Part shown: piece by piece, positions 1 to 64,000 of the stretch
Layout of the letters: every line of letters starts with the position of its first letter
Numbering within the stretch: position 1 is the first letter of the stretch
Assembly (NCBI RefSeq): GCF_000379765.1
Contig: NZ_KB903431.1
Span: 186,001 to 250,000 of the forward strand
DNA length: 64,000 nt
Source of the DNA: Flexithrix dorotheae DSM 6795
GTDB lineage: Bacteria; Bacteroidota; Bacteroidia; Cytophagales; Flammeovirgaceae
Reading direction: 5' to 3'
Notes under the pieces: generated by a model
Seen by the model: only the letters and a program-made list of their open reading frames with translations
Told to the model about the DNA's origin: nothing
Database searches by the model: none
Position numbers and translations under genes: made by a program

Positions 1-258
1 AGAATATTTCCCGTCAAGGTCTGTAGTGGTCCCCTGAACCGTACCTTTTATAACAATGCTAACCCCTGGTAAAGGGTCTCCATCTGCTTTGGAAGTGACT
101 GTTCCTTTAATGAGGGATTGTACCGGTGTTACTTTGTTGGTGGTTGCTTCTGGTAGGCTAGACCTTTTGGCAATCATATCCTGCGACCAGGCTATTTGGC
201 CCATCAGTAAAATTAGTCCGGTAAGAAGGAGGGTCTTACCTAGTAATAATTTAGTCAT
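1..258 (-). CDS. SusC/RagA-type TonB-linked outer membrane receptor, N-terminal part (runs off the window)
   Basis: Only the first 86 codons are inside the window; the gene continues past base 1. The start is the ATG at 256-258. The protein opens with a hydrophobic signal peptide ending near AWSQ, a linker, and then the beginning of a carboxypeptidase-D-like regulatory domain with the typical pattern GTVTSKADGDPLPGVSIVIKG and GTTTDLDGKYS. That domain precedes the plug and barrel of SusC proteins, which import oligosaccharides across the outer membrane using TonB energy. A SusD partner would be expected outside the window. A 22-bp direct repeat 91-136 bp upstream probably controls it. The family is sure from the N-terminus; the substrate is unknown. 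Confidence 0.88.
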   Translation of the reverse strand, partial: MTKLLLGKTLLLTGLILLMGQIAWSQDMIAKRSSLPEATTNKVTPVQSLIKGTVTSKADGDPLPGVSIVIKGTVQGTTTDLDGKYS

Positions 259-348
259 TTAGATTAGATTTAAATGTGAAAAAAAATAATTTTTTGCTAC
301 CCTTTTCTGAGGATGAATGTTTAAATTTTGATATTAATCGTAAAAGAT

Positions 349-394
349 AGGGTGAAAAATCAGTCAAGATAGGGGTAAAATTTCGGCTAAAAAC
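349..394 (-). promoter_or_regulatory. Direct-repeat operator candidate upstream of the SusC gene
   Basis: Two imperfect copies of a 22-bp unit lie head to tail. On the plus strand the copies begin with GGGTGAAAAATC (350) and GGGTAAAATTTCGGCTA (373). The same double element, better conserved, lies at 4726-4769 upstream of the GH109 operon, in the same orientation relative to the gene it precedes. A 22-bp spacing puts both half-sites on one face of the helix, as expected for paired AraC-type HTH domains. Assignment to the hybrid regulator encoded at 4808-8902 is inference. Confidence 0.6.
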
Positions 395-432
395 CTGCCT
401 ATCTCGCAGATAGGCTATAAAAGCAGGTTTTT
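389..432 (-). terminator. Nested hairpin, probable terminator of the GH109-TDH-DUF3472 operon
   Basis: Outer arms AAAAACCTGC (389-398) and GCAGGTTTTT (423-432) enclose a second small stem, CTATCT/AGATAG, with a CGC loop (399-413). Read leftward, the outer stem ends in GCAGGTTTTTAG, a short U-run. It lies between the end of the leftward operon and the next leftward gene, SusC, and overlaps the edge of the direct repeat, so it would insulate the SusC promoter from read-through. It could also work on the plus strand. Confidence 0.6.
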
Positions 433-704
433 TCAAAAAAAATCCGTATTAATTTATTGTAAATAAAATATTAGAGTCCTATTAAGGTGAAATTTACTTT
501 TTAAGGAGGAGGCTAAATTGCTGTGAATTCAGCTTTACCTTAACATGATTAGACTAATTTTCGGTTTTTTATGAACCTTAAAGGAAATAGGATAAGGGAG
601 AATAATAAAATGAGCATTTGGAATATTTAAAGTGATCTACTTACTCAGTTTGGTAATATTAAGGCAAAGGTACCTTAATTTTTCCAATCTTGTCCGGGTA
701 AACT

Positions 705-2033
705 TTAAAGGGATTGGGGAATTTTTGGCAATTCTGTCAGGTTGGGATGTTGACCTGTACCTCCCTGCCTGTTAAATTCATCTCCATAAATTGCGGTTTG
801 TGTTTTGAAACCTCCATTAAATAAAAAGAACTCTCCATTTTTCACGCCACCTCCATAATCCTGTCTTTCCTTTTTTCCTGTTTCATCATGGGAAAAATAA
901 CTTTTAGTTAACTCTATCCAATCTCCTTTGGAAGTCCTTACCCACGGGTTACTAAAAGTAGCCTTTCTTTCCAGCTCCCCATTCTCCCCTTCAAAGTTTT
1001 CTACAAAGGCGTATAAATTATTGAGATATTTCCCATCCTTAGGGGTTTTAAATTTGGCTACAAGTTGCCACTGGCCAGTTTCCGGGCCCAGGAAATATGC
1101 AGTATGAATTGTGGAAGTGCCTTTTGGCTCAGCATGTATTAGGAACTTATATGTGATTTCAGTACTCCAGTCATATTCCATAAGGCAATGGTTACCAGTT
1201 CCTTCTATGGCAAATTTCTCCTCAAATACATTTTTGCCTTTGGCTAGAAGTTTTACTTTATCTTCATCTTTCACCTGGCTTGTATCAATGGTTTCATTTC
1301 CACTATCCCATACCGAAAAGATTATTTTTCTTTCTGTGGGGCTAATCACCTGCATACCAAAATACCCTCGATGAAATCCACAACTCATAAAATAGGAATT
1401 GACAGGGTCCATGCCTTTAGGAACACGAATTTCATTATAAAACCATTCTATTTCCTGCCCATTTTCAATTGGATATCTCAAGTGGACTGAAGCTGCATTT
1501 TTTCGGGGTTTGGAATTAAAGAGGGCCTCTCTGGCAATTTCACCGGAAAGTACGAAAGATTTAATGTCAGGAAATTGCCTGCCATTTTTATCAATTCCTT
1601 TCAGGGTAATTTCATAGTACCCAGGTTTAGGAATAGAAAACTCTCCAATCTTTTGCTGTTGATAATCAGCTGATTTGTTAAAGTTAATAACTTTACTTTC
1701 CCCGGCTAAAGTAATATGAAGCCTTGCAGATTCGGAATGAGGTAGTCTGGATAAGAGGTCCAGGTTTATAGTGCCTGTTTGATTGAATTTGACATATATT
1801 TTAATTTCGGGGGATTTTTCTTTCCAATTTATAATTCCGTCTGTTTCGCTTATTGAAACCGATGGAGATTCCATTGGAGAGATATAAGCGGTAAAGGCTG
1901 GTACAGATGTTTGGTATATTGTAGGCCTGGAGTTGGATGCTGGGACTTCTTCAAAAAAGAATAAGTTCCCTATTTTTCCACAGGAACTGGTTGTAAATAA
2001 AATTAGTAAAAAGAAGTAGATTTCTTTTTGCAT
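705..2033 (-). CDS. DUF3472 domain-containing lipoprotein
   Basis: A 442-residue exported protein. I chose the ATG at 2031-2033, which begins directly with a signal peptide (MQKEIYFFLLILFTTSSCG) and a lipobox-like SSC; a TTG seven codons upstream extends the frame but separates the charged residues from the hydrophobic core. The C-terminal half carries the DUF3472 pattern, with a FVENF stretch, AtFsNPWVRtskGdWiEL, fsHDeTgkkeRqDyGGGV and FFLFNGGF. The N-terminal half is a beta-rich region resembling DUF5077. Such proteins are common in Bacteroidota and planctomycete glycan loci, but I know of no established reaction. It is last in the operon after GH109 and the dehydrogenase. Confidence 0.8.
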   Translation of the reverse strand: MQKEIYFFLLILFTTSSCGKIGNLFFFEEVPASNSRPTIYQTSVPAFTAYISPMESPSVSISETDGIINWKEKSPEIKIYVKFNQTGTINLDLLSRLPHSESARLHITLAGESKVINFNKSADYQQQKIGEFSIPKPGYYEITLKGIDKNGRQFPDIKSFVLSGEIAREALFNSKPRKNAASVHLRYPIENGQEIEWFYNEIRVPKGMDPVNSYFMSCGFHRGYFGMQVISPTERKIIFSVWDSGNETIDTSQVKDEDKVKLLAKGKNVFEEKFAIEGTGNHCLMEYDWSTEITYKFLIHAEPKGTSTIHTAYFLGPETGQWQLVAKFKTPKDGKYLNNLYAFVENFEGENGELERKATFSNPWVRTSKGDWIELTKSYFSHDETGKKERQDYGGGVKNGEFFLFNGGFKTQTAIYGDEFNRQGGTGQHPNLTELPKIPQSL

Positions 2034-2098
2034 TGGATATATAAATTTGTTCAATCACTTTTAGAATAATTGAATAGGTTGATTGGTTTTTACCAATC

Positions 2099-3052
2099 TC
2101 AAAAAATACTATTACTCAATTTTTCTTTTAAATTTTTCAACATATCACTGGAAAGTTTATCCAGATCGAAATTAGGCTGCCATCCCCAATCTTTTTTAGC
2201 GGCTGAGTCATCAATATTTGACGGCCAGGAATCGGCTATTTGCTGTCTAAAATCCGGGGAATAGGTTATGGTAAAATCCGGAATGGATTTTTGAATGACT
2301 TTTGCCAGGTCTTCTGGAGAAAAACTCACCGCACCAATATTATAGGAAGACCTGATTTTTATATTTTCCTTTGGCGCATCCATTAAATCAATAGTGGCTT
2401 TAATTGCATCTGGCATGTACATCATGGGCAAAAAAGTCTCCCTATTTAAAAAACAATTGTAAGTGCCTGTTTCAATAGCCTGATAAAAAATATCCACTGC
2501 GTAATCTGTAGTCCCACCGCCAGGCAAGGTTTTATTGCTGATAAGCCCGGGATATCTTAAGCTCCTCACATCAATTCCATATTTTTTGAAATAATATTCA
2601 CATAACCTTTCCCCAGCCAGTTTAGTGATTCCGTACATGGTATCTGGCTCAGTTACTGTATGTTGAGGTGTATTTTCTTTTGGAGTGGTTCTGCCAAAAA
2701 CTGCAATGGAGCTGGGCCAGAAGATTTTATTGATTTGGTATTTTCTAGCAGCTTCCAAAATGGTAATCAAACTGGACATGTTCAGGTCCCATGTGAATTG
2801 TGGATCGCTTTCACCTTTTGCAGAAAGCAGTGCGGCCAAATGGAAAACCTGTGTGATTTGGGCATTGGCAATCACCCTTTCCAAATCAGCTTTCTGTGCC
2901 ACATCTAATTTGATGAACTGGCAGGGAAGTGTTGATTTTGGCAGATTGATATCAGAGGCTATTATATTTTCAACACCATATTTTTTACACAAAGAAATGG
3001 TCAGCTCAGTTCCAAGCTGACCATTAGCACCGGTAATAAGGATTTTTTCCAT
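2099..3052 (-). CDS. tdh: L-threonine 3-dehydrogenase, short-chain (extended SDR) type
   Basis: This 317-residue protein is an extended short-chain dehydrogenase with GANGQLG at residues 8-14 binding NAD, SSIAVFG at 114-120 and the catalytic YGITK (Y140, K144). The stretch VRSLRYPGLIS, then LPGGGTTDYAVDIFY, LPMMYMPDA and RQQIADSWPSNIDDSAAKKDWGW, is characteristic of the short-chain L-threonine dehydrogenases described from Flavobacterium-type bacteria (EC 1.1.1.103), which oxidise threonine to 2-amino-3-ketobutyrate. They are unrelated to the zinc enzyme of Escherichia coli. No signal peptide is present, so it acts in the cytoplasm. Its place between a GH109 and a DUF3472 gene is odd for an amino-acid enzyme; a sugar substrate cannot be excluded. 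Confidence 0.85.
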   Translation of the reverse strand: MEKILITGANGQLGTELTISLCKKYGVENIIASDINLPKSTLPCQFIKLDVAQKADLERVIANAQITQVFHLAALLSAKGESDPQFTWDLNMSSLITILEAARKYQINKIFWPSSIAVFGRTTPKENTPQHTVTEPDTMYGITKLAGERLCEYYFKKYGIDVRSLRYPGLISNKTLPGGGTTDYAVDIFYQAIETGTYNCFLNRETFLPMMYMPDAIKATIDLMDAPKENIKIRSSYNIGAVSFSPEDLAKVIQKSIPDFTITYSPDFRQQIADSWPSNIDDSAAKKDWGWQPNFDLDKLSSDMLKNLKEKLSNSIF

Positions 3053-3142
3053 ATTGTATGGGATAGTGATGAAGTTTGTTTATTGGTTAAGGTTTTACGT
3101 ATTTATGCAAACAAATCATAGCTGGTAAACTATATCTCTTTG

Positions 3143-4501
3143 TTAATATTCACCATTCAGGGCAAAAATTGGTTTGTTCACCATCCATTGACCACGGGTG
3201 AAATCTGGAAAATCCACTGAATTACTGCCATCGGCAATTGACTTTTCTGATAATGGGGTGATCGCACTCCAGGCAGCAGCATCGTAAGTATCCATTGGAG
3301 TTGGAGCTTTTCTTTTGATAGATTCTACAAATGCATGTACCACAAACCAGTCCATACCGCCATGTCCGGCTCCTTCCGCTTTATGACCATGGTTTTTCCA
3401 TAAATCATGCTTGTTTTCTTCAAAATATTTGTCCGTGCTTTCCCAATGATGCGCTGGGCTAACTCCCTCAATATGAAGGGATTTGTTGACATCCATCCAG
3501 ATTCCTTTTGTTCCCTGTACCCTGAATCCTAAGGAATATGGCCGGGGTAGGTTTGTATCGTGAGAGACAATGATTGATTCCCCATTAGCCGTTTTGATCA
3601 CTGTGGTAATGACATCCCCCAATTTGAATTTAACTTTAGCATTTGGGTGGTTTTCTCCTCCATTTTCCACAATGTAATTATGCAATCCTCTGGCTTTTGT
3701 TGCAGTGGAAGTTAAAGAAATAAATCGATTGCCTCTGTTGATATTTAAATATTCCGCCACAGGACCAATCCCATGAGTAGGGTAAATATCCCCATTTCTG
3801 TTTACTGAGTGTAAAGTTCTCCATTTAGCTTCTGAATATCCTTTCTCCCCAAATTCTACTCCTTTTCCATATGCCGATTTCCCATCATTAAATTTTACGC
3901 CTCTTAAATCGTGCTGGTACCCACATTCTGTATGAATCAACTCTCCAAACATGCCTTTTCGCACCATATTCAATACCGCCATCACATCTGGGCGATAACA
4001 CACATTTTCCAGAATCATACAAGGCATACCAGTTTCCTCATAAGTATTGACCAAATCCCAGCATTCACTAAGCGTATTGGCAGCTGAAACTTCTACGCCA
4101 GCATATTTTCCAGCTTTCATGGTAGCTACAGCCATTTTGGTGTGCCATAACCAGGGAGTGGCGATAATTACGCCATCAATATCATCCCTGTTCAGCATGT
4201 TCTTAAAATCCCACTCGTCTTTACCATATACCGCAGGCTCTTTTTTACCAGCTTTTTTGATGATCTCCTTTGCTTTCTCAATACTTTCAGGATCGATATC
4301 GCAAATGGCGGTAATGGTCACATCATCTCTGATAGCAGCCAAAGAAACATGGTTTCTACCCCTCATACCTGTCCCAATAAAACCCAGTCTGACTTTTCTG
4401 TCATCTTTTCCAAATAAAATATTTGGGGCTCCAAGGGAGGCCACTAGTCCTGCTGCCGCAGTATTTTTTACAAAATTTCTTCTAGTAATGTTATTTTTCA
4501 T
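3143..4501 (-). CDS. GH109-family glycosidase (alpha-N-acetylgalactosaminidase type), exported
   Basis: A 452-residue protein of the Gfo/Idh/MocA fold. It starts with a Tat-like leader (ITRRNFVKNTAAAG), followed by a nucleotide-binding GFIGTGMRG at residues 40-48. Large blocks match the GH109 alpha-N-acetylgalactosaminidase of Elizabethkingia as I remember it: LENVCYR, LNMVRKGMFGELIH, GYQHDLR, GVEFGEKG, SEAKWRT, NRNGDIYPTHGIGP, ARGLHNYIV, GAGHGGMDWF and TPLSEKSIA. The catalytic tyrosine and histidine of that enzyme correspond to Y240 and H243 in YPTHG. GH109 enzymes use bound NAD+ in an elimination-type mechanism. It heads an operon with the dehydrogenase and DUF3472 genes, 225-268 bp downstream of a direct-repeat operator candidate. 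Exact sugar specificity is inferred. Confidence 0.86.
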   Translation of the reverse strand: MKNNITRRNFVKNTAAAGLVASLGAPNILFGKDDRKVRLGFIGTGMRGRNHVSLAAIRDDVTITAICDIDPESIEKAKEIIKKAGKKEPAVYGKDEWDFKNMLNRDDIDGVIIATPWLWHTKMAVATMKAGKYAGVEVSAANTLSECWDLVNTYEETGMPCMILENVCYRPDVMAVLNMVRKGMFGELIHTECGYQHDLRGVKFNDGKSAYGKGVEFGEKGYSEAKWRTLHSVNRNGDIYPTHGIGPVAEYLNINRGNRFISLTSTATKARGLHNYIVENGGENHPNAKVKFKLGDVITTVIKTANGESIIVSHDTNLPRPYSLGFRVQGTKGIWMDVNKSLHIEGVSPAHHWESTDKYFEENKHDLWKNHGHKAEGAGHGGMDWFVVHAFVESIKRKAPTPMDTYDAAAWSAITPLSEKSIADGSNSVDFPDFTRGQWMVNKPIFALNGEY

Positions 4502-4807
4502 TTCATTAATTATAATGGTTGAAGTAAATATTTTTAAGGTTTTATATTTCCAATTATCTTAAAGTATATCTTTTGTTCTATTGGTATAGCTTAAATTTTT
4601 ATCTTAAAAGTACGGTTGTATTTTCACTAATTCCATTGCTTAAAAGGTAGAATCAGGTCATTATCATTTTTAAGCATAGAAATCATCTATCTGCCACGAA
4701 AATGAGGTTTATCTCTGAAAATTGAGGGTAAAAATCCGTCTAATTGGGGGTAAAATTTCGTCTATTCGGAGAGTGAAATTGAAAAAATTGGATAAAGGAT
4801 TCCCAAA
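4502..4807. other. Intergenic region between the hybrid regulator gene and the GH109 operon
   Basis: This 306-bp gap separates two leftward genes. It carries the best copy of the direct-repeat element at 4726-4769, so the GH109 operon probably has its own promoter here. The rest is AT-rich with no gene, and I do not see a convincing TAnnTTTG box. Confidence 0.55.
4726..4769 (-). promoter_or_regulatory. Direct-repeat operator candidate upstream of the GH109 operon
   Basis: Two 22-bp units abut: 4726-4747 and 4748-4769. They share GGGTAAAA at the start, CGTCTA in the middle and GG at the end, and differ at only four of 22 positions. The same double element, more degenerate, precedes the SusC gene at 349-394. 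Read on the regulated strand, each unit contains TAGACG followed by an AT-rich stretch and TACCC. Its position just beyond the 3' end of the hybrid regulator gene fits a site bound by that regulator (inference). Confidence 0.68.
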
Positions 4808-7800
4808 TTAGTTGGTGTGGTTTTTTAATTCTTGTAAATAGGCCGATGGAGATTTGCCAAACTGCTTTTTGAAACACTTGCTAAAATACTTTGCATCGTT
4901 AAACCCTATCTGATAAGCGACCTCTGCAACGCTTAAGGAACCCTCTTTGAGCAATAATGTGGCTTTCTTTAGCCTCACAATTCTAATGAAGTCACTCACT
5001 GGTTTTCCTGTAAGGGCAAGACATTTTCTATATAAAACTGAGTGACTCATACTTAAATCTTTGGCTAATCTTTCAACCTTAAAATTGGGATCGTCCATAT
5101 ATTTCTCAATAGAAGCCACTAAATCCTTGATAAATTTTTCATCAGGGGCATTTTGTGGTACTGGCTGTGGGGTGGAGAGTACTTCTCTTCTGAAAAATTT
5201 CATGGCCCTTTTACTATTGCCTAAAAGATTTTTTACCTTAAGTTTTAATACTTCTTCTTCAAAAGGTTTGGTAATATAATCCTCAGCTCCTGTTTCCAAT
5301 CCTTCAATTTTGAATACTGAAGAAGACCTTGCTGTGAGCAAAATCATGGGGATATGGCTTGTCCTGATGTCATTTTTTAAAATGGAAGTCATCTCAATGC
5401 CATCCATAATGGGCATCATTACATCGCTAATAATGAGGTCAGGTAATATTTTTCTGGCCAGTTTAAGTCCTGTTTCTCCATTTTCCGCAACTTCAATATC
5501 AAATTCTTCCTCAAAAATATGCTTTAAATAATCTCTTACTTCCGGATTATCTTCCACTATAAGTAAAGAGTTATGATCATTGACGGCTTGTTTTTTATGA
5601 ATGATTTTTTTGCTATTGGAAGATTTATAGGGCCCAAGATTAGGCTCTTTAATGATAGGGTTGGGATTGCTAAATAATTTTTCTTCGTTGGATAAGTGTT
5701 TTTCACCCAGTGGTAATGAAATAATAAATTCTGTACCTTCCCTTTGTGCAGAAAATGCCCTGATCTGGCCGTGATGGAGATTGATTAATTCGTGGCTCAA
5801 AGAAAGCCCAATTCCAGATCCTCCTTTTATTATTCCCGATTCTGTCTGATAAAACATATCAAAAATATGTGGGAGGTCATTTTCAGGGATACCAATCCCA
5901 TTATCTTTAATGGAAATTTCCACCCAATCTGTAGCCCCTTCTTTTTCCTTTACCCTTACTGATATTTTAATTGAACCTCCATCAGAAGTGAATTTAAATG
6001 CATTTGAGAGCAGGTTAAAAATCACATGTTCAATTTTCTCATCATCAAACCATAACCCTTCAGGTTTTTCACTTACCTGATAGACCAGTTGGATATCGCG
6101 TTGTCTGGCAAGTTCCTTAAATGAAAGAATGATTTCCTCAAGCAATGCCAAAAGGTCTCCTTTACGGGCTTTGAGCTGAAGCTTACCAGCCTCTTTTTTC
6201 CTTAAATCAAGCAATTGATTGGTAAGCCCAACAAGGCGTTGTGCATTACTTTTTATGGTTTGAAGATAATTATTCACCTTCGGGTTTTCATAGGTGGATT
6301 CAATGATTTGATCGATGGGGCCCATAATCAGGGTAAGAGGTGTCCTGATCTCATGAGACATTTTGGTGAAGAAATTGAGTTTCATCTGATTGATTTCATT
6401 CTCTTTTTCTCTTGAAAGTTTCTCTAAGGCCAGGTTACTTTTAAGTTTTGACCATAAAAACACATAGCGATAGGAGAGAAGCAAAGTGGTAATTCCAACT
6501 AAAAAGTATATCAAATAGGCCAGGTTTGTTGCCCAAAATGGTTTGGCTATAAAAATTGAAACAGAATGTGCTTGTGCGGTCCATTTTTTTATTCCATCGG
6601 AGGCCATAACCTGAAAGGAATATTTTCCCGGGGGAATGTTGGTAAAGTTGGCTGTTCTTTCTTTTCCTACATATTGCCATTCCTTTTGAAATGGAAAAAG
6701 CCTATAGGCAAAATCATAAGAAGGGCTTGGAAGATCATCAAGGCTTGTATACTCAAAAGTAAAAGATGACTGATCATATTCCAGATTAATATTTTCAGCA
6801 ATTTCAATGGATTGTTCCAAAGGTTTCCCTTTGCCAATTTCAACGGTCTGGTTCAGTATTTTAAAGCTGGAAAAAATAAGTTTGGGAGCTTCTTTATCTA
6901 GTTTCAGGTTTTCCGGAGAAAAAATATTGTACCCATGTACCCCTCCAAAATAAAGCCTTCCCAAATCATCCTTGAAACTTGCCCTTTTGATAAAATTCAC
7001 ACCCTGCAAACCTGAAGACTTATTGATAATGTCCACTATTTTAGTTTCGGAATTATACCTGGCCAGCCCATTGTTGGTACTGATCCAGGCGTTTCCGGCC
7101 TCCTCAAACAAAATTGATTTGATATCATAACTTGGTAAGCCTTCTTCCATACCCAGATAAGAAAAAGATTGGGTTTTTGGATTTAGAATGCTGAGGCCAT
7201 TGTTATAACTTCCAATCCACAAATCTCCATTTGGAGCCTGATTGATCGTACAAATTCGATTGCTGCAAATGCCTGATGGGTTATTTGTTTCTTTTCTGTA
7301 GTTTTTGAAATTCCCATTTCCCTCATAAAGAAAAAGTCCTCCACCAATGCTTCCTAACCAAATATTTTGATCTTTATCTTCAAAAATTTCTACAATAATC
7401 TCACAATCCAGTTGGGAATTGGAATAATTGAAACTTTCAATGAGGTGGAGGTTTTCATCTACCACAAACAGGCCGTGATCAGAGCCTATCCATATCTTTC
7501 CCTGGGAATCCAGCAAAATATTTCTGATATCACTGCCAATATCATAGCCCTGTTTCAGCATTTCTTCATGGGCTGAAATAAAAGTTTTTCTATCATTTTT
7601 GAGAATAGACAGGCCATTATTATAAGTAGCTATCCAGATATTTCCCCTGGTATCTTCCAACAAATGTTGGATATAATTACCGGAAATGCTATTAGGGTCT
7701 TTTTCATTTCTGGAGTAATGTTTAGATTCCTGTCCGGCATGGGAGAAAAAATTTAGTCCGCTGCCATCAGTACCAATCCAGGTATCTCCCTTCCGATCAA

Positions 7801-8902
7801 CCAGGATCGATAACACACGGGTGGGAAACTGATCTGTAGAACCATAATGGTATACGATCTCAGGGTTTTTCTTTTGCAAAAAATTTATACCACCAAAGTT
7901 ATTTCCAAACCAAAGGTTACCCTGTGCATCCTCCATTATACTAATCACAGAATTACTGCTAATGGAAGAAGGGAAATATTTGTGATGCAAAATAGTTTCA
8001 AATCCGGATTCGTCTTTTTTTAGTTTATTAAGCCCTCCACCGTCAGTTCCCACCCAAAGGTTTTGGGAACTATCTATAAATAGCTGAAGAATTACATTGG
8101 AACCGAGGCTATGTGTATTGCCGGTCTGATATGTGAAAAGCGTTGATTGTTTGGTTTGAGGGTAATATTTCACAAGTCCACCCCGGCCGGTACCCAGCCA
8201 TAAATAATTCTCATCACTTTGTTCAATATCTACTATCCCTCCCAAAACATTTTCAGGATGGGTGATGTGATTAAATTCCTCATGAAAGGTTTCATTGGTA
8301 AGATCTAAATAATAAAGCGCATTTTCAGTTCCTACCCACAGTCGGTTAGGATCACCGGCCAACAGGGCAAGAATATCCTGAGAGAAAACACCTTTTTCTA
8401 AAATAACAGGATAAGCTACAAAGCTTTTTGATTCTTCATCAAACCGGAATAAGCCTCTTCTGGTTGTTCCTATCCAGATGTTCTGGTTTTGGTCTTCAGT
8501 AATGCAATTGATGGTATTGCTTAGAAGCCCTACCGAATCACTTTCCAAAAACCTGGAAAATATTCCGGTATTATAATCATACTGGTAAAGGCCACAGGAT
8601 TTTCCACCCATCCAAATCCTTCCTTTACTGTCTTCAAAAATTGTTTTTATGCTTTTTACCGCATTATAAATTGGTTTTTGATTTGCGAAATCTATTTGTT
8701 TGAAGGAGTACCCATCGTAGCGGTTTATTCCAATATCTGTACCCACCCAGATAAAACCCTTACTATCTTGAATAAGCGCATTTATCCTTGTTTCTGGTAA
8801 GCCTTTATTTTGGGAAAAATGTATGAATTCATAGTTTTCCTGACAATCTCCATTATAAGAAATAATTAAAAACAGACAGATGAATAGGTAAAGTCTTTTC
8901 AT
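4808..8902 (-). CDS. Hybrid two-component system sensor kinase/AraC-type regulator (HTCS)
   Basis: A single 1364-residue protein holds a complete signalling chain. After a signal peptide (about 1-20) comes a long periplasmic region of two-component-regulator beta-propeller repeats (about 25-720; many copies of a pattern like GNLWFGN or GKIWIGSDHG), then a Y_Y_Y immunoglobulin-like domain (about 720-785) and one membrane helix (about 788-813). Cytoplasmic domains follow: HisKA with MSHEIRTPL (H850), HATPase with NAFKF, DNGIGIP and GGSGIGLSL, a receiver with DVMMP (phosphoacceptor D1160), and an AraC-family HTH at the C-terminus (about 1258-1360). HTCS proteins sense oligosaccharides in the periplasm and activate polysaccharide-utilisation genes. 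Neighbours suggest control of the SusC gene and the GH109 operon through the 22-bp direct repeats. Confidence 0.96.
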   Translation of the reverse strand: MKRLYLFICLFLIISYNGDCQENYEFIHFSQNKGLPETRINALIQDSKGFIWVGTDIGINRYDGYSFKQIDFANQKPIYNAVKSIKTIFEDSKGRIWMGGKSCGLYQYDYNTGIFSRFLESDSVGLLSNTINCITEDQNQNIWIGTTRRGLFRFDEESKSFVAYPVILEKGVFSQDILALLAGDPNRLWVGTENALYYLDLTNETFHEEFNHITHPENVLGGIVDIEQSDENYLWLGTGRGGLVKYYPQTKQSTLFTYQTGNTHSLGSNVILQLFIDSSQNLWVGTDGGGLNKLKKDESGFETILHHKYFPSSISSNSVISIMEDAQGNLWFGNNFGGINFLQKKNPEIVYHYGSTDQFPTRVLSILVDRKGDTWIGTDGSGLNFFSHAGQESKHYSRNEKDPNSISGNYIQHLLEDTRGNIWIATYNNGLSILKNDRKTFISAHEEMLKQGYDIGSDIRNILLDSQGKIWIGSDHGLFVVDENLHLIESFNYSNSQLDCEIIVEIFEDKDQNIWLGSIGGGLFLYEGNGNFKNYRKETNNPSGICSNRICTINQAPNGDLWIGSYNNGLSILNPKTQSFSYLGMEEGLPSYDIKSILFEEAGNAWISTNNGLARYNSETKIVDIINKSSGLQGVNFIKRASFKDDLGRLYFGGVHGYNIFSPENLKLDKEAPKLIFSSFKILNQTVEIGKGKPLEQSIEIAENINLEYDQSSFTFEYTSLDDLPSPSYDFAYRLFPFQKEWQYVGKERTANFTNIPPGKYSFQVMASDGIKKWTAQAHSVSIFIAKPFWATNLAYLIYFLVGITTLLLSYRYVFLWSKLKSNLALEKLSREKENEINQMKLNFFTKMSHEIRTPLTLIMGPIDQIIESTYENPKVNNYLQTIKSNAQRLVGLTNQLLDLRKKEAGKLQLKARKGDLLALLEEIILSFKELARQRDIQLVYQVSEKPEGLWFDDEKIEHVIFNLLSNAFKFTSDGGSIKISVRVKEKEGATDWVEISIKDNGIGIPENDLPHIFDMFYQTESGIIKGGSGIGLSLSHELINLHHGQIRAFSAQREGTEFIISLPLGEKHLSNEEKLFSNPNPIIKEPNLGPYKSSNSKKIIHKKQAVNDHNSLLIVEDNPEVRDYLKHIFEEEFDIEVAENGETGLKLARKILPDLIISDVMMPIMDGIEMTSILKNDIRTSHIPMILLTARSSSVFKIEGLETGAEDYITKPFEEEVLKLKVKNLLGNSKRAMKFFRREVLSTPQPVPQNAPDEKFIKDLVASIEKYMDDPNFKVERLAKDLSMSHSVLYRKCLALTGKPVSDFIRIVRLKKATLLLKEGSLSVAEVAYQIGFNDAKYFSKCFKKQFGKSPSAYLQELKNHTN

Positions 8903-9220
8903 AAACTACCAGCCCTAAATTGTTTAATGTTGAGTGGTTTGGTTGCTTTTATAAATAAGTTTGGTTGCCAACAAAAACGATCACTAATGAGTGAAAAAGG
9001 TAAGGTGGTTATTACACATTCATAGGAAATAATCTGCTAAGTTATGCTAAGGCTGGCGCTTCTCCAAAAATAGTCCTGAGGGATGGTTTTGTAAGAAAAA
9101 AATGGCCTTTTTCCAGATCAATTTAATAATCACAAAAAAATTAAGGTAAGATAATTTGATTACTTAGTGGAGAATAGCGATTTTTCCGCTTCCATCATTC
9201 TTGATAAAATTCAATTGAAA
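8903..9220. other. Divergent intergenic region between HTCS and sulfatase genes
   Basis: This 318-bp region must hold promoters for both divergent genes. I see no copy of the 22-bp direct repeat, no strong palindrome and no clear TAnnTTTG box. An upstream in-frame GTG at 9167 lies within it and is treated as an unlikely start for the sulfatase. Confidence 0.45.
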
Positions 9221-10546
9221 ATGCTTTTTAATTTTAGAAAATTATCTATAATCCTCATATTCCTTAATTTATGCTTTGGGTTTTCTTTCTTTTCAAATGC
9301 TCAAAGGAATGAAACAGATAAACCGAATGTCATTCTGATAATGGCAGATGATCTTGGTTTTGAAACCCTGGGCTGTAATGGTGGTGAAAGTTACCAGACG
9401 CCCAGATTAGACAAATTGGCTAAAGAAGGGATGAGGTTTGAAAATTGTTTTTCCACCCCCCTTTGTACCCCCTCAAGAGTTCAGATTATGACTGGGAAAT
9501 ATAATTTCAGGAATTATATCGGATTTGGTTTACTGGATTCTAATGAGAAAACTTTTGGACATTATTTTCAGGAGGCTGGTTATAAAACCTGTATTGCCGG
9601 AAAATGGCAATTGTATGGAAATGCCCGGCAGCAGGAATTGGCTGGAGGAAGAACAGGGACACTTCCAAAAGATGCCGGATTTGATCAATATTGTTTGTGG
9701 CAGGTAAAAGACAGGGGAACACGTTACAAAAACCCAACGGTAGAAATCGAAGGTAAAGGCTTACAGACTTATGAGGATGGCTATGGTCCTGATGTTTTTG
9801 TGGATTATATTGAATCATTTATTGAAGAAAATAAAAACCAGCCCTTCTTTGTTTATTTTCCCATGTGCCTTACTCATGATCCTTTTGTCCCCACACCAAA
9901 TTCAGCTGAATTTGATGGTTTTGACAGCCAAAGTAAAACCAATGATCCACAATATTTTGGGGAAATGGTGAACTACATGGATCAGTCCGTGGGAAGACTG
10001 GTGGACAAAATTAACGCTTTGGGCCTGGGGGAAAATACCCTGGTTTTATTCATTGGTGACAATGGTACCGATAGAGATGTCACCTCCCAGTGGAAGGGAA
10101 AGTCCATAAAAGGGAATAAGGGATTTACCACCGATGCAGGCACGCATGTCCCCTTTATTGCAAGCTGGCCTGGTACCATTGAAGCTGGAAGTATTAACCC
10201 TAATTTGATCGATTTTACCGATTTTTTGCCGAGTTTGCTTGATATCTCCGGACAAAAAGAGATAAAAAAAAAGATTCAAATAGACGGAAAAAGTTTTTAT
10301 CCCCAACTGCTAGGAAGGAAAGGAAAAGGCAGAGAATGGGTTTTTTGCCATTACGATCCAAATTGGGGAAAATTTGAGCCTAGCAGATATGTTCAAAATA
10401 CCAAATGGAAACTTTATGGCTCCGGGGAAATTTATAATTTAGAGGTTGATCCGGAGGAGAAGAATCCCCTTTCAAAAAGCGAACTTCCTCCAAAAGGAAA
10501 ATCAGTTATTTCGGAATTTGCGCAGGTTTTGGAAAAGCTTCAATGA
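9221..10546 (+). CDS. Formylglycine-dependent sulfatase (S1 family), secreted
   Basis: A 441-residue alkaline-phosphatase-superfamily sulfatase. I place the start at the ATG at 9221, which gives a normal signal peptide (MLFNFRKLSIILIFLNLCFG, cleavage near SNAQ); a GTG 18 codons upstream would bury it. The metal-binding IMADDLG follows, and the catalytic motif CTPSR has its formylglycine cysteine at residue 82, followed by IMTGKYN. GKW, LTHDPF and FIGDNGT supply further active-site residues. It removes sulfate esters from sugars, probably in the periplasm. The Cys-type site needs a maturation enzyme, not seen in this window. It stands alone and is divergent from the HTCS gene, hence probably part of its regulon. 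I cannot assign the sulfatase subfamily. Confidence 0.92.
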   Translation: MLFNFRKLSIILIFLNLCFGFSFFSNAQRNETDKPNVILIMADDLGFETLGCNGGESYQTPRLDKLAKEGMRFENCFSTPLCTPSRVQIMTGKYNFRNYIGFGLLDSNEKTFGHYFQEAGYKTCIAGKWQLYGNARQQELAGGRTGTLPKDAGFDQYCLWQVKDRGTRYKNPTVEIEGKGLQTYEDGYGPDVFVDYIESFIEENKNQPFFVYFPMCLTHDPFVPTPNSAEFDGFDSQSKTNDPQYFGEMVNYMDQSVGRLVDKINALGLGENTLVLFIGDNGTDRDVTSQWKGKSIKGNKGFTTDAGTHVPFIASWPGTIEAGSINPNLIDFTDFLPSLLDISGQKEIKKKIQIDGKSFYPQLLGRKGKGREWVFCHYDPNWGKFEPSRYVQNTKWKLYGSGEIYNLEVDPEEKNPLSKSELPPKGKSVISEFAQVLEKLQ

Positions 10547-10718
10547 TAGAATATCAAAATTAGAGAAAGCTTTACATTGCCTGTGGGGAAAACTATTTCA
10601 TCTAAGAGTAATAGGTAAACTAATGTCCAGTTCTTCATCAGCCTTTTGAAGGGACAGCCTTCATGCCATAAACCATTGGTACAACTTGATAAAAAGATAA
10701 CTGATGTGATTCAATTTA

Positions 10719-10748
10719 CTCTCCGGAAGTATTTAACCTTCCGGAGAG
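10719..10748. terminator. Hairpin between convergent genes
   Basis: Perfect 11-bp arms, CTCTCCGGAAG (10719-10729) and CTTCCGGAGAG (10738-10748), flank an 8-nt loop. It sits between the end of the rightward sulfatase gene and the end of the leftward barrel gene, so it probably stops transcription from both sides. There is no strong U-run directly after the stem. Confidence 0.55.
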
Positions 10749-10768
10749 CTGTATGATTGGTGGCTTTT

Positions 10769-11629
10769 TTACTTCTTATGATGCCCTGGTTCCCAAATCA
10801 GACGAACAAAAGAGCTTAATCTCTCATTTTCCCTGCTCACGGGAATTCCCGCCACAATTCCAATCAACAAGTTATCTGCAATACCTAATCGCATTTGAGG
10901 TCGCATGGTCATGTCAAAATCCCCATGATCAAAAGTTTTGTTGAATTCAATACCAATAAAGTTTCTTGTACCGGTAATCATGTAGTGAAAACTAGTATTG
11001 ATGTCGTAAGTGGTGTGGATTTTATTCGTGCTGAAATTCTGCTCAATTATTGGTCCTGTGTAAATTAGGGAATGGAAATTATTCCCCCAGCGTTTGGCTA
11101 TTACGAAAAAAGGATTGTATACATTTCCTTTAGTGAAAGGTTTCCCAAAGTTTCTAAATTCGGATAGTTCAAACTCGTTGATGTAACCCAGGGCCATGGA
11201 AGTGGCCATGGGCTCACTTACAAAAAATGACCATTGAACAGCGACTTTAATGCTATTCAATAGATTGGAAGGAACTGAATCTCTCTCAGTGCCATTTACC
11301 GGTGAATAAAAGGTAAAGGGTAATTCTACTTCTAAACCCAATCTGTCTATGGGTGCCCATTCGTATTCTATTAAGGCCTCATAAGAATCAAATTTTAATT
11401 TATCAGTGAGCCCCAAACCCAGGTTCCATTCTTTTTCCCCTTTCCTTGCCCCCAAGTCCCGAATCAGGTCAATATAGAGGGGTTCAGCATGTAAAACTTT
11501 ATCAGGGTTTTTATGGTTTTCCACCTGTTGGATGTAAAGGCTGTCTTTTTCGGCATCAGTAATTTGCGCAAGGCTATAAGTGGAGAATGTCAATAGTAAA
11601 ATTGACATCAATATATATTTTATATTCAT
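10769..11629 (-). CDS. Predicted outer membrane beta-barrel protein
   Basis: A 286-residue protein with a signal peptide (MNIKYILMSILLLTFSTYSLAQ). I chose the ATG at 11627-11629; another ATG seven codons upstream is possible. After a HAEPLYIDLIRDLGARKGEKEWN block the sequence is a series of alternating hydrophobic/polar strands with aromatic ends, as in outer membrane channels, and it ends in a strand near FVRLIWEPGHHKK. I recall relatives of the HAEPLYIDLIRDLGARKG type in Bacteroidota carrying the name of a purine enzyme, but nothing here supports that. It follows the small protein at 11710-12096 on the same strand and is probably cotranscribed with it. In my memory such pairs occur near metal-handling genes (inference). 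Confidence 0.7.
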   Translation of the reverse strand: MNIKYILMSILLLTFSTYSLAQITDAEKDSLYIQQVENHKNPDKVLHAEPLYIDLIRDLGARKGEKEWNLGLGLTDKLKFDSYEALIEYEWAPIDRLGLEVELPFTFYSPVNGTERDSVPSNLLNSIKVAVQWSFFVSEPMATSMALGYINEFELSEFRNFGKPFTKGNVYNPFFVIAKRWGNNFHSLIYTGPIIEQNFSTNKIHTTYDINTSFHYMITGTRNFIGIEFNKTFDHGDFDMTMRPQMRLGIADNLLIGIVAGIPVSRENERLSSFVRLIWEPGHHKK

Positions 11630-11709
11630 TTTTAATTTGTTTTTAAGCATTAGAAATTGGTCCCGCTTCCATTTTAGAAAGGGGATTTAGTCAGGTCTAA
11701 AAAAACAAA

Positions 11710-12096
11710 TCAAATCCTGGGAGGGGGAGTATCAAGCTTTTGAAAGCCGCTGGCCAGAAAAAATCTATAAGCAGGAAATTCCTGCTTTTTTTTCTCAGCT
11801 ATTGAAGGTTTTATAGTTAAACAAAAGGTATTAAGGGCAAAGAGATCTATTTTAACATTAATTTCCCTGCTATGGTCCTGTGTATCCGGATCATCATATT
11901 CTTTAATGGCATTTTCATTTCCCAGAATTTTCTCCACCACAATTTCCACAATACTTTCCTGATCGTTAAATGATAAATCCTCGGGAATGTGTTCAGGATG
12001 CGGATCTGCGGTATCCACACTGATGTTGAGCAGGTAAAGTCCCATAAATCCCCAAAGGAATCTGGTAAAGATGCTATTTCTTATTTGATTGATCAC
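11710..12096 (-). CDS. Small membrane-anchored protein of unknown function
   Basis: A 128-residue protein with an N-terminal hydrophobic segment (IFTRFLWGFMGLYLLNISV) that may be an anchor or signal, followed by a conserved acidic block, DTADPHPEHIPEDLSFNDQESIVE, and EYDDPDTQDHS. The C-terminus (AYRFFLASGFQKLDTPPPRI) is Pro-rich. I have seen proteins with the same LLNISVDT and FNDQESIVE blocks in Bacteroidota next to metal-transport or outer-membrane genes, but I know of no assigned function. It is the first gene of a pair with the beta-barrel gene 81 bp downstream. Confidence 0.65.
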   Translation of the reverse strand: MINQIRNSIFTRFLWGFMGLYLLNISVDTADPHPEHIPEDLSFNDQESIVEIVVEKILGNENAIKEYDDPDTQDHSREINVKIDLFALNTFCLTIKPSIAEKKKQEFPAYRFFLASGFQKLDTPPPRI

Positions 12097-12281
12097 GGCT
12101 CAAAATTACACCAGATCTATTTTTTTTCATATGGCTGATAATGGTTAAAACTAAAATAAATTAAATTTAGCTTATCACCAGAAAAAAATCTTCCCCTGAT
12201 ATTTTTTGCTCTGGAATTATCTCGTGTCGCTTTAATTGAGAATAATTGAAAATCTCTGTCCTGGAAATTTCAAATTTTGAG

Positions 12282-12305
12282 GAGGGGAAAACTAATTTTC
12301 CCCTC
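12282..12305 (-). terminator. Hairpin downstream of the VOC gene
   Basis: Ten-base arms GAGGGGAAAA (12282-12291) and TTTTCCCCTC (12296-12305) with a 4-nt loop lie 50 bp past the end of the leftward VOC gene. The U-run after the stem is poor, so termination efficiency is uncertain. Confidence 0.5.
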
Positions 12306-12355
12306 ACTTCAGTGGGCTTAAAGGTTAACGCCCGGTCTGGTCCGGTTCGGTTATT

Positions 12356-12721
12356 TTATTTGTTGGAGTGCAGGCCAATTCGATTGCCTTCAGTATCCGT
12401 AAATTGGGCAAAGAAACCAAATTCACCAATATCTGTTTTGGGGATAAGCATTTTCCCACCAGATTCCTCAACCCGGGAAGCCTGAGTCGAAACATCTTCA
12501 CAAGAAAAGTATATTACAGTACCATCAGCACTTGGGGTGGTCTCATTCGACTGAACCAAACACCCTGCAGATCCTATTTTGTCAGGCTCACCGAACATAT
12601 ACATTTTACTATCTGGCATTTCAATGAATTGAAATTCTAAATCAAAAACTTTAGCATAAAAGTTCTTGGCTCTTTCAAGATCTGTTGTGGCGATCTCAAA
12701 CCATTGTACCGGGTTTTTCAT
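12356..12721 (-). CDS. VOC-superfamily (glyoxalase/bleomycin-resistance fold) protein
   Basis: A 121-residue single-domain protein with two beta-alpha-beta-beta-beta units: PVQWFEIATTDLERAKNFYAKVF at the start and VIYFSCEDVSTQASRVEESGG in the second half, ending in FTDTEGNRIGLHS. This is the common PV-WFEI type VOC protein, often annotated as a glyoxalase-like enzyme. Several of the usual metal ligands cannot be assigned with certainty and the substrate is unknown. It has no signal peptide and appears to be transcribed alone. Confidence 0.85.
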   Translation of the reverse strand: MKNPVQWFEIATTDLERAKNFYAKVFDLEFQFIEMPDSKMYMFGEPDKIGSAGCLVQSNETTPSADGTVIYFSCEDVSTQASRVEESGGKMLIPKTDIGEFGFFAQFTDTEGNRIGLHSNK

Positions 12722-12917
12722 TTTTTGGTTGTTTTAATTGATTGAAAAATTGCGATTCAAATTCTATGTAAGTTAGTTCAACTATGGTTTTTGTCAAAGA
12801 CAATCAGGAGTTGTAATAAAGTGTTAATGTGCTTTTAATACTGACTATGATGAAAGCAAAAGTTTCAGAAATTAATCCCTCATGCTAAATGAAGTTAAGA
12901 CAGTTTCTATATTTTTC

Positions 12918-13364
12918 CTAATCCTCTATGGCTTCAATGCCCTGATCAGCAAGTTTGGCAAGTCCGTCTTTCATTGTTTTGATTTGTTCCGGGGAATGGC
13001 CTTGCCACACCGTAATTTCCCCTACTACTTTAAATGGAAATTTTGAACGGTAAGACATGGTAGGATTTCCGGGAAATTTTTTGTCTGTTAAATTAGGGTC
13101 ATCTTCTATTGCACCAGTGGGCTCTACTAAATAAATTCTTTCAGGCTTTTCGCCTAAAGCAAGCTCAGCTCCCCAAATCGCAGCATCCAGGGTAGCAGTC
13201 AGATAGATATATTTTGCCCTGTTTTTTTTGCCGTAATTGGAATGAATCCCTGGCTCAATAAATTCTCCAATTTTGAGCGCTGCTTTAGTGCCGTGAAAGT
13301 AGGTTTGGGCAAAAGGGGTTTGGGCAGTTGGATTGGTTTGCAGGTTTCTTTTGTGTTTTTCCAT
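12918..13364 (-). CDS. arr: NAD(+)--rifampin ADP-ribosyltransferase Arr
   Basis: A 148-residue enzyme that inactivates rifamycin antibiotics by moving ADP-ribose from NAD+ to the ansa-chain hydroxyl. It carries the Arr hallmarks TYFHGTKAALKIGEFI, YIYLTATLDAAIWGAELA and IYLVEPTGAIEDDPN, then PTMSYRS and FKVVGEI. The H19, Y49 and D84 active-site residues of the Mycobacterium smegmatis enzyme correspond at a constant offset of five to H24, Y54 and D89 here, so it looks intact. Length is normal. No resistance cassette, integron or mobile element surrounds it, which suggests a resident chromosomal copy rather than a recent acquisition. Confidence 0.95.
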   Translation of the reverse strand: MEKHKRNLQTNPTAQTPFAQTYFHGTKAALKIGEFIEPGIHSNYGKKNRAKYIYLTATLDAAIWGAELALGEKPERIYLVEPTGAIEDDPNLTDKKFPGNPTMSYRSKFPFKVVGEITVWQGHSPEQIKTMKDGLAKLADQGIEAIED

Positions 13365-13608
13365 TATTGAAAAGTTTTAGCTTTGAGGTTTAGTTATGTG
13401 TTGGCTGTTTATAGTATACCGCAAGGTTACCAAAAAATCTACAATATAAATTTAAAGCATAGGAAAGGATTTATGCTTAAAAGATCTTTATAATTTAAGC
13501 CTGAGTAATTTGAAATTACTTCAATATGGATATTTATTTCCGAGATTTGGATACTTTATGGTCAATTGAAGGGAAGAACTTTGTTATGTAATCAAAAAAT
13601 AAATTATT

Positions 13609-14601
13609 ATGAAACAAAGAAAGCTGGGAACTCAAGGACTAATTACTCCACCAATAGGTTTGGGTTGTATGGGCATGACAACCTTTGCCGGAGGAGATAT
13701 TTATGGTAAATCAGATGAAAAAGAGGCAATAGCCACCATTCATCGATCATGGGAGTTGGGAGGGAACTTTCTGGATACTGCTGATATGTATGGCCCCTTT
13801 TTAAATGAACAACTCATTGCCAAAGCTATTGGTGGAAATCGGGATCAATACAACATTGCCACCAAATTTGGAGTGGAAATAGATGACAGTGGCCAGATTA
13901 CCTGGGCTATAAATGGCAAAAAGGACTATGTGAAAAAAGCGGTTGAACGTTCGCTCAAAAATCTGAAGACAGATTATATCGATTTGTATTATTTACATCG
14001 CTTGGATAAGAATACTCCAATAGAAGAGACAGTTGGAGCAATGGCTGATTTGGTGAAAGAAGGCAAGGTGAAATACATAGGACTTTCCGAAGTGTCTTCA
14101 GAAACTATCAGAAAAGCCCATGCGGTTCACCCATTATCTGCTGTTCAGACGGAATATTCTCTTTTTGAGCGTAGTGTGGAAGGAAGAGGAATAATGGATA
14201 CTTTGGATCAATTGGGCATTACCCTGGTGGCTTATTCTCCATTGGGTCGTGGATTTTTGTCTGGTAAGTTTCAGTCGCCTGAGGATTTTCCTGAAAATGA
14301 TTTCAGACGAACTGTACCTAAATTTCAAGGGGAACAATTCCAAAAAAACCTTGAATTATTAAATGAAATTCAGCGAATGGCTGGGGAAAAAGGGATTACA
14401 AACACTCAATTGGCCCTGGCCTGGACCATTGCCAAAGGCGCCTTACCCATTCCTGGAACAAAAAGAATTAGTTATTTGGAACAAAATATAGCGGCTACTT
14501 CCATTTCATTGTCTCAGAAGGATTTAGACCGGTTAGAAAGCATCATACCTATCTCCACAGAAACGGGAGACAGGTACAATGATATGAGTTCAATTGATTA
14601 A
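13609..14601 (+). CDS. Aldo/keto reductase
   Basis: A 330-residue cytoplasmic NADPH-dependent oxidoreductase with the (beta/alpha)8 AKR fold. The catalytic tetrad is visible as D56 and Y61 (FLDTADMYG), K86 (ATKFG) and H130 (YYLHRLD). VKYIGLSEVS, AYSPLGRGFLSGKF and IPGTKRISYLEQN, which contact cofactor phosphate, follow. It resembles the AKR13-type reductases acting on small aldehydes and ketones. A hairpin terminator separates it from the AraC-type regulator downstream on the same strand, which is a plausible controller (inference). Confidence 0.93.
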   Translation: MKQRKLGTQGLITPPIGLGCMGMTTFAGGDIYGKSDEKEAIATIHRSWELGGNFLDTADMYGPFLNEQLIAKAIGGNRDQYNIATKFGVEIDDSGQITWAINGKKDYVKKAVERSLKNLKTDYIDLYYLHRLDKNTPIEETVGAMADLVKEGKVKYIGLSEVSSETIRKAHAVHPLSAVQTEYSLFERSVEGRGIMDTLDQLGITLVAYSPLGRGFLSGKFQSPEDFPENDFRRTVPKFQGEQFQKNLELLNEIQRMAGEKGITNTQLALAWTIAKGALPIPGTKRISYLEQNIAATSISLSQKDLDRLESIIPISTETGDRYNDMSSID

Positions 14602-14612
14602 CCAAACCATAG

Positions 14613-14644
14613 GAAAAACAGCTGTATTGTTTCAGCTGTTTTTC
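14613..14644 (+). terminator. Rho-independent terminator after the aldo/keto reductase gene
   Basis: Perfect 12-bp arms GAAAAACAGCTG (14613-14624) and CAGCTGTTTTTC (14633-14644) around an 8-nt loop, with the U-run built into the second arm. It starts 12 bp after the stop codon and ends 14 bp before the AraC gene, so the regulator is probably read from its own signal or by read-through. Confidence 0.75.
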
Positions 14645-14657
14645 TTAAATTAGAAAT

Positions 14658-15578
14658 ATGAATAAGAAAGTTTCTCCACCCTTGGTCATAGAATCAATTC
14701 CTAAACTGCATAAACATTTTGGCATAAAAAGCCCGGAACATCCCCTGGTAAGTGTGGTTGATTTGAAGGATGTACCTCCTTGCTGTGGAATTTCAGACGA
14801 AGCTATTTCACATCATTTCTATACCATTTCCATAAAGAAGAACGTAAAGGGAAAATTCCGCTACGGACAACAATATTACGATTTCGATAAAGGGGTAATG
14901 ACCTTTTTAGCACCAAAACAAATCCTTAAAATAGAATTGGAAAATGATTCAGTGGGAGAGGGTTTTATGTTATACGTGCATCCCGATTTCTTTCAAAAAT
15001 ATCCTTTGGCTGCAAAGATTAAGGAATATGGTTTTTTCTCCTATGCCGTAAATGAAGCTTTGCATTTATCCGAAACTGAGGATAAAATGATAAGCAAAAT
15101 GTTTATGGATATCAGACATGAAATCCATACATCAATTGATAATTTTACCCAGGACCTCATTGTTTCCTATATCGATTTATTGCTTAATTATTCCAACCGT
15201 TTCTACAACCGTCAATTCATTACAAGAAAAGTGGTAAACAATGATATTCTGGTCAAATTGGAAAATCTGCTTCATGCTTATTTTAACCAGAATGAATTCC
15301 CGGAAAAGGGACTGCCCACGGTGCAATACATTTCCGAAAAACTGAATATTTCACCCAGTTACCTGAGTGATATGCTGCGTCACCAAACCGGAATGAGCAC
15401 AAAGCATCATATTCAAAATGTACTCATAGAAAAAGCGAAGGAATTTTTGTCTATCACTGATTTATCCATAAGTGAAATTGCCTATATGTTGGGGTTTGAA
15501 TATCCGCAATCTTTCAATAAACTTTTTAAAAACAAAACAAATCAAACGCCATTACAGTACAGACATTCCTTGAATTAA
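14658..15578 (+). CDS. AraC-family transcriptional regulator
   Basis: A 306-residue regulator. The N-terminal 190 residues are a cupin-like sensing region (GKFRYGQQYYDFDKGVMTFLAPKQ is typical). The C-terminal 100 residues are a two-helix-turn-helix AraC DNA-binding domain: TVQYISEKLNISPSYLSDMLRHQTG and the conserved LSISEIAYMLGFEYPQSFNKLFKNKTNQTPLQYR. This combination is common in Bacteroidota next to oxidoreductase genes. It probably controls the adjacent aldo/keto reductase gene, but no operator was identified. Confidence 0.93.
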   Translation: MNKKVSPPLVIESIPKLHKHFGIKSPEHPLVSVVDLKDVPPCCGISDEAISHHFYTISIKKNVKGKFRYGQQYYDFDKGVMTFLAPKQILKIELENDSVGEGFMLYVHPDFFQKYPLAAKIKEYGFFSYAVNEALHLSETEDKMISKMFMDIRHEIHTSIDNFTQDLIVSYIDLLLNYSNRFYNRQFITRKVVNNDILVKLENLLHAYFNQNEFPEKGLPTVQYISEKLNISPSYLSDMLRHQTGMSTKHHIQNVLIEKAKEFLSITDLSISEIAYMLGFEYPQSFNKLFKNKTNQTPLQYRHSLN

Positions 15579-15732
15579 AATCTTCTATTGCCAAAGGAGA
15601 AAACCGGCTGGTTTGATGACTGCTGCCTTTTCATAATCAAAAGCATTAGTTTTTTCTCTTCTATTTCTGAGGGAATCCAAAACCTTTATTGATTTTTTTC
15701 CGTGGGAAATTCAACTGATTCCCTAAAAAGAT

Positions 15733-16116
15733 TTATTCTATTTTCTCTAATTTGGCGGTTGCGGTAAATTTATATTCTTTACTTGAGGTTTTTGTGGTAT
15801 GGAATTTTCCATTTATTTCCAAAATTTCGCAAAAAAGGGTATCGATTATCATATCTGGATATCTGTCTGTTCCTGCAGTTACTCTTCTTTTGAAAAGTTT
15901 ATATTCGCATTCATTTGACCATTCAATATCGAATTCGGAAACTAACCCCGATTCCTCAATTGTTTCAGATTGATGAGTTTCAGTTCGCTTGATAATGTGG
16001 GTTGTCCCATCTTCGCCATGCAATCTGAATGTCCCGGTTTTCAGGTTCTCGCAGTCCATGGAATCACAATTGGATATCAGAAAAACTAAAATAACCAGAA
16101 GAAAATGAGATTTCAT
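15733..16116 (-). CDS. Small lipoprotein of unknown function
   Basis: A 127-residue protein. The start is placed at the ATG at 16114-16116 because MKSHFLLVILVFLISNCDS is a good lipoprotein signal with the lipid cysteine at residue 17; a longer frame from 16203 adds 29 residues unlike a leader. The mature part has several cysteines (CENLKTGTF, NECEYKLF, LFCEILEI), a DNA-binding-independent, beta-rich pattern and ends in KEYKFTATAKLEKIE. I do not recognise a family. It stands alone between the AraC gene and the sulfatase gene. Confidence 0.6.
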   Translation of the reverse strand: MKSHFLLVILVFLISNCDSMDCENLKTGTFRLHGEDGTTHIIKRTETHQSETIEESGLVSEFDIEWSNECEYKLFKRRVTAGTDRYPDMIIDTLFCEILEINGKFHTTKTSSKEYKFTATAKLEKIE

Positions 16117-16228
16117 ATATAGCTTGTTTTTAGGCACAAAGTGGATTTTTTTGGAAATTCCGACTAAAATACAAAGAATTTGATAATCATAATTGATTTT
16201 CAACTATGTCATTTTCGGAAGGAAGTGG

Positions 16229-17842
16229 TTACTCCTCAGCCCATCTGGTTTTCTGAATAATGTCAAATTTGACTTCCACATCATTTGCCTGTTTTGCCAC
16301 TGTTCTGCTTGTTCCCCTGTCAACGATAGCTTCCAGTTCTTTCTTTAAGGATTCTGCCACCTCCGGATAATCTTCCAATACGTTTTGTGCTTCATGAATA
16401 TCCTCCTTCAGGTTATAAAGTTCAACTTTTGCCGGTTTGCCTCTCGACAAATCTAGTTTCTCTTCTGGAAGCCGATAAACAATTTTCCAGCCTTCATTAT
16501 TGCGAAACGCAAATTCCCCATCTACAGAATGGCTGACTAAATTCTCTCTTTTTGATTTTGATTCCTGACCTAAAAGCACTGGTAGTATACTAAAACTGTC
16601 TTCCCCTTCATTAGCCGGAGTTGGCTCGTTTTTAATTAAATCATGAACCGTAGCATAAACATCCGTTAGACACAAAAGCTGGTTGCTGGAAGAGGCAGGT
16701 TGAATTTTCTTGGGCCATTTCGCAATAAAAGGGACCCTGTGACCACCCTCCCAAATATCTCCTTTATGACCGCGATACGGTCCACTGGGCATATGTCCGG
16801 CATTCACAAGGTCATTCCAGCCTGTATAATGGGAATGGCCGTTATCGGCTGTGAAAATAATTAGAGTGTTCTCTGAAATTCCTGCTTTTTTAATCGCATT
16901 TAGCAACTCACCAACGGACCAGTCTGTTTCCATTACAAAATCGGCAATTGGAGCAATACCACTTTTTCCTTTAAAATTATCGGATGGTGATACGGGTTCG
17001 TGCGGAGAAGTCATGGAAAAATAAAGAAAAAATGGTTCTGTCTTCTTGCTTTGCTCATGAATATATTTTACTGCCCTGTTTGTAAGTTCCGGTAGTATAT
17101 TTTCAAACTTCCAGCCAGGAGCCATAGGCATATTATCGAATACTTGTGGCATAAATTCGCCCTCAAAATCTTCCTTTTTATACAGGGAGGTAGGTTGAAC
17201 AAGAATCCGGTCATTTTCTATAAATGTGAAAGGTGGAAAATTGGGGACGTGAGTGCCGAAATAATAATCAAAACCATGCTCGGTTGGTCCTCCTTTAATG
17301 GGTTTTGTGAAATCCCAGTTGTATTTTCTTAGCTCATTTTTCCTTTCAATCCTTTCGCTCTCATGTTCCCCTTCCCAATGCCAACCCAAATGCCATTTCC
17401 CAATACAAGCAGTGGCATATCCATTTTGTTTTAGTATTTCAGGTAAAGTAGTTCTTTCTTTTTTGATTAAAGGCGGTTCATAACAGGCCAGCACCCATTC
17501 CTGTAGAGGAGTTCTCCAATTGTACCTTCCGGTAAGTAATCCGTAGCGGGTGGGTGAACAAACTGCCGAGCTGCTATGGGCATCCAAAAAACTCATTCCT
17601 TCATTTGCCAGATTATCAAGATTTGGTGTGGGTATTTTATTTTCAGGATAATGGGCCTGGATATCACCTACCCCAAAGTCATCTGCCAATATTAAAATGA
17701 TATTAGGTTTTTGGGTGACATTTTGGTCTTTTTCTGTTTTACAATTTGATAATAAAATCAATACAGACAGGCACATTAAATTTATTTTTAATGTGTTCCC
17801 TAGCGTCAATGCCTGTTTTTTGCTTCGATTAATAAAATTCAT
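16229..17842 (-). CDS. Formylglycine-dependent sulfatase (S1 family), lipoprotein
   Basis: A 537-residue sulfatase with a lipoprotein signal ending in LLSNC (C34). IILILADDFG binds calcium, and the formylglycine site CSPTR has its cysteine at residue 95 followed by YGLLTGRYNWR. GKWHLGW, SPHEPV, FTADNGHS and GHKGDIWEGGHRVPF complete the active site. It shares SSAVC-[ST]PTRY and a WVL-[AE]AP/PPLI insertion with the sulfatase at 27979-29475, so the two probably belong to one subfamily and act on related sulfate esters. It is the last gene of the symporter / fuconate dehydratase / oxidoreductase run (110-bp gap), linking desulfation with fucose catabolism. Lipid anchoring suggests a membrane-attached periplasmic or surface location. 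Confidence 0.94.
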   Translation of the reverse strand: MNFINRSKKQALTLGNTLKINLMCLSVLILLSNCKTEKDQNVTQKPNIILILADDFGVGDIQAHYPENKIPTPNLDNLANEGMSFLDAHSSSAVCSPTRYGLLTGRYNWRTPLQEWVLACYEPPLIKKERTTLPEILKQNGYATACIGKWHLGWHWEGEHESERIERKNELRKYNWDFTKPIKGGPTEHGFDYYFGTHVPNFPPFTFIENDRILVQPTSLYKKEDFEGEFMPQVFDNMPMAPGWKFENILPELTNRAVKYIHEQSKKTEPFFLYFSMTSPHEPVSPSDNFKGKSGIAPIADFVMETDWSVGELLNAIKKAGISENTLIIFTADNGHSHYTGWNDLVNAGHMPSGPYRGHKGDIWEGGHRVPFIAKWPKKIQPASSSNQLLCLTDVYATVHDLIKNEPTPANEGEDSFSILPVLLGQESKSKRENLVSHSVDGEFAFRNNEGWKIVYRLPEEKLDLSRGKPAKVELYNLKEDIHEAQNVLEDYPEVAESLKKELEAIVDRGTSRTVAKQANDVEVKFDIIQKTRWAEE

Positions 17843-17952
17843 TGATTTTTTATTTTGCTGCTTCTGATAGGTGAGTAGTTTCAGAAATGCTATTGGGATA
17901 AATACTTAATGTTTTTTCATCATTTAAAAATATTTCCTTTACTTTTCCAGCA

Positions 17953-18996
17953 TTATAAACCACTGGATAAATAACATTCCTCCACTAATTCCATAGTATG
18001 AAATGCATCCTCTACGGAATTAATAAATGTATATTCTCGGTTTTCTAATTTACACATAAGGCCAGCCATAGGACCAATAAAAGCATCAGGAAACCATGTG
18101 CCATTGATTTTAACTTTTTGCCAACAATTACCTTCCTTAACTGAAAAATACTCAAACTCATCGGGTAGTCCTTTGGGGTAATCCAGGTATACCCCAATCT
18201 TAATTTTGATGGCTCCTTCAGTCCCTTCAAATTTAAAATAGGATTCCTGGTGTTTTAAACCAAAATTATGGCCATGGTTCGTATTAATATTTGCCCTGAT
18301 TTCCGCACCGTAATCCATAATAATAGAGGAGCGGGTAGAAGAAAGGTTTTTTATATGGGGTGGTTTTGTGGTTTTGGCCAGTACTCTTTGGGGATTTCCT
18401 AAAAAATACCTGATCATATCAATATAATGTATACTGTGATAGAGAATTTCCATTCGGGGTAATCCAAAAAGGAATTCCCATAGCTCCCATGGTGTAAATA
18501 CATTCATTCTTACATCCACATCATGCAATTGTCCAATTAAACCTTGTGCTATGAGCTGTTTGGCTTTTACAATGTATGGGGCATGGCGAAGTTGGAAATT
18601 TACCCCAGCCAGCAAGTTTCTTTCTTGGCACAATGCCAAAATGGCTTTGGCCTGGGTAATGTCTTCCCCCATCGGTTTTTGTAACAACACAGGAGCACCC
18701 TTGGGTAAACTAGACAATACGGATAAAAATGCTGAAGCTGGTAAGGCAATATCGTAAATACATTGATGTTTTTCTGCCTGTTCTATCAGTTCTTCGATAT
18801 TTGCACAAACTTTGGGGATATTAAACGCTTCAGCCAGTTCCTTTGCTTTTGATAAATCCCGGTCAAAAATGGCTTTTACCTCAAAACCAGCCTTTTTATA
18901 GGCCGGAAGATGAGCCTCTTTCACAATCCCACCTGCACCAATAATGGCTATTGGTCTCAGGATTTTAGGGAGCATATAGTGATTTTTCACTTTCAT
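17953..18996 (-). CDS. Gfo/Idh/MocA-family oxidoreductase
   Basis: A 347-residue cytoplasmic NAD(P)-dependent dehydrogenase. The Rossmann motif IIGAGGIVKEAH is at residues 18-28 and the catalytic-lysine motif LLQKPMGED contains K107 (QKP instead of the common EKP). The YHSIHYIDMIRYFLG helix is typical of the substrate domain. Unlike the GH109 protein it has no export signal. Seventeen bases separate it from the L-fuconate dehydratase gene. A role as the L-fucose or related aldose dehydrogenase that feeds fuconate formation is attractive but inferred from position only. An in-frame ATG at residue 8 is an alternative start. Confidence 0.88.
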   Translation of the reverse strand: MKVKNHYMLPKILRPIAIIGAGGIVKEAHLPAYKKAGFEVKAIFDRDLSKAKELAEAFNIPKVCANIEELIEQAEKHQCIYDIALPASAFLSVLSSLPKGAPVLLQKPMGEDITQAKAILALCQERNLLAGVNFQLRHAPYIVKAKQLIAQGLIGQLHDVDVRMNVFTPWELWEFLFGLPRMEILYHSIHYIDMIRYFLGNPQRVLAKTTKPPHIKNLSSTRSSIIMDYGAEIRANINTNHGHNFGLKHQESYFKFEGTEGAIKIKIGVYLDYPKGLPDEFEYFSVKEGNCWQKVKINGTWFPDAFIGPMAGLMCKLENREYTFINSVEDAFHTMELVEECYLSSGL

Positions 18997-19013
18997 TTCA
19001 AAAGTATGTGAAG

Positions 19014-20255
19014 CTAATAACTTTTTAAGTCAGTACTCATCCCAGGAATTTGTGGAACTTCGTAGAATCCACCTGTAATTTTTGCGGGAAACTTAAAGTA
19101 TGTTTTTAAATGAGGGATGTGTTCCAAAAATATGGCCTCATGTCCGATAGAAATGTGATTGAACAGGACCAGGTGTTGGTGAATCTGTCCCATATCTCCC
19201 ACATGAGGAACTACCGGCACTCCAAATTTTTTCGACATCAAACTAATGGCAATAAACTCCGATACACCTCCAACCCTCACTGCATCCACCTGGTTAAAAT
19301 GCATGGCACCTGATTGTAAAAAGTTCTTAAACATCACCTTGTTGGGTACATGCTCTCCAAGGGCCAGTTTTAAAGGTTGTATTTCATTTGCAAGGGTTAC
19401 ATGAGCCGCAATATCATCAGGATGGGTAGGCTCTTCTATCCAATAAGGATTTATTTGTTTTAATTCTCGACAAATTTTAATGGCTTGGGGTAAATTCCAT
19501 TGCTGGTTGGCATCCAGCATTAAGGTGGCAGCTGGTCCAGCAGTTTCCCTAACAAGCATTGCCCTTCTGATATCCCGCTGAGAATTTTGGGAACCTACCT
19601 TTAACTTCATAGCTGTAAAGCCCTGATCCATTGCCTTATTGATGTTTTCTTTTATTTTTTCATCACTGTAATTGAACCACCCGATAGAAGTGTCATAACC
19701 CCGATAGCCCGTTTCTAAAATAGTTTCCCGGGTAGATTTCGTATTGGCTTGATTTTTTAAAATGGAAATGGCTTCCTCTGTGGTCATTATTTCTTCAAGA
19801 TAGGAAAGATCTAAGGTGTTGACAAGCGTCTCAGGAGGTAATTCTATTAATAGTTTCCATAAAGGAACTTCATGAGCTTTTGCCCAAAGGTCAAAACAGG
19901 CATTAACCACACTTGCAAGGGCTAAGTGTACTACTCCTTTATGTGGACCCAACCATCGAAAATTAGGGTCTTCGGCCATATTTTTTGAAACCTGACCAAA
20001 ATTTGCCATCAATTCATTAATCTCTCTGCCCTCAATGTGGCTTACCAGATAGTCTATGGCTTTACATACTAATTCATTTCCGGTTCCAAGGGTAAATGCC
20101 AGGCCTGTTCCATTAATGCCTTTGTCTGTTTCTAACCTGCACACTGCATAGGCATAAATTGGCGTTTTATGGATGGCATCTGAACCCGCACCGCCATTCA
20201 ATTCATATTTTAAATTAGCTGATAATCCTTTTTTAATGACGATTGTTTTATTCAT
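19014..20255 (-). CDS. fucD: L-fuconate dehydratase (enolase superfamily)
   Basis: A 413-residue enzyme that removes water from L-fuconate to give 2-keto-3-deoxy-L-fuconate (EC 4.2.1.68). It matches the characterised Xanthomonas enzyme as I recall it throughout: FRWLGPHKGVVHLAL, LVNTLDLSYL, TSIGWFNYSDEK, FTAMKLKVGSQ, LMLDANQQW, YWIEEPTHPDD, LALGEHVPN and VVPHVGDMG. The base lysine is in KLKVG (K217/K219), the magnesium ligands are D248, E274 and E301, and H351 is the second base; these positions agree closely with the known enzyme. The C-terminus is somewhat shorter than in the Xanthomonas protein. It lies between a sodium symporter and a dehydrogenase gene, giving a compact uptake and oxidation module. 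It shows that fucose is likely degraded by the non-phosphorylative route. Confidence 0.92.
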   Translation of the reverse strand: MNKTIVIKKGLSANLKYELNGGAGSDAIHKTPIYAYAVCRLETDKGINGTGLAFTLGTGNELVCKAIDYLVSHIEGREINELMANFGQVSKNMAEDPNFRWLGPHKGVVHLALASVVNACFDLWAKAHEVPLWKLLIELPPETLVNTLDLSYLEEIMTTEEAISILKNQANTKSTRETILETGYRGYDTSIGWFNYSDEKIKENINKAMDQGFTAMKLKVGSQNSQRDIRRAMLVRETAGPAATLMLDANQQWNLPQAIKICRELKQINPYWIEEPTHPDDIAAHVTLANEIQPLKLALGEHVPNKVMFKNFLQSGAMHFNQVDAVRVGGVSEFIAISLMSKKFGVPVVPHVGDMGQIHQHLVLFNHISIGHEAIFLEHIPHLKTYFKFPAKITGGFYEVPQIPGMSTDLKSY

Positions 20256-20307
20256 GGTAATTAGTTTCTAATAATTTGATAGATGATTGAAGCATTAATA
20301 CTTTTTT

Positions 20308-21918
20308 CTAAAACTGGACATATAGCAAAATCATGATGAGCACTAAAATTCCAGAAAGTAATAAGGGCAGATTAAAATGTTCCCCGTCCTCCTTTTGCAA
20401 AAAGGCCAGTGGTGAACTCAAAGTACAGCTCTCAATTTTTTTATAATCAGGTTTTGGGGTTAATAAGCTGACAACCACATAAATGACCGAGCAAAATACA
20501 AAAAGCCACCAGGCCTGCATTAAGAAGGAAATTCCCCATACCTCAGTAATCACTTTGGTGTTTCCTACTACTGGAAAGTCTATCAAAAAAGCGATAAGTC
20601 CCAGCAAAAAACCTCCAATAAATGTGGCGACTGCCCCAATGTGATTTCCCCTTTTCCAAAATATGCCCCAAATAAATACAGTGGTAATTGGTGGGGAAAT
20701 GACAGTCAATAAAATATTAATGGCTTCGAAAATACTATTAAACTTGGCCACTAAGGGTGACCAGGAAATTGCCACAAACATGACAATAACTGCGGTAATT
20801 CTGCCTATTAAAACCTGTTGTTTCCCGGTAATGCCTGGTTTAAACCTTTTAACAATATCAATGGAAACCAGGGTTCCTGCGCTATTTAAGGCTGATGCAA
20901 TAGTACTCATCAGGGCCGCTAATAAGGCGGCAGCCATTAATCCTTTTAAGCCAGTAGGTAACAATTCGGTAATAAGTACCGGGAAGGTATCATTTGGCTC
21001 CGAAATGATATCTTTAAATAATACATAACCTAAAACTCCGGGGAAAACAAAGATAAAAACTGGTAGAATTTTAATGCCTCCGGCAAACAGAGGCCCTATT
21101 TTGGCATCTTTCAGGGTTTTGGCTCCAAGAACCCGTTGTACAATGGTCTGATCTGCACACCAATACCAAATCCCCAATATTGGATATCCTAATATTATTG
21201 CCTGCCAGGTCAACCCTGAGGAGTTTTGAGCAGTAGGGATGATACTTAACTGTTCTGGTTTTGCTGCAATTTTTAAAGCTTCCCAGCAATCAATTCCATT
21301 TTCCGGAAGGGCAAGGATACCATAAATAGTCAGGATTACCGATCCGGCTATTAAAATAACTGTCTGTATGGTTTCTGTCACCACCACGGATTGGAGGCCG
21401 CCTATCACCGTGTATAATGCAGTGATAAAGGAAATGGTGAAAATGGATACATATACATCTATGGAAAAGAAATGTTCAAAAACTATTGCTCCGGCATATA
21501 AGCTTACACCAATATGCATAAAAAGCGCACCTAATAATCCCATAAATGCCAAACAGCTTCTGACCACCGCATTATATCGCTTTTCCAAAAACTCTGGAAG
21601 CGTAGCAATTTTATTCTTATAATAAAAAGGAGCAAAAATTAACCCCAGGATAATCAATACAAATACCGCCATCCATTCAAAGTTGCCCCAGATTAAACCA
21701 TCGCTAAAGCCTGATGCAGCCAATCCTACTAAATGTACGGTGGAAATATTGGAAGCAAAAAGTGCGGAGCCTATGGCAGGCCATTTAAGGGAATGCCCTG
21801 CCAAAAAATAACTGTCTGGATTGGCAGATTGGTTCCGACCTACCAAAATCCCAACAACCAAAATGCCCAGAATATAAAATATGATCACACTGAAATCAAT
21901 TGCTGAGATGTTGCCCAT
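20308..21918 (-). CDS. Sodium:solute symporter (SSS family), sugar or sugar-acid importer
   Basis: A 536-residue inner-membrane protein with about 13-14 hydrophobic helices. DSYFLAGHSLKWPAIGSALFASNIST near the N-terminus and LPEFLEKRYN are diagnostic for the SSS family (SglT-like), which couples solute import to sodium. It opens the leftward run symporter / L-fuconate dehydratase / oxidoreductase / sulfatase, with 52 bp to the next gene, so fucose or fuconate is the likely cargo. It is divergent from the SusC gene, and three 16-bp palindromes lie in the shared upstream region. Confidence 0.93.
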   Translation of the reverse strand: MGNISAIDFSVIIFYILGILVVGILVGRNQSANPDSYFLAGHSLKWPAIGSALFASNISTVHLVGLAASGFSDGLIWGNFEWMAVFVLIILGLIFAPFYYKNKIATLPEFLEKRYNAVVRSCLAFMGLLGALFMHIGVSLYAGAIVFEHFFSIDVYVSIFTISFITALYTVIGGLQSVVVTETIQTVILIAGSVILTIYGILALPENGIDCWEALKIAAKPEQLSIIPTAQNSSGLTWQAIILGYPILGIWYWCADQTIVQRVLGAKTLKDAKIGPLFAGGIKILPVFIFVFPGVLGYVLFKDIISEPNDTFPVLITELLPTGLKGLMAAALLAALMSTIASALNSAGTLVSIDIVKRFKPGITGKQQVLIGRITAVIVMFVAISWSPLVAKFNSIFEAINILLTVISPPITTVFIWGIFWKRGNHIGAVATFIGGFLLGLIAFLIDFPVVGNTKVITEVWGISFLMQAWWLFVFCSVIYVVVSLLTPKPDYKKIESCTLSSPLAFLQKEDGEHFNLPLLLSGILVLIMILLYVQF

Positions 21919-22014
21919 GGAAATTGAGTTTTAAATAAGTAATCTATTTTCCTTTTCAAGGGACGAATCCATGCGGGCCCGAATCAGTTGAAAGAAAAAT
22001 TATTTTGGTAAAAA

Positions 22015-22030
22015 TAGGGCATATGCCCTA
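22015..22030. promoter_or_regulatory. Operator candidate O1, perfect palindrome
   Basis: TAGGGCATATGCCCTA is a perfect 16-bp palindrome, 97 bp upstream of the symporter start. Two variants of the same sequence lie 119 and 147 bp further right (centre to centre), nearer the SusC gene. Three related palindromes in one divergent promoter region indicate a dimeric repressor or activator; the TetR-family gene at 27308 is the nearest candidate. Confidence 0.7.
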
Positions 22031-22133
22031 AAATACCAATGTTTTAACACTTTCAAATAAGAAATTCAGCCATTGGCTATATTCCATGGATTTAGTTTCT
22101 ATCAATCTTTTTTTAAAAAACTGTTAAAAAAAT

Positions 22134-22149
22134 TAGGGCATTTGCACTA
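22134..22149. promoter_or_regulatory. Operator candidate O2
   Basis: TAGGGCATTTGCACTA matches O1 except at two positions. It forms the left arm of a 20-base inverted repeat (22131-22150 with 22161-22180) whose right arm contains O3. Confidence 0.65.
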
Positions 22150-22161
22150 GAGTGTGTATTT

Positions 22162-22177
22162 TAGTGCAAAAGCCCTA
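22162..22177. promoter_or_regulatory. Operator candidate O3
   Basis: TAGTGCAAAAGCCCTA is the inverse of O2 with one change, 28 bp from it centre to centre and about 100 bp upstream of the SusC start. The O2/O3 pair could also fold as a hairpin in RNA, but no U-run follows. Confidence 0.65.
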
Positions 22178-22277
22178 ATTATCATACCTCATAATTCAAC
22201 AATATCATGTCTGGAATGAAATTTTAGATTGGTTTAACATCCTGTACAATTTTTTTTAAACAACAAAAATTTATCTT

Positions 22278-25200
22278 ATGATTCATAATTGCTACTCAAT
22301 GCTTGAAAGTAATAAGGGATTAAGAGGAGGAAGATTTTCCTTCCGGCTGTGTCTGTATATTGGCATGCTTTCACTATTAGTCCTTTTAAACAGTAAAAAT
22401 CTACTTGCACAACAAAGTGCAAACCCCATTAAAATATCAGGTCAGGTCACTTCTGAGGAAGATGGAGATCCCCTGCCAGGTGTTAGTATTTTAATAAAAG
22501 GAACCAATACTGGAACGACCACTAATTTGGATGGAAATTTTACATTAAGTGCTCCGGAAAATAGCACACTGCAATTCAGTTTTATTGGTTTCCAGACCCA
22601 GGAAGTTGAATTAGGGAGTAAAACCAACCTGAATATTGCGCTTGTACCAGATATGGAGCAATTAGATGAAGTTGTTGTTGTCGGTTACGGTACTCAAAAG
22701 AAAGGAAATTTAACTGGTGCTGTTGGTGTCACCAAGGGGGATGTATTAGAAAACAGACCCGTGGTGAATGTAACCGATGGATTACAGGGGGTTGTACCCG
22801 GTTTAAATATTACTCCTGCAAATGGAGCTCCTGGTAGCGGAGCCAGTATTAATATCAGGGGAGCCACCAGTATTAATGGAGGAAGTCCGTTAGTGTTGAT
22901 AGATGGAGCTCAAATGGATATCAATTCTATAAACCCTCAGGATATAGAAAGTATAACGGTATTGAAAGATGCTGCTTCCGCCTCAATTTACGGAGCCAGA
23001 GCTGCTTTTGGGGTTATTTTGGTTACTACAAAAAAAGGGAGTAAAACAGCCAAACCAAAAATTTCCTATTCGGGTAATTATTTTGTGGCACAACCTACCA
23101 TTTTACCGGAAAAATCCAACAGTTACCGATATGCTCAGTATGTAAACAGTATGGTAAGTAGCACAAATGCCAGTGCTATTTTCAATGCGGAACATTTAGG
23201 ATTAATCCAGGATAGAGTAGAGGGGAGAATCACAAATGACTATACGCTAAAGCCAGCGGGAAATGCCTATTACGAACATGCCAATACCAACTGGGCAGAT
23301 TTAGTATTTGCAGATGCAGCCCCTGGGCAAAACCATAATATCAGCATTTCAGGGGGTACTGAAAAGAGTGCTTACCGAGCTTCTTTTGCTTATACTAAAA
23401 ATGATGGTGTGGTAAAAATTGGGAATGATTCCTATAAAAGATATAATTTTAATACCAATCTGAGTACAGATTTAAATAATTGGTTAACAGCCAGATTTCA
23501 GGTGAACTTTGCCCGGGCAGAGAATGATTTACACAACCTGCCTCCAGGGCATGGTCCATCCATTTTTCATACAGTTTGGAGAGCCAGACCTACTCTTACA
23601 CCTACCTTTGACATAGAAGGAGTGCCATATCCTACCTTCATCAGGATGAATCCGGTAGCGACTTTGGAGCAGGGAGGCAGAAATAAAGTTTTGAATTACA
23701 ACCTGAATACAAAGGCTGGATTGGAAATGAAGTTTGGAAACTTCAAGGTATTTTCCAATTTTACCTATAACCCTCGTGTTAGACAAACGGTTTCCAATAA
23801 TGTTGAATTTGAGTCTGTTATTCCTTGGGGCAACCTGGATGTCCGTACGGATGGAGGACCTTCTTATATTCGAAAGATTAACGAAATTGACAACTATTAT
23901 GCCTTTGATGTTTATGGCAAATATGAAAAAGACTGGCAAAATGGTCATTCTTTAAGCGCTACATTAGGTTTTAACCAGGAAAAGGCCACTTTTGGCACCG
24001 ACAATATTTACAATACGGACCTGATCAGTTATGATGTCATTTCCATTTCCAATACGCTAGGAGACCCCATTATTTCCGATAATTATCAGGACTGGGCCTT
24101 AAGAAGTGGATTTGCCAGACTGAATTATAGCTTCATGGGTAAATATTTATTGGAAGTTAACGGGCGATATGATGGTTCTTCAAGATTCAGCAAAGAAGAC
24201 CGGTTTGGTTTCTTCCCTTCAGTTTCTGCGGGATGGAGACTTTCTGATGAAAATTTCATGCAAAATGTGAAAATTATCAACTTGTTGAAGCTGAGAGGTT
24301 CTTATGGTTCTTTGGGTAATCAAAATTCAAGTGTACTATATCCAATGGTTGGATATAATACCATTAGTCAGGTAAACTGGGCATTTGATGGCACAAGACC
24401 ATTGGGAATCACTCCCGGGAATCCACTTGGTGCCAATAGAACATGGGAAACGGTATCGACCACCAACTTTGGGGTGGATGTCATGATTCTGGAGGGTCGA
24501 TTGGATGCTACTTTTGATATCTACAAAAGGGTAACAGAAAACATGCTGGTATCCGGGGATGCTTTGCCAGGTGTTTATGGTGCCACAGCTCCACAAAAAA
24601 ATGCGGCCGACCTTGAGGTGAAAGGTTGGGAGTTTTCTATTGGCTGGAATGACCAAATTGGTACAGATTTTAAATATAACTTTAATGTAGTTTTATCTGA
24701 TTCAAAAGGAGAGATTACCAGATTTGATAACCCTACTAAGTCTTTAGCAAGAAGTTATTATGAAGGACAAACTATTGGAGAATTATGGGGTTATGAAACA
24801 ATGGGTTTATTTCAAAGCCAGGATGAAATTGATGCTGCAGCTGACCAAACTCCTTTGGGTGCCGGCAATCTGGTTGCCCCTGGGGATGTTCGTTATGCCG
24901 ATCTAAATAATGATAATGCTATAAATATTGGGGAAAATACGGTAGAAAATCCTGGAGATAGAAAAATAATTGGTAATTCTTCCCCAAGATATTTATATGG
25001 AATTAGAAGTGGATTCGACTGGAAAGGTTTTGATCTGGGTATATTTTTCCAGGGTGTTGGAAAAAGAGATTACTGGCTTGATGGCCCACTCATGTTTGGT
25101 GGTGTAGGAAATTACGGAAACGTAGTAGTGACGGATTATCTGTATGAAAATACCTGGAGTGATGGTAGTGATGGTCTTCCTGCAAACACAGATGCCTATT

Positions 25201-25538
25201 ATTTCAGACCAAGCCAGGCTGGGGTAGTTGGCAGAAATACCAATGTGCAAACCCGATATTTGCAAGATGCGAGTTACCTTCGGTTAAAAAACTTAACCAT
25301 TGGGTATTCCATCCCAGCCAGTACACTTGAAAAAATTGGTGTAGGAAATCTTCGGGTTTATTTTTCTGGCGAAAACCTCCTGACATTTACCAAACTCAAT
25401 GAGAACTTTGATCCGGAAACTTTATCTCCTGACCAGGGGGCATTGGGAAATACTTCATTTGGTAATGGCGGATCCCAGTCAGGAAAATTATATCCACTTT
25501 CCAAAAGAGTATCCTTTGGGTTAACAGTAGGATTTTAA
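22278..25538 (+). CDS. SusC/RagA-type TonB-linked outer membrane receptor
   Basis: A complete 1086-residue SusC homologue. A long leader with a hydrophobic core ends near LLAQQ; an alternative start is the ATG at 22299. A carboxypeptidase-D-like domain (about 52-125, ISGQVTSEEDGDPLPGVSILIKG) is followed by a TonB-box-like stretch (LDEVVVVGYGTQKKGNLTGAV), the plug (LQGVVPGLNI, INIRGATSINGGSPLVLIDG, ESITVLKDAASASIYGARAAFGVILVTTKKG) and a 22-stranded barrel ending in KRVSFGLTVGF. It imports oligosaccharides together with the SusD lipoprotein encoded 25 bp downstream. Triple operators lie upstream. Sequence alone does not tell the glycan; neighbours suggest a sulfated, fucose-containing one. Confidence 0.97.
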   Translation: MIHNCYSMLESNKGLRGGRFSFRLCLYIGMLSLLVLLNSKNLLAQQSANPIKISGQVTSEEDGDPLPGVSILIKGTNTGTTTNLDGNFTLSAPENSTLQFSFIGFQTQEVELGSKTNLNIALVPDMEQLDEVVVVGYGTQKKGNLTGAVGVTKGDVLENRPVVNVTDGLQGVVPGLNITPANGAPGSGASINIRGATSINGGSPLVLIDGAQMDINSINPQDIESITVLKDAASASIYGARAAFGVILVTTKKGSKTAKPKISYSGNYFVAQPTILPEKSNSYRYAQYVNSMVSSTNASAIFNAEHLGLIQDRVEGRITNDYTLKPAGNAYYEHANTNWADLVFADAAPGQNHNISISGGTEKSAYRASFAYTKNDGVVKIGNDSYKRYNFNTNLSTDLNNWLTARFQVNFARAENDLHNLPPGHGPSIFHTVWRARPTLTPTFDIEGVPYPTFIRMNPVATLEQGGRNKVLNYNLNTKAGLEMKFGNFKVFSNFTYNPRVRQTVSNNVEFESVIPWGNLDVRTDGGPSYIRKINEIDNYYAFDVYGKYEKDWQNGHSLSATLGFNQEKATFGTDNIYNTDLISYDVISISNTLGDPIISDNYQDWALRSGFARLNYSFMGKYLLEVNGRYDGSSRFSKEDRFGFFPSVSAGWRLSDENFMQNVKIINLLKLRGSYGSLGNQNSSVLYPMVGYNTISQVNWAFDGTRPLGITPGNPLGANRTWETVSTTNFGVDVMILEGRLDATFDIYKRVTENMLVSGDALPGVYGATAPQKNAADLEVKGWEFSIGWNDQIGTDFKYNFNVVLSDSKGEITRFDNPTKSLARSYYEGQTIGELWGYETMGLFQSQDEIDAAADQTPLGAGNLVAPGDVRYADLNNDNAINIGENTVENPGDRKIIGNSSPRYLYGIRSGFDWKGFDLGIFFQGVGKRDYWLDGPLMFGGVGNYGNVVVTDYLYENTWSDGSDGLPANTDAYYFRPSQAGVVGRNTNVQTRYLQDASYLRLKNLTIGYSIPASTLEKIGVGNLRVYFSGENLLTFTKLNENFDPETLSPDQGALGNTSFGNGGSQSGKLYPLSKRVSFGLTVGF

Positions 25539-25563
25539 TTCATCATACTAAAAAAAGAATATC

Positions 25564-27213
25564 ATGAACAATATAAAAATATACTTAATTTCCTGCATCT
25601 GCTTTGGATTATTGGCTGGATGCAATGATGAGTTTTTAGACTTAAATCCTAAAACTCAAATCAACGATGACATTTTTTGGAATAACGCTTCCGATTTAAA
25701 AACTTACAACAATCAACTATACGCCCAATACTTTAATAGCAAGGGCTTTGGTCGGGGTGGTTTTAATGCGGGAATCCTTACGGATGATAATTTAAGTGAC
25801 AATGCTTTTGTTCAAAATCCGGGAGATGTAAGATTGGGTATTCATTCTGTGAATCAGCCTGGCCGAAGTAATTGGAACTGGGCTCTGATTAGGAATATCA
25901 ATCAAATGCTGGAAAATAGTGAAGCCGCAGATATTGATGCCAGCATAAAAAACAAGTATATCGCTGAGGCCAGATTGCTGAGAGCACTAGATTATTATGA
26001 CAAAGTTAAACTCTATGGAAGGCTCCCTCTGGTAGACCATGTGCTGTCTGAAGATGATGAACTATTGTATCAACCACAAGCCACCCGTGATGAAATTCTG
26101 GCTTTCATTAAAGCAGACCTGGAATTTGCAGTGGAATGGATGGAAACCGAAGCGGAAGTTAATCGTTTCGACAAATATGTAGCCATGGCCTATATGGCCC
26201 GAATCATGTTACACGAAGGGACATTTAGAAAATACCATGGTCTTGGAGACGAAACCAGCTATCTGGAAGAAGCTAAATTAGCTGCAGAGAATGTCATTAA
26301 CAGTGGAAGATATTTGATCGATGATTCAAAAAGCTATAATGCGCTTTTTGCCAATATCAACCTTAAAGGAAATCAGGAAGTGGTGTTTTTCCGGGACTAT
26401 GGTGATGAGTTTCAGCTTTACCACAATGTATCCAATATTCTTACCCATGTGGACGGTGCTCAATTTAGCGGTGCTAAAAGTCTGATTGAGGATTACTTAT
26501 GTACGGATGGACTTTCTATTGAGGAAAGCGCATTGTATTTAGGTGATGATAATTTAAGTAATGAATTTGCTAACCGTGACCTCAGACTTAGCAATACTTT
26601 TGCCCTTCCAAATACTTATTTTATAGGAGAGAAATTGTACTTAAATTCAAGCCCCATCTCCATTGTAGAGACGGCTTCACCTTCTGGTTATCAGATTGTG
26701 AAGTTTTTCAATGAAGAACAGGATATCCAGGCATGGGACAGGGCATTTATTGATGCACCATTAATCAGGTATGCCGAAGTTTTGTTGATTTATGCAGAAG
26801 CAAAAGCCGAATTAGGTTCAATTAGTCAAACTGATGTGGACAATACTATTAATTTACTACGATCAAAAGCCGGTGTGGCGGAAATGACTTTGGATCAGGG
26901 TACAGTTATCCGGGAGATTCGCAGAGAGAGAAGGGTGGAATTAGCTTTTGAAGGTTTCCGGTATGATGACCTGATGCGATGGAAGGAGGGAAGTAAACTG
27001 GCGGAGCCTGTATTAGGCCTAAAGTTTAATGATGAGGATATTGCGGATGCTAATTCCTATGAAATTGGGCAGGATATTTACCTGAATGATGAAGGATATA
27101 TTTTCTCTAACAATGTATATTCCTTCGATGAGGCTAAAAATTACTATTTTCCAATTCCAATTAATGAGATTTCCCTGAACCCTAATTTGGTTCAAACCCC
27201 TAATTGGGATTAA
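25564..27213 (+). CDS. SusD/RagB-family glycan-binding lipoprotein
   Basis: A 549-residue surface lipoprotein with a signal peptide ending in the lipobox LLAGC (C19). NDEFLDLNPKTQINDDIFW at the mature N-terminus, the helical TPR region (KYIAEARLLRALDYYDKVKLYGRLPLV) and the C-terminal RREIRRERRVELAFEGFRYDDLMRWKEG-type block with a final YYFPIPINEISLNPNLVQ are diagnostic. SusD closes over the SusC barrel as a lid and delivers oligosaccharide. It is cotranscribed with SusC and ends at a strong terminator. Confidence 0.97.
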   Translation: MNNIKIYLISCICFGLLAGCNDEFLDLNPKTQINDDIFWNNASDLKTYNNQLYAQYFNSKGFGRGGFNAGILTDDNLSDNAFVQNPGDVRLGIHSVNQPGRSNWNWALIRNINQMLENSEAADIDASIKNKYIAEARLLRALDYYDKVKLYGRLPLVDHVLSEDDELLYQPQATRDEILAFIKADLEFAVEWMETEAEVNRFDKYVAMAYMARIMLHEGTFRKYHGLGDETSYLEEAKLAAENVINSGRYLIDDSKSYNALFANINLKGNQEVVFFRDYGDEFQLYHNVSNILTHVDGAQFSGAKSLIEDYLCTDGLSIEESALYLGDDNLSNEFANRDLRLSNTFALPNTYFIGEKLYLNSSPISIVETASPSGYQIVKFFNEEQDIQAWDRAFIDAPLIRYAEVLLIYAEAKAELGSISQTDVDNTINLLRSKAGVAEMTLDQGTVIREIRRERRVELAFEGFRYDDLMRWKEGSKLAEPVLGLKFNDEDIADANSYEIGQDIYLNDEGYIFSNNVYSFDEAKNYYFPIPINEISLNPNLVQTPNWD

Positions 27214-27240
27214 ATTTAGATTTTAATTTCCATTGGATTT

Positions 27241-27296
27241 TGGTCGTCTTTATTGCTTTAAGTTAAATTTTATAGCAATAAAGGCGACCAGTTTTT
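27241..27296 (+). terminator. Rho-independent terminator after susC-susD
   Basis: Arms of 17 bases, 27241-27257 and 27274-27290, pair with a single G-U, and the stem is followed by GTTTTTT. It lies 27 bp after the SusD stop and just before the TetR gene, so the receptor pair and the TetR/sulfatase genes are probably separate or unequally expressed units. Confidence 0.82.
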
Positions 27297-27307
27297 TCAC
27301 AAAAAAA

Positions 27308-27946
27308 ATGCAGAAAACTAAGAAACTCAGTACCAAACAAAAAATTATTCAAACATCAATTGAACTATTCAATGAGCAGGGAGCCCAAAATATTACCAGC
27401 AGGCATATTGCTGCAAAGTTGGGTATCAGTCATGGGAACCTTGATTACCATTATAAAACCAAAGAGGCTTTAATGATTGCCATCTATGAACAGATGCGAA
27501 CCGAAATGTCAGAATCCTACAATTCCAGGATTGATTTTACTTCCTCTTTCGAACATTTTCAACGCTTGCTAAAACACCTGGATGAATTCAATCTAAAATA
27601 CAGATTCTTCAACCTGGATGTTTTGGAAATTTCCCGCTCTTTTCCTCAACTGAGTCGCCTTTTAGAAGAAACTATCCAACTGAGAAAAAAGCAGATGGAA
27701 GACCTTTTCAAAGAATTTATTCAGGAGGGTTTTATTCAGGAAAAATCACAAAAAGAATATTCCAGACTCCAGCATCACATTAGAATAATCATTACTTTTT
27801 GGTTACCACAAAAAGAAATTCTGAGTAGTTTCCAATCTACGGAAACCGGAGAAATGGTCAGACATATTTGGGCATTATTAACCCCATATTTTACCCCAGA
27901 AGGGCAAAAAGAATATGAAAGAGTGATGAAGGATTGGCCGGTTTAA
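27308..27946 (+). CDS. TetR/AcrR-family transcriptional regulator
   Basis: A 212-residue regulator. I use the ATG at 27308, right after the terminator; an upstream in-frame ATG at 27233 would run through the hairpin. The HTH is at about residues 11-57, with STKQKIIQTSIELFNEQG, ITSRHIAAKLGISHGNLDYHYKTKEAL. The remaining helical domain would bind a small ligand. It is unusual as the local regulator of a SusC/D locus, where HTCS or sigma/anti-sigma pairs are commoner. The palindromes O1-O3 are of the kind TetR dimers bind, which makes it the best candidate (inference). Confidence 0.9.
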   Translation: MQKTKKLSTKQKIIQTSIELFNEQGAQNITSRHIAAKLGISHGNLDYHYKTKEALMIAIYEQMRTEMSESYNSRIDFTSSFEHFQRLLKHLDEFNLKYRFFNLDVLEISRSFPQLSRLLEETIQLRKKQMEDLFKEFIQEGFIQEKSQKEYSRLQHHIRIIITFWLPQKEILSSFQSTETGEMVRHIWALLTPYFTPEGQKEYERVMKDWPV

Positions 27947-27978
27947 GGTAATTTCTATTAGTGAAAATTAAAATAAAA

Positions 27979-29475
27979 ATGAAGATTCAATTTCTGTTCA
28001 CCTATTTATTCATTCATTTGATCTTTTTTGCATGCCAAAAGCCAAAAGATCACAAAAGGCCAAATATCATTGTAATTCTGGCAGATGATCTTGGATATGG
28101 GGATTTATCCTGTTATAATGAAAATCCAATTTTTAAAACAAATCATATAGATAAACTGGCTGCGCAGGGAATCCGTTTTACAGATGCTCATTCTTCCTCT
28201 GCGGTGTGCACTCCAACCCGTTATAGCATTCTTACGGGCAGATATTCCTGGCGAACAAAATTAAAAAAGTGGGTTTTAAAGCCCTGGGAAGCTCCACTTA
28301 TTGAAACTGACCGACTAACCCTGCCAACATTGCTTAAAAAACAAGGATATTATACAACAGCGGTTGGCAAATGGCATTTAGGGTGGAATTGGCCTGGTCG
28401 GGATTCGCTTGCTGTGATGAAAAGTAATGGTGAAAATGTGGATTATTCAAGTGGAATTACAGGAGGACCGTTAAACTGTGGTTTTGATTATTATTTTGGA
28501 GATGATGTTCCCAATTATCCTCCATATACATTTATTGAAAATGAAAAAGTCTCTGCAGTACCGACTATCCAGAAACCAGATAGTTTATTTGGCCACAAAG
28601 GTAAGATGGCTTCGAACTGGAAGTTAGCACAGGTAATGCCGGCAATTACCGAAAAAGCAGTAAAAGAGATTGAAAAGGCCTCACAAAACAAAGACAATCC
28701 CTTCTTTCTTTATTTTGCCCTTACTGCTCCACATACCCCAATTGCCCCAACCGGGCAGTTTACAAACAAAAGTGGAGCAGGGCTTTATGGAGATTATGTA
28801 ATGCAGGTCGATTGGACTGTAGGCCAAATTTTGGAGGCATTGGAAAGAAATCATTTATCAGAGAATACCCTGGTTATTTTCACAAGTGATAATGGCTCAC
28901 CTGCAAGAGATGGGACGAATTACAGTGGTCCTACAGGTTCAGTTATTGAAAAGTACGGGCATAAAGCCAACGGGGACTTACGGGGTTTAAAGGCTGATAT
29001 TTGGGAAGGAGGACACAGAGTTCCATTTATTGTTTCGTGGGGTAAGGAAATACCAAATGGGCTGACGAATAATAATACCATTTGCTCCATGGATTTGATG
29101 GCCACTATTGCTGATTTAACCGGTTACCATTTGCCAGAAAATGCAGGAGAAGATAGCGAGAATATCTTACCATTGTTGTATGGAAAAGATCATCCGGAGC
29201 TAAAAAAACGTGCACTTGTGCATCATTCAGGTGCTGGAGTTTTTGCCATAAGAAAAGGAGATTGGAAACTAATCCTTTCCAATAAATCGGGTGGTTTTAG
29301 TGATTCAAAATATCCTCAGGGATTTGGAATAGAAACTGCAGGCCAATTGTATAATTTAAAGGAGGATTTGAATGAAGAAGTTAATCTTTATCATCAATTT
29401 CCTGATAAGGTAAATGAACTTTCGGACATGCTGAAGGATATTCAGGAAAAAGAGTCTTCGGTGCTGATAGAATAA
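27979..29475 (+). CDS. Formylglycine-dependent sulfatase (S1 family), lipoprotein
   Basis: A 498-residue sulfatase from the ATG at 27979 (a GTG at 27961 is also in frame). The signal MKIQFLFTYLFIHLIFFAC gives a lipobox with C19. IVILADDLGYGD, the site CTPTR with formylglycine cysteine C77, YSILTGRYSWR, GKWHLGWNW, FTSDNGS and WEGGHRVPF are present. It shares its subfamily-specific inserts with the sulfatase at 16229-17842. It follows the TetR gene by 32 bp and precedes the beta-propeller hydrolase gene, forming a desulfation/hydrolysis run. Confidence 0.94.
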   Translation: MKIQFLFTYLFIHLIFFACQKPKDHKRPNIIVILADDLGYGDLSCYNENPIFKTNHIDKLAAQGIRFTDAHSSSAVCTPTRYSILTGRYSWRTKLKKWVLKPWEAPLIETDRLTLPTLLKKQGYYTTAVGKWHLGWNWPGRDSLAVMKSNGENVDYSSGITGGPLNCGFDYYFGDDVPNYPPYTFIENEKVSAVPTIQKPDSLFGHKGKMASNWKLAQVMPAITEKAVKEIEKASQNKDNPFFLYFALTAPHTPIAPTGQFTNKSGAGLYGDYVMQVDWTVGQILEALERNHLSENTLVIFTSDNGSPARDGTNYSGPTGSVIEKYGHKANGDLRGLKADIWEGGHRVPFIVSWGKEIPNGLTNNNTICSMDLMATIADLTGYHLPENAGEDSENILPLLYGKDHPELKKRALVHHSGAGVFAIRKGDWKLILSNKSGGFSDSKYPQGFGIETAGQLYNLKEDLNEEVNLYHQFPDKVNELSDMLKDIQEKESSVLIE

Positions 29476-29521
29476 AAATATTTGCAATAAATAATTATCT
29501 GCGATCAACTCATAAAAATAC

Positions 29522-30748
29522 ATGAACACCAATACTATTATAATTGCTTTATTAATTTGGGGAAGTGTTTTATTCCCAGGTTGTCAAAATAAAACCATAA
29601 GCATTTCTCCCCAGGCTATAGATGCCCGTGTAGGAAGTATCAATGGTACACCTGTTTTGCAGGGATCTTCCATATTGGAAGTACCGGATTACTTTGTTTG
29701 GGGAGGAAGTGTGGTTGAAGGGGACGATGGCCGTTTCCATATGCTTTATGCTACCTGGGAAGCCGGAAATGACTGGCCTGCCTTTAGCAATAGCTGGGTG
29801 TTACATTCAAAAATTGCTTATGCAGTTTCTGATTACCCCGACAAAAATTTTATTCCCCAAAAAATAGTATTGAAAGGCAGAACGCATGAAGGAGATTCAA
29901 CTGCCTGGGATGCACAAATGGTTCATAATCCCCATATAAAAAAATTTAATGACCGCTATTATTTGTATTATATTGGGGCCAGGGATCCTGGGGTACAACC
30001 CGCAGGGAGTCAGGGTGCCGGGCTGAATAAGCGGAATCGGGTGCAGCAATCCCAACACATTGGGGTAATTGAATTTGACTCTTTTAAAGATTTGCTTCAA
30101 GGGAAATTTAACCGTCCCAAACAACCCTTACTTAGTCCCCGGACGAGGGTAAAAAAAGACAATGTAGTGAATCCTTCTCCTCCCGGAACAATTGCCAAAC
30201 CAGATAATCTCATTGTAGTAAATCCATCAGTAGTTTATAGACCAAATGATAAAAAATACCTGCTTTATTTCAAGGGAAATATTTATGATCCAAATTGGCG
30301 GGGTGTTCATGGAGTGGCAATCTCCGATTCTCCTACAGGTCCATTTCAACCACTTGATAACCATGTATTTGATATGCGGACAGAGGATGGAAAAATTGCC
30401 AGTGCAGAAGATCCTTATGTCTGGTATCACAAAGGAAATAAATGTTTCTATGCGGTATTCAAGGATTTTTCAGGCAAGATTACCGGCCAGGAACCTGGAT
30501 TGGCCATGCTGCAATCAGTGGACGGAATTAAATGGGAAAAGCCGGGAAATGCTTTATTCATGAAAAAGGAACTTACTTTATCTAATGGAGAAAAAGTAAA
30601 AGTTGACAGGCTGGAAAGACCACAAATATTAGTGGATGAAAATGGAAATCCACAGGCAGTTTATTTAGCCAGTTCTATAGAACCAGCCAATAAAAAAACA
30701 GACGGGACTACTTTTAATGTTCAGGTGTCTCTCAGGATGAAAAAATAA
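29522..30748 (+). CDS. Putative five-bladed beta-propeller glycoside hydrolase (GH43/GH117-like clan), lipoprotein
   Basis: A 408-residue lipoprotein (lipobox LFPGC, C21). Repeated blade-like segments with an acidic residue at equivalent positions can be seen: YFVWGGSVVEGDDGRFHMLYATW, WDAQMVHNPHIKKFNDRYYLYYIG, VVNPSVVYRPNDKKYLLYFKG, ASAEDPYVWYHKGNKCFYAVFKDF and LERPQILVDENGNPQAVYLAS. This matches the five-bladed propeller fold of GH32/43/62/68/117 enzymes. I cannot place it in a numbered family; GH117-type alpha-galactosidases and GH43 fucosidase-like or arabinosidase-like enzymes are both conceivable. It sits between two sulfatase genes. Confidence 0.75.
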   Translation: MNTNTIIIALLIWGSVLFPGCQNKTISISPQAIDARVGSINGTPVLQGSSILEVPDYFVWGGSVVEGDDGRFHMLYATWEAGNDWPAFSNSWVLHSKIAYAVSDYPDKNFIPQKIVLKGRTHEGDSTAWDAQMVHNPHIKKFNDRYYLYYIGARDPGVQPAGSQGAGLNKRNRVQQSQHIGVIEFDSFKDLLQGKFNRPKQPLLSPRTRVKKDNVVNPSPPGTIAKPDNLIVVNPSVVYRPNDKKYLLYFKGNIYDPNWRGVHGVAISDSPTGPFQPLDNHVFDMRTEDGKIASAEDPYVWYHKGNKCFYAVFKDFSGKITGQEPGLAMLQSVDGIKWEKPGNALFMKKELTLSNGEKVKVDRLERPQILVDENGNPQAVYLASSIEPANKKTDGTTFNVQVSLRMKK

Positions 30749-30833
30749 GTTTTCCAAAAAATAGATAATTGGAAATTAAGGGTTTCCAGAAAGTTTTAAT
30801 CAAATCGCAATTAGTTAATCAAAAAAAAATCAA

Positions 30834-32201
30834 GTGAAATACATACAAAGACCAACAAGATATAATTACTTTCTATTCATTTTTATATTTATTTTTTGCA
30901 ACCAGCTATTTGGTCAAGACAAACATAAAAATGATCTGCCCAATTTCATCATTTTGTTTTGTGATGATTTGGGTTATGGAGATATTGGTTCATATGGTCA
31001 TCCTACAATTAAAACCCCCAACATTGACAAAATGGCTGGAGAGGGTATGAAATTTACCAGTTTTTACACGGGTTCTCCTGCCTGTACAGCCAGCAGGTAT
31101 TCTCTTCTGACCGGACGTTTCCCTGTAATGTCAGGGTTTGGCTGGGTATTATATCCTAAATCCGAAAAAGGAATTCATCCGAAAGAATTCACCATGGCTG
31201 AGGCATTAAAGGAAAAAGGATACACTACTGGAATGTTTGGGAAATGGCATTTGGGAAGCACTAAAAAGGAATACCTGCCCTTGCAAAATGGTTTTGATGA
31301 ATATATTGGCTTCCCTTATAGCAATGATATGATTCCTCCTAAATGGCCTTCCATTCCTTTGCTTTCTGGAAATGATACCCTGGAGCTGGACCCTGATCAA
31401 CGAAAATTGACTGGTCTGTATACCCAAAAAGCCATAGAATTTATACAACAGAATAAAAAGAAACCATTTTTTGTTTATATGCCTTATGCCATGCCACATG
31501 TTCCTTTGCACCCCGGGGAGCAATTTGCAGGCAAATCTCAAAGAGGGAAATATGGGGATGTTGTTGAAGAAATTGATTGGAGTGTGGGAGAAATCATTAA
31601 AGCAGTAAAAAAAGCCGGAGTGGCGGAAAATACCCTGATCTGGTTTACCAGTGATAATGGCCCCTGGTTAATCAAAAATGATGAAGGGGGTTCTGCCGGC
31701 TTGTTACGAGATGGAAAAGGCAGCACCTGGGAAGGCGGAATGCGTGTGCCCTCAGTAGCTTTTTGGCCTGGAAAAATTCAACCAAATTCAGTGAATAGTC
31801 AGTTGACAAGCACATTAGACTTATATGTTACTTTCCTTGGTTTGGCCGGGATAAATATGCCCACAGATAGAATTATTGATGGAAAGGATATTTCCGGTTA
31901 CCTTTTCCCAAATAAAAAAATGGTTGTAGCACCAAAGTCATTTTTTTATTATGGATTCAATCAGGAGATATTTGCAGTTAGAAAAGGGTCCTGGAAATTG
32001 CATATCAAAACTTACAGCCAGTTAAAAATTGATTATTTTAATGGGGAGATTCCTCTTTTATTTAATGTGGATACCGATCCTTCTGAAAAATATAATGTAG
32101 CTGCAAAACACCCTGAAATTGTAAAAGAATTGCTGGAAGAGATTGAAAAGCAAAACAACAGGGTAGCAGCAAAACCTGATTATTTTACAGAAATGAAGTG
32201 A
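30834..32201 (+). CDS. Formylglycine-dependent sulfatase (S1 family), secreted
   Basis: A 455-residue sulfatase starting with GTG, since the signal peptide (YNYFLFIFIFIFCNQLFGQ) begins within 10 residues and no ATG is suitably placed. FIILFCDDLGYGDIGSYG binds metal. The catalytic motif is CTASR (C84) rather than C-x-P-x-R; alanine at the third position is tolerated in part of the family. SLLTGR, GKWHLG, YAMPHVPLHP, FTSDNGPW and WEGGMRVP complete the site. It differs clearly from the sulfatases at 16229 and 27979 and so probably removes sulfate from a different position. It is the last gene of the rightward run. Confidence 0.93.
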   Translation: MKYIQRPTRYNYFLFIFIFIFCNQLFGQDKHKNDLPNFIILFCDDLGYGDIGSYGHPTIKTPNIDKMAGEGMKFTSFYTGSPACTASRYSLLTGRFPVMSGFGWVLYPKSEKGIHPKEFTMAEALKEKGYTTGMFGKWHLGSTKKEYLPLQNGFDEYIGFPYSNDMIPPKWPSIPLLSGNDTLELDPDQRKLTGLYTQKAIEFIQQNKKKPFFVYMPYAMPHVPLHPGEQFAGKSQRGKYGDVVEEIDWSVGEIIKAVKKAGVAENTLIWFTSDNGPWLIKNDEGGSAGLLRDGKGSTWEGGMRVPSVAFWPGKIQPNSVNSQLTSTLDLYVTFLGLAGINMPTDRIIDGKDISGYLFPNKKMVVAPKSFFYYGFNQEIFAVRKGSWKLHIKTYSQLKIDYFNGEIPLLFNVDTDPSEKYNVAAKHPEIVKELLEEIEKQNNRVAAKPDYFTEMK

Positions 32202-32300
32202 GCCAAAAGTAAAGTCCTCTATTGGAATGTAAAGCAGAAATTACCTTATTGGGAAGGGCTTTCTGGACTTTTTAATGGGTATACCGATGGAAAACAAATT

Positions 32301-32338
32301 GGGAAATATTACCCTGGAGCACCAGCGTAATATTTCCC
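32301..32338. terminator. Strong hairpin between convergent genes
   Basis: Perfect 12-bp arms GGGAAATATTAC (32301-32312) and GTAATATTTCCC (32327-32338), continued inward by CTGG/CCAG after a single C-C mismatch. It lies between the 3' ends of the rightward sulfatase and leftward PafA genes and should serve both strands, although the U-run is weak. Confidence 0.62.
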
Positions 32339-32372
32339 ATCCTGAGTGTTTTTCAGGAAAAACATGAAGTGA

Positions 32373-34010
32373 TCATTTATCTTTTAACAATTCCGAAATG
32401 GGTTGAATATCAGCATCATCCGGCAATGGGATATTTAGTATCATGGACAGGGTAGGGACTATTTGGGTAATGGCATAGGGCTGGCTTGTTTCCCCATGAG
32501 GGATATTCCAGCCATACCATAATAGTGGCACGTGAGTATCTGCAATGTAACCTGTCCCGTGGGTGGTCCCATAACGTCTTTCACCCATCCAGCCTGAATA
32601 AAATTGCAAAATTATATCTCCTGAATTATTGTAATTGTAACCATTGCTCATTAGTGAGATCAACCGGTTATCCTCACTGTTAGACATCACGGAAGGTATG
32701 AAAACTTCTTTTACTCCTTCATAATTTTGCAGGAAAGCTCCAGCTTCCTCTACCAGTTCTCTGTTTTGCCCAACCAGCTTTTGATCAAAATAGACCTGGG
32801 TACCGTCCGAGAAAGAAACATACTTTTGTTCCTTAAATTTAGTGGATAAATGCTGGTCAATATCTTTTTTTAATTGATGGGTAGCATAAAAACCTCCGGG
32901 AAGATTATTTTCATTTAAGAATTCGGGATTGTCACTTCCGGCATGATCGGCTGTTAAAAATAAAAGGTAATTACCTTTCCCTATTTCCTTATCCAGGAAG
33001 GATAAAAGCGCTTCCATATCCCTGTCGAGTCTAATATAGGTGTCTTCCAGTTCTTTGGCACGAATTCCAAAATTATGACCTACATAATCAGTACTTGAAA
33101 AACTAATGGTCAGCATATCCGTTTCGGGACCTTTTCCCAGTTTTTCGCCTTTAATGGCGGAGTAGGCTAATTGTGTAAGTAGGTTATTTCCGTAAGGTAC
33201 TTCCGAAATGAGCGAAAAATTTCCATTTTCTTTTCTCAGTTTTTTCAGGTTGTAGGGAAATACGGAATCTTTTCGGCCTTTATATATTTTTTCATATGGG
33301 CTGTTATCAGGATTACTATTTGTGTATTTTTCATCTGCTAATAAGGGCTCCCACTTCAGGTTAAGCAATGAATCAGCTACCTTTCTTTGATTAAATTCAA
33401 TTAACCAATCAGGCAGTTTTTCACCGTAATAGGAGCTCGAAATGAAATCTCCGGTATGCGAATTATACCAAAAAGCATGATCGGCCATATGGCCGGCTGG
33501 AAAAATAGCACCTCTGTCTTTTAAAGAAATTCCGATTACTTTTGAGCGGGAATTGGTGAACAATTTCAGTTCATCGGCAAATGCAGTAGTGAGGAGATTT
33601 TTAGGCGAGCGGGAGAATGAATCAAATTTATCAGATGCGATTCCCTTGTTGTCAACCAGTCTCACTGAGGTGTCTTCAGCACAATACACAGTTCTTTTTA
33701 AGTCTCTGCTGTACCAGTCATTTGCCACTATTCCATGGTTTCTGGGAGTAGTTCCGGAATATATGGATGCATGTCCGGGACCGGTATAGGTAGGAACATA
33801 ATTATAATGGGTGTTTTTACTGTTGAAACCTTCCCCCATTAACCTGTTAAATCCTCCAGCACCAAAGTTCCCCCTGAACCTGTACAAGTATTCAGCCCGC
33901 ATTTGATCCACTACAATTCCCACTAACAGTTTTGGCTTTTCAGTGGTTTGGGCAAATAATGCAAATCCGGTGGATAAATAGCATAATATAGCAATTAATG
34001 ATTTTTTCAT
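32373..34010 (-). CDS. pafA: PafA-type alkaline phosphatase, periplasmic
   Basis: A 545-residue member of the alkaline phosphatase superfamily with a signal peptide (cleavage near LFAQ). The block KLLVGIVVDQMRAEYLYR supplies a metal ligand, YVPTYTGPGHASIYSGTTP carries the threonine nucleophile (T76), GIVANDWY the N97 equivalent, and ISLKDRGAIFPAGH the K-x-R pair (K164, R166). TADHAGSDNPEF and GTTHGTGY give remaining zinc ligands. These are the signature residues of the calcium-independent Elizabethkingia-type PafA, which cleaves phosphate monoesters broadly. Family assignment is strong. It is the last gene of a leftward run after a sulfatase and the propeller/alpha-toroid gene, so it may dephosphorylate glycan fragments or provide phosphate. 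Confidence 0.92.
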   Translation of the reverse strand: MKKSLIAILCYLSTGFALFAQTTEKPKLLVGIVVDQMRAEYLYRFRGNFGAGGFNRLMGEGFNSKNTHYNYVPTYTGPGHASIYSGTTPRNHGIVANDWYSRDLKRTVYCAEDTSVRLVDNKGIASDKFDSFSRSPKNLLTTAFADELKLFTNSRSKVIGISLKDRGAIFPAGHMADHAFWYNSHTGDFISSSYYGEKLPDWLIEFNQRKVADSLLNLKWEPLLADEKYTNSNPDNSPYEKIYKGRKDSVFPYNLKKLRKENGNFSLISEVPYGNNLLTQLAYSAIKGEKLGKGPETDMLTISFSSTDYVGHNFGIRAKELEDTYIRLDRDMEALLSFLDKEIGKGNYLLFLTADHAGSDNPEFLNENNLPGGFYATHQLKKDIDQHLSTKFKEQKYVSFSDGTQVYFDQKLVGQNRELVEEAGAFLQNYEGVKEVFIPSVMSNSEDNRLISLMSNGYNYNNSGDIILQFYSGWMGERRYGTTHGTGYIADTHVPLLWYGWNIPHGETSQPYAITQIVPTLSMILNIPLPDDADIQPISELLKDK

Positions 34011-34113
34011 TTTGTTAGTTTAATTAAAAAATTTCCTTAACTGAAACTACAGCTCATGGCCAAAGCTAATAAGGAATTAATAAATTATTTAAGGACTTTT
34101 GAGTGATTTGGAA

Positions 34114-36270
34114 CTACTTAAATAAATGATGGTATCTCGCCATCCAGTAGGTTAAAAGAAAGTATGTTCCGGAAACCTCCCGGCTACCGTTTACTCCGCT
34201 ATCGAACTGATAAGGATTGGTATTCCATCTGAATATTCTTGATTCAGGTGTTGGAATTGGATTGTTGGCTTGTCGTTGTCCTCCTCTTCCTACCAAGTCA
34301 TTTTCTACCAGATCCCAACGATGGCTATTGGTCATATTCCAGTCAATCAAATCTAAGGGAAAAAGCTCCAATTCCTCTTTGGCAATTTCAAGGTCACAGT
34401 CTTTCTGAAGGAAAATACTGGCGATTACATTCCAGGTGGGCATTCTGTCGGGTTGGCAAACTCTCCAGGTGCGCTCAATACTTTTTTTGAAATATGGCCA
34501 ATACTGATCGTCTCTGGCATAAGAGGATAAACTGTAATAAGGTAAATAAGTCAGTATGTCATCAGAAAAACCGTTTTCATAAGGGCCATAAATTTTGGCT
34601 TCAACTGTATTTTCTGCGTAATGATGGTTTTCAATTAAATATCGGTAAGTCTCTTCATATTTTTGATCGCCTGTGATGTAAACCGCTACTTTCAGAAAAG
34701 ACAACAATTCCAGCGAATACAATCCTTTTTCATAAGCCCAGTTTTTAGAATGGTTTAGTGAATCAGGTTGCCAAATGCCCCATCTGGTAGGCTTTCCATC
34801 ATAATCGATCAGTTGAAAATCGTTTTCAATGATATGATCCATGATCCGCTTTACCAGAGCTTTTACCCTTTTTTTCATCTCCTTGTCTGCCACCAGGTCA
34901 TAAAATAAAGCTACGGAAAATATTTGACCCACCATTTCGTCTGAACTGCAATCGTCCAGCCATTGCCAGTCTTTGTTGGGTGAAGGTCGCCATTTTTTGG
35001 GATGAGGAGAACGGGATTGCTTAACTAAATCAGTTGACCGGGCAAATGACCTGGCCGGTAAGCCTGAAATTCCTGTTACCGTTTCCAGCCTTTCCACGGC
35101 TTCAAAAGTGCGGATGGCATTTTTTTTCGCCTCTTCCGATTGAGTGACCGCAAAGCGAAAACACGCTGCTGCCAGATAAGTGGATGTCCATAATCCATCA
35201 TTATCCTGATTTTCGGTGCGGCTTGAAGAAAGGTCTCCCGGTACATCAAGATGGGAAAAATTGATTAATCCCAAACGATTATGTCTTTCTGCAATTATTT
35301 TTTCATAATGTGCAGCTTTTTCTTCCAGGTTCATTTCCACCTGTTGAATCTGGCTGATGCCTTCAGGGGTGGCAATCCAGGTGGTGTGTTCATCAATTGG
35401 GAGAATATCATTGATTTTGTCATGAGGTATCCATCTTTTTCCCTGGTAATAATGCCACTTATCATCTTTCTTGGCTACTCCCTTATTTGTGCCAAACCAT
35501 AAAATATCATTATATGATTTTATAGTAGTCACCGGACCATAGGGAAGGCCATGCTTTCCACTCCACATCCAATGGTTGCCATCATTGGCAATACATCCAA
35601 CAGAATAGGGGGCACTAAATATTAAATCATTGGTACCCTTTGGAATATGAAGATCGAAATACCTTTCTTCCGTCCCAATAGCCATTAATATTTTATCCAG
35701 ATTTTGCCATTCTTTTGGAACTCTTTTTAAAAGACCTTTATTTGTGGCCACCCAAAGAATGCCTTCTCGATCCTGGGCAATGGCATTTACTCTTTTTCCA
35801 TTTGTTTCCTTTACTTTTTCCCAGGTTTCATCTTTAAAGGAAAACATCCCATTTGGTGTGCCTGTATGCAGAATTTTTCCCTCCCAGAAAAAACTTAAAA
35901 CAGAATCTCCCTGTACCTGATCGGGCAGGGGAATTTTAAGCGAACCGTCTTCATTTTGTAAAAAACTTTCTGTTAGTAACCAAAGGTTACCATTTGCATC
36001 AATTTCTGCGGACAAATATTTTGTGTTGCCCGTTTTTCCTTTCCATTTTCCTTGCTTGTGTTTGTAAAGTACTTGTGGTGTGACTGCTATAATTTCATCT
36101 TGAAGGCTGAATAATTTTAAAACATTTTGTGCGGCACCTTCAGGCAATTGAATTTCCGTTTTAACTTCCTGAAAAAATGGTTTTAATTTTACAGAAGGGA
36201 GTTGTTGTCCATAGCTCACCAAATAATTAAGTATAAGAAAAAAAGAGAAAAAGTAGCGTTTTATTTTCAT
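34114..36270 (-). CDS. Secreted propeller plus (alpha/alpha) toroid protein, candidate carbohydrate-active enzyme
   Basis: A 718-residue exported protein (signal MKIKRYFFSFFLILNYLVSYGQ). Residues about 30-310 are repeats of the two-component-regulator propeller kind, with GNLWLLTES, GILWVATNKGLLKR, NDILWFGTNKGVAKK and HTTWIATPEG, but no kinase follows. After a helical linker, residues about 330-718 form a helix-rich domain: NDGLWTSTYLAAACFRFAV, GLPARSF, WQWLDDCSSDEMVGQIF, WAYEKGLYSLELLSFLKVAVYITGD and a C-terminal SGVNGSREVSGTYFLLTYWMARYHHLF. That pattern fits an (alpha/alpha) barrel such as is found in many lyases and unsaturated glucuronyl hydrolases. I do not recognise a numbered family. 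It sits between a sulfatase and PafA. Confidence 0.75.
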   Translation of the reverse strand: MKIKRYFFSFFLILNYLVSYGQQLPSVKLKPFFQEVKTEIQLPEGAAQNVLKLFSLQDEIIAVTPQVLYKHKQGKWKGKTGNTKYLSAEIDANGNLWLLTESFLQNEDGSLKIPLPDQVQGDSVLSFFWEGKILHTGTPNGMFSFKDETWEKVKETNGKRVNAIAQDREGILWVATNKGLLKRVPKEWQNLDKILMAIGTEERYFDLHIPKGTNDLIFSAPYSVGCIANDGNHWMWSGKHGLPYGPVTTIKSYNDILWFGTNKGVAKKDDKWHYYQGKRWIPHDKINDILPIDEHTTWIATPEGISQIQQVEMNLEEKAAHYEKIIAERHNRLGLINFSHLDVPGDLSSSRTENQDNDGLWTSTYLAAACFRFAVTQSEEAKKNAIRTFEAVERLETVTGISGLPARSFARSTDLVKQSRSPHPKKWRPSPNKDWQWLDDCSSDEMVGQIFSVALFYDLVADKEMKKRVKALVKRIMDHIIENDFQLIDYDGKPTRWGIWQPDSLNHSKNWAYEKGLYSLELLSFLKVAVYITGDQKYEETYRYLIENHHYAENTVEAKIYGPYENGFSDDILTYLPYYSLSSYARDDQYWPYFKKSIERTWRVCQPDRMPTWNVIASIFLQKDCDLEIAKEELELFPLDLIDWNMTNSHRWDLVENDLVGRGGQRQANNPIPTPESRIFRWNTNPYQFDSGVNGSREVSGTYFLLTYWMARYHHLFK

Positions 36271-36393
36271 GTTAAAAATGGTATACTCTTACAGGGATTT
36301 CTAATTACAATAAATACTCCCTTTCCGGTAATGTGTACCACTAACACGGTTCATATTTTCCAAAAAATACCCTGGAGTCTGTATTTCCGAATG

Positions 36394-37932
36394 TCAATTC
36401 AATGGAAAGGAGACTTTTTCTCCGCTTGACTTATGTATCGGAAATTGGGCGTCTACTTCCTTCAAAAAAGAAGTCAAAACTTCTGCCAGCGCTTTTACTT
36501 TTTCAGGATTGGAGTGTGCTTTGTTATTTAGTTCTCCGATATCATTTTTGAGGTTAAACAATTCGTAATCTTCATTCAGGTGATAATATATCAGTTTCCA
36601 ATCCCCCAGACGCACTGCGCTAAATGCGCCAATTCCCGGTCCTTTAGGCCCCCATTCATTTGGATAATGCCAGAACAAAGGCCTGTCCTGGGTTTGCCCG
36701 GGAGTATTATTGGCGAGTAATGCTGAAAAGCTTTTTCCATCTATGGTTTGAATGGTATTGTATGATTCAACCCCGGCCATTTCCAGGATAGTAGGGTAGA
36801 AGTCTTCAATAATCAGGTAGTTATCGTTTGAGGTATTGGGCGCAACCACACCTGGCCATTTCACTATCATGGGCGTTCTGATTCCCCCTTCGTGAATGGA
36901 CCCCTTTCCACTGGACAGAGGTTTATTGTGTGTATTAGGTTCACCTCCTCTTCCATGTACACTTAATCCACCATTATCCGACATGAACAGAATGATGGTA
37001 TTATCTGCCAGTTTTCGCTCCTCCAAATAGTCTAAAATATCACCTAAACTTTTATCCATACCCTCTACAAGAGCAGCATATTTAGCCTCTGTTTCATCAA
37101 GTCCCATATCCAGGTATTTTTGAAAGAACCTTTTATCTGTTTCAATTGGTGTATGAACTGCATAATGAGACATATACATAAAAAATGGTTTTTTCTTACT
37201 GACTGCACTATCCATGGCACTTTTGGCTTCAATAGTTAATGCTTCACTTAGAAATATATCCTGCCCATGATATTTTTCAAGACCAGGAATGTCCCATACT
37301 TCTGAGCCTCCACGCCATTGAGCACTAAAATTATTTTTACCCAAATAACTCCCTGGTCCACCAGCGGCATGGCCCGCAATGTTTATATCAAACCCAATGG
37401 CTTTTGGGTCTTCTGCAGGTGTATCAATAGCCCCAAAATGTGCTTTACCGGAATGGATAGTGAAGTATCCAGCTTTCTGAAGCATGGCAGGCAATGCATC
37501 AGCATGTACTGCTAAATCCAAAGGTACGGGACTTACTCCATTAACATTCCATCTGGGAAAAGTTAATTCTTTATGGTTGGTTTCCATTGGTTGCAAGGCA
37601 TCTTTATGAAGAGTCCAGTTCGTTACCCGGTGACGTGCTGCGTTCATGCCAGTCATTAAACTGATACGTGTGGGAGAACAAACCGGAGTAGCGTAGGCTT
37701 GTGTGAATTTCATTCCCTTTGCTGCGAGCCTTTCCATATTGGGTGTATGGTACCGGTCATTGAACGGGGTCCTTTTATTCCAAAAAGGCACTGATGTATC
37801 CTGCCAACCCATGTCGTCAACCAGAAATAAAACAATGTTGGGTTTTGATTGAATTTCAGTTTCTGACTGGTTCTCTTCAGAACAACTTTCCAGGAATAAC
37901 AGAACCAGGATTAAAAAAAATAGGTTTTTCAT
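36394..37932 (-). CDS. Formylglycine-dependent sulfatase (S1 family), lipoprotein
   Basis: A 512-residue sulfatase with a lipobox FLESC (C17). IVLFLVDDMGWQD binds metal; the site CSPTR has its formylglycine cysteine at residue 85, followed by ISLMTG. HSGKAHFG replaces the usual GKWHLG: the lysine and histidine remain but the tryptophan is lost, as in one branch of the family. YMSHYAVHTP, FMSDNGGLS and GSIHEGGIRTPM complete it. Large inserts around FPRWNVNGVSP distinguish it from the other four sulfatases here. It opens the leftward run sulfatase / propeller-toroid / PafA. Confidence 0.94.
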   Translation of the reverse strand: MKNLFFLILVLLFLESCSEENQSETEIQSKPNIVLFLVDDMGWQDTSVPFWNKRTPFNDRYHTPNMERLAAKGMKFTQAYATPVCSPTRISLMTGMNAARHRVTNWTLHKDALQPMETNHKELTFPRWNVNGVSPVPLDLAVHADALPAMLQKAGYFTIHSGKAHFGAIDTPAEDPKAIGFDINIAGHAAGGPGSYLGKNNFSAQWRGGSEVWDIPGLEKYHGQDIFLSEALTIEAKSAMDSAVSKKKPFFMYMSHYAVHTPIETDKRFFQKYLDMGLDETEAKYAALVEGMDKSLGDILDYLEERKLADNTIILFMSDNGGLSVHGRGGEPNTHNKPLSSGKGSIHEGGIRTPMIVKWPGVVAPNTSNDNYLIIEDFYPTILEMAGVESYNTIQTIDGKSFSALLANNTPGQTQDRPLFWHYPNEWGPKGPGIGAFSAVRLGDWKLIYYHLNEDYELFNLKNDIGELNNKAHSNPEKVKALAEVLTSFLKEVDAQFPIHKSSGEKVSFPLN

Positions 37933-38407
37933 AAGACAGGATTATATGAACAAAGGTTTAATAAAGGCGAACCTTTAGTGTTTGGCATAAATCTAATGAG
38001 TGATTTAATTAAAGAAAAAAGAAATCATCATTTAATCAAAATAGGGGGAAAGTGAAATTGATTATTACCAGAATCAGAGGTGTTGATAACAAACTACATA
38101 TTGATAAAAAGGAAAAGAAAGAACTGCACTGGAATTGGGTAAAAAGCTGGTCAAATTTGGTTTTTATTTCTTGATAATTCAACAGTTTTCCGAGCCCAGT
38201 GATTTTTTGTTTTATCTAACTATTCTGGCCTATTCCTCTCCTTTGAATTTGGGGTTAAAAAATTAAGGAGAGTTTGTAGCCTGTTGGAAATGCATTTCGA
38301 ATTAAATATCAATATTTAGAATTATTTACATGAAATGATGGGCAAAAACAGGTTTACTCAGTCTTTATCGATAGACCAAAGAATTTTTTGAACTAAATTT
38401 TTAGATT
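37933..38407. other. Divergent intergenic region, nothing recognised
   Basis: This 475-bp AT-rich gap lies between a leftward sulfatase gene and a rightward small secreted-protein gene. I looked for open frames, inverted repeats and copies of the operators described elsewhere in this window and found none. It is longer than needed for two promoters and may contain an untranslated RNA or decayed sequence, but nothing supports that. Confidence 0.4.
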
Positions 38408-38794
38408 ATGAAACTCCTGTATATTTTATCATCTATTTTAATATTTTCCATTTCTTCCAGTTTTGGGCAAACATCCCCGGATTTATCAAAGCTTTCCAAA
38501 AAACAGGTAGAAATTATGGATAGTCTTAATGCTTACATTGATATTATTATCAATAAAGAGGCGCCCTATGAGGTGGTCATGCCAGCCAGGAATAAGGCGG
38601 AATCCCTTTTTAACCCAGAAGCTCTAATTGAAGTTTCAATTCCGGGTCAATCAGAAATCCGAAAATTTAGGTCTGGAAAATATTTGGCCAGAATCCAATT
38701 ATTAAAGTATGAGGAGGTAAATATTACTGCAATTGAATTTGATAAAAAGGACAAAATTATCAGTGCTAATGTGGTTCAGGTTACAAAACCTTAA
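38408..38794 (+). CDS. Small secreted protein of unknown function
   Basis: A 128-residue protein with a clear signal peptide (MKLLYILSSILIFSISSSFGQ). The mature part begins with a helical stretch rich in Lys and Leu (SPDLSKLSKKQVEIMDSLNAYIDIIINKEA) and ends with beta-like segments containing IRKFRSGKYLARIQLLKYEEVNITAIEF. No family is recognised. It stands alone on its strand, preceded by 475 bp without a gene. Confidence 0.6.
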   Translation: MKLLYILSSILIFSISSSFGQTSPDLSKLSKKQVEIMDSLNAYIDIIINKEAPYEVVMPARNKAESLFNPEALIEVSIPGQSEIRKFRSGKYLARIQLLKYEEVNITAIEFDKKDKIISANVVQVTKP

Positions 38795-39034
38795 GCTATT
38801 AAAATTGGGTTTTGTCTTTACCCAGGATAAACCAATACTGAAATTGCCTGGGTTGTGGCTGATACTCTACCGGAAGAAATAGCCAGGAAATTATATAAAT
38901 CCTTTACCTCCAATAGTTGTTTCAATTTCATTTCAGGAGTCTCTTTTACAATACTGTTGGAAGGATCATTGTTAAAGGTTTGACTTTGTAGTTTGCTTTT
39001 GTTTAGCGCTTTAAAATTATAACTGGAAAGTTAA

Positions 39035-39066
39035 AAAAAGCCGTCAATCCAGATTGACGGCTTTTT
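39035..39066 (-). terminator. Terminator after the cadherin-like repeat gene
   Basis: Perfect 14-bp arms AAAAAGCCGTCAAT (39035-39048) and ATTGACGGCTTTTT (39053-39066) with a CCAG loop. Read leftward it ends in a long U-run 29 bp after the stop of the repeat-protein gene; it would also work rightward for the small secreted-protein gene. Confidence 0.88.
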
Positions 39067-39094
39067 AAGATTAGACTTGATTTATTTACAATGA

Positions 39095-41377
39095 TCAATC
39101 ATTTTGGTCTATTAAATTAACCGTAACACTTAACGTTTGTACCTCACCATTTCCCATTGTAATTAGTACCTGACCGGTAATAACTTGTCTTGTTTCGTAA
39201 TCGAATGCCGCAGGATCGCTTACTAGAATAGCACCCCCGTTATTTGGGTTAAAGGTCATCGCTCCAGTTGGGTTTTGAGACAAAAATTCAAAACTTGGAA
39301 AACCTTGTATAGATGGATCGAAATTCTGGATATTAACATAATTTAGGACGGAATACTGACCTTGGTTTTCAGCTACACTAAAATTTATATCCGGAGCAAA
39401 CCATGCATTTTCAGCTACATCATTTACATTAATGGTAAAATCTGAAGATTTAGATACTCCATTGCCATCTGTAACTGTAACAGTACCAGTTATAGTAGGG
39501 TTTGTTTCGTAATCAAATATAGAAGCATCATCTACAAGTAGATTAAACAAGCCGCCAAAAGGAGAAAGCGTTATAGCATTAGGATGTGATAAGTTGCTCA
39601 ATTGGTAGTTCAATGCCCCATCAACACTTTCATCGTAATCCAATAGCATTACTTGAGTTATTAAATCACCTGATTCAGGGTTTTCATCTATTGCACCTGT
39701 GAAAGATTCACTTAATATCCAGTCTGCTTCGAGTACATCATTCAAAGTAATGGTGATAGTCCCTGAGTTTGAGAATCCGTTCGCATCAGTTGCTGTAACT
39801 GTTGCTGTAATCACAGGGTTTGTTTCGTAATCGAAATAAGACGCATCATTCACATATACATAAGTTACTCCAAATTCATTAACCAACTTTAATGCTGCTA
39901 AAGGAGATGCTTCTGAAAGTGCATAAGTAATCATGCCATCACTTACAGGATTATATCCTTGTAAAACTAATTTTCCCAATTCATTTTCGCTTGGGTTTTC
40001 ATCTATAGTTATTTCAAAATCATCGAGGGTCCAACTTGCATTTGTTACTTCATTCAAAGTAATCGTGATATTACCAGTTTGTGTGTATCCATTATCATCA
40101 GAAATTTGAATTTTCGCAGTGATAGTAGGGTTGGTTTCGTAGTCGAATAAAGATGGATCTTTTATAGTCAAGAAAATTTTCTCTGAATGATGAAGTTCTA
40201 TTGCACCCGCAGGCGATTCCTCTATCAATTGCACGGTAAGGTTCTTAGGGTCTTTCTCGTAGTCAAAACCTATTATTTCAATTCGGCCTAAATCGTCTCC
40301 ATCTTCAGGGTTTTCATCAATAGTCAACTCAAAATCGGCAATAGTCCAGGTTGGTTCAATTACATCAGTCAGTGTAATGGTAATAGTTGCAGCGCTTGAG
40401 TATCCATTAGCATCAGTAGCTGTAACAGTTGCAGTGATTGTTGGATTGGTTTCAAAATCGAAAAGTGTAACGTCATTTACATATACATAGGTTACGCCAT
40501 CTTGCTCAACTAATTTCAGTGCACCTTCTGGAGACTCATTTGAAAGAGCATAAGTAAGTGCACCATCCTTTTCAACATCATATCCTTCAAGCACGAGATA
40601 TTCCATTTCATTTGAATTTGGATTTTCAACTAAGGTGTACTCAAAATCTTCAATAGTCCATGCAGCTTCGTGCTTGTCATTTAAGGCAATGCTTACCTCA
40701 GCAGTTTGGCTGTAACCATTACCATTGGAAACTTCAAGAGTTGCTGTAATGGTTGGATTGGTTTCGTAATCGAAAAGGGCAGCATCTTTTACCGCAATAA
40801 TGCTGTCATCAACAATTTGCAGTGCACCATCGGGGCTTTGGTTGCTAAGAGTGTAAGTAAGGGCACCATCAATTGAAGCATCGTAATTTTCCAACCTAAT
40901 CGTGTCGATATTTGTTTCAGTCGGATTTTCATCTATAGAAACTGAAATAGTGGTTACTGTCCATGCAGGCTCATATTCATCGGTTAGGTTAATGGTGATG
41001 GTAGCCGTTTCGGAAACCTCACCAGCAGTGGCTTTAATTTCGGCCGTAAGGACTGGATTGGTTTCGAAATCCAATTGAAAATTTGGATTAAATTTCAGAT
41101 ACTCACCAGAGATACTAATGGCATCAGGTACCGATTGAGAAACAATAGTATAAGTTACATTTGCCTCTGTGCTGTTAGATGTTTCAACACTTAAGTAATC
41201 AGAGATTTTTACCATTTGCTGATTGCTCACATCAAAACTTTCGGGAATGGTAATGCTAAAGTCATTGAAGGTCATGGTGACGGTTACCGGTTCTGGTGTT
41301 TCTTCATCATCCGAACAAGAGAAAAATGAGATTAAAAGAGATAGTAGGATTAAACGTGCAATACTGGTTTTTTTCAT
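39095..41377 (-). CDS. Surface lipoprotein of seven cadherin-like repeats
   Basis: A 760-residue lipoprotein: the signal MKKTSIARLILLSLLISFFSC gives the lipid cysteine C21, followed by an acidic spacer SDDEETPEP. The rest is seven tandem repeats of about 103 residues. A typical unit has W near the start, a DENP motif, GALTYALSNxSPxGALKLV, a V-x-D-x-x-xFDYETNPTITATV block and D-x-NGYS followed by ITITLND. DENP and D-x-NG resemble calcium-binding cadherin motifs. The first repeat is the most divergent. Such proteins are usually adhesive or stalk-like. The promoter and leader are a duplicate of those of the gene at 41709-42299, and the same LytTR system probably controls both. Confidence 0.85.
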   Translation of the reverse strand: MKKTSIARLILLSLLISFFSCSDDEETPEPVTVTMTFNDFSITIPESFDVSNQQMVKISDYLSVETSNSTEANVTYTIVSQSVPDAISISGEYLKFNPNFQLDFETNPVLTAEIKATAGEVSETATITINLTDEYEPAWTVTTISVSIDENPTETNIDTIRLENYDASIDGALTYTLSNQSPDGALQIVDDSIIAVKDAALFDYETNPTITATLEVSNGNGYSQTAEVSIALNDKHEAAWTIEDFEYTLVENPNSNEMEYLVLEGYDVEKDGALTYALSNESPEGALKLVEQDGVTYVYVNDVTLFDFETNPTITATVTATDANGYSSAATITITLTDVIEPTWTIADFELTIDENPEDGDDLGRIEIIGFDYEKDPKNLTVQLIEESPAGAIELHHSEKIFLTIKDPSLFDYETNPTITAKIQISDDNGYTQTGNITITLNEVTNASWTLDDFEITIDENPSENELGKLVLQGYNPVSDGMITYALSEASPLAALKLVNEFGVTYVYVNDASYFDYETNPVITATVTATDANGFSNSGTITITLNDVLEADWILSESFTGAIDENPESGDLITQVMLLDYDESVDGALNYQLSNLSHPNAITLSPFGGLFNLLVDDASIFDYETNPTITGTVTVTDGNGVSKSSDFTINVNDVAENAWFAPDINFSVAENQGQYSVLNYVNIQNFDPSIQGFPSFEFLSQNPTGAMTFNPNNGGAILVSDPAAFDYETRQVITGQVLITMGNGEVQTLSVTVNLIDQND

Positions 41378-41407
41378 AGGTGTGGGTTATTTGTTTTGTG
41401 AATGCAC

Positions 41408-41415
41408 CAAAAGTA
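41408..41415 (-). promoter_or_regulatory. Promoter -7 box candidate for the cadherin-like gene
   Basis: TACTTTTG on the minus strand matches the Bacteroidota TAnnTTTG consensus, 31 bp upstream of the start codon. The equivalent position in the duplicate (42329-42336) carries TATTTTTG. Confidence 0.6.
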
Positions 41416-41467
41416 TTTAGGAAAGCCACCCCTTGTTGCTAAAATCTTCTGAGTAGTCGGTTTTAGT

Positions 41468-41494
41468 TTCTAAACAAACTGTTTTATTTCTAAA
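41468..41494 (-). promoter_or_regulatory. LytTR-type direct-repeat site, cadherin-like gene
   Basis: Two TTTAGAA boxes on the minus strand (plus-strand TTCTAAA at 41468 and 41488) spaced 20 bp, about 53 bp upstream of the TAnnTTTG box. The same pair occurs upstream of the LRR lipoprotein gene and the sensor kinase gene. Two direct repeats about two helical turns apart fit LytTR-domain binding. Confidence 0.65.
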
Positions 41495-41511
41495 GCGATT
41501 TTTGGAGATGT

Positions 41512-41590
41512 TTACCAAAACACATCCTGAATGACTTTGATAAACTCTTGTTCAAGGAGGAAAGAGATAGTATTACTTTTGAGGTTTATA
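41512..41590 (-). pseudogene. Remnant of a LytTR response-regulator 3' end
   Basis: Read leftward in frame, this stretch ends in EQEFIKVIQDVFW and a stop, identical in the last dozen residues to the intact regulator at 42433-43185, and a diverged continuation (N-x-K and IS at matching spacing) can be followed for about ten more codons before the terminator. It has no start and no other domain, so it is a duplication scar, not a gene. Confidence 0.78.
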
Positions 41591-41597
41591 TATTAAA

Positions 41598-41626
41598 AAA
41601 GCCCCCAAGAGCATACTGGGGGCTTT
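41598..41626 (-). terminator. Terminator after the LRR lipoprotein gene
   Basis: Perfect 10-bp arms AAAGCCCCCA (41598-41607) and TGGGGGCTTT (41617-41626) with a 9-nt loop; read leftward the stem ends in GGGGGCTTTTTTA. It is 83 bp past the stop codon and just before the LytTR remnant, separating the two lipoprotein genes. Confidence 0.85.
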
Positions 41627-41708
41627 GTCTTCATTGTTGATTAAGTTGGGGTAGTTAAAATGCTTGTAAAAACTCCCTTTGTATGGGTTTTTATTTCGGT
41701 TTGTTATT

Positions 41709-42299
41709 TTATTCACAAGAAGTACTGTAGCTTGCATTATCGTCTTTCACCCAACCATCTGCCGGTGCAGACAAAGCATCTACTTTTATGCAATTTAAAG
41801 CTGGATTCCCTTGAAGTTGCATTCTTGTCATGTTCGAATTGTTGCCATTGGCTAAATTTACAGAGGTTAGATTATTTGAATGGGCTTTGAAATCCACTAA
41901 TTGAGTTAAATTAGAAACATCAATACTGGTTAAGTTGTTTGATTCGAGTAGTAGTTGTGTGACTTTTGTATTTTTTGACAGATCTATTGATGTTATTTGG
42001 TTATTAAATAGGCTAATTCTGGTAACATTAGTAAAGTACTCTATTCCTGTAACATCTTGAATTGAACTGTTTTGTGCAGAAATTATTCCTGTAAAGGCTG
42101 AAGCTTCAGATTTAGAAATCTCATCATCTTTATTCGAGTTGATTGCTGGGTCAGCAACCAGGATTTTTTTAAAGTTGTCATCTGGAATACTAATCAGATC
42201 TTCAGCAGCCGGCTCTGGCGTTTCTTCGTCATCCGAACAGGAGAATAATGAGATTAAAAAAGAAAGTAGGATTAAACGTGCAATACTGGTTTTTTTCAT
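41709..42299 (-). CDS. Leucine-rich-repeat surface lipoprotein
   Basis: A 196-residue lipoprotein. I start at the ATG at 42297-42299 because the resulting MKKTSIARLILLSFLISLFSC leader is almost the same as that of the cadherin-like protein; an ATG three codons upstream is possible. After SDDEETPEP come SIPDDNFKKILV, an EF-hand-like NSNKDDEISKSEA and four or five leucine-rich repeats of about 21 residues (VTRISLFNNQITSIDLSKN, VTQLLLESNNLTSIDVSN, LVDFKAHSNNLTSVNL). It ends with two cysteines (NCIKVD and TSCE) that may form a disulfide. LRR lipoproteins of this kind display binding surfaces outside the cell; the ligand is unknown. Confidence 0.85.
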   Translation of the reverse strand: MKKTSIARLILLSFLISLFSCSDDEETPEPAAEDLISIPDDNFKKILVADPAINSNKDDEISKSEASAFTGIISAQNSSIQDVTGIEYFTNVTRISLFNNQITSIDLSKNTKVTQLLLESNNLTSIDVSNLTQLVDFKAHSNNLTSVNLANGNNSNMTRMQLQGNPALNCIKVDALSAPADGWVKDDNASYSTSCE

Positions 42300-42328
42300 G
42301 ATGTGCATTTTTTATTTGGTGAATGCAC

Positions 42329-42336
42329 CAAAAATA
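42329..42336 (-). promoter_or_regulatory. Promoter -7 box candidate for the LRR lipoprotein gene
   Basis: TATTTTTG on the minus strand matches TAnnTTTG, 30 bp upstream of the chosen start codon, and is conserved in the duplicate promoter. Confidence 0.6.
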
Positions 42337-42388
42337 CCCGGGGAACTAACAGCCTGTTTCTAGAATCTTCCGAGTGGCTGGGTTTAGT

Positions 42389-42415
42389 TTCTAAACAAGC
42401 TAATTTACTTCTAAA
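42389..42415 (-). promoter_or_regulatory. LytTR-type direct-repeat site, LRR lipoprotein gene
   Basis: Minus-strand TTTAGAA boxes (plus-strand TTCTAAA at 42389 and 42409), 20 bp apart, 53 bp upstream of the TAnnTTTG box and inside the gap after the regulator gene. Confidence 0.65.
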
Positions 42416-42432
42416 GTGATTTTTGGAAATGT

Positions 42433-43185
42433 TTACCAAAACACATCCTGAATAACTTTGATAAACTCTTGTTTCCGGGATTTAGAAATAGGAACTACTT
42501 TTTTATTTTCCATAACAATAAAGCCCGCATCATTATTCGTGAGTTCTTTAATATATTTGAGGTTTATCACAAAAGACCGGTGGCATTTAAAAAACAAGGA
42601 TTTATTCTCCAGCTGATCGGCAAAGTATTTTAGAGGTTTACTTATTAATTTACTTTCTCCACTTTTCAAATACACTTTTGTATACATGCCATCAGCTTCT
42701 AAAAGTAGTATGTCATCATGGTTTACAAACAAAAATCCGCGAGGCACTTCCAGGGCTATTTTATTCACAGATAATTGCCTGAGGTTTTTTTGCAAACTTA
42801 CCAGACGATTATCCAATTCTTGTTTTCTGAGTGCTTCTTCTGCTTTACGAACTGCTGTTGTAAGTTCTTTATTATCAATGGGTTTTAGTAAATAATCTAT
42901 GGCCGATACCTTAAATGCTTCTATGGCGTATTCATTATAAGCTGTGGTGAAAATGATCTGGAAATCTACCGGAGTCTCAAAGAAATCGAGAATTTGTAAT
43001 CCAAATTGTTCGGGCATTTCGATATCTAAAAATACAATGTCTGGTTTTTCCTGTTTAATTATTTCCACTCCCTGTTTTAAATCAGAAGCTTCCAGAATTG
43101 TATCTATTGAAGTACAATTCTCTTTAATCATTGTTTTTAAAAGACTTCTGGCCTTTTTTTCATCATCTATAATAATTGATCTCAT
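42433..43185 (-). CDS. LytTR-family response regulator
   Basis: A 250-residue regulator. The receiver domain (about 1-120) has IIIDDEKKAR, the phosphoacceptor D54 in DIVFLDIEMPEQFG and a KP at IDYLLKPIDNKEL. The C-terminal LytTR DNA-binding domain (about 148-250) shows ILLLEADGMYTKVYLKSGE, FFKCHRSFVINLKYIKEL and VVPISKSRKQEFIKV. It lies 2 bp after the kinase stop codon and is surely its partner. Predicted targets are the two lipoprotein promoters and its own operon, through the TTTAGAA pairs. Confidence 0.96.
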   Translation of the reverse strand: MRSIIIDDEKKARSLLKTMIKENCTSIDTILEASDLKQGVEIIKQEKPDIVFLDIEMPEQFGLQILDFFETPVDFQIIFTTAYNEYAIEAFKVSAIDYLLKPIDNKELTTAVRKAEEALRKQELDNRLVSLQKNLRQLSVNKIALEVPRGFLFVNHDDILLLEADGMYTKVYLKSGESKLISKPLKYFADQLENKSLFFKCHRSFVINLKYIKELTNNDAGFIVMENKKVVPISKSRKQEFIKVIQDVFW

Positions 43186-43187
43186 GG

Positions 43188-46097
43188 CTAATGTTTTTGT
43201 ATAGGAATACTAATGTGTACTAAAGTTCCCAGGGCTTTATCATTTTCTTTAATATCATGAATTTCCACACTGATTTTGTTGGAGCGATTTAAGTTATACA
43301 AATCAATTCTTTCCTGGTTGGCTTTGGTGGCAAAAGAAGGATGGAAATTGTTTTGGTTTTTAATTCTTTCAGCAGCTTCTCTGCCCACCCCATTATCTTC
43401 TATTTGACACAAAAGCCTGGTTTTGCTATCGCTTAACTCAAACTTTATTTCCAGGCGTCTGTTGTTTTTTTTGTGCAGCAAACCGTGCTTTATGGCATTT
43501 TCCACATAAGGTTGAATAAAGATAGAGGGAACTTTTATTTGCCTTGTATTTACTCCTTCGGCAATTTCTAGATGGTAAATAAGTTCTTCTTCAAATCGAA
43601 TTTTTTCCAGTTCGAGGTACAAAGAAAGTGCTTCCAATTCTGCGGAAAGTGTGACCTCATTTACCTGGCTATGCTGCAAATAAATTCTAATTAATCTGGA
43701 AAACTTAACCAGATAAGAACTCGCCAGATTTTTTTGATTACTTATAATGTATTCTTGTATGGAATTGAGTGCATTAAAAATGAAATGCGGGTTCATTTGA
43801 GACCGCAGGTTTTCGAGTTTAAGGGTAGTAAACTTTTTCTCCTGTACCAGCTTGTCAAACATTCGGTTTTGCTCTTCTTCCTTCTTCTTCATTTTTTTCT
43901 GATAATAAAAATAGAGCGCACCAAAATACACCACAATACACAGTAATGTAAACCACAATTCTTTCCAAAATGGAAGCGGAATGAATAATTCTATTTTCTT
44001 CCCAGGACTCTCGAGCTCGCCATTTGCAGAAATTGTTTTAATTTCAAAAGTGAAATTACCCGCAGGTAAACTATTATACTCTACAGATGAAATGCCGTAA
44101 TCTGTTGTTCTCCACTGGGTATCAAAACCATGTAATTTATATTTAAATTTAAGGTGTTTGGCTGTTTCAAAACTGTTTGCATGAAAGTGAAAAGCAATGG
44201 AATTTTTTTCGTGGGAAAGTTCATATTTATCCTTGAGTTTAGCCTCTGTATTTCCAATAACCAACTTCGTAAAATAAGCCTCAGGAACTTTTCTTCTTTT
44301 GAATAATAAATCGTTGTAAATCGGTAAAGCATATACTTCTTTTCGGGAGCTAAAGATCAATAAACTATCAGAAATAGCTAAACCAGTAATCAGATTTTCC
44401 AGGCCATCCTGCCTGTTAATGGTGGTGATTTTGTTGGTTTCTGTATTGATATATTGCAGGAAACCTTTATAGCTACACCAAAGGTTATTTCCAGCTACTT
44501 CAATATGACTTAAATTGTTGTCTATTAGTCCTCCTTTTGAATTATATTTAATTTCAATACTATCCCCCTGAATTGCGGCTAAACCCATGTGATTTACATT
44601 AGCCCAAATTACGCCATTTTCAGTTTGCTTTAATTTACTAACAAGTATGTTCTCTCCATTAACCGTGAGGGGAGTGGGTTTCCACAAACTATCATATTTG
44701 ACCAATTCATCTATATAACCTAAATACACCTGATTATTTGCAGAATCGCTAAGGACTGAATAAGATCTTTTCTTTTCAAGGGGTTTAATTTCTTCCTTTT
44801 CAGTAAATGCATTTAGATAAACATGTGCCCGGTTGTAGGTGAGGTAAACGATATCGGATTTGGTAATGGCCAGACCCTTCGAAATTGCAAATTTGTTTCC
44901 TGCCTTTTTTAAGGTATTGGTGTTAAAATCGTAGCAAAAACTCAAACTGCCATTCAGACTAATGTATAGTTCATTTCTGGAGGGATTGAAAAATAAATTG
45001 TTTACGGTTTTGAGTTGAGAAAGGACAATTTCCTGAATTTCTTCTGTTTTTGTATTTAAAAAATAAACCTTGCCCTGGGTAGTACCAACTGCTACCAGAT
45101 TGTTACCTATTGCTTCCAGGGAGGCAATATTACCTGTAAGTGGAATGTCTTTATACTTGCCAATTAAAATGTTAGGCATTACAAAAATACCATTATTCAG
45201 TGTGGTAAACCAGTAGTTTTCATCTACATCTTTATAAATATCACTGATAATTTCATTCGCAAGGTAATGGGCATTGCATTGCCAGCTATCCTCATTATTT
45301 TTCTTATAAACAAAAACACCTTTGTTGGTGGCAAACCAAAGTTGCTGATCTATTTCTTTTACCTGTATTATTTTTATGGCATCCAGCTCTTTGAATAAAT
45401 GAGGCTTGAGTGGGGAACCTGAAGTTAAATTGATAAAATGTCTATGCTGGTTTTCCCAATAGGTCAGATAAACATTTTGTTGGTAGGTAAAAAATACGCC
45501 TAAATCATTAATATGCCTGCTGTTAAGTGAATACTGTTTTTTTAAGTTGTAATCCTTGTCTAAAGTATAAATTACCCCTTCCGGTGTCAAAACATATATT
45601 TTATCATTTGTCTTTTGAGTGGCAATTTTGTGTATCTTTTTATAGAATTTTTGGGCTGTGGTTTCTATGTCAAATATTAAAATTCCATCTTCCCAAACCA
45701 CTGCCAAATCGTTTCCCTCAATAAAAATATTTGCCAGGTTACCTTTTAATACTTCATGTAAATCTTTGAAAATGTGGAGAGAATCATTTTGAGCATACAT
45801 AATCTGCCCATAAAGGTTCACGCACCAAACACGGTTGGAGCTATCTGTTGTCAGGTTATATACAGATAAACCTTTTTGTTTTTTTGAATCAATCTTTTTA
45901 AAGTCAGTCCCATTATATTGAAACAAACCACTGTGGGCAGCCAGCCAGAATAAATCATTTTGATCCCTTAAAATATTGTAAAAGTCAACATCTGGCAGCC
46001 CATCTTTTTCATCCATGTTGATGGTTATGGGATGTTGAGCCAATACAACCTGATAGGAAAAGCAGAAAATTAAAAGTTGTTGCCATACAAATCTCAT
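43188..46097 (-). CDS. LytS-type sensor histidine kinase with periplasmic beta-propeller
   Basis: A 969-residue membrane kinase. I start at the ATG at 46095-46097, giving a signal peptide (MRFVWQQLLIFCFSYQVVLAQ); a longer frame to 46154 has no leader. The periplasmic region (about 22-700) is a propeller of the two-component-regulator kind, with repeats like QLWFATNKGVFVYKK, ending in a Y_Y_Y-like domain with FKYKLHGFDTQW. One membrane helix (about 709-730) and a charged coiled coil follow, then the His_kinase domain LENLRSQMNPHFIFNALNSIQ (H771) and an ATPase with PYVENAIKHGL and DNGVGR. This resembles the HTCS sensor but without receiver or AraC domains. It is in an operon with the LytTR regulator. 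Confidence 0.94.
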   Translation of the reverse strand: MRFVWQQLLIFCFSYQVVLAQHPITINMDEKDGLPDVDFYNILRDQNDLFWLAAHSGLFQYNGTDFKKIDSKKQKGLSVYNLTTDSSNRVWCVNLYGQIMYAQNDSLHIFKDLHEVLKGNLANIFIEGNDLAVVWEDGILIFDIETTAQKFYKKIHKIATQKTNDKIYVLTPEGVIYTLDKDYNLKKQYSLNSRHINDLGVFFTYQQNVYLTYWENQHRHFINLTSGSPLKPHLFKELDAIKIIQVKEIDQQLWFATNKGVFVYKKNNEDSWQCNAHYLANEIISDIYKDVDENYWFTTLNNGIFVMPNILIGKYKDIPLTGNIASLEAIGNNLVAVGTTQGKVYFLNTKTEEIQEIVLSQLKTVNNLFFNPSRNELYISLNGSLSFCYDFNTNTLKKAGNKFAISKGLAITKSDIVYLTYNRAHVYLNAFTEKEEIKPLEKKRSYSVLSDSANNQVYLGYIDELVKYDSLWKPTPLTVNGENILVSKLKQTENGVIWANVNHMGLAAIQGDSIEIKYNSKGGLIDNNLSHIEVAGNNLWCSYKGFLQYINTETNKITTINRQDGLENLITGLAISDSLLIFSSRKEVYALPIYNDLLFKRRKVPEAYFTKLVIGNTEAKLKDKYELSHEKNSIAFHFHANSFETAKHLKFKYKLHGFDTQWRTTDYGISSVEYNSLPAGNFTFEIKTISANGELESPGKKIELFIPLPFWKELWFTLLCIVVYFGALYFYYQKKMKKKEEEQNRMFDKLVQEKKFTTLKLENLRSQMNPHFIFNALNSIQEYIISNQKNLASSYLVKFSRLIRIYLQHSQVNEVTLSAELEALSLYLELEKIRFEEELIYHLEIAEGVNTRQIKVPSIFIQPYVENAIKHGLLHKKNNRRLEIKFELSDSKTRLLCQIEDNGVGREAAERIKNQNNFHPSFATKANQERIDLYNLNRSNKISVEIHDIKENDKALGTLVHISIPIQKH

Positions 46098-46101
46098 TGG
46101 C

Positions 46102-46109
46102 CAAAAATA
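46102..46109 (-). promoter_or_regulatory. TAnnTTTG box directly before the kinase start
   Basis: TATTTTTG on the minus strand ends only four bases before the ATG at 46097. If it is the true -7 box the message would be leaderless or start within the first codons; it may be coincidental. Confidence 0.35.
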
Positions 46110-46139
46110 ATGATACCCGTTAATTACCGCTCTAAAATC

Positions 46140-46167
46140 TTCTAAAACCCCCAAGTTTACTTCTAAA
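46140..46167 (-). promoter_or_regulatory. LytTR-type direct-repeat site, kinase-regulator operon
   Basis: Minus-strand TTTAGAA boxes (plus-strand TTCTAAA at 46140 and 46161) spaced 21 bp, upstream of the kinase gene. The surrounding bases also resemble the lipoprotein promoters, including CTAAAATCTTCT. This suggests that the system controls its own expression. Confidence 0.62.
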
Positions 46168-46253
46168 GGACTTGTTTTTAATGTTTAAAGGGTTGGGTGG
46201 ACCATGATTTTATCAAGGACAGTACTTTTGGGAATAAATCTTCCAATTTGTCT

Positions 46254-46616
46254 TTATAAGTCTTCCACAAAGAAAACCGCATTTTTATTCAAATCATAAA
46301 AGCCAAACTCATTGGTGCCCCAGGAAGTTTTTAGCCTTAACTTTTCCTTACTTACCGTGCCTCTTTGGACTAACTCTTCAAAAATGGGCATTAAGTTGTT
46401 GACAAAAATTTTGATCACAGAACCACCGAGAAGAGGGTCCTCATCTGTGTCTGCGTGCCATTGTAAATGAATATTAAGATTTTCCCTTTTTAAAACTGCA
46501 TACATTTGATCTTTATAGACCAGTTTAAAACCAACATTGCTCTCGTACCAATCTACATCTCTATCGATGTTTTGGCTTGGCAAAACCGGTGTGATTTCAA
46601 GAAATTTGGTTTTCAT
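46254..46616 (-). CDS. VOC-superfamily (bleomycin-resistance-like) protein
   Basis: A 120-residue protein with the paired beta-alpha-beta-beta-beta fold: LEITPVLPSQNIDRDVDWYESNVGFKLVY in the first half, NLNIHLQWHADTDEDP carrying a histidine, and WGTNEFGFYDLNKNAVFFVED at the end. It is of the type that includes bleomycin-binding proteins, which sequester the drug as dimers, but also many uncharacterised enzymes. It appears to be transcribed alone. Confidence 0.82.
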   Translation of the reverse strand: MKTKFLEITPVLPSQNIDRDVDWYESNVGFKLVYKDQMYAVLKRENLNIHLQWHADTDEDPLLGGSVIKIFVNNLMPIFEELVQRGTVSKEKLRLKTSWGTNEFGFYDLNKNAVFFVEDL

Positions 46617-46745
46617 AATTGTCTGTTTTTCAATATGGTACAGTGATTAATGTATTTAAGCCTAATTTATTAAAACTACTGTAAGGTTATTGGAATAAAG
46701 AAATCATTTTATAGTCATGGCTAATTTTCAGCTTTCTTTAAAAAG

Positions 46746-48014
46746 TTAGTAAGTGAAATGACTGTAAATTAAGCTTAACTCCTGAAGGACTTTGTTCTTC
46801 GATCCCGCTATTTTCTCCTTTTCAATCAGAATGGATATGGTCTGCTTTTTATAGTTTTCCAATTCATTCGATTCCATATTGGAAGACATTCGGGCAAGGA
46901 CAGGCAATAAATAAGACAAGTCCGGTTCTTGTTTACTGGGGTGTGGCCATGCTTTTCCACTAATTACAGGGGTAAGATAATTGACGGCCAACAACAAGCT
47001 TTTTCCGTTCTCTGATTTATAATGCCACATATCCATTCCCACTTTATCTGCAATAAAGGCAATACTGGTTAGTGCATCCAGATTAAAACAACTGTAAAAA
47101 AAAGATCTGGTACGTTCAATTTCATGTATTTGCCCACCTTGATCATTCAACTGGAAATCAAGACTTTGTTGTGCTAATGTTACCATCTTTCTTACTAAAG
47201 GTTTATTGCCCAGATAAAGTGCAAGTGCGGCCACTTGAAACTTGTACCAGGAACCATGATTGTTGTCAAATTCACTACCCTCTCTTCCCAAATCGCTTTC
47301 GGTTAACCAGGTAAGATACTCTTTTAGCCATTTAGTCAATTCTGAATTATCATCGCTTGTCCAATGGGGAGAATTGGAAAGAAGGTTCATTGCATCAGGA
47401 ATAACCAAAACTATTGACCTGCCATCCAAAATGCCAAATGGCCTGCCTTTGGGATGGCCAGGTATACTCTGGGCAAATTTCAGGTGCGGGTTCATCCGGG
47501 TTTTCTCATCAAGAAACCAGGTTTTTATCATACTGGTTGCTTTTTCGGCATATCGTTCATCCCCGGAAAAATAATAGGCAAGGCTTAGCGTCTTTACACC
47601 ATTGCTCATGGCACTTAGTCTTTTTCTGTCTACAGCATCAGTTTGCGTTTCAGGATTAGTTTCCCCATCTTTTCTCATCCAGGGCAATCCATCAGAAGTT
47701 TTTGGGTTTGGCCACCAATAGCGGCTAATACTCAGATAATCATGTTTATTTTGTGTAGGTGGATAGATGGATTTATCAATCACTGTGGGATTTTTCATGG
47801 AAATAAGTTGGTCTGCATTCCATAAAAGTTTTTTATAGGCTAAAAGGGTATGCTCCGAAGCGGTTTCATCATGAATCATTTGCCTGACGTTGGCCAGATC
47901 TACTGAATCTAACCGAATAAATGGGGCGGAAAATGCCTCCATTCCTAAGAAAATGAGCATAAGGATGAAAGATCCTGTTATTCCGTTTTTTATCATTTCT
48001 CTTATTTTTCGCAT
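46746..48014 (-). CDS. Alginate-lyase-superfamily polysaccharide lyase (PL5/PL38-like), secreted
   Basis: A 422-residue exported protein. The signal peptide probably starts at the second ATG (residue 7, MIKNGITGSFILMLIFLGMEAFSA). The rest is an alpha/alpha toroid of the alginate-lyase Pfam family: DYLSISRYWWPNPKTSDGLPWMRKDGETNP, LSLAYYFSGDERYAEKA, WFLDEKTRMNPHLKFAQ and the catalytic motif NNHGSWY at 251-257 with H253 and Y257. Relatives cleave uronate-containing chains (alginate, glucuronan) by beta-elimination. It is divergent from the PL12-type gene with only 59 bp between starts, so both are probably expressed together on uronic-acid polysaccharide. Confidence 0.88.
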   Translation of the reverse strand: MRKIREMIKNGITGSFILMLIFLGMEAFSAPFIRLDSVDLANVRQMIHDETASEHTLLAYKKLLWNADQLISMKNPTVIDKSIYPPTQNKHDYLSISRYWWPNPKTSDGLPWMRKDGETNPETQTDAVDRKRLSAMSNGVKTLSLAYYFSGDERYAEKATSMIKTWFLDEKTRMNPHLKFAQSIPGHPKGRPFGILDGRSIVLVIPDAMNLLSNSPHWTSDDNSELTKWLKEYLTWLTESDLGREGSEFDNNHGSWYKFQVAALALYLGNKPLVRKMVTLAQQSLDFQLNDQGGQIHEIERTRSFFYSCFNLDALTSIAFIADKVGMDMWHYKSENGKSLLLAVNYLTPVISGKAWPHPSKQEPDLSYLLPVLARMSSNMESNELENYKKQTISILIEKEKIAGSKNKVLQELSLIYSHFTY

Positions 48015-48073
48015 TTTTAAATTTACCTGTATATTAAGGACGAATTACCAAAATGATTAAAAACTTTATTTAA

Positions 48074-50014
48074 ATGAATTTTTTTCTGAAAATTAAGCTA
48101 TTTCTCTCATTAGTTATGCTGGTTTCATGCACTGCTCAGGTTTGGTCCCAGCCCTCAAATACAGATTTAGAAATAAAAACGCTAATAAGCAGACTAGATA
48201 CTAATTCATTAAAACCCATCATTTCAAATCAAAAAAATTTAGCCTCCTGGGCACAAGAACTTCTGGATTTTTACAAAAAACGAAATACAATAAAACATCC
48301 CATCAACATTCAAAAAGACGGAGAGGTTATTTCGGAAAAGGACCAGAAATATGCGAATGATGCCTTAAAGCACATTTTCGTAGGACAACCCGCTTATCCC
48401 TCTCATTTTTGTGGGGAAGATATCAATTGGAATTCAAGGCCTGTACCCGATAATGAATGGGTATGGCAGCTCAATCGTATGTATTTTTGGAATGCTATGG
48501 GGAAAGTGTACAAGGCAACAGGGGATGAACGCTATGCAAAAGAATGGTGCGCCCAGCTGGTAGACTGGACTAAAAAAAATCCTCGGGATCAGGCCCATGC
48601 CTATGCATGGAGATCGATTGAAGCTGGAATAAGGGGGCATAACTGGACCAGCTTGTTTTTTAGATTTATCCAATCTGAAAATTTCACCCAGGAGGTATTG
48701 ATTGCCTTATTGAACAGTTGTTATGAACATGCGGAATATTTAATGACAACTTATAGCTCGGGAAGTAATTGGGCTCTAATGGAAGCAGAAGGACTTGCAT
48801 TTATTGCCTTTACCTTTCCTGAATTTAAAAATTCGGAAAAGTGGAAAAAAGAAGCAATTCGCAGGTTAAGCATTGAAATAAACAACCAGGTAAATTCGGA
48901 TGGTCACCAGAAAGAATTAGCAATGGGGTATCATTTAGGTAGTATCAATTGGTTCTATAGAACCTACGAACTGGCAAGCCTGAATGATGCGGAAAATGCT
49001 TTCCCTGAATCGTACCAAAATACTATAGCGCTCATGTGCGAAGTTCCTATGAAAATTTGTCTGCCTGATGGTACTAATGCCCAGTTTGGCGATTCCTGGG
49101 CAGGAATCCCTGGCCAACATTCGGATAGGTTTATGAAATGGTATGAACTTTTTAAACGGGATGATTTCCTTTTTATGGCTACGGATGGCGAAAAGGGAGA
49201 AAAGCCTGAAAAAACAGCATTTGCTTTAGAAGAGAGTGGAATTTATTCACTTAGAAGCGGGTGGGATAAAAATGCCACTTGTATGGTATTGAAATGTGGT
49301 CCGGATGGTGGTTTTCACTGTCAGCCCGATAATGGCACATTTACCCTTTATGCCGGAGGAAGAACCCTAATGCCTGATGCTGGCTGTTATATTTATCATG
49401 GAGACCCCAAAGAACGTAATTGGTTCCGGCAAACCAGCGTGCACCAGACCTTAACCCTTAATGGAGCAAATATCAAATATGCTCCCCGGCTTTTGAAATG
49501 GAAACCTGGGAATGACCTGGATATACTGGCGGTAGAGAACGCTTCATATGATAACCTGACCCACCATCGTATGGTGTTTTTTGTTGATAAAACTTATTTT
49601 GTAATTGTGGACGAAGCTATTGGAAAAGCTGTCGGAGATGTGGATATTCACTTTCAGCTTGCTCCGGGGGATGCAGTTTTTAATGCAAAGGATTTTTCGG
49701 TTCATTCTCAATATGCAGAAGGGTGGAATGTTTTGGTTCAGTCCATTAAACAAAAGGGGCTTGAATTAAGTGAAGAGGAAGGAAAAGTTTCCTTTGAATA
49801 CACAAAACAGGAGGCCCGGCCAGCCTTTAGGTATAGGTTGAAAAAAACAAAGGAAAACCAAATTACACGGTTTGTAACCGTTGTGGCACCATATCAAAAA
49901 GAAATACCAGATATAAAATTTAAGGTTATAAGCGGTGGCAAAAAAGCTGAGGAGACCTTCCAGGTTCAAGTACAGGTAAATGGTGAAAAAAGAGTTTTGA
50001 ATTGCAATTTTTAA
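48074..50014 (+). CDS. Heparinase II/III-family lyase, PL12 (heparan-sulfate-lyase) type
   Basis: A 646-residue lipoprotein or secreted lyase (signal MNFFLKIKLFLSLVMLVSC, C19). The N-terminal alpha/alpha toroid includes WQLNRMYFWNAMGKVYKATGDERYA, SNWALMEAEGLAF and NSDGHQKELAMGYHLGSINWFYRTY (catalytic Tyr and Asn candidates). The C-terminal beta-sandwich has GGFHCQPDNGTFTLYAGGRTLMPDAG, RNWFRQTSVHQTLTLNG and a long tail, closely following PL12 heparinase III (EC 4.2.2.8 type) sequences as I recall them. It cuts heparan-like or other glucuronate-containing chains by beta-elimination. Divergent from the alginate-lyase-fold gene. Confidence 0.88.
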   Translation: MNFFLKIKLFLSLVMLVSCTAQVWSQPSNTDLEIKTLISRLDTNSLKPIISNQKNLASWAQELLDFYKKRNTIKHPINIQKDGEVISEKDQKYANDALKHIFVGQPAYPSHFCGEDINWNSRPVPDNEWVWQLNRMYFWNAMGKVYKATGDERYAKEWCAQLVDWTKKNPRDQAHAYAWRSIEAGIRGHNWTSLFFRFIQSENFTQEVLIALLNSCYEHAEYLMTTYSSGSNWALMEAEGLAFIAFTFPEFKNSEKWKKEAIRRLSIEINNQVNSDGHQKELAMGYHLGSINWFYRTYELASLNDAENAFPESYQNTIALMCEVPMKICLPDGTNAQFGDSWAGIPGQHSDRFMKWYELFKRDDFLFMATDGEKGEKPEKTAFALEESGIYSLRSGWDKNATCMVLKCGPDGGFHCQPDNGTFTLYAGGRTLMPDAGCYIYHGDPKERNWFRQTSVHQTLTLNGANIKYAPRLLKWKPGNDLDILAVENASYDNLTHHRMVFFVDKTYFVIVDEAIGKAVGDVDIHFQLAPGDAVFNAKDFSVHSQYAEGWNVLVQSIKQKGLELSEEEGKVSFEYTKQEARPAFRYRLKKTKENQITRFVTVVAPYQKEIPDIKFKVISGGKKAEETFQVQVQVNGEKRVLNCNF

Positions 50015-50167
50015 CTGCCTTACTTTTAGAATTAGTAGAAAAGTTGATAATAAATACTGAAGTTCCCTCAGTAAAAGGTTTTCGGGAAGTTAGGGTGATT
50101 GTATCTTTTTTAATTTCAATTATTTATGATTAAGGTTTCCCGATAAAACAATAAGAAGAATTGATTT

Positions 50168-50677
50168 ATGATTTTAGCTTTTGATACTTATTACTTCGGC
50201 AACAAGGCAAAAACAGTTTGTATTGCCTTTAAGAACTGGGCAGATGCGGCCCCATTAAAAATTTTCGAAGAAACTATTGAAGGCATAGCGGAATATGAGC
50301 CCGGCTCATTTTACAAAAGAGAACTTCCTTGTATTTTAAGTCTATTAAAGCAAATAGATTTAAATGAAGTGGATTTTATTTTAGTAGATGGTTTTGTTTT
50401 GCTTGATGATAATGGGAAATTTGGTTTGGGGGGGCATTTATTTGAAGCACTAGATAGGAAGGTATCCATAATTGGGGTTGCTAAATCCGGCTTTCATTCC
50501 AATAAACAAAATACAAAAGAACTTTTAAGAGGTAAAAGTAAAAAACCATTGTTTATATCCGCATTAGGAATTGAATTGGATCAGGCATTTGAAAAGGTAA
50601 ACTCCATGCATGGAAGTTTCAGAATGCCCACTCTGCTTCAAATATTGGATACTCAAACAAAAGAAAACCTAAATTGA
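50168..50677 (+). CDS. nfi: Endonuclease V (deoxyinosine 3' endonuclease)
   Basis: A 169-residue DNA-repair nuclease, shorter than the roughly 220 residues of the Escherichia coli enzyme. It keeps the family core: AFDTYY (D6), YEPGSFYKRELP (E52), ILVDGFVLLDDNGKFGLGGHL (D74) and GVAKSGFH (K106), which align in order with D35, E89, D110 and K139 of the E. coli enzyme. It cuts one base 3' of deoxyinosine in DNA. The N-terminal part is trimmed, as in several Bacteroidota homologues. It has no functional link with the neighbouring lyase genes. Confidence 0.85.
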   Translation: MILAFDTYYFGNKAKTVCIAFKNWADAAPLKIFEETIEGIAEYEPGSFYKRELPCILSLLKQIDLNEVDFILVDGFVLLDDNGKFGLGGHLFEALDRKVSIIGVAKSGFHSNKQNTKELLRGKSKKPLFISALGIELDQAFEKVNSMHGSFRMPTLLQILDTQTKENLN

Positions 50678-50795
50678 TATTACTTAAACGATATGCATAA
50701 AGCGGAAAGCAGGATTTAATAAAGGACGGAAATTGAAAAAGAACAAAACACCATCAAGCTGGCCGAAAGGTACTACTTGGTATGAGTAATAAAAT

Positions 50796-51677
50796 ATGAG
50801 AATAAGAATATCCATAATCCTACTTTTTTTGTGGTTAACCCCAACTTTTCTGTTTGGTCAAAAAAGTAGTGATACACTTTTTTATAAAACGATCCTCTTC
50901 AAAATTACCGACCCTCCATCTGGCAGGACCTCATATCTATTTGGAACCCACCACGCTTTTGGGAAAGACTTTTTTGATTCTTTAACCATCGCAAATCAAG
51001 CCTTGGAAGCTTGTGATTTGTTGATAAAGGAAAACTTAAATATTCCGGGGGAAATGGCCGGGGATATTATCAATGAAAGGGTAACTATTCATAAATGGGA
51101 AAAATATTTAAGCAAGGAGGACTTATTAATCATTAAGAAATTGTTCGCTGAAAGCCCAACAGATTATAAGAAAATGACACCAACTGAAATGTACGTGTTT
51201 TTAAACAGGTATTTCAAACAACAAGTTTGTTTAAACAAAAGCGCTAATGACACCTCGCTTTCCCTGGATGAGTATATAGGTGCTTTAGCTATTGCCAAAA
51301 ATTTAGCCGAATTTGGCCTTGAAACTACAAGGGAACAAATTGCCCTAATCAATAAAGATGTGGAGGGGATGCCTCCAAAAGTCCATAAAAAAAGGCTCAA
51401 AAGCGTTATAGATATCATCAGAACTAAAAATACAAAGCACTGCGGAGAAACCGACTGGTATTCCCAAATGGAAATTGACTATAAGCTGAATGAAGCGTGT
51501 AGAAATACGCTGATGTTAACAGACAGGAATAATAAATGGATGGAAATTATCAGGGAAAAGCTTGAGACAAATAACTGCTTCATTGCCGTGGGGTTGAGTC
51601 ATTTAATGTATGAATGCGGCTTGATAAACCAATTAAAAGACCTGGGCTATATCATTACCCCCTTAGATGTTAATTAA
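50796..51677 (+). CDS. TraB/GumN-family protein, exported
   Basis: A 293-residue protein with a signal peptide (ISIILLFLWLTPTFLFGQ). SYLFGTHHAFG near residue 45 and the C-terminal NCFIAVGLSHLMYECGLINQLKDLGYIITPL are the two conserved blocks of TraB/GumN proteins (GTxH and GxxH), which have been proposed to be metal-dependent peptidase-like or pheromone-shutdown proteins. Two cysteines in the middle may bridge. The cellular role in Bacteroidota is unknown. Confidence 0.85.
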   Translation: MRIRISIILLFLWLTPTFLFGQKSSDTLFYKTILFKITDPPSGRTSYLFGTHHAFGKDFFDSLTIANQALEACDLLIKENLNIPGEMAGDIINERVTIHKWEKYLSKEDLLIIKKLFAESPTDYKKMTPTEMYVFLNRYFKQQVCLNKSANDTSLSLDEYIGALAIAKNLAEFGLETTREQIALINKDVEGMPPKVHKKRLKSVIDIIRTKNTKHCGETDWYSQMEIDYKLNEACRNTLMLTDRNNKWMEIIREKLETNNCFIAVGLSHLMYECGLINQLKDLGYIITPLDVN

Positions 51678-51683
51678 GCAACA

Positions 51684-51753
51684 GTGCTCCATACCGGGTA
51701 CTCCATACCGGGTACTCCATACCGGGTATGCCATACCGGGTATGCCATACCGG
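51684..51753. repeat. 14-bp tandem repeat (five units)
   Basis: Five head-to-tail copies of a 14-bp unit, consensus GTACTCCATACCGG: units start at 51684, 51698, 51712, 51726 and 51740, then a partial copy GCACT. Units 4 and 5 change ACT to ATG. Each junction contains or approaches the palindrome CATACCGGGTATG, so the array can form alternative hairpins. It starts 7 bp after the TraB/GumN stop codon. No spacers, so not a CRISPR array. Confidence 0.93.
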
Positions 51754-52122
51754 GCACTATTATTTGCGAGAAACAGTAATCTCTCTATCAGTCTTTTATG
51801 GCAAAATAATACAAGATTAATTTTGAATTACTACTAAAACCCACTGCTAGTTTTGATTCTGAAAATAATTGATTTAGGTGATCAACACTATCCATCAATT
51901 GATCATAAATAACAAAAAAAATAGCATCTGATTATCAAAACTTTAGCTTACCTTCGCCAGCGTTGGGTTTAAAGTGAAAAAGATATTTGTGTCCAATTCT
52001 CCAATAATAGTAGGGACATTTTGAATTCTTAAAAGAGTGCTACTGCCTGGTTAAAAATTTAATCCAACAAATAGAAACTGAAGTAGCTTTCTTGAATTGG
52101 ACAAGTAATTATAAAATTTTTT
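51754..52122. other. Intergenic region before the NPCBM hydrolase gene
   Basis: About 370 bp after the minisatellite without a gene. Nothing else is recognised apart from AT-rich sequence that presumably includes the promoter of the gene at 52123. Confidence 0.4.
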
Positions 52123-54921
52123 ATGGATAACAGATTACCATTATTAGTAAGTATAATCCTGTTAATGTTGTTTTCAGCAGGGACTGTAAGTAAGGCACAA
52201 ACCTCTACCCATTTGCAGGATCTTGAGATTTCTTTAAGTGACCAAACTTATGCCGCTCCAGTCAGGAATAAATCGGTAACGGGAGAGCCATTGTCCATTG
52301 CGGGGGAGCAGTTTTCCAATGGTATAGGCGTGCATTCCAACTCCATCATAAAAATTGCAATGAACGATGGAAAGCACTTTCGGGCTAAAATCGGAGTCAA
52401 TGATTCCGGTATTAATTATAAAGCAAAGACTGTCCAATCCATTCCTTTGACAGATGGAAAAAGAATTTTTTATAATGTGAGTCCTTCATTGAAACAATTT
52501 ATTGGGGTAGAAGGAGAAGGTGGGGAAGTAGACAAGGGAAGTGTTGTTTTCAGGATTGTTCATAACGGAAAGGAGGTGTATAATAGTGGTGTGATGAAAC
52601 AGGGGGATTCGGCAAAGGAGATAGATCTGGAAATCAGTGGAGGCGTATTAGAGCTGGTAGTGGATGATGCAGGTGACGGACCTAGCGGAGATCATGCCGT
52701 TTGGATTGAACCTACCATTGAATATTTTGAAATAGCTCCGGTGATTAAGCCGGGCGATTTTACAGGAGAAAAGGTAGCGCAAGAGGGTAAAGTAAAGGAG
52801 CATTTAATCAAAAAGATGGCCGGGCTTCCGGTAATAGCCAGGCCTTTACCACAGGCAGATTTTGACTGGTTGATAGATCATTCCAAAGCAAGAGCCCGGG
52901 TTTACCGAAATGAAGATAATGATTTGGTGTTGAGCAATGGTTTAATTGCCAGAGTTTTTAAAGTGAGCCCCAATTTGGCTACCATAGATTATATCAACCA
53001 GATGACAGGGGAAACCATCCTCCGGGCTGTTTCTAATGAAGGTGTGCTTAATATTGATGGAAAAAGCTATGAAATTGGCGGGCTGAGTAAGCAGGAAGAG
53101 TACGGATATACTATGATGAAATGGGTGGATGAGATGAGTGCCACAAGTAATTCATTTCAGGTGCAGGACTTTGAGGTGAAGGATGTTACGGATCGTATGA
53201 AATGGAAGCGAGTACGATGGGCAATGAATGAAGAAATGCCAGGAGGGAAGGAGCTTATTTTTACCTTAACCAAAAATAATATTAAAGTAAAAGTGCACTT
53301 TGTGCTTTATGATGGTATTCCAACACTTTCCAAATGGATAGAGGTGATCAATGAAAGTAAAATGATGGTGCAACTGAATAGTTTTAAACTAGAGCAGTTG
53401 GCAATGGTGGAAGGAGAGAACCTGGTGGAAACGCCAGATTATTGGGTAAAACCAAATATCCATGTGCAAACTGATTATGCATTTGGGGGTATGCAGCAGA
53501 AAACCTCTCAGGAAACAGTTTTCTGGGAAAAGGATTCCCGATACTCTACCCAGACCAATTATCCCCTAAATTTACCTTGTCTATTGGAGGTGAGGCCTCC
53601 TTTGGGGCCTGAAACGGCCATTGCTGTAGGCGATACTTTAACCACCTTCCGGGTATGGGAAATGCCAATGGATAGCAAAGATGAAGAAAGAAGCGGGTTG
53701 TTTATTCGCAAAATGTATAGAACCATTTCTCCCTGGACTACCGAAAATCCTATCTTTTTGCATCTTACCTCTACAGACCCTGAAGTAGTTAAAGGTGCGA
53801 TTGACCAATGTGCTGAGGTAGGCTATGAGATGATCATCCTGAGTTTTGGCAGTGGATTGAATATGGAAGATGAATCCGAAGAAAACTATGCTAAATTCAG
53901 AGCACTGAGGGAATACGCGAATGCAAAAGGAATTGAACTTGGCGGTTATTCCCTGCTTTCCAGCCGTTGGATTAGTGAGGAAGTAGATGTGATCAATCCG
54001 GAAACTGGGAAGCGGGGAGGAATGATCTTTGGCTCTTCACCATGTTTAAGTAGTGAATGGGGCTATGATTACTTCAGAAAAGTCAAAAAGTTCTATGATA
54101 AAACTGGCATGCAGGTTTTTGAGAACGATGGTTCTTATCCCGGTAATGTTTGTGCTTCAACATCTCACGCGCACCATAATGGTTTGGGGGATTCTCAATG
54201 GAAACAATATGCCCAAATTCAGGGGCTTTACAAGTGGATGCGCGGAGAGGGAATTTATATGAATGTTCCTGATTTTTATATTAATTCAGGAACGAATAAA
54301 ACCGGGATTGGCTACCGGGAGGTGAACTGGTCTCTACCAAGAGCCAGACATTTGATGCACGGAAGATTAAACATTTATGATGGACTTTGGGACAGGATTC
54401 CAAGTATGTGCTGGACTTTTGTACCACTGACACAATACCATGGTGGAGGTGCAGCAGCCACTTTGGAGCCTCTAAAGGACCATCTTCAGGATTATGAAAA
54501 CCATATGATGCAAAATTATGGTTCGGGAGTTCAAGCCTGCTACAGAGGGCCCAGGCTTTATGATTCCCCAGAAACGCAGAAATTGGTGCAAAATATAATT
54601 AGCTGGTACAAGCAGTACCGGGATATTCTGAACAGTGATATTATCCATTTGAGAAGGCCTTCCGGAAAGGACTGGGATGGATTTATGCATGCCAACCCAG
54701 CATTGAAAGAAAAAGGGTTAGCCATGTTTTTTAATCCTACAGATCAGGAAATGACCAGAACCATAAAATTGCCATTGTATTACACAGGTTTAAGTGATAC
54801 TGCCCAAATCAGAGAAAAGGAAGGTCCAGCCAAAACCTATAAGTTGGCACGGGATTACTCCGTTAGGCTAGACGTGACCATTCCTGCAAATTCCTATACC
54901 TGGTATGTAGTTGAACCGTGA
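52123..54921 (+). CDS. Putative secreted glycoside hydrolase with NPCBM domain
   Basis: A 932-residue exported protein (signal peptide to about KAQ at 26). Residues about 30-205 form an NPCBM carbohydrate-binding domain, with FSNGIGVHSNSIIKIAM and a VFRIVHNGKEVYNSGVM stretch. A beta-sandwich (about 260-540) with LVLSNGLIARVF is followed by a probable (beta/alpha)8 barrel (about 555-840): VGYEMIILSFGSGLN, FRALREYANAKGIELGGYSL, the acidic motif VFENDGSYPGNVCAS, and SRARHLMHGRL-like blocks; a small beta domain closes it (SVRLDVTIPANSYTWYVVEP). The layout recalls clan GH-D alpha-galactosidase-like enzymes, and the aspartate in FENDG is a nucleophile candidate. I cannot assign a numbered family. 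Confidence 0.72.
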   Translation: MDNRLPLLVSIILLMLFSAGTVSKAQTSTHLQDLEISLSDQTYAAPVRNKSVTGEPLSIAGEQFSNGIGVHSNSIIKIAMNDGKHFRAKIGVNDSGINYKAKTVQSIPLTDGKRIFYNVSPSLKQFIGVEGEGGEVDKGSVVFRIVHNGKEVYNSGVMKQGDSAKEIDLEISGGVLELVVDDAGDGPSGDHAVWIEPTIEYFEIAPVIKPGDFTGEKVAQEGKVKEHLIKKMAGLPVIARPLPQADFDWLIDHSKARARVYRNEDNDLVLSNGLIARVFKVSPNLATIDYINQMTGETILRAVSNEGVLNIDGKSYEIGGLSKQEEYGYTMMKWVDEMSATSNSFQVQDFEVKDVTDRMKWKRVRWAMNEEMPGGKELIFTLTKNNIKVKVHFVLYDGIPTLSKWIEVINESKMMVQLNSFKLEQLAMVEGENLVETPDYWVKPNIHVQTDYAFGGMQQKTSQETVFWEKDSRYSTQTNYPLNLPCLLEVRPPLGPETAIAVGDTLTTFRVWEMPMDSKDEERSGLFIRKMYRTISPWTTENPIFLHLTSTDPEVVKGAIDQCAEVGYEMIILSFGSGLNMEDESEENYAKFRALREYANAKGIELGGYSLLSSRWISEEVDVINPETGKRGGMIFGSSPCLSSEWGYDYFRKVKKFYDKTGMQVFENDGSYPGNVCASTSHAHHNGLGDSQWKQYAQIQGLYKWMRGEGIYMNVPDFYINSGTNKTGIGYREVNWSLPRARHLMHGRLNIYDGLWDRIPSMCWTFVPLTQYHGGGAAATLEPLKDHLQDYENHMMQNYGSGVQACYRGPRLYDSPETQKLVQNIISWYKQYRDILNSDIIHLRRPSGKDWDGFMHANPALKEKGLAMFFNPTDQEMTRTIKLPLYYTGLSDTAQIREKEGPAKTYKLARDYSVRLDVTIPANSYTWYVVEP

Positions 54922-55075
54922 AATTTTCAGGTTTAGAGACTTTTATCTTCCTTTGAATTGAGTGGCTGCAAAAGGTTTTGAAATTTTGGGAAATAATTGA
55001 GGATTAATTGGTAAAACCTTGGAATATTTAGTTTACGCTAATGCGGGCAAATTAAATTTGTGTTAAACTGCCTCT

Positions 55076-55726
55076 TTAACTTCCCATCTTTTCAAGTGCT
55101 TCCCAAAACAGTTCGGGCACTCTACTTAAACTTTCTAAAGTGGCTTCCGGGCTGATAATCAAATTTGCAATAATTTTTGGGAATACCCCAAAAATTTCTA
55201 GTCCTATTGCGAGAACGGGTAATATTAAATAAGCCCAAAAGGGGAATTGGAACTTTGTCTTAGTATTGTTCCAAAGTGTATCCCAAAGGACTACCATTTT
55301 CTCCTTGTAATGCCAAAGAATCAGAAAATCCAATAGAATATAAAAAGATAATCTCCAGGCAAAACCCTGAGCCAACATTGGTGGCATAAAGGTTAAGTCT
55401 ATTATTAAAATATTGATCACTATTGGAAGAAATAAGAATGCCCCTAGTAAGACTGATCTATTCCAGAGGAGCAAGGTTCCACAAATTAACTGAGAGACTC
55501 CAATAAAGGCTTTAAATGGTTGGTGATCAAATAAGTACCATGATAACCGAAAAAGAGAGAGGTCTTTCACTGGTGTTATTAATTCCTGATCGCTAATTCC
55601 AAATTGATGATTAACCAATTTTCCATATCCATAATGAATAAAGGTCATTCCAATTAGAAACCTGGCAACCAAAATAAAATAGTCCCAGTATTTTTCATTT
55701 TTTATATTCCTGATTTTAGTTGCCAC
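55076..55726 (-). CDS. DoxX-like integral membrane protein
   Basis: A 216-residue inner-membrane protein with four to five hydrophobic helices. YFILVARFLIGMTFIHYGYGKL at the start and FKAFIGVSQLICGTLLLWNRSVLLGAFLFLPIVINILII in the middle follow the DoxX-like pattern (a GxxKL after the first helix). Length is somewhat greater than usual because of a C-terminal extension with one more helix. Function is not established. It is transcribed alone. Confidence 0.75.
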   Translation of the reverse strand: MATKIRNIKNEKYWDYFILVARFLIGMTFIHYGYGKLVNHQFGISDQELITPVKDLSLFRLSWYLFDHQPFKAFIGVSQLICGTLLLWNRSVLLGAFLFLPIVINILIIDLTFMPPMLAQGFAWRLSFYILLDFLILWHYKEKMVVLWDTLWNNTKTKFQFPFWAYLILPVLAIGLEIFGVFPKIIANLIISPEATLESLSRVPELFWEALEKMGS

Positions 55727-55799
55727 TTAAATAATTTTAGTTTTTATGAAAAATATTATCTAAAATAAGGTGAAATTAACTTTGAGTCAAATTATATTT

Positions 55800-56051
55800 T
55801 TAGATATATGCTTCTTTTATCCAAAATGATCCCATTTCCAAAATCCAATAATGTATCATTCCTGGGTGAACAAGTAACATATATATTACCATAGGTGTCA
55901 GTGCTACTTCCCTACCATAATCATTGTTAGGGCCTCCTGGCATAGTTGCCCATTGCGCATCTGGTTGGGCCTTTAATTGAAATTGGATTAAGTGTACTAA
56001 TACGAAAACAAATAATCTCCATTCTTCTTTGATGCGACCCATCCGGTTCAA
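55800..56051 (-). pseudogene. Frameshifted fragment of a repeat-type secreted protein
   Basis: The frame opens with a hydrophobic leader (LFVFVLVHLIQFQLKAQ) and WATMPGGPNNDYGREVALT, the start of an SBBP-like beta-propeller blade. The expected continuation NIYVTCSPRNDTLLDFGNGI is present in another frame directly after, as if one base were deleted around 55900, and a stop follows soon. The gene is therefore both frameshifted and truncated; the rest of the usual long protein is absent. Confidence 0.65.
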
Positions 56052-56226
56052 AATTGAATCACCTAAAACAAAATCTATTCATGCTCCCCAGGAAATCCTT
56101 TACCTTAGACAACTTCTTATTTATTTTCTCCCTTTATTCAAAGAGTAAAAAAAGAAAAATTCGGCTAATTAAAATTAATATTCGAAAATAAGTTAGATTT
56201 CGAGATTTAATGGAATACAATCATCT

Positions 56227-58071
56227 ATGAAGATATATCATGAAAACCTATTGAGGTATGAGGATTTGGCATCAAAGTTAAAGGAGAAATTAAAAATGCT
56301 CTCCATTTTTCGGCTGGCTGTTTTTGTGATTTCAACAGTAATAATTTTGGTTTTAGCCAATCAAAGGTTATTTGTTTGGTTTATAATAGCGACTCCAATC
56401 TGCATATTTTCTTTTTTAGTTCTGGTTAAAAAGTATAATAATTTAAAAAATAGTTATCGGCATACGCTTTTTTTGAAAAGTATTAATGAGCAGGAAATCC
56501 TGAGACTGGACAATAAGTTAAATTCTTTTCCGGAAGGTAAGGAATTTATTAAAAGAGAACATGCCTATAATTCTGATCTGGATATTTTTGGTACTCATTC
56601 AGTATTTCAACTTATAAACCGGGCTACCACTGGTTCTGGAAATAATCTGCTTGCTGAATGGTTATCCACCCCTGCCAATCGGGATGAAATAATTTCCAGA
56701 CAGGAAGCAGTAAAAGAACTCAGCTCCAGACTGAATTGGAGACAAAATTTTCAAGCGTTGGGAACACCATACAAAGGTGAAGGAAATAATTATTTTGAAC
56801 TGATTTCCTGGATAGACAAACCTGTTAAATTATTACCTAACAGGCATAAATACAAAGTGTTGTCTATTGTGATGGCCTTTTTGGCAATTGTTTCCTTAGG
56901 TAGTTTCTTTTATTATATTTCCAGCCCGGCATGGCCCGTTTTTTTTCTTTTTATGGGTGTAATTTCAATTATCAATCACCAAATTTTAAAAAGGGTAAAG
57001 GAAATTGCGGTAGAAATTGTAGATCATGTAGATCAAAACCTAAAGCTATTGAAAGGATATGAGGCTTTAATAAAAAGCATAGTATCAGAAGAATTTGAAT
57101 CCAAAAAATTACGCAGTCTTCAGCTTGTTTTAAGAGCTAACGACTATTCGGCTGCAAGTGAAATTACTAAACTGAAGCAAATACTGCTGAAATTTCAACA
57201 TAAAGCTACTCCCAAAAGTCCGCTGGGAAATCAGCTCTACCCTATGTTTAATAATTTGTTGCTACTTGATATCCATTTTATCATAGAGACTGAAAAATGG
57301 AAAGTCCGAAATCAGAAATTTATTAAGGGATGGGCAGAGGCTGTTAGTACATTTGAGGTCTTAAACAGTATCGCTGGATTTTCTTATTCCAATCCTGGTT
57401 ATGGCTTTCCGGAAATTAGGGAAGAGGATTATCATATTAAATTCAAAGATATGGGGCATCCACTTCTTCCTTCTGAAAAAAGGGTTTGCAATGATTTTCA
57501 ATTAGAAAAAAAAGGGGAAATCGCGATGGTTACCGGATCCAATATGGCTGGAAAAAGTACTTTTTTAAGAACAATAGGAGTTAATCTGGTTTTAGCTTTT
57601 ATGGGTGCTCCCTGTTGTTCGAAAGCTGCTTCAATTTCAACCATTCATTTATTTACCAGTATGCGCACCCAGGATAATCTGGAGGAAGGGGTTTCATCCT
57701 TTTATGCTGAATTAAACAGGATCAAAAAATTATTGGCATTAATCCAAACAGGAAAGCCTACTTTTTTCCTTTTGGACGAAATGTTTAAAGGAACGAATTC
57801 AGAAGACCGGTACAAGGGCGGTATTTCATTGATTAAACAATTAAGCGAACTCAATGCTTCCGGAATAATTTCCACTCATGATTTAGAGCTTGCCAAGCTG
57901 GTTGGGAAACATTTGATGGTGGAAAATTATAGTTTTAATAGTGAGATAAAAGATGGAGAAATGCTTTTTAATTATACCCTTACTTCTGGAATTTGTAAGG
58001 ATTTTAATGCAAGTGAATTGATGAGAAGAAGTGGAATAAATATTATTCCTCAAATTGAAGATTTAAAATAA
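56227..58071 (+). CDS. Membrane-anchored MutS-family ATPase
   Basis: A 614-residue protein. Two N-terminal hydrophobic helices (about 25-68) and another pair (about 208-250) indicate membrane attachment. The middle is helical with the MutS lever region, and the C-terminal ATPase has Walker A TGSNMAGKST (437-445), STIHLFTSMRTQDNLEEGVSSFYAEL, Walker B FFLLDEMFKGTNSEDRYKGG (D517, E518) and STHDLELAKL. The mismatch-recognition domain I (with its Phe-X-Glu) of canonical MutS is missing, so ordinary mismatch repair is unlikely. Such membrane MutS homologues occur widely in Bacteroidota, with unknown function. It stands alone. Confidence 0.88.
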   Translation: MKIYHENLLRYEDLASKLKEKLKMLSIFRLAVFVISTVIILVLANQRLFVWFIIATPICIFSFLVLVKKYNNLKNSYRHTLFLKSINEQEILRLDNKLNSFPEGKEFIKREHAYNSDLDIFGTHSVFQLINRATTGSGNNLLAEWLSTPANRDEIISRQEAVKELSSRLNWRQNFQALGTPYKGEGNNYFELISWIDKPVKLLPNRHKYKVLSIVMAFLAIVSLGSFFYYISSPAWPVFFLFMGVISIINHQILKRVKEIAVEIVDHVDQNLKLLKGYEALIKSIVSEEFESKKLRSLQLVLRANDYSAASEITKLKQILLKFQHKATPKSPLGNQLYPMFNNLLLLDIHFIIETEKWKVRNQKFIKGWAEAVSTFEVLNSIAGFSYSNPGYGFPEIREEDYHIKFKDMGHPLLPSEKRVCNDFQLEKKGEIAMVTGSNMAGKSTFLRTIGVNLVLAFMGAPCCSKAASISTIHLFTSMRTQDNLEEGVSSFYAELNRIKKLLALIQTGKPTFFLLDEMFKGTNSEDRYKGGISLIKQLSELNASGIISTHDLELAKLVGKHLMVENYSFNSEIKDGEMLFNYTLTSGICKDFNASELMRRSGINIIPQIEDLK

Positions 58072-58448
58072 TTGTGATGTAGTCTGTGTTGAAAATAATT
58101 ATACCTAACGATACTTAAACCACTTTAAATAAGCTGGGTGAAAATGGGAAACTTCGGTAGGAGAAACAAATCTGATTGAAAAAGAGGAATAAGGAATTTA
58201 GCTAATTGAAAGGTAGGTGTTGTTGAGGAATTTTTCTTGTTTATCCTTTATCTCCCGGAATAGCACGCCAGATTACATTGGGGGTTCCAGAGCATTTTTT
58301 TATTTTCCCCCAATTTAATCATTTCCTCTCCATAAGTTGAAATATTTTTGATATGGAATCGAAAAAGAATTTTAGGTGTTAAAGACTTTCAGTTGAGGGA
58401 AATAAACTGTAATAAACTATCAATTGGTATTAAAAACTAAATCATAAA
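58072..58448. other. Intergenic region, nearly featureless
   Basis: This 377-bp gap has no gene. The only structure is a weak inverted repeat, ATTGGGGG at 58277-58284 and CCCCCAAT at 58307-58314, separated by 22 bp. It could stop transcription from the MutS-family gene or be a binding site; neither is supported further. Confidence 0.4.
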
Positions 58449-59480
58449 ATGTCCAACATACAAAAAAACACGCCCTTTTCAATATTAGAACTCGCTTCTG
58501 TAGGGGAAGGATCGACTCCGGCAGATGTATTTAAAAAAAGTCTCGATCTGGCACAAAAGGCAGAAGCATTTGGCTATCACCGGTTTTGGTTGGCTGAACA
58601 TCATAACATGATTAGCATCGCCAGTTCTGCAACTGCTGTTTTAATTGGTTATATAGCTGAAGGTACTCAAAAAATAAAGGTCGGGTCCGGAGGGATCATG
58701 TTGCCTAATCACTCTCCATTAATTGTTTCAGAACAGTTTGGTACGCTGGGGTCTTTATATCCTAATCGTATAGATTTGGGGTTGGGAAGAGCTCCGGGAA
58801 CCGATCAGGTAACAGCGCATGCCATTCGTTCAGACAGAATGACTTCAGTTTACCACTTTCCTGATGAAGTGAGTCAGATCCAACAATATTTCTCAAGAGA
58901 AAACCATAGCTCAAAAGTAAGGGCTACCGTGGCTGAAGGGATTCATGTTCCGATCTACATTTTAGGTTCAAGCACCGACAGTGCACATTTAGCTGCAAAA
59001 AAAGGATTACCTTATGCATTTGCCAGCCATTTTGCACCTGCCATGTTGTTTGAAGCTCTCAATATCTACTACAATGAGTTTCAGCCTTCCGAATACCTAA
59101 AAGAACCCTATACAATTGCCTGTGTCAATGTGATTGCCGCTGATACTGATTATGAAGCTGAGAAAATATCTACCTCACTGGTGAGAATGATGTACGGAGT
59201 GCTGACCAATAATATCGATTACATGAAACCGCCCATTGAACCTACACAAGAACTCAGGGAACTGGTGCAAAATCCGGCCTTTCAGCGTATGTTTAAATAT
59301 GCTTTTGTAGGAAGTAAAGCCACGGTAAAGGAAAAAGTAAAGGATTTTCTGAATACAACTGGTGTAAATGAAATTATGGTAGCTGGGCATATTTATAACC
59401 ATGATGACAGAATCCGGTCTTTTAAAATTTTCTCTGAGATTATGAATGAATTGAAAGCAGTTGAAAATGCAGTGGGGTAA
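58449..59480 (+). CDS. Luciferase-like (LLM class) flavin-dependent oxidoreductase
   Basis: A 343-residue cytoplasmic (beta/alpha)8 enzyme that uses reduced flavin. GYHRFWLAEHHNMISIASSATAVLIG, KIKVGSGGIMLPNHSPLIVSEQFGTL and RIDLGLGRAPGTD are diagnostic of the MsnO8/YhbW-like group within the bacterial luciferase family. The actual substrate is not known. It is followed 20 bp later by a WYL-domain regulator gene, so the two are likely cotranscribed. Confidence 0.94.
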   Translation: MSNIQKNTPFSILELASVGEGSTPADVFKKSLDLAQKAEAFGYHRFWLAEHHNMISIASSATAVLIGYIAEGTQKIKVGSGGIMLPNHSPLIVSEQFGTLGSLYPNRIDLGLGRAPGTDQVTAHAIRSDRMTSVYHFPDEVSQIQQYFSRENHSSKVRATVAEGIHVPIYILGSSTDSAHLAAKKGLPYAFASHFAPAMLFEALNIYYNEFQPSEYLKEPYTIACVNVIAADTDYEAEKISTSLVRMMYGVLTNNIDYMKPPIEPTQELRELVQNPAFQRMFKYAFVGSKATVKEKVKDFLNTTGVNEIMVAGHIYNHDDRIRSFKIFSEIMNELKAVENAVG

Positions 59481-59500
59481 TTCAGCAAACCAATTGAAAA

Positions 59501-60190
59501 ATGGAATATTCCGAAACAAATAGGTTATCCAGATTAACCGCTATTTTAACTAAATTTCAAACCAAGCGCATTGTTACAGCTTCTGAATTAGCTCAAAAAT
59601 TTCAGGTAAGTAAAAGAACAATTTATCGGGATATTAAAGCGCTGGAAGAAGCTGGTGTCCCTATTTTAACCGTAGAAGGAAAAGGTTATGCACTAATGGA
59701 GGGATATAAAATTCCTCCAATAATGTTCACTGAAAAAGAAGCTAATGCCTTAATACTGGCAGAACAGTTGGTGTTGCAAAACAAGGATGAATCCTTTGTA
59801 AAGGATTATTCTGAAGCCATTGATAAAATAAAATCAATTCTAAGATATACCCTCAAAGACAAGGCTAATTTACTTGCTGATAGAACTCAATATGACCAAG
59901 CTTTTCATCAGGAAAGAAATAGTAACAATTTATCAGATCTGCAAAATGCGCTCACGAACTACAAACTTGTGAGGATACAGTATATTAATAAGGAAGGCAA
60001 CATAACAGACAGAATGATAGAACCATTCGCCCTAATAAGTGCTGAAAACTGGTATTTGATTGCATGGTGTCGTTTGCGTAAGGAATTTCGGTTTTTTCGG
60101 CCGGATAGAATTCAAAGATTAGAGATTCAATCAGAAAATTTTAAACCTCACAATATGACATTACAAGAGTATTTTGATAAATACCAATAA
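59501..60190 (+). CDS. YafY-type HTH/WYL transcriptional regulator
   Basis: A 229-residue regulator with an N-terminal HTH_11 domain (about 8-60: RLTAILTKFQTKRIVTASELAQKFQVSKRTIYRDIKALEEAGVPI) and a C-terminal WYL ligand-sensing domain (about 135-215: YKLVRIQYINKEGNITDRMIEPFALISAENWYLIAWC, then FRFFRPDRIQRLEI). WYL domains bind nucleic acid or small ligands. It probably controls the preceding oxidoreductase or the following hydrolase gene. Confidence 0.94.
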   Translation: MEYSETNRLSRLTAILTKFQTKRIVTASELAQKFQVSKRTIYRDIKALEEAGVPILTVEGKGYALMEGYKIPPIMFTEKEANALILAEQLVLQNKDESFVKDYSEAIDKIKSILRYTLKDKANLLADRTQYDQAFHQERNSNNLSDLQNALTNYKLVRIQYINKEGNITDRMIEPFALISAENWYLIAWCRLRKEFRFFRPDRIQRLEIQSENFKPHNMTLQEYFDKYQ

Positions 60191-60268
60191 TTTTTTTGAC
60201 CCTTGACACAGGGCTGTCACAGACCCGATTTAGGTTTGCATCAGATTGATTTATAAACAAAAAAAAGA

Positions 60269-61231
60269 ATGGCAAATATGATTAACCCTAAATCTAATCC
60301 AGGCGAATTTCCAAAGCCTAATATGATTTCTGTCAATGGTGTAGAACTGGAAGTATTTGAAGCAGGTCAACAAAATGTAGGTAAACCCATTGTGCTCTGT
60401 CATGGCTTTCCAGAGCATGCGTTTTCCTGGCGTCATCAGATACCAGCATTTGCAGCTTCAGGCTACCATGTCATTGTTCCCAATCAGCGAGGTTATGGGA
60501 ACTCCTCTCGTCCAACAGAAGTAAAAGATTATGACATTGAACATTTGACGGGAGATCTGGTGGCCCTTCTGGATCATTACGGATACAAAGATGCCATCTT
60601 TGTAGGTCATGATTGGGGGGCTAATGTGGTCTGGAGACTGGCACAATTGCATCCGGAACGTGTAAATAAAGTGATAAATTTGGCTTTGCCTTATCAGGAA
60701 CGGGGAGAAAAACCCTGGATAGAGTTCATGGAAGATATATTTGGAGGGGACTTCTATTTTGTTCACTTCAACCGACAGCCAGGAGTCGCTGACGCTATAT
60801 TGGATAAAAATACATTCCGGTTCCTTCGCAATTTGTTCCGCAAAAATGTGCCTCCTGTACCACCTGAACCAGGAATGTTGATGATTAATCTTGCAAAAGC
60901 AGCAAAACCACTTGGGGAACCCATCATGAGCGATAGTGAACTAGCTGTTTTCGTTTCTGCATTCGAGGCATCAGGCTTTAGAGGGGGTATTAATTGGTAT
61001 AGAAACCTTGACCGTAACTGGCACTTATTGGCGGAAGTGAATCCAATTATTCAACAACCCGCACTTATGATTTATGGTGATCGTGACATGATTCCAAAGT
61101 TTGAAAGGTTAGCCGAGTTTGTGCCTAATGTGGAAGTAACCAGTCTGGATTGTGGTCATTGGATTCAGCAAGAACTTCCTGAAGAAACTAATCAGGCAAT
61201 TTTAAAATGGTTGGGGCAACAGAATGTCTAA
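60269..61231 (+). CDS. Alpha/beta hydrolase, epoxide-hydrolase-like
   Basis: A 320-residue cytoplasmic enzyme. HGFPEHAFSWRHQIPAFAASGYHVIVPNQRGYGNSSRP (HGFP at 45-48) gives the oxyanion hole and VGHDWGANVVWRLA the aspartate nucleophile D115, typical of epoxide hydrolases and haloalkane dehalogenases rather than serine esterases. The charge-relay acid is in YGDRDMIPKF and the histidine in DCGHWIQQE. Cap-domain tyrosines that would protonate an epoxide are likely (INWYRNL). It follows the WYL regulator by 78 bp and ends at a hairpin. Confidence 0.92.
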   Translation: MANMINPKSNPGEFPKPNMISVNGVELEVFEAGQQNVGKPIVLCHGFPEHAFSWRHQIPAFAASGYHVIVPNQRGYGNSSRPTEVKDYDIEHLTGDLVALLDHYGYKDAIFVGHDWGANVVWRLAQLHPERVNKVINLALPYQERGEKPWIEFMEDIFGGDFYFVHFNRQPGVADAILDKNTFRFLRNLFRKNVPPVPPEPGMLMINLAKAAKPLGEPIMSDSELAVFVSAFEASGFRGGINWYRNLDRNWHLLAEVNPIIQQPALMIYGDRDMIPKFERLAEFVPNVEVTSLDCGHWIQQELPEETNQAILKWLGQQNV

Positions 61232-61259
61232 AAAGGAAATAGAAAGGATTTGTCCAAAA

Positions 61260-61320
61260 AGCCGAACAGAATGGTGAAAATGGTAAAAAAAAATCATTAG
61301 TCAGAACAATCTGTTCGGCT
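61260..61320 (+). terminator. Long inverted repeat after the alpha/beta hydrolase gene
   Basis: Arms AGCCGAACAGA (61260-61270) and TCTGTTCGGCT (61310-61320) are perfectly complementary; the loop is long (39 nt) and the stem is followed by GGTTTATTTT. It lies 29 bp after the stop codon and probably ends the oxidoreductase/regulator/hydrolase unit, but the loop length makes it unusual. Confidence 0.5.
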
Positions 61321-61691
61321 GGTTTATTTTAAGTCAACCACAAAAATTTCTTTAGTTGGATTGAAGCTGTGGATGAAGGCCTTTGCTTTGGTTGGATTTG
61401 ATCATCCATTTATCCTGGAACTTATATGGTCCTATAAAAATTCATGATTTCGATAAAGTTTTTACAGATGTTAGTAAACGAAATAAGTGAAAAATCAGGA
61501 AATAAAATTCTATGTGTAAATACAACCAATATTGAGGCCATGAGAATTTAAGTTATGGGTGGACGAGGAGAAATTATAAAAAACTAGCTAGCCGGTAAAT
61601 GCTGCGGAAGACAAGAACGTTAATGGCTTTCTGTACTTTTTGAATAATATTTTAAAGCTAGGAAACACCTGCATGCCATATTGCGGAAACA
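61321..61691. other. Intergenic region, nothing recognised
   Basis: About 370 bp between the inverted repeat and the small gene at 61692. No reading frame with coding character, palindrome or repeat was found. Confidence 0.4.
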
Positions 61692-61919
61692 TTATATAAA
61701 ACTATTCTTAAATCCCTTTTCCTTAAGCACTTTTACCACATTCCTGTTGGGAATGATTTGGTGTAAGCGGTCATAATACCTAAAATCCAATTCCTTTTTA
61801 GTCTGGTAAAATTCCTGGAAAGAAATATCATCTTTTAGGTATTTAATGGCCAGATCAGAAGTTTCCTGATCCCAATCTTTTTTGATTTTGTCTAATAAAT
61901 CTGAAGTATGCATAACCAT
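61692..61919 (-). CDS. Small cytoplasmic protein of unknown function
   Basis: A 75-residue charged, helix-rich protein (SDLLDKIKKDWDQETSDLAIKYLKDD, then ELDFRYYDRLHQIIPNRNVVKVLKEKGFKNSFI). It has no signal peptide. An in-frame ATG two codons downstream (giving MHTSDLL) is an alternative start. No family recognised. Its composition and an AT-rich upstream region make it a plausible real gene. Confidence 0.5.
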   Translation of the reverse strand: MVMHTSDLLDKIKKDWDQETSDLAIKYLKDDISFQEFYQTKKELDFRYYDRLHQIIPNRNVVKVLKEKGFKNSFI

Positions 61920-62174
61920 TCATTTTTTGATTGAAAAATATTGTTGGTTATGTAGCCTAAAGGGAATGTATATCAAAAATAGTCATTCCAGCTAAAAAAG
62001 GCAATTTGCCTTATGGGATAAATCAAAAAAAATCGAGTCTGTGTAGCTTCTCCGGAATATTCAACAGATAGTTGAGACGAACTGGCTACCAGATACCAAT
62101 TTGTAGCCAGCCGTTTCATTTTAGGTATTTTGATTCTTTTTAATTTTCAATGTAATATTCTATTTCCCACTTTA

Positions 62175-62858
62175 CTAATGCCCGTGGAAGTAGCCGTATA
62201 ATTGAAACATAAACAAACCTATCCCAGCTAATACCAGGTACCAGTTTACAGCCTTGTAAAAAGCAGGAAATTGATTGTGTTTTCTTGAAAGCGTAAGGAT
62301 AAGTACAATTGGAATTAATGCCAGTACCTGACCTGCTTCTACGCCTAAGTTAAAGCACAGAATTTTTGCTAAAAATTGCTCTTGGCCGTTATCAAAAGAC
62401 TGTAATCGGGTGGAGAGTCCAAAGCCGTGAATTAAACCAAAAATACCTACCATAAGCAGTAAATTAGGTGATTTTACATTCATCTTTTTAAAACCATCCA
62501 AATTCTCAATTCCCTTGTACAAAACGCTCAGGGCTATAACCGCATCTACCAGGTGTTCATTTGCCGTAATTGCAGTATAGGTTGCACCAATTAATGTAAT
62601 GCAATGTCCTATCGTAAATACGGTGATGAACTTCAAAATATCCTTAAAACTGTTTAAATAAAAGACGGCACCAGCCAAAAAAAGCAAGTGATCGTAGCCA
62701 GTGAGCATGTGTGTAGCACCTACCTGAATGTAAGCCCACAAACCTCCGTTGCGTAAGAGCTCCTGATCGGCACTGGTGACATCATGTGCTACCCCTAAAA
62801 GCGGGACAAATAGTAATAGCAGGGAAAGTCCCTGCTTCAGGTTTATATACTTCATCAA
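62175..62858 (-). CDS. HupE/UreJ-family membrane protein (metal permease-like)
   Basis: A 227-residue protein with an N-terminal signal or helix, then six or so membrane helices. The conserved blocks are GATHMLTGYDHLLFLAGAVFYLN, ITVFTIGHCITLIGATYTA and GLIHGFGLSTRLQ, with histidines at the positions typical of HupE/UreJ nickel or cobalt transporters (HxxxxYDH, GHxxT, HGxGLS). The gene overlaps the His-rich DUF4198 gene by four bases (ATGA), so their products act together, probably in uptake of a divalent metal such as nickel, cobalt or zinc. Confidence 0.9.
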   Translation of the reverse strand: MMKYINLKQGLSLLLLFVPLLGVAHDVTSADQELLRNGGLWAYIQVGATHMLTGYDHLLFLAGAVFYLNSFKDILKFITVFTIGHCITLIGATYTAITANEHLVDAVIALSVLYKGIENLDGFKKMNVKSPNLLLMVGIFGLIHGFGLSTRLQSFDNGQEQFLAKILCFNLGVEAGQVLALIPIVLILTLSRKHNQFPAFYKAVNWYLVLAGIGLFMFQLYGYFHGH

Positions 62859-63946
62859 TTCTTTTTTCTAAAGACCAGGAATAACACCCCAATAATCAGC
62901 AAGCTACCCAAAATAAAACCCCAGGTAGGAATGCCATCCTCATGATGATGCTCTTCATGCGTATGCGTACTGCTATCATGTTTGTGGGTTATCTCAAATG
63001 TCAAAGTCGCCCATTTAGACTGATGAGTTAATTCATCGCTATCGGTAACATTAATCATGTGAATGGTTCGTAGGTAGTAGATTCCGTCTTCTGGCAAATC
63101 TACCATAACCATTCCCTGGGCATTGGTACGTAATTGTTGCCCGCTGGTATGTGTATGCGCTTCCTGTGGCTCGTGAGTATGGTCGTGTTCCTCGTCATCA
63201 TGTGGATGTTCGTGAGAATGTGCTTCACCACCGTGTTCGTGTTTATGGCTGTGATCGTTGTGTGTATGCGCGTGCGCACTTTTGATGTAATCCGCAAATA
63301 CGAGTTGGTTGGGAAGCGGCTTACCATCTGACAACAGCTGTACTTCTAACTTTTCGCCACTATATTTTTCGTAAGGATTTGTTTGAGGAACAAACTCAAT
63401 TGGATAACTGAAGACGGTATTCCAGTCATTAGTTTTGGTATCTCCAACCTGATAAATGACCTTTACGTGTTTTTGATAACTCTCTACAGCATCTTGATCC
63501 AATAAGTTATGATTGGTGCGGTATTCGAGCATATCCAAAACACCATCGTGTTCGAGGTAGCTATTGAATTCCTCGGCAGCAAGTGCTATGTTTCTGGCTT
63601 TAGTAGAAACCCCTGCCACATAAGTTCCCGCTTCACCCGCATTGAAGGTCAATTGTGTAATCGTGCTGTCCTGGTCCTGCCATTGATTCGGATTGATGGC
63701 TTCTCTTTTTCCATGAGCGAGAATAGAAGCATCTAACATGCGATCGCGGGTGATAATATTTTCGCTATTCTCAAAAGTACCGTTGTACAGGCTTAAAGTT
63801 ACTTCCTGATTAGGCTGTAAGAAATAGGTTTCCATCTTCAGGTACAGATCGTGACTGCATAGGAACATGAAGGCTAATAGCATGAAAAAGGGCTTGCAAA
63901 ATTTGTTTTTAAATTCTTTGGAAATTACGCTTGTGTTTAATTTCAT
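62855..63946 (-). CDS. DUF4198-type metal-associated protein with His-rich loop and C-terminal anchor
   Basis: A 363-residue protein. A hydrophobic leader (FFMLLAFMFLCSHDLYLKMETYFLQPNQEVTLSLYNGTFENSENII) starts a domain of the DUF4198 (NikM-like periplasmic) kind. Between about residues 225 and 270 lies an unusually His/Asp/Glu-rich stretch (HAHTHNDHSHKHEHGG, HSHEHPHDDEEHDHTHE) that would bind several metal ions, and a second short one (HKHDSSTHTHEEHHHEDG) precedes a final membrane helix (GFILGSLLIIGVLFLVF) and KKN tail. It probably collects metal for the HupE/UreJ protein, with which it is translationally coupled. Confidence 0.88.
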   Translation of the reverse strand: MKLNTSVISKEFKNKFCKPFFMLLAFMFLCSHDLYLKMETYFLQPNQEVTLSLYNGTFENSENIITRDRMLDASILAHGKREAINPNQWQDQDSTITQLTFNAGEAGTYVAGVSTKARNIALAAEEFNSYLEHDGVLDMLEYRTNHNLLDQDAVESYQKHVKVIYQVGDTKTNDWNTVFSYPIEFVPQTNPYEKYSGEKLEVQLLSDGKPLPNQLVFADYIKSAHAHTHNDHSHKHEHGGEAHSHEHPHDDEEHDHTHEPQEAHTHTSGQQLRTNAQGMVMVDLPEDGIYYLRTIHMINVTDSDELTHQSKWATLTFEITHKHDSSTHTHEEHHHEDGIPTWGFILGSLLIIGVLFLVFRKKN

Positions 63947-64000
63947 TTTTTGTTGTTGATAGTTTATTATATTTGTTTTCTTATTATACTTAACGATTAT

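Follow-up and report, generated by a model that had tools for sequence, protein, structure and literature searches.

A putative autoregulated LytTR two-component circuit in Flexithrix dorotheae with 21-bp-spaced promoter boxes at its own operon and at two lipoprotein genes

The window analyzed, a 64,000-nucleotide stretch of the Flexithrix dorotheae DSM 6795 genome (contig NZ_KB903431.1, positions 186,001 to 250,000), carries on its minus strand genes for a sensor histidine kinase, a response regulator, and two lipoproteins (coordinates below are those of the window). The 969-aa kinase (43188..46097) comprises a signal-peptide-like start, a Reg_prop-type propeller, Y_Y_Y, a hydrophobic segment, and a LytS-type His_kinase domain (PF06580). 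Its start was taken at MRFVWQQ, the ATG at 46097 being picked because of the signal peptide and of the −7 box described below; the longest frame extends upstream as far as a TTG at 46154, and the boxes preceding the kinase are intergenic only given the ATG start because they fall inside the longest frame with the TTG start. The 250-aa regulator (42433..43185) has the receiver plus LytTR architecture of LytTR two-component regulators (PF00072, E = 6e-22; PF04397, E = 1e-17; both scores exceed the gathering score), and its DNA-binding motif FFKCHRS fits, with K replacing R, the motif FhRhHRS of the LytTR DNA-binding domain (PMC4227749). No third gene was found in the kinase-regulator operon.

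The leucine-rich repeat (LRR) lipoprotein (196 aa, 41709..42299) and the cadherin-repeat lipoprotein (760 aa, 39095..41377), both encoded on the minus strand, share an acidic sequence at the lipid-bearing cysteine following the lipobox (CSDDEE), for comparison with the known export signals SDDDD and SDDFE (PMC5080379). Judged by this export-signal-like sequence, both are probably surface-exposed. In the nearest relative (G002), the counterparts are fused: over 163 aa, the LRR lipoprotein shares 71% identity with the C-terminus of a fused lipoprotein, and the cadherin-repeat lipoprotein is related to its cadherin part. A consensus scan placed terminator-like minus-strand hairpins after the LRR gene (41598..41626, 11 pairs) and the cadherin gene (39035..39066, 14 pairs); such sites numbered 7 in the region versus 5.2 in shuffles.

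The sequence-only reading had described three minus-strand TTTAGAA pairs at 41468-41494, 42389-42415, and 46140-46167, and these are exact, with start-to-start distances of 20, 20, and 21 bp. TTTAGAA pairs with N11-16 occurred three times in the window versus 0.04 times on average over 100 shuffles; lone TTTAGAA was at chance (28 observed versus 25.4). The boxes had been paired out of register, and that reading overlooked the −7 element as well as a third box at the lipoprotein genes. The cadherin promoter array (41447..41494, minus strand) consists of TTTAGAA at 41488-41494 (−91), TTTAGAA at 41468-41474 (−71), and CTCAGAA at 41447-41453 (−50), and that of the LRR promoter (42368..42415, minus strand), which is a pattern match, of TTTAGAA at 42409-42415, TTTAGAA at 42389-42395, and CTCGGAA at 42368-42374. 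The kinase-regulator operon has two boxes (46140..46167, minus strand), TTTAGAA at 46161-46167 (−70) and TTTAGAA at 46140-46146 (−49), which correspond to boxes 2 and 3 of the lipoprotein promoters. A neighboring CTAAAATCTTCT, formerly taken for a separate element, reads AGAAGATTTTAG on the minus strand and is kinase box 2 itself; its counterpart in the lipoprotein promoters is the third box, CTCAGAA or CTCGGAA.

Downstream of the boxes, each promoter has a predicted −7 box on the minus strand: TACTTTTG at 41408..41415 for the cadherin gene, which fits TAnnTTTG, the sequence placed at −12 to −5 in PMC9723704, and TATTTTTG at 42329..42336 for the LRR gene and at 46102..46109 for the kinase operon. 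Transcription is predicted to start at 41403 for the cadherin lipoprotein, with the ATG 26 nt later, at 42324 for the LRR lipoprotein, and at the first base of its ATG (46097) for the kinase, predicting a leaderless mRNA, a type that makes up 5.5% in F. psychrophilum (PMC9723704). The distance from box 2 to the TTTG that ends this Bacteroidota −7 box was 42, 42, and 41 in the window promoters, and the full element is TTYAGAA-N14-TTYAGAA-N34/35-TTTG. Being duplicates of each other, the promoters of the two lipoprotein genes were counted once as evidence: the minus-strand segment 41369..41552 is 80% identical over 184 nt to 42290-42473, and its part 41512-41552 is the counterpart of the final 41 nt of the gene for the regulator (42433-42473). 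The kinase promoter lies outside this segment, as the sequence-only reading had stated.

Because none of the three window promoters has TTTG at −33 and the boxes lie upstream, an activator seems to be needed. It is rather unlikely that the LytTR regulator binds the boxes as a repressor or in its unphosphorylated form, with the signal turning the surface proteins off. LytTR proteins can repress, as AgrA does at bsaA from a site downstream of the promoter (PMC4227749), whereas the boxes described here precede the promoter, near −50 and −70, and HdrR, whose sites are arranged in a similar way, is an activator of its own operon (PMC6193735).

A motif-free internal-repeat scan of the regions upstream of kinase operons and of the next gene ranked 21 at the top of 38 spacings, with 61 of 121 regions overall (48 regions for the runner-up spacing) and, within L080-L097, 20 of 31 regions (5-13 regions for each of the other spacings). 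Other upstream regions of the same loci also peaked at 21 (43 of 86), which further surface-protein genes explain only in part. TTYAGMA, a form generalized after inspection of the boxes, occurred as pairs at distance 21 in 9 of the 31 target promoters from 17 flavobacterial loci and at the 37 other spacings in 0-2 of them; the exact pair was missing from 22 of these 31, and at the other loci none of 90 target promoters had a pair at 21. The 17-locus set omits L095, L096, L098-L148, and L150-L158, which form these other loci and include a few whose titles likewise place them in Flavobacteriales (e.g., L117). The locus L080, titled Algicola sp., was counted as flavobacterial. A TTTG followed box 2 by 41 or 42 nt in 14 of 19 pair-bearing upstream regions, and with TACAGAA allowed as second box, the site precedes seven flavobacterial kinase operons.

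A model (R1) was built from 20 flavobacterial promoters only. Members of A2 were chosen for in-register box pairs, with TACAGAA as box 2 and TTTA for TTTG allowed, and R1 is therefore independent only for sequences outside A2. In L093 (Winogradskyella undariae), two related regulators are each followed by genes with their own 21-bp word, TTYAGAA and ACCATTCA, relatedness of regulators being judged by phmmer scores. A rule tying box variants to LytTR residues gave no clean relation and was dropped; regulators with FYKPHRS accompany TTCAGMA and also CATTCA/GTTCAT words.

Co-occurrence was determined in 149 genomes from the family of a Winogradskyella MAG. A pattern match was present in 11 of 14 genomes with a kinase relative and in 11 of 135 without (Fisher, 1.5e-8), or in 9 of 12 versus 11 of 135 after removal of the two training genomes (4e-7), and three of the 14 kinase-bearing genomes had no pattern match; the reversed control gave 7 matches in the 149 genomes. 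Fifteen of 31 matches lay within 6 kb of a kinase match (expected, 0.014), 11 of these 15 at 1.7-1.8 kb from the propeller match, a position that in the stretches opened is directly after the regulator gene. In three match-bearing stretches without an adjoining propeller kinase, the boxes adjoin a TPR-type kinase, and two of the three contain a close relative of the window regulator. Among 57 relatives of G000, 23 pattern matches were found versus 8 in the control, and a search of the 18 kb around the kinase turned up no regulator relative in G052 or G153.

That a different transcription factor owns the boxes and happens to control these genes is very improbable. TTTAGAA is off the classical LytTR consensus, which counts for another factor, as does the G002 kinase without boxes. 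Boxes were looked for in the G002 kinase promoter and were absent (only a weak in-register TTCGGGG was seen, so it was not counted), and this nearest relative has no pattern match. Its three-box lipoprotein site has 4 mismatches in 21 box letters, a fit that 20 of 200 shuffles also reached, and its R1 score is just 9.8 bits; too weak alone as independent proof, it was kept as consistent geometry. Against another factor stand the matches that co-occur with kinase relatives, those within 6 kb lying mostly just past the regulator gene in the stretches opened, the two L093 regulators with their different words, and the direct repeats that precede the core promoter with a period of about 21 bp, a hallmark of LytTR sites, the sequences of which diverge while the spacing stays constant (PMC6193735). 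The boxes are very probably the docking site of the neighboring LytTR regulator.

In the 9.5-Mb genome, the loose TTTAGAA pair proposed for a genome-wide search was not selective (15 matches versus 11 in the reversed control); the 21-bp register plus downstream TTTG was (8 versus 0), matching the three window promoters and five sites in open reading frames. As this pattern had been relaxed after the window boxes were known, R1 served as the independent test: among the 150 of 23,636 candidates scored, the cadherin promoter ranked first (E = 0.0116) and the kinase promoter second (E = 0.0134), and the LRR promoter was not in this list. Within the window, R1 placed the LRR promoter fourth, with a partial match to boxes 1-2. 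The match ranked third (48051-48098) spans model positions 18-65, hence without box 1 and TTTG, and was set aside as AT-rich (15% GC). That the similarity stems from a recent duplication or from base composition and not from selection is scarcely credible, for although the lipoprotein promoters are copies and the loose pair is near background genome-wide, the kinase promoter is not part of the duplication, the relaxed pattern gave 33 matches versus 2 in the reversed control in 17 genomes, and the held-out ranking by a model from another order argues against either as a full explanation.

We favor an autoregulated LytTR two-component circuit driving the neighboring surface proteins, with a probability of roughly 0.82. 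A periplasmic signal would act on the propeller kinase, which would phosphorylate the LytTR regulator (42433-43185). Regulator dimers would then bind the 21-bp-spaced TTYAGAA boxes on one DNA face, centered near −47 and −68 and just upstream of the would-be −33 element, and would recruit RNA polymerase to TAnnTTTG promoters without a −33 element. Targets would be the kinase-regulator operon itself, through two boxes and with positive feedback, and the two lipoprotein genes with three boxes each. What the sequences themselves show is the element with its register, how it is conserved, and that it is linked to relatives of kinase and regulator. The LytTR regulon, the putative autoregulation, and the lipoprotein output postulated by the sequence-only reading are well supported in silico because of the 21-bp register, the fixed −7 distance, the recovery of two of three promoters by R1, and the kinase co-occurrence; for "surface-sensing," the analysis offered nothing.

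Across lineages, the best reading would be that sensors and surface proteins differ and the DNA element is constant. Sensors are propeller or TPR proteins; the proteins displayed would be a cadherin or LRR lipoprotein, or a T9SS-exported LRR, InlB-like, laminin-G, or FN3 protein. There is a reasonable case that related Bacteroidota LytTR regulators form a portable, self-contained "sensor–regulator–surface protein" cassette, in which the element stays near-constant from Cytophagales to Flavobacteriaceae and sensor and displayed protein are freely exchanged. LytTR two-component systems are numerous in Bacteroidota, and adhesin-like surface proteins very numerous. With a conserved candidate operator of exact geometry, an otherwise anonymous pair of kinase and regulator becomes a predicted regulon, and there is a way to ask which sensor switches which surface proteins; if the cassette reading is true, the element could serve to locate surface-adhesin systems, together with their sensors, throughout the phylum. 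Titles and abstract openings of the literature matches listed named no LytTR motif in Bacteroidota and no cis motif linking such genes, and a Riemerella two-component system (PMC5399024) was set aside, as it concerns OmpR-type proteins.

The kind of system is already known from AgrA and streptococcal LytTR systems. A LytS-type kinase with a LytTR regulator is also found in BtsR and YpdB systems, and the NCBIfam BtsR model was the regulator's best match (141 bits, below the cut-off of 246 bits), but sensor and targets are others here. The propeller plus Y_Y_Y sensor resembles that of Bacteroides HTCS, and 3v9f (named hybrid sensor kinase/regulator) and 3ott match kinase residues 520-711 and 622-711, respectively; however, in HTCS a single polypeptide contains the sensor, the kinase, the receiver, and an AraC-type domain, whereas the window protein is not a hybrid and has a separate regulator with LytTR replacing the AraC-type domain. 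The agr sensor is a peptide sensor, that of the window a propeller protein. Staphylococcus aureus AgrA shares the receiver-LytTR architecture, two direct repeats, which AgrA binds and which are centered near −60, and suboptimal core promoters (PMC4227749), but the box differs from that of agr P2/P3, and the lipoprotein genes have a third one. Streptococcus mutans HdrRM and BrsRM likewise have a LytTR protein, with positive autoregulation of the kind predicted for the window, and direct repeats just upstream of −35, mostly 12 bp apart (11-13) (PMC6193735). Their partner is a dedicated inhibitory membrane protein, as is typical of HdrRM-type LRS, in place of which the window has a histidine kinase and a receiver domain; the box sequence differs, and the predicted outputs in the window are surface proteins.

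The system consists of four minus-strand genes encoding a 969-aa sensor kinase with a Reg_prop-type propeller, Y_Y_Y and LytS-type His_kinase domains (43188..46097), a 250-aa receiver-LytTR regulator (42433..43185), and two lipoproteins, one LRR (41709..42299) and one cadherin (39095..41377). In both lipoproteins CSDDEE follows the lipobox, resembling the surface-export signals SDDDD and SDDFE described in the excerpt of PMC5080379. Within the order, relatives of the kinase sensor part occur in few genomes: 6 of 390 at E 1e-40, the window genome counted. Polysaccharide-related genes lie on both sides of the system (34114-37932 and 46746-50014; Reg_prop protein, sulfatase, alginate lyase, heparinase II/III-like protein), and no match to the full pattern TTYAGAA-N14-TTYAGAA-N34/35-TTTG was found upstream of them.

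Minus-strand TTTAGAA pairs had been proposed at 41468-41494, 42389-42415 and 46140-46167, and all three are present exactly there; TTTAGAA pairs at N11-16 occur three times in the window versus 0.04 expected from shuffling. The Bacteroidota −7 box TAnnTTTG (positions −12 to −5; geometry from the excerpt of PMC9723704) served to align the three promoters. This alignment places the boxes of both lipoprotein promoters at −91 (TTTAGAA), −71 (TTTAGAA) and −50 (CTCAGAA or CTCGGAA), and those of the kinase promoter at −70 and −49. Thus, the earlier pairs were out of register, and the two kinase boxes correspond to lipoprotein boxes 2 and 3. TTTG at −33 is absent from all three window promoters, which fits activator-dependent promoters. 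The predicted kinase transcription start is the A of the ATG at 46097, so the mRNA may be leaderless. This ATG was taken as the start codon because a signal-peptide-like sequence begins there; the frame stays open upstream as far as a TTG at 46154. The −7 box and the ATG are separated by 4 nt (46097-46109), and the kinase gene of the nearest relative, G002 (same family, other genus), retains TATTTTTG immediately upstream of its ATG, though without boxes.

The promoter and signal peptide of one lipoprotein gene duplicate those of the other (184 nt at 80%, 91 nt at 92%). The cadherin-side copy (41369-41552) retains at 41512-41552 a match to the final 41 nt of the regulator gene, which identifies the regulator-LRR junction as its source. 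In G002, whose kinase and regulator are 49% and 74% identical to those of the window, a single 939-aa lipoprotein encoded immediately before the kinase-regulator operon combines LRR and cadherin parts. Against this fused protein, the window LRR protein aligns with the C-terminus (71% identity over 163 aa) and the window cadherin protein with the repeats (45-55% identity). Because G002 carries both parts in one gene, the window lipoprotein genes seem, from these alignments, to represent the two parts of a single surface protein, both having a promoter copy. No pattern match was found in the G002 genome, and its kinase promoter lacks the boxes; the site at its lipoprotein gene was equalled in 20 of 200 shuffles, scored 9.8 bits with the promoter model R1 (see below), and is weak alone.

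Scanning genome contigs with the kinases of the window and G002 returned 79 loci. Full-length kinase matches at 32-36% identity were Flavobacteriaceae by title (L080-L094 and L097; L080, titled Algicola sp., was counted among them). In these flavobacterial loci a large secreted protein is often encoded ~100 bp after the kinase-regulator operon; six of nine proteins examined have a T9SS sorting tail, and some of those carry LRR, InlB-like, laminin-G (under its cut-off) or FN3 parts. The protein of locus L149 combines cadherin and DUF285. A motif-free test for internal repeats at distance 21 was positive in 20/31 flavobacterial regions upstream of the kinase operon or the next gene (5-13 at other distances), and in 61/121 such regions of all loci (≤48 at other distances). 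The remaining upstream regions of the same loci peaked at 21, too (43/86 and 124/331), partly because some belong to further surface-protein genes with TTYAGAA pairs. In 17 flavobacterial loci, TTYAGMA pairs at 21 were found in 9/31 target promoters and 6/80 other upstream regions, with 0-2 at each other distance; the exact pair is missing from 22 of these 31 target promoters and from all 90 target promoters of the other loci. Of the 19 regions bearing a pair, 14 have TTTG 41 or 42 nt downstream of box 2. Small secreted proteins with similar FFEALEANGENAVYEGF-like starts recur beside the systems (L092:11976-12986, L093:5889-6227 and 16353-17258, L066:1656-2663, L086:3060-4103); boxes are present at the L092 and L093:5889 genes, and the L092 protein had no match in Pfam or NCBIfam.

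As a held-out test, the window and the complete 9.5-Mb genome were searched with R1, a sequence-only model of 20 flavobacterial promoters. In the window it ranked the cadherin promoter first, the kinase promoter second and part of the LRR promoter fourth. Genome-wide, the cadherin (E 0.0116) and kinase (E 0.0134) promoters were first and second among the 81 matches at E ≤10; the LRR promoter was absent from this list, for which 150 of 23,636 candidates were scored. A script check of the best 30 genome matches found the box pair plus TTTG in the cadherin and kinase promoters only.

The relaxed pattern gave 33 matches versus 2 with the reversed control in 17 genomes, a count that takes in the training loci. 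The window genome contributed 8 versus 0, namely the three window promoters and five matches within open reading frames of 157-534 codons. Among 25 flavobacterial matches, 16 had an ATG-started frame 18-39 nt after TTTG, encoding mainly secreted proteins plus two kinases, and three more fell within open frames. In 57 relatives of the window genome 23 matches compared with 8 in the control, so single matches mean little. The strict pattern was applied to 149 genomes of the family of a Winogradskyella MAG (source of L091), giving 31 matches in 22 genomes versus 7 in the control. Relatives of the kinase sensor part were found in 14 of the 149; 11 of these 14 had a match, compared with 11/135 others (Fisher 1.5e-8; 9/12 versus 11/135, 4e-7, with two training genomes left out), and three had none. 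For 15 of the 31 matches a kinase match lay within 6 kb, against an expectation of 0.014; in 11 of these cases the distance was 1.7-1.8 kb, which in both opened stretches (L231 and L232) places the match directly after the regulator gene.

Three match-bearing stretches without an adjoining propeller kinase were opened; of their genomes, G467 encodes one on a different contig, and G480 and G489 encode none at E 1e-30. In all three the boxes adjoin a TPR-type kinase of ~625 aa; the pairs are directed at the kinase gene in L229 and L230, and the kinase-adjoining pair of L228 faces away. Close regulator relatives are present in L228 and L230 (phmmer E 4e-79 and 2e-78), where a lipoprotein gene and a secreted-protein gene, respectively, have their own boxes; the L229 stretch ends short of where a regulator might appear. 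As far as these stretches indicate, the element thus appears to be tied to the regulator, not to the sensor. Two related regulators occur within 19 kb in L093 (W. undariae). Downstream of the first, genes carry TTTAGAA/TTCAGAA; the gene immediately downstream of the second has ACCATTCA twice at 21 bp, and two later genes have close ACCATTCA variants, each at 21 bp. This ties the box word to the regulator. No simple residue rule linking LytTR residues to the box word was found. Other kinase-LytTR operons (L118, L121, L139, L143, L151, L096, L100) have other words repeated at 21 bp upstream, e.g. GCTTTTCGCA, CTGCCACCT and CACTTAT, possibly the operators of further LytTR groups. Two genomes (G052, L159; G153, L160) with kinase relatives ~32-34% identical showed no LytTR regulator relative within 18 kb around the kinase.

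At the level of sequence, the element, its register, its conservation and its linkage to these systems are established. Among the matches listed from the mostly open-access literature on LytTR, no title or abstract opening described a motif bound by LytTR regulators of Bacteroidota. By domains and site geometry the system is a LytTR two-component system; identities as an HdrRM-type LRS or an HTCS were rejected. In streptococcal LytTR systems, direct repeats mostly 12 bp apart lie close upstream of −35, and autoregulation is positive (excerpt of PMC6193735), and AgrA repeats are centred near −60 (excerpt of PMC4227749). From the geometry that the window element has in common with these sites, its proximal pair being centred near −57, we infer that the phosphorylated regulator would bind the boxes and activate the window promoters.
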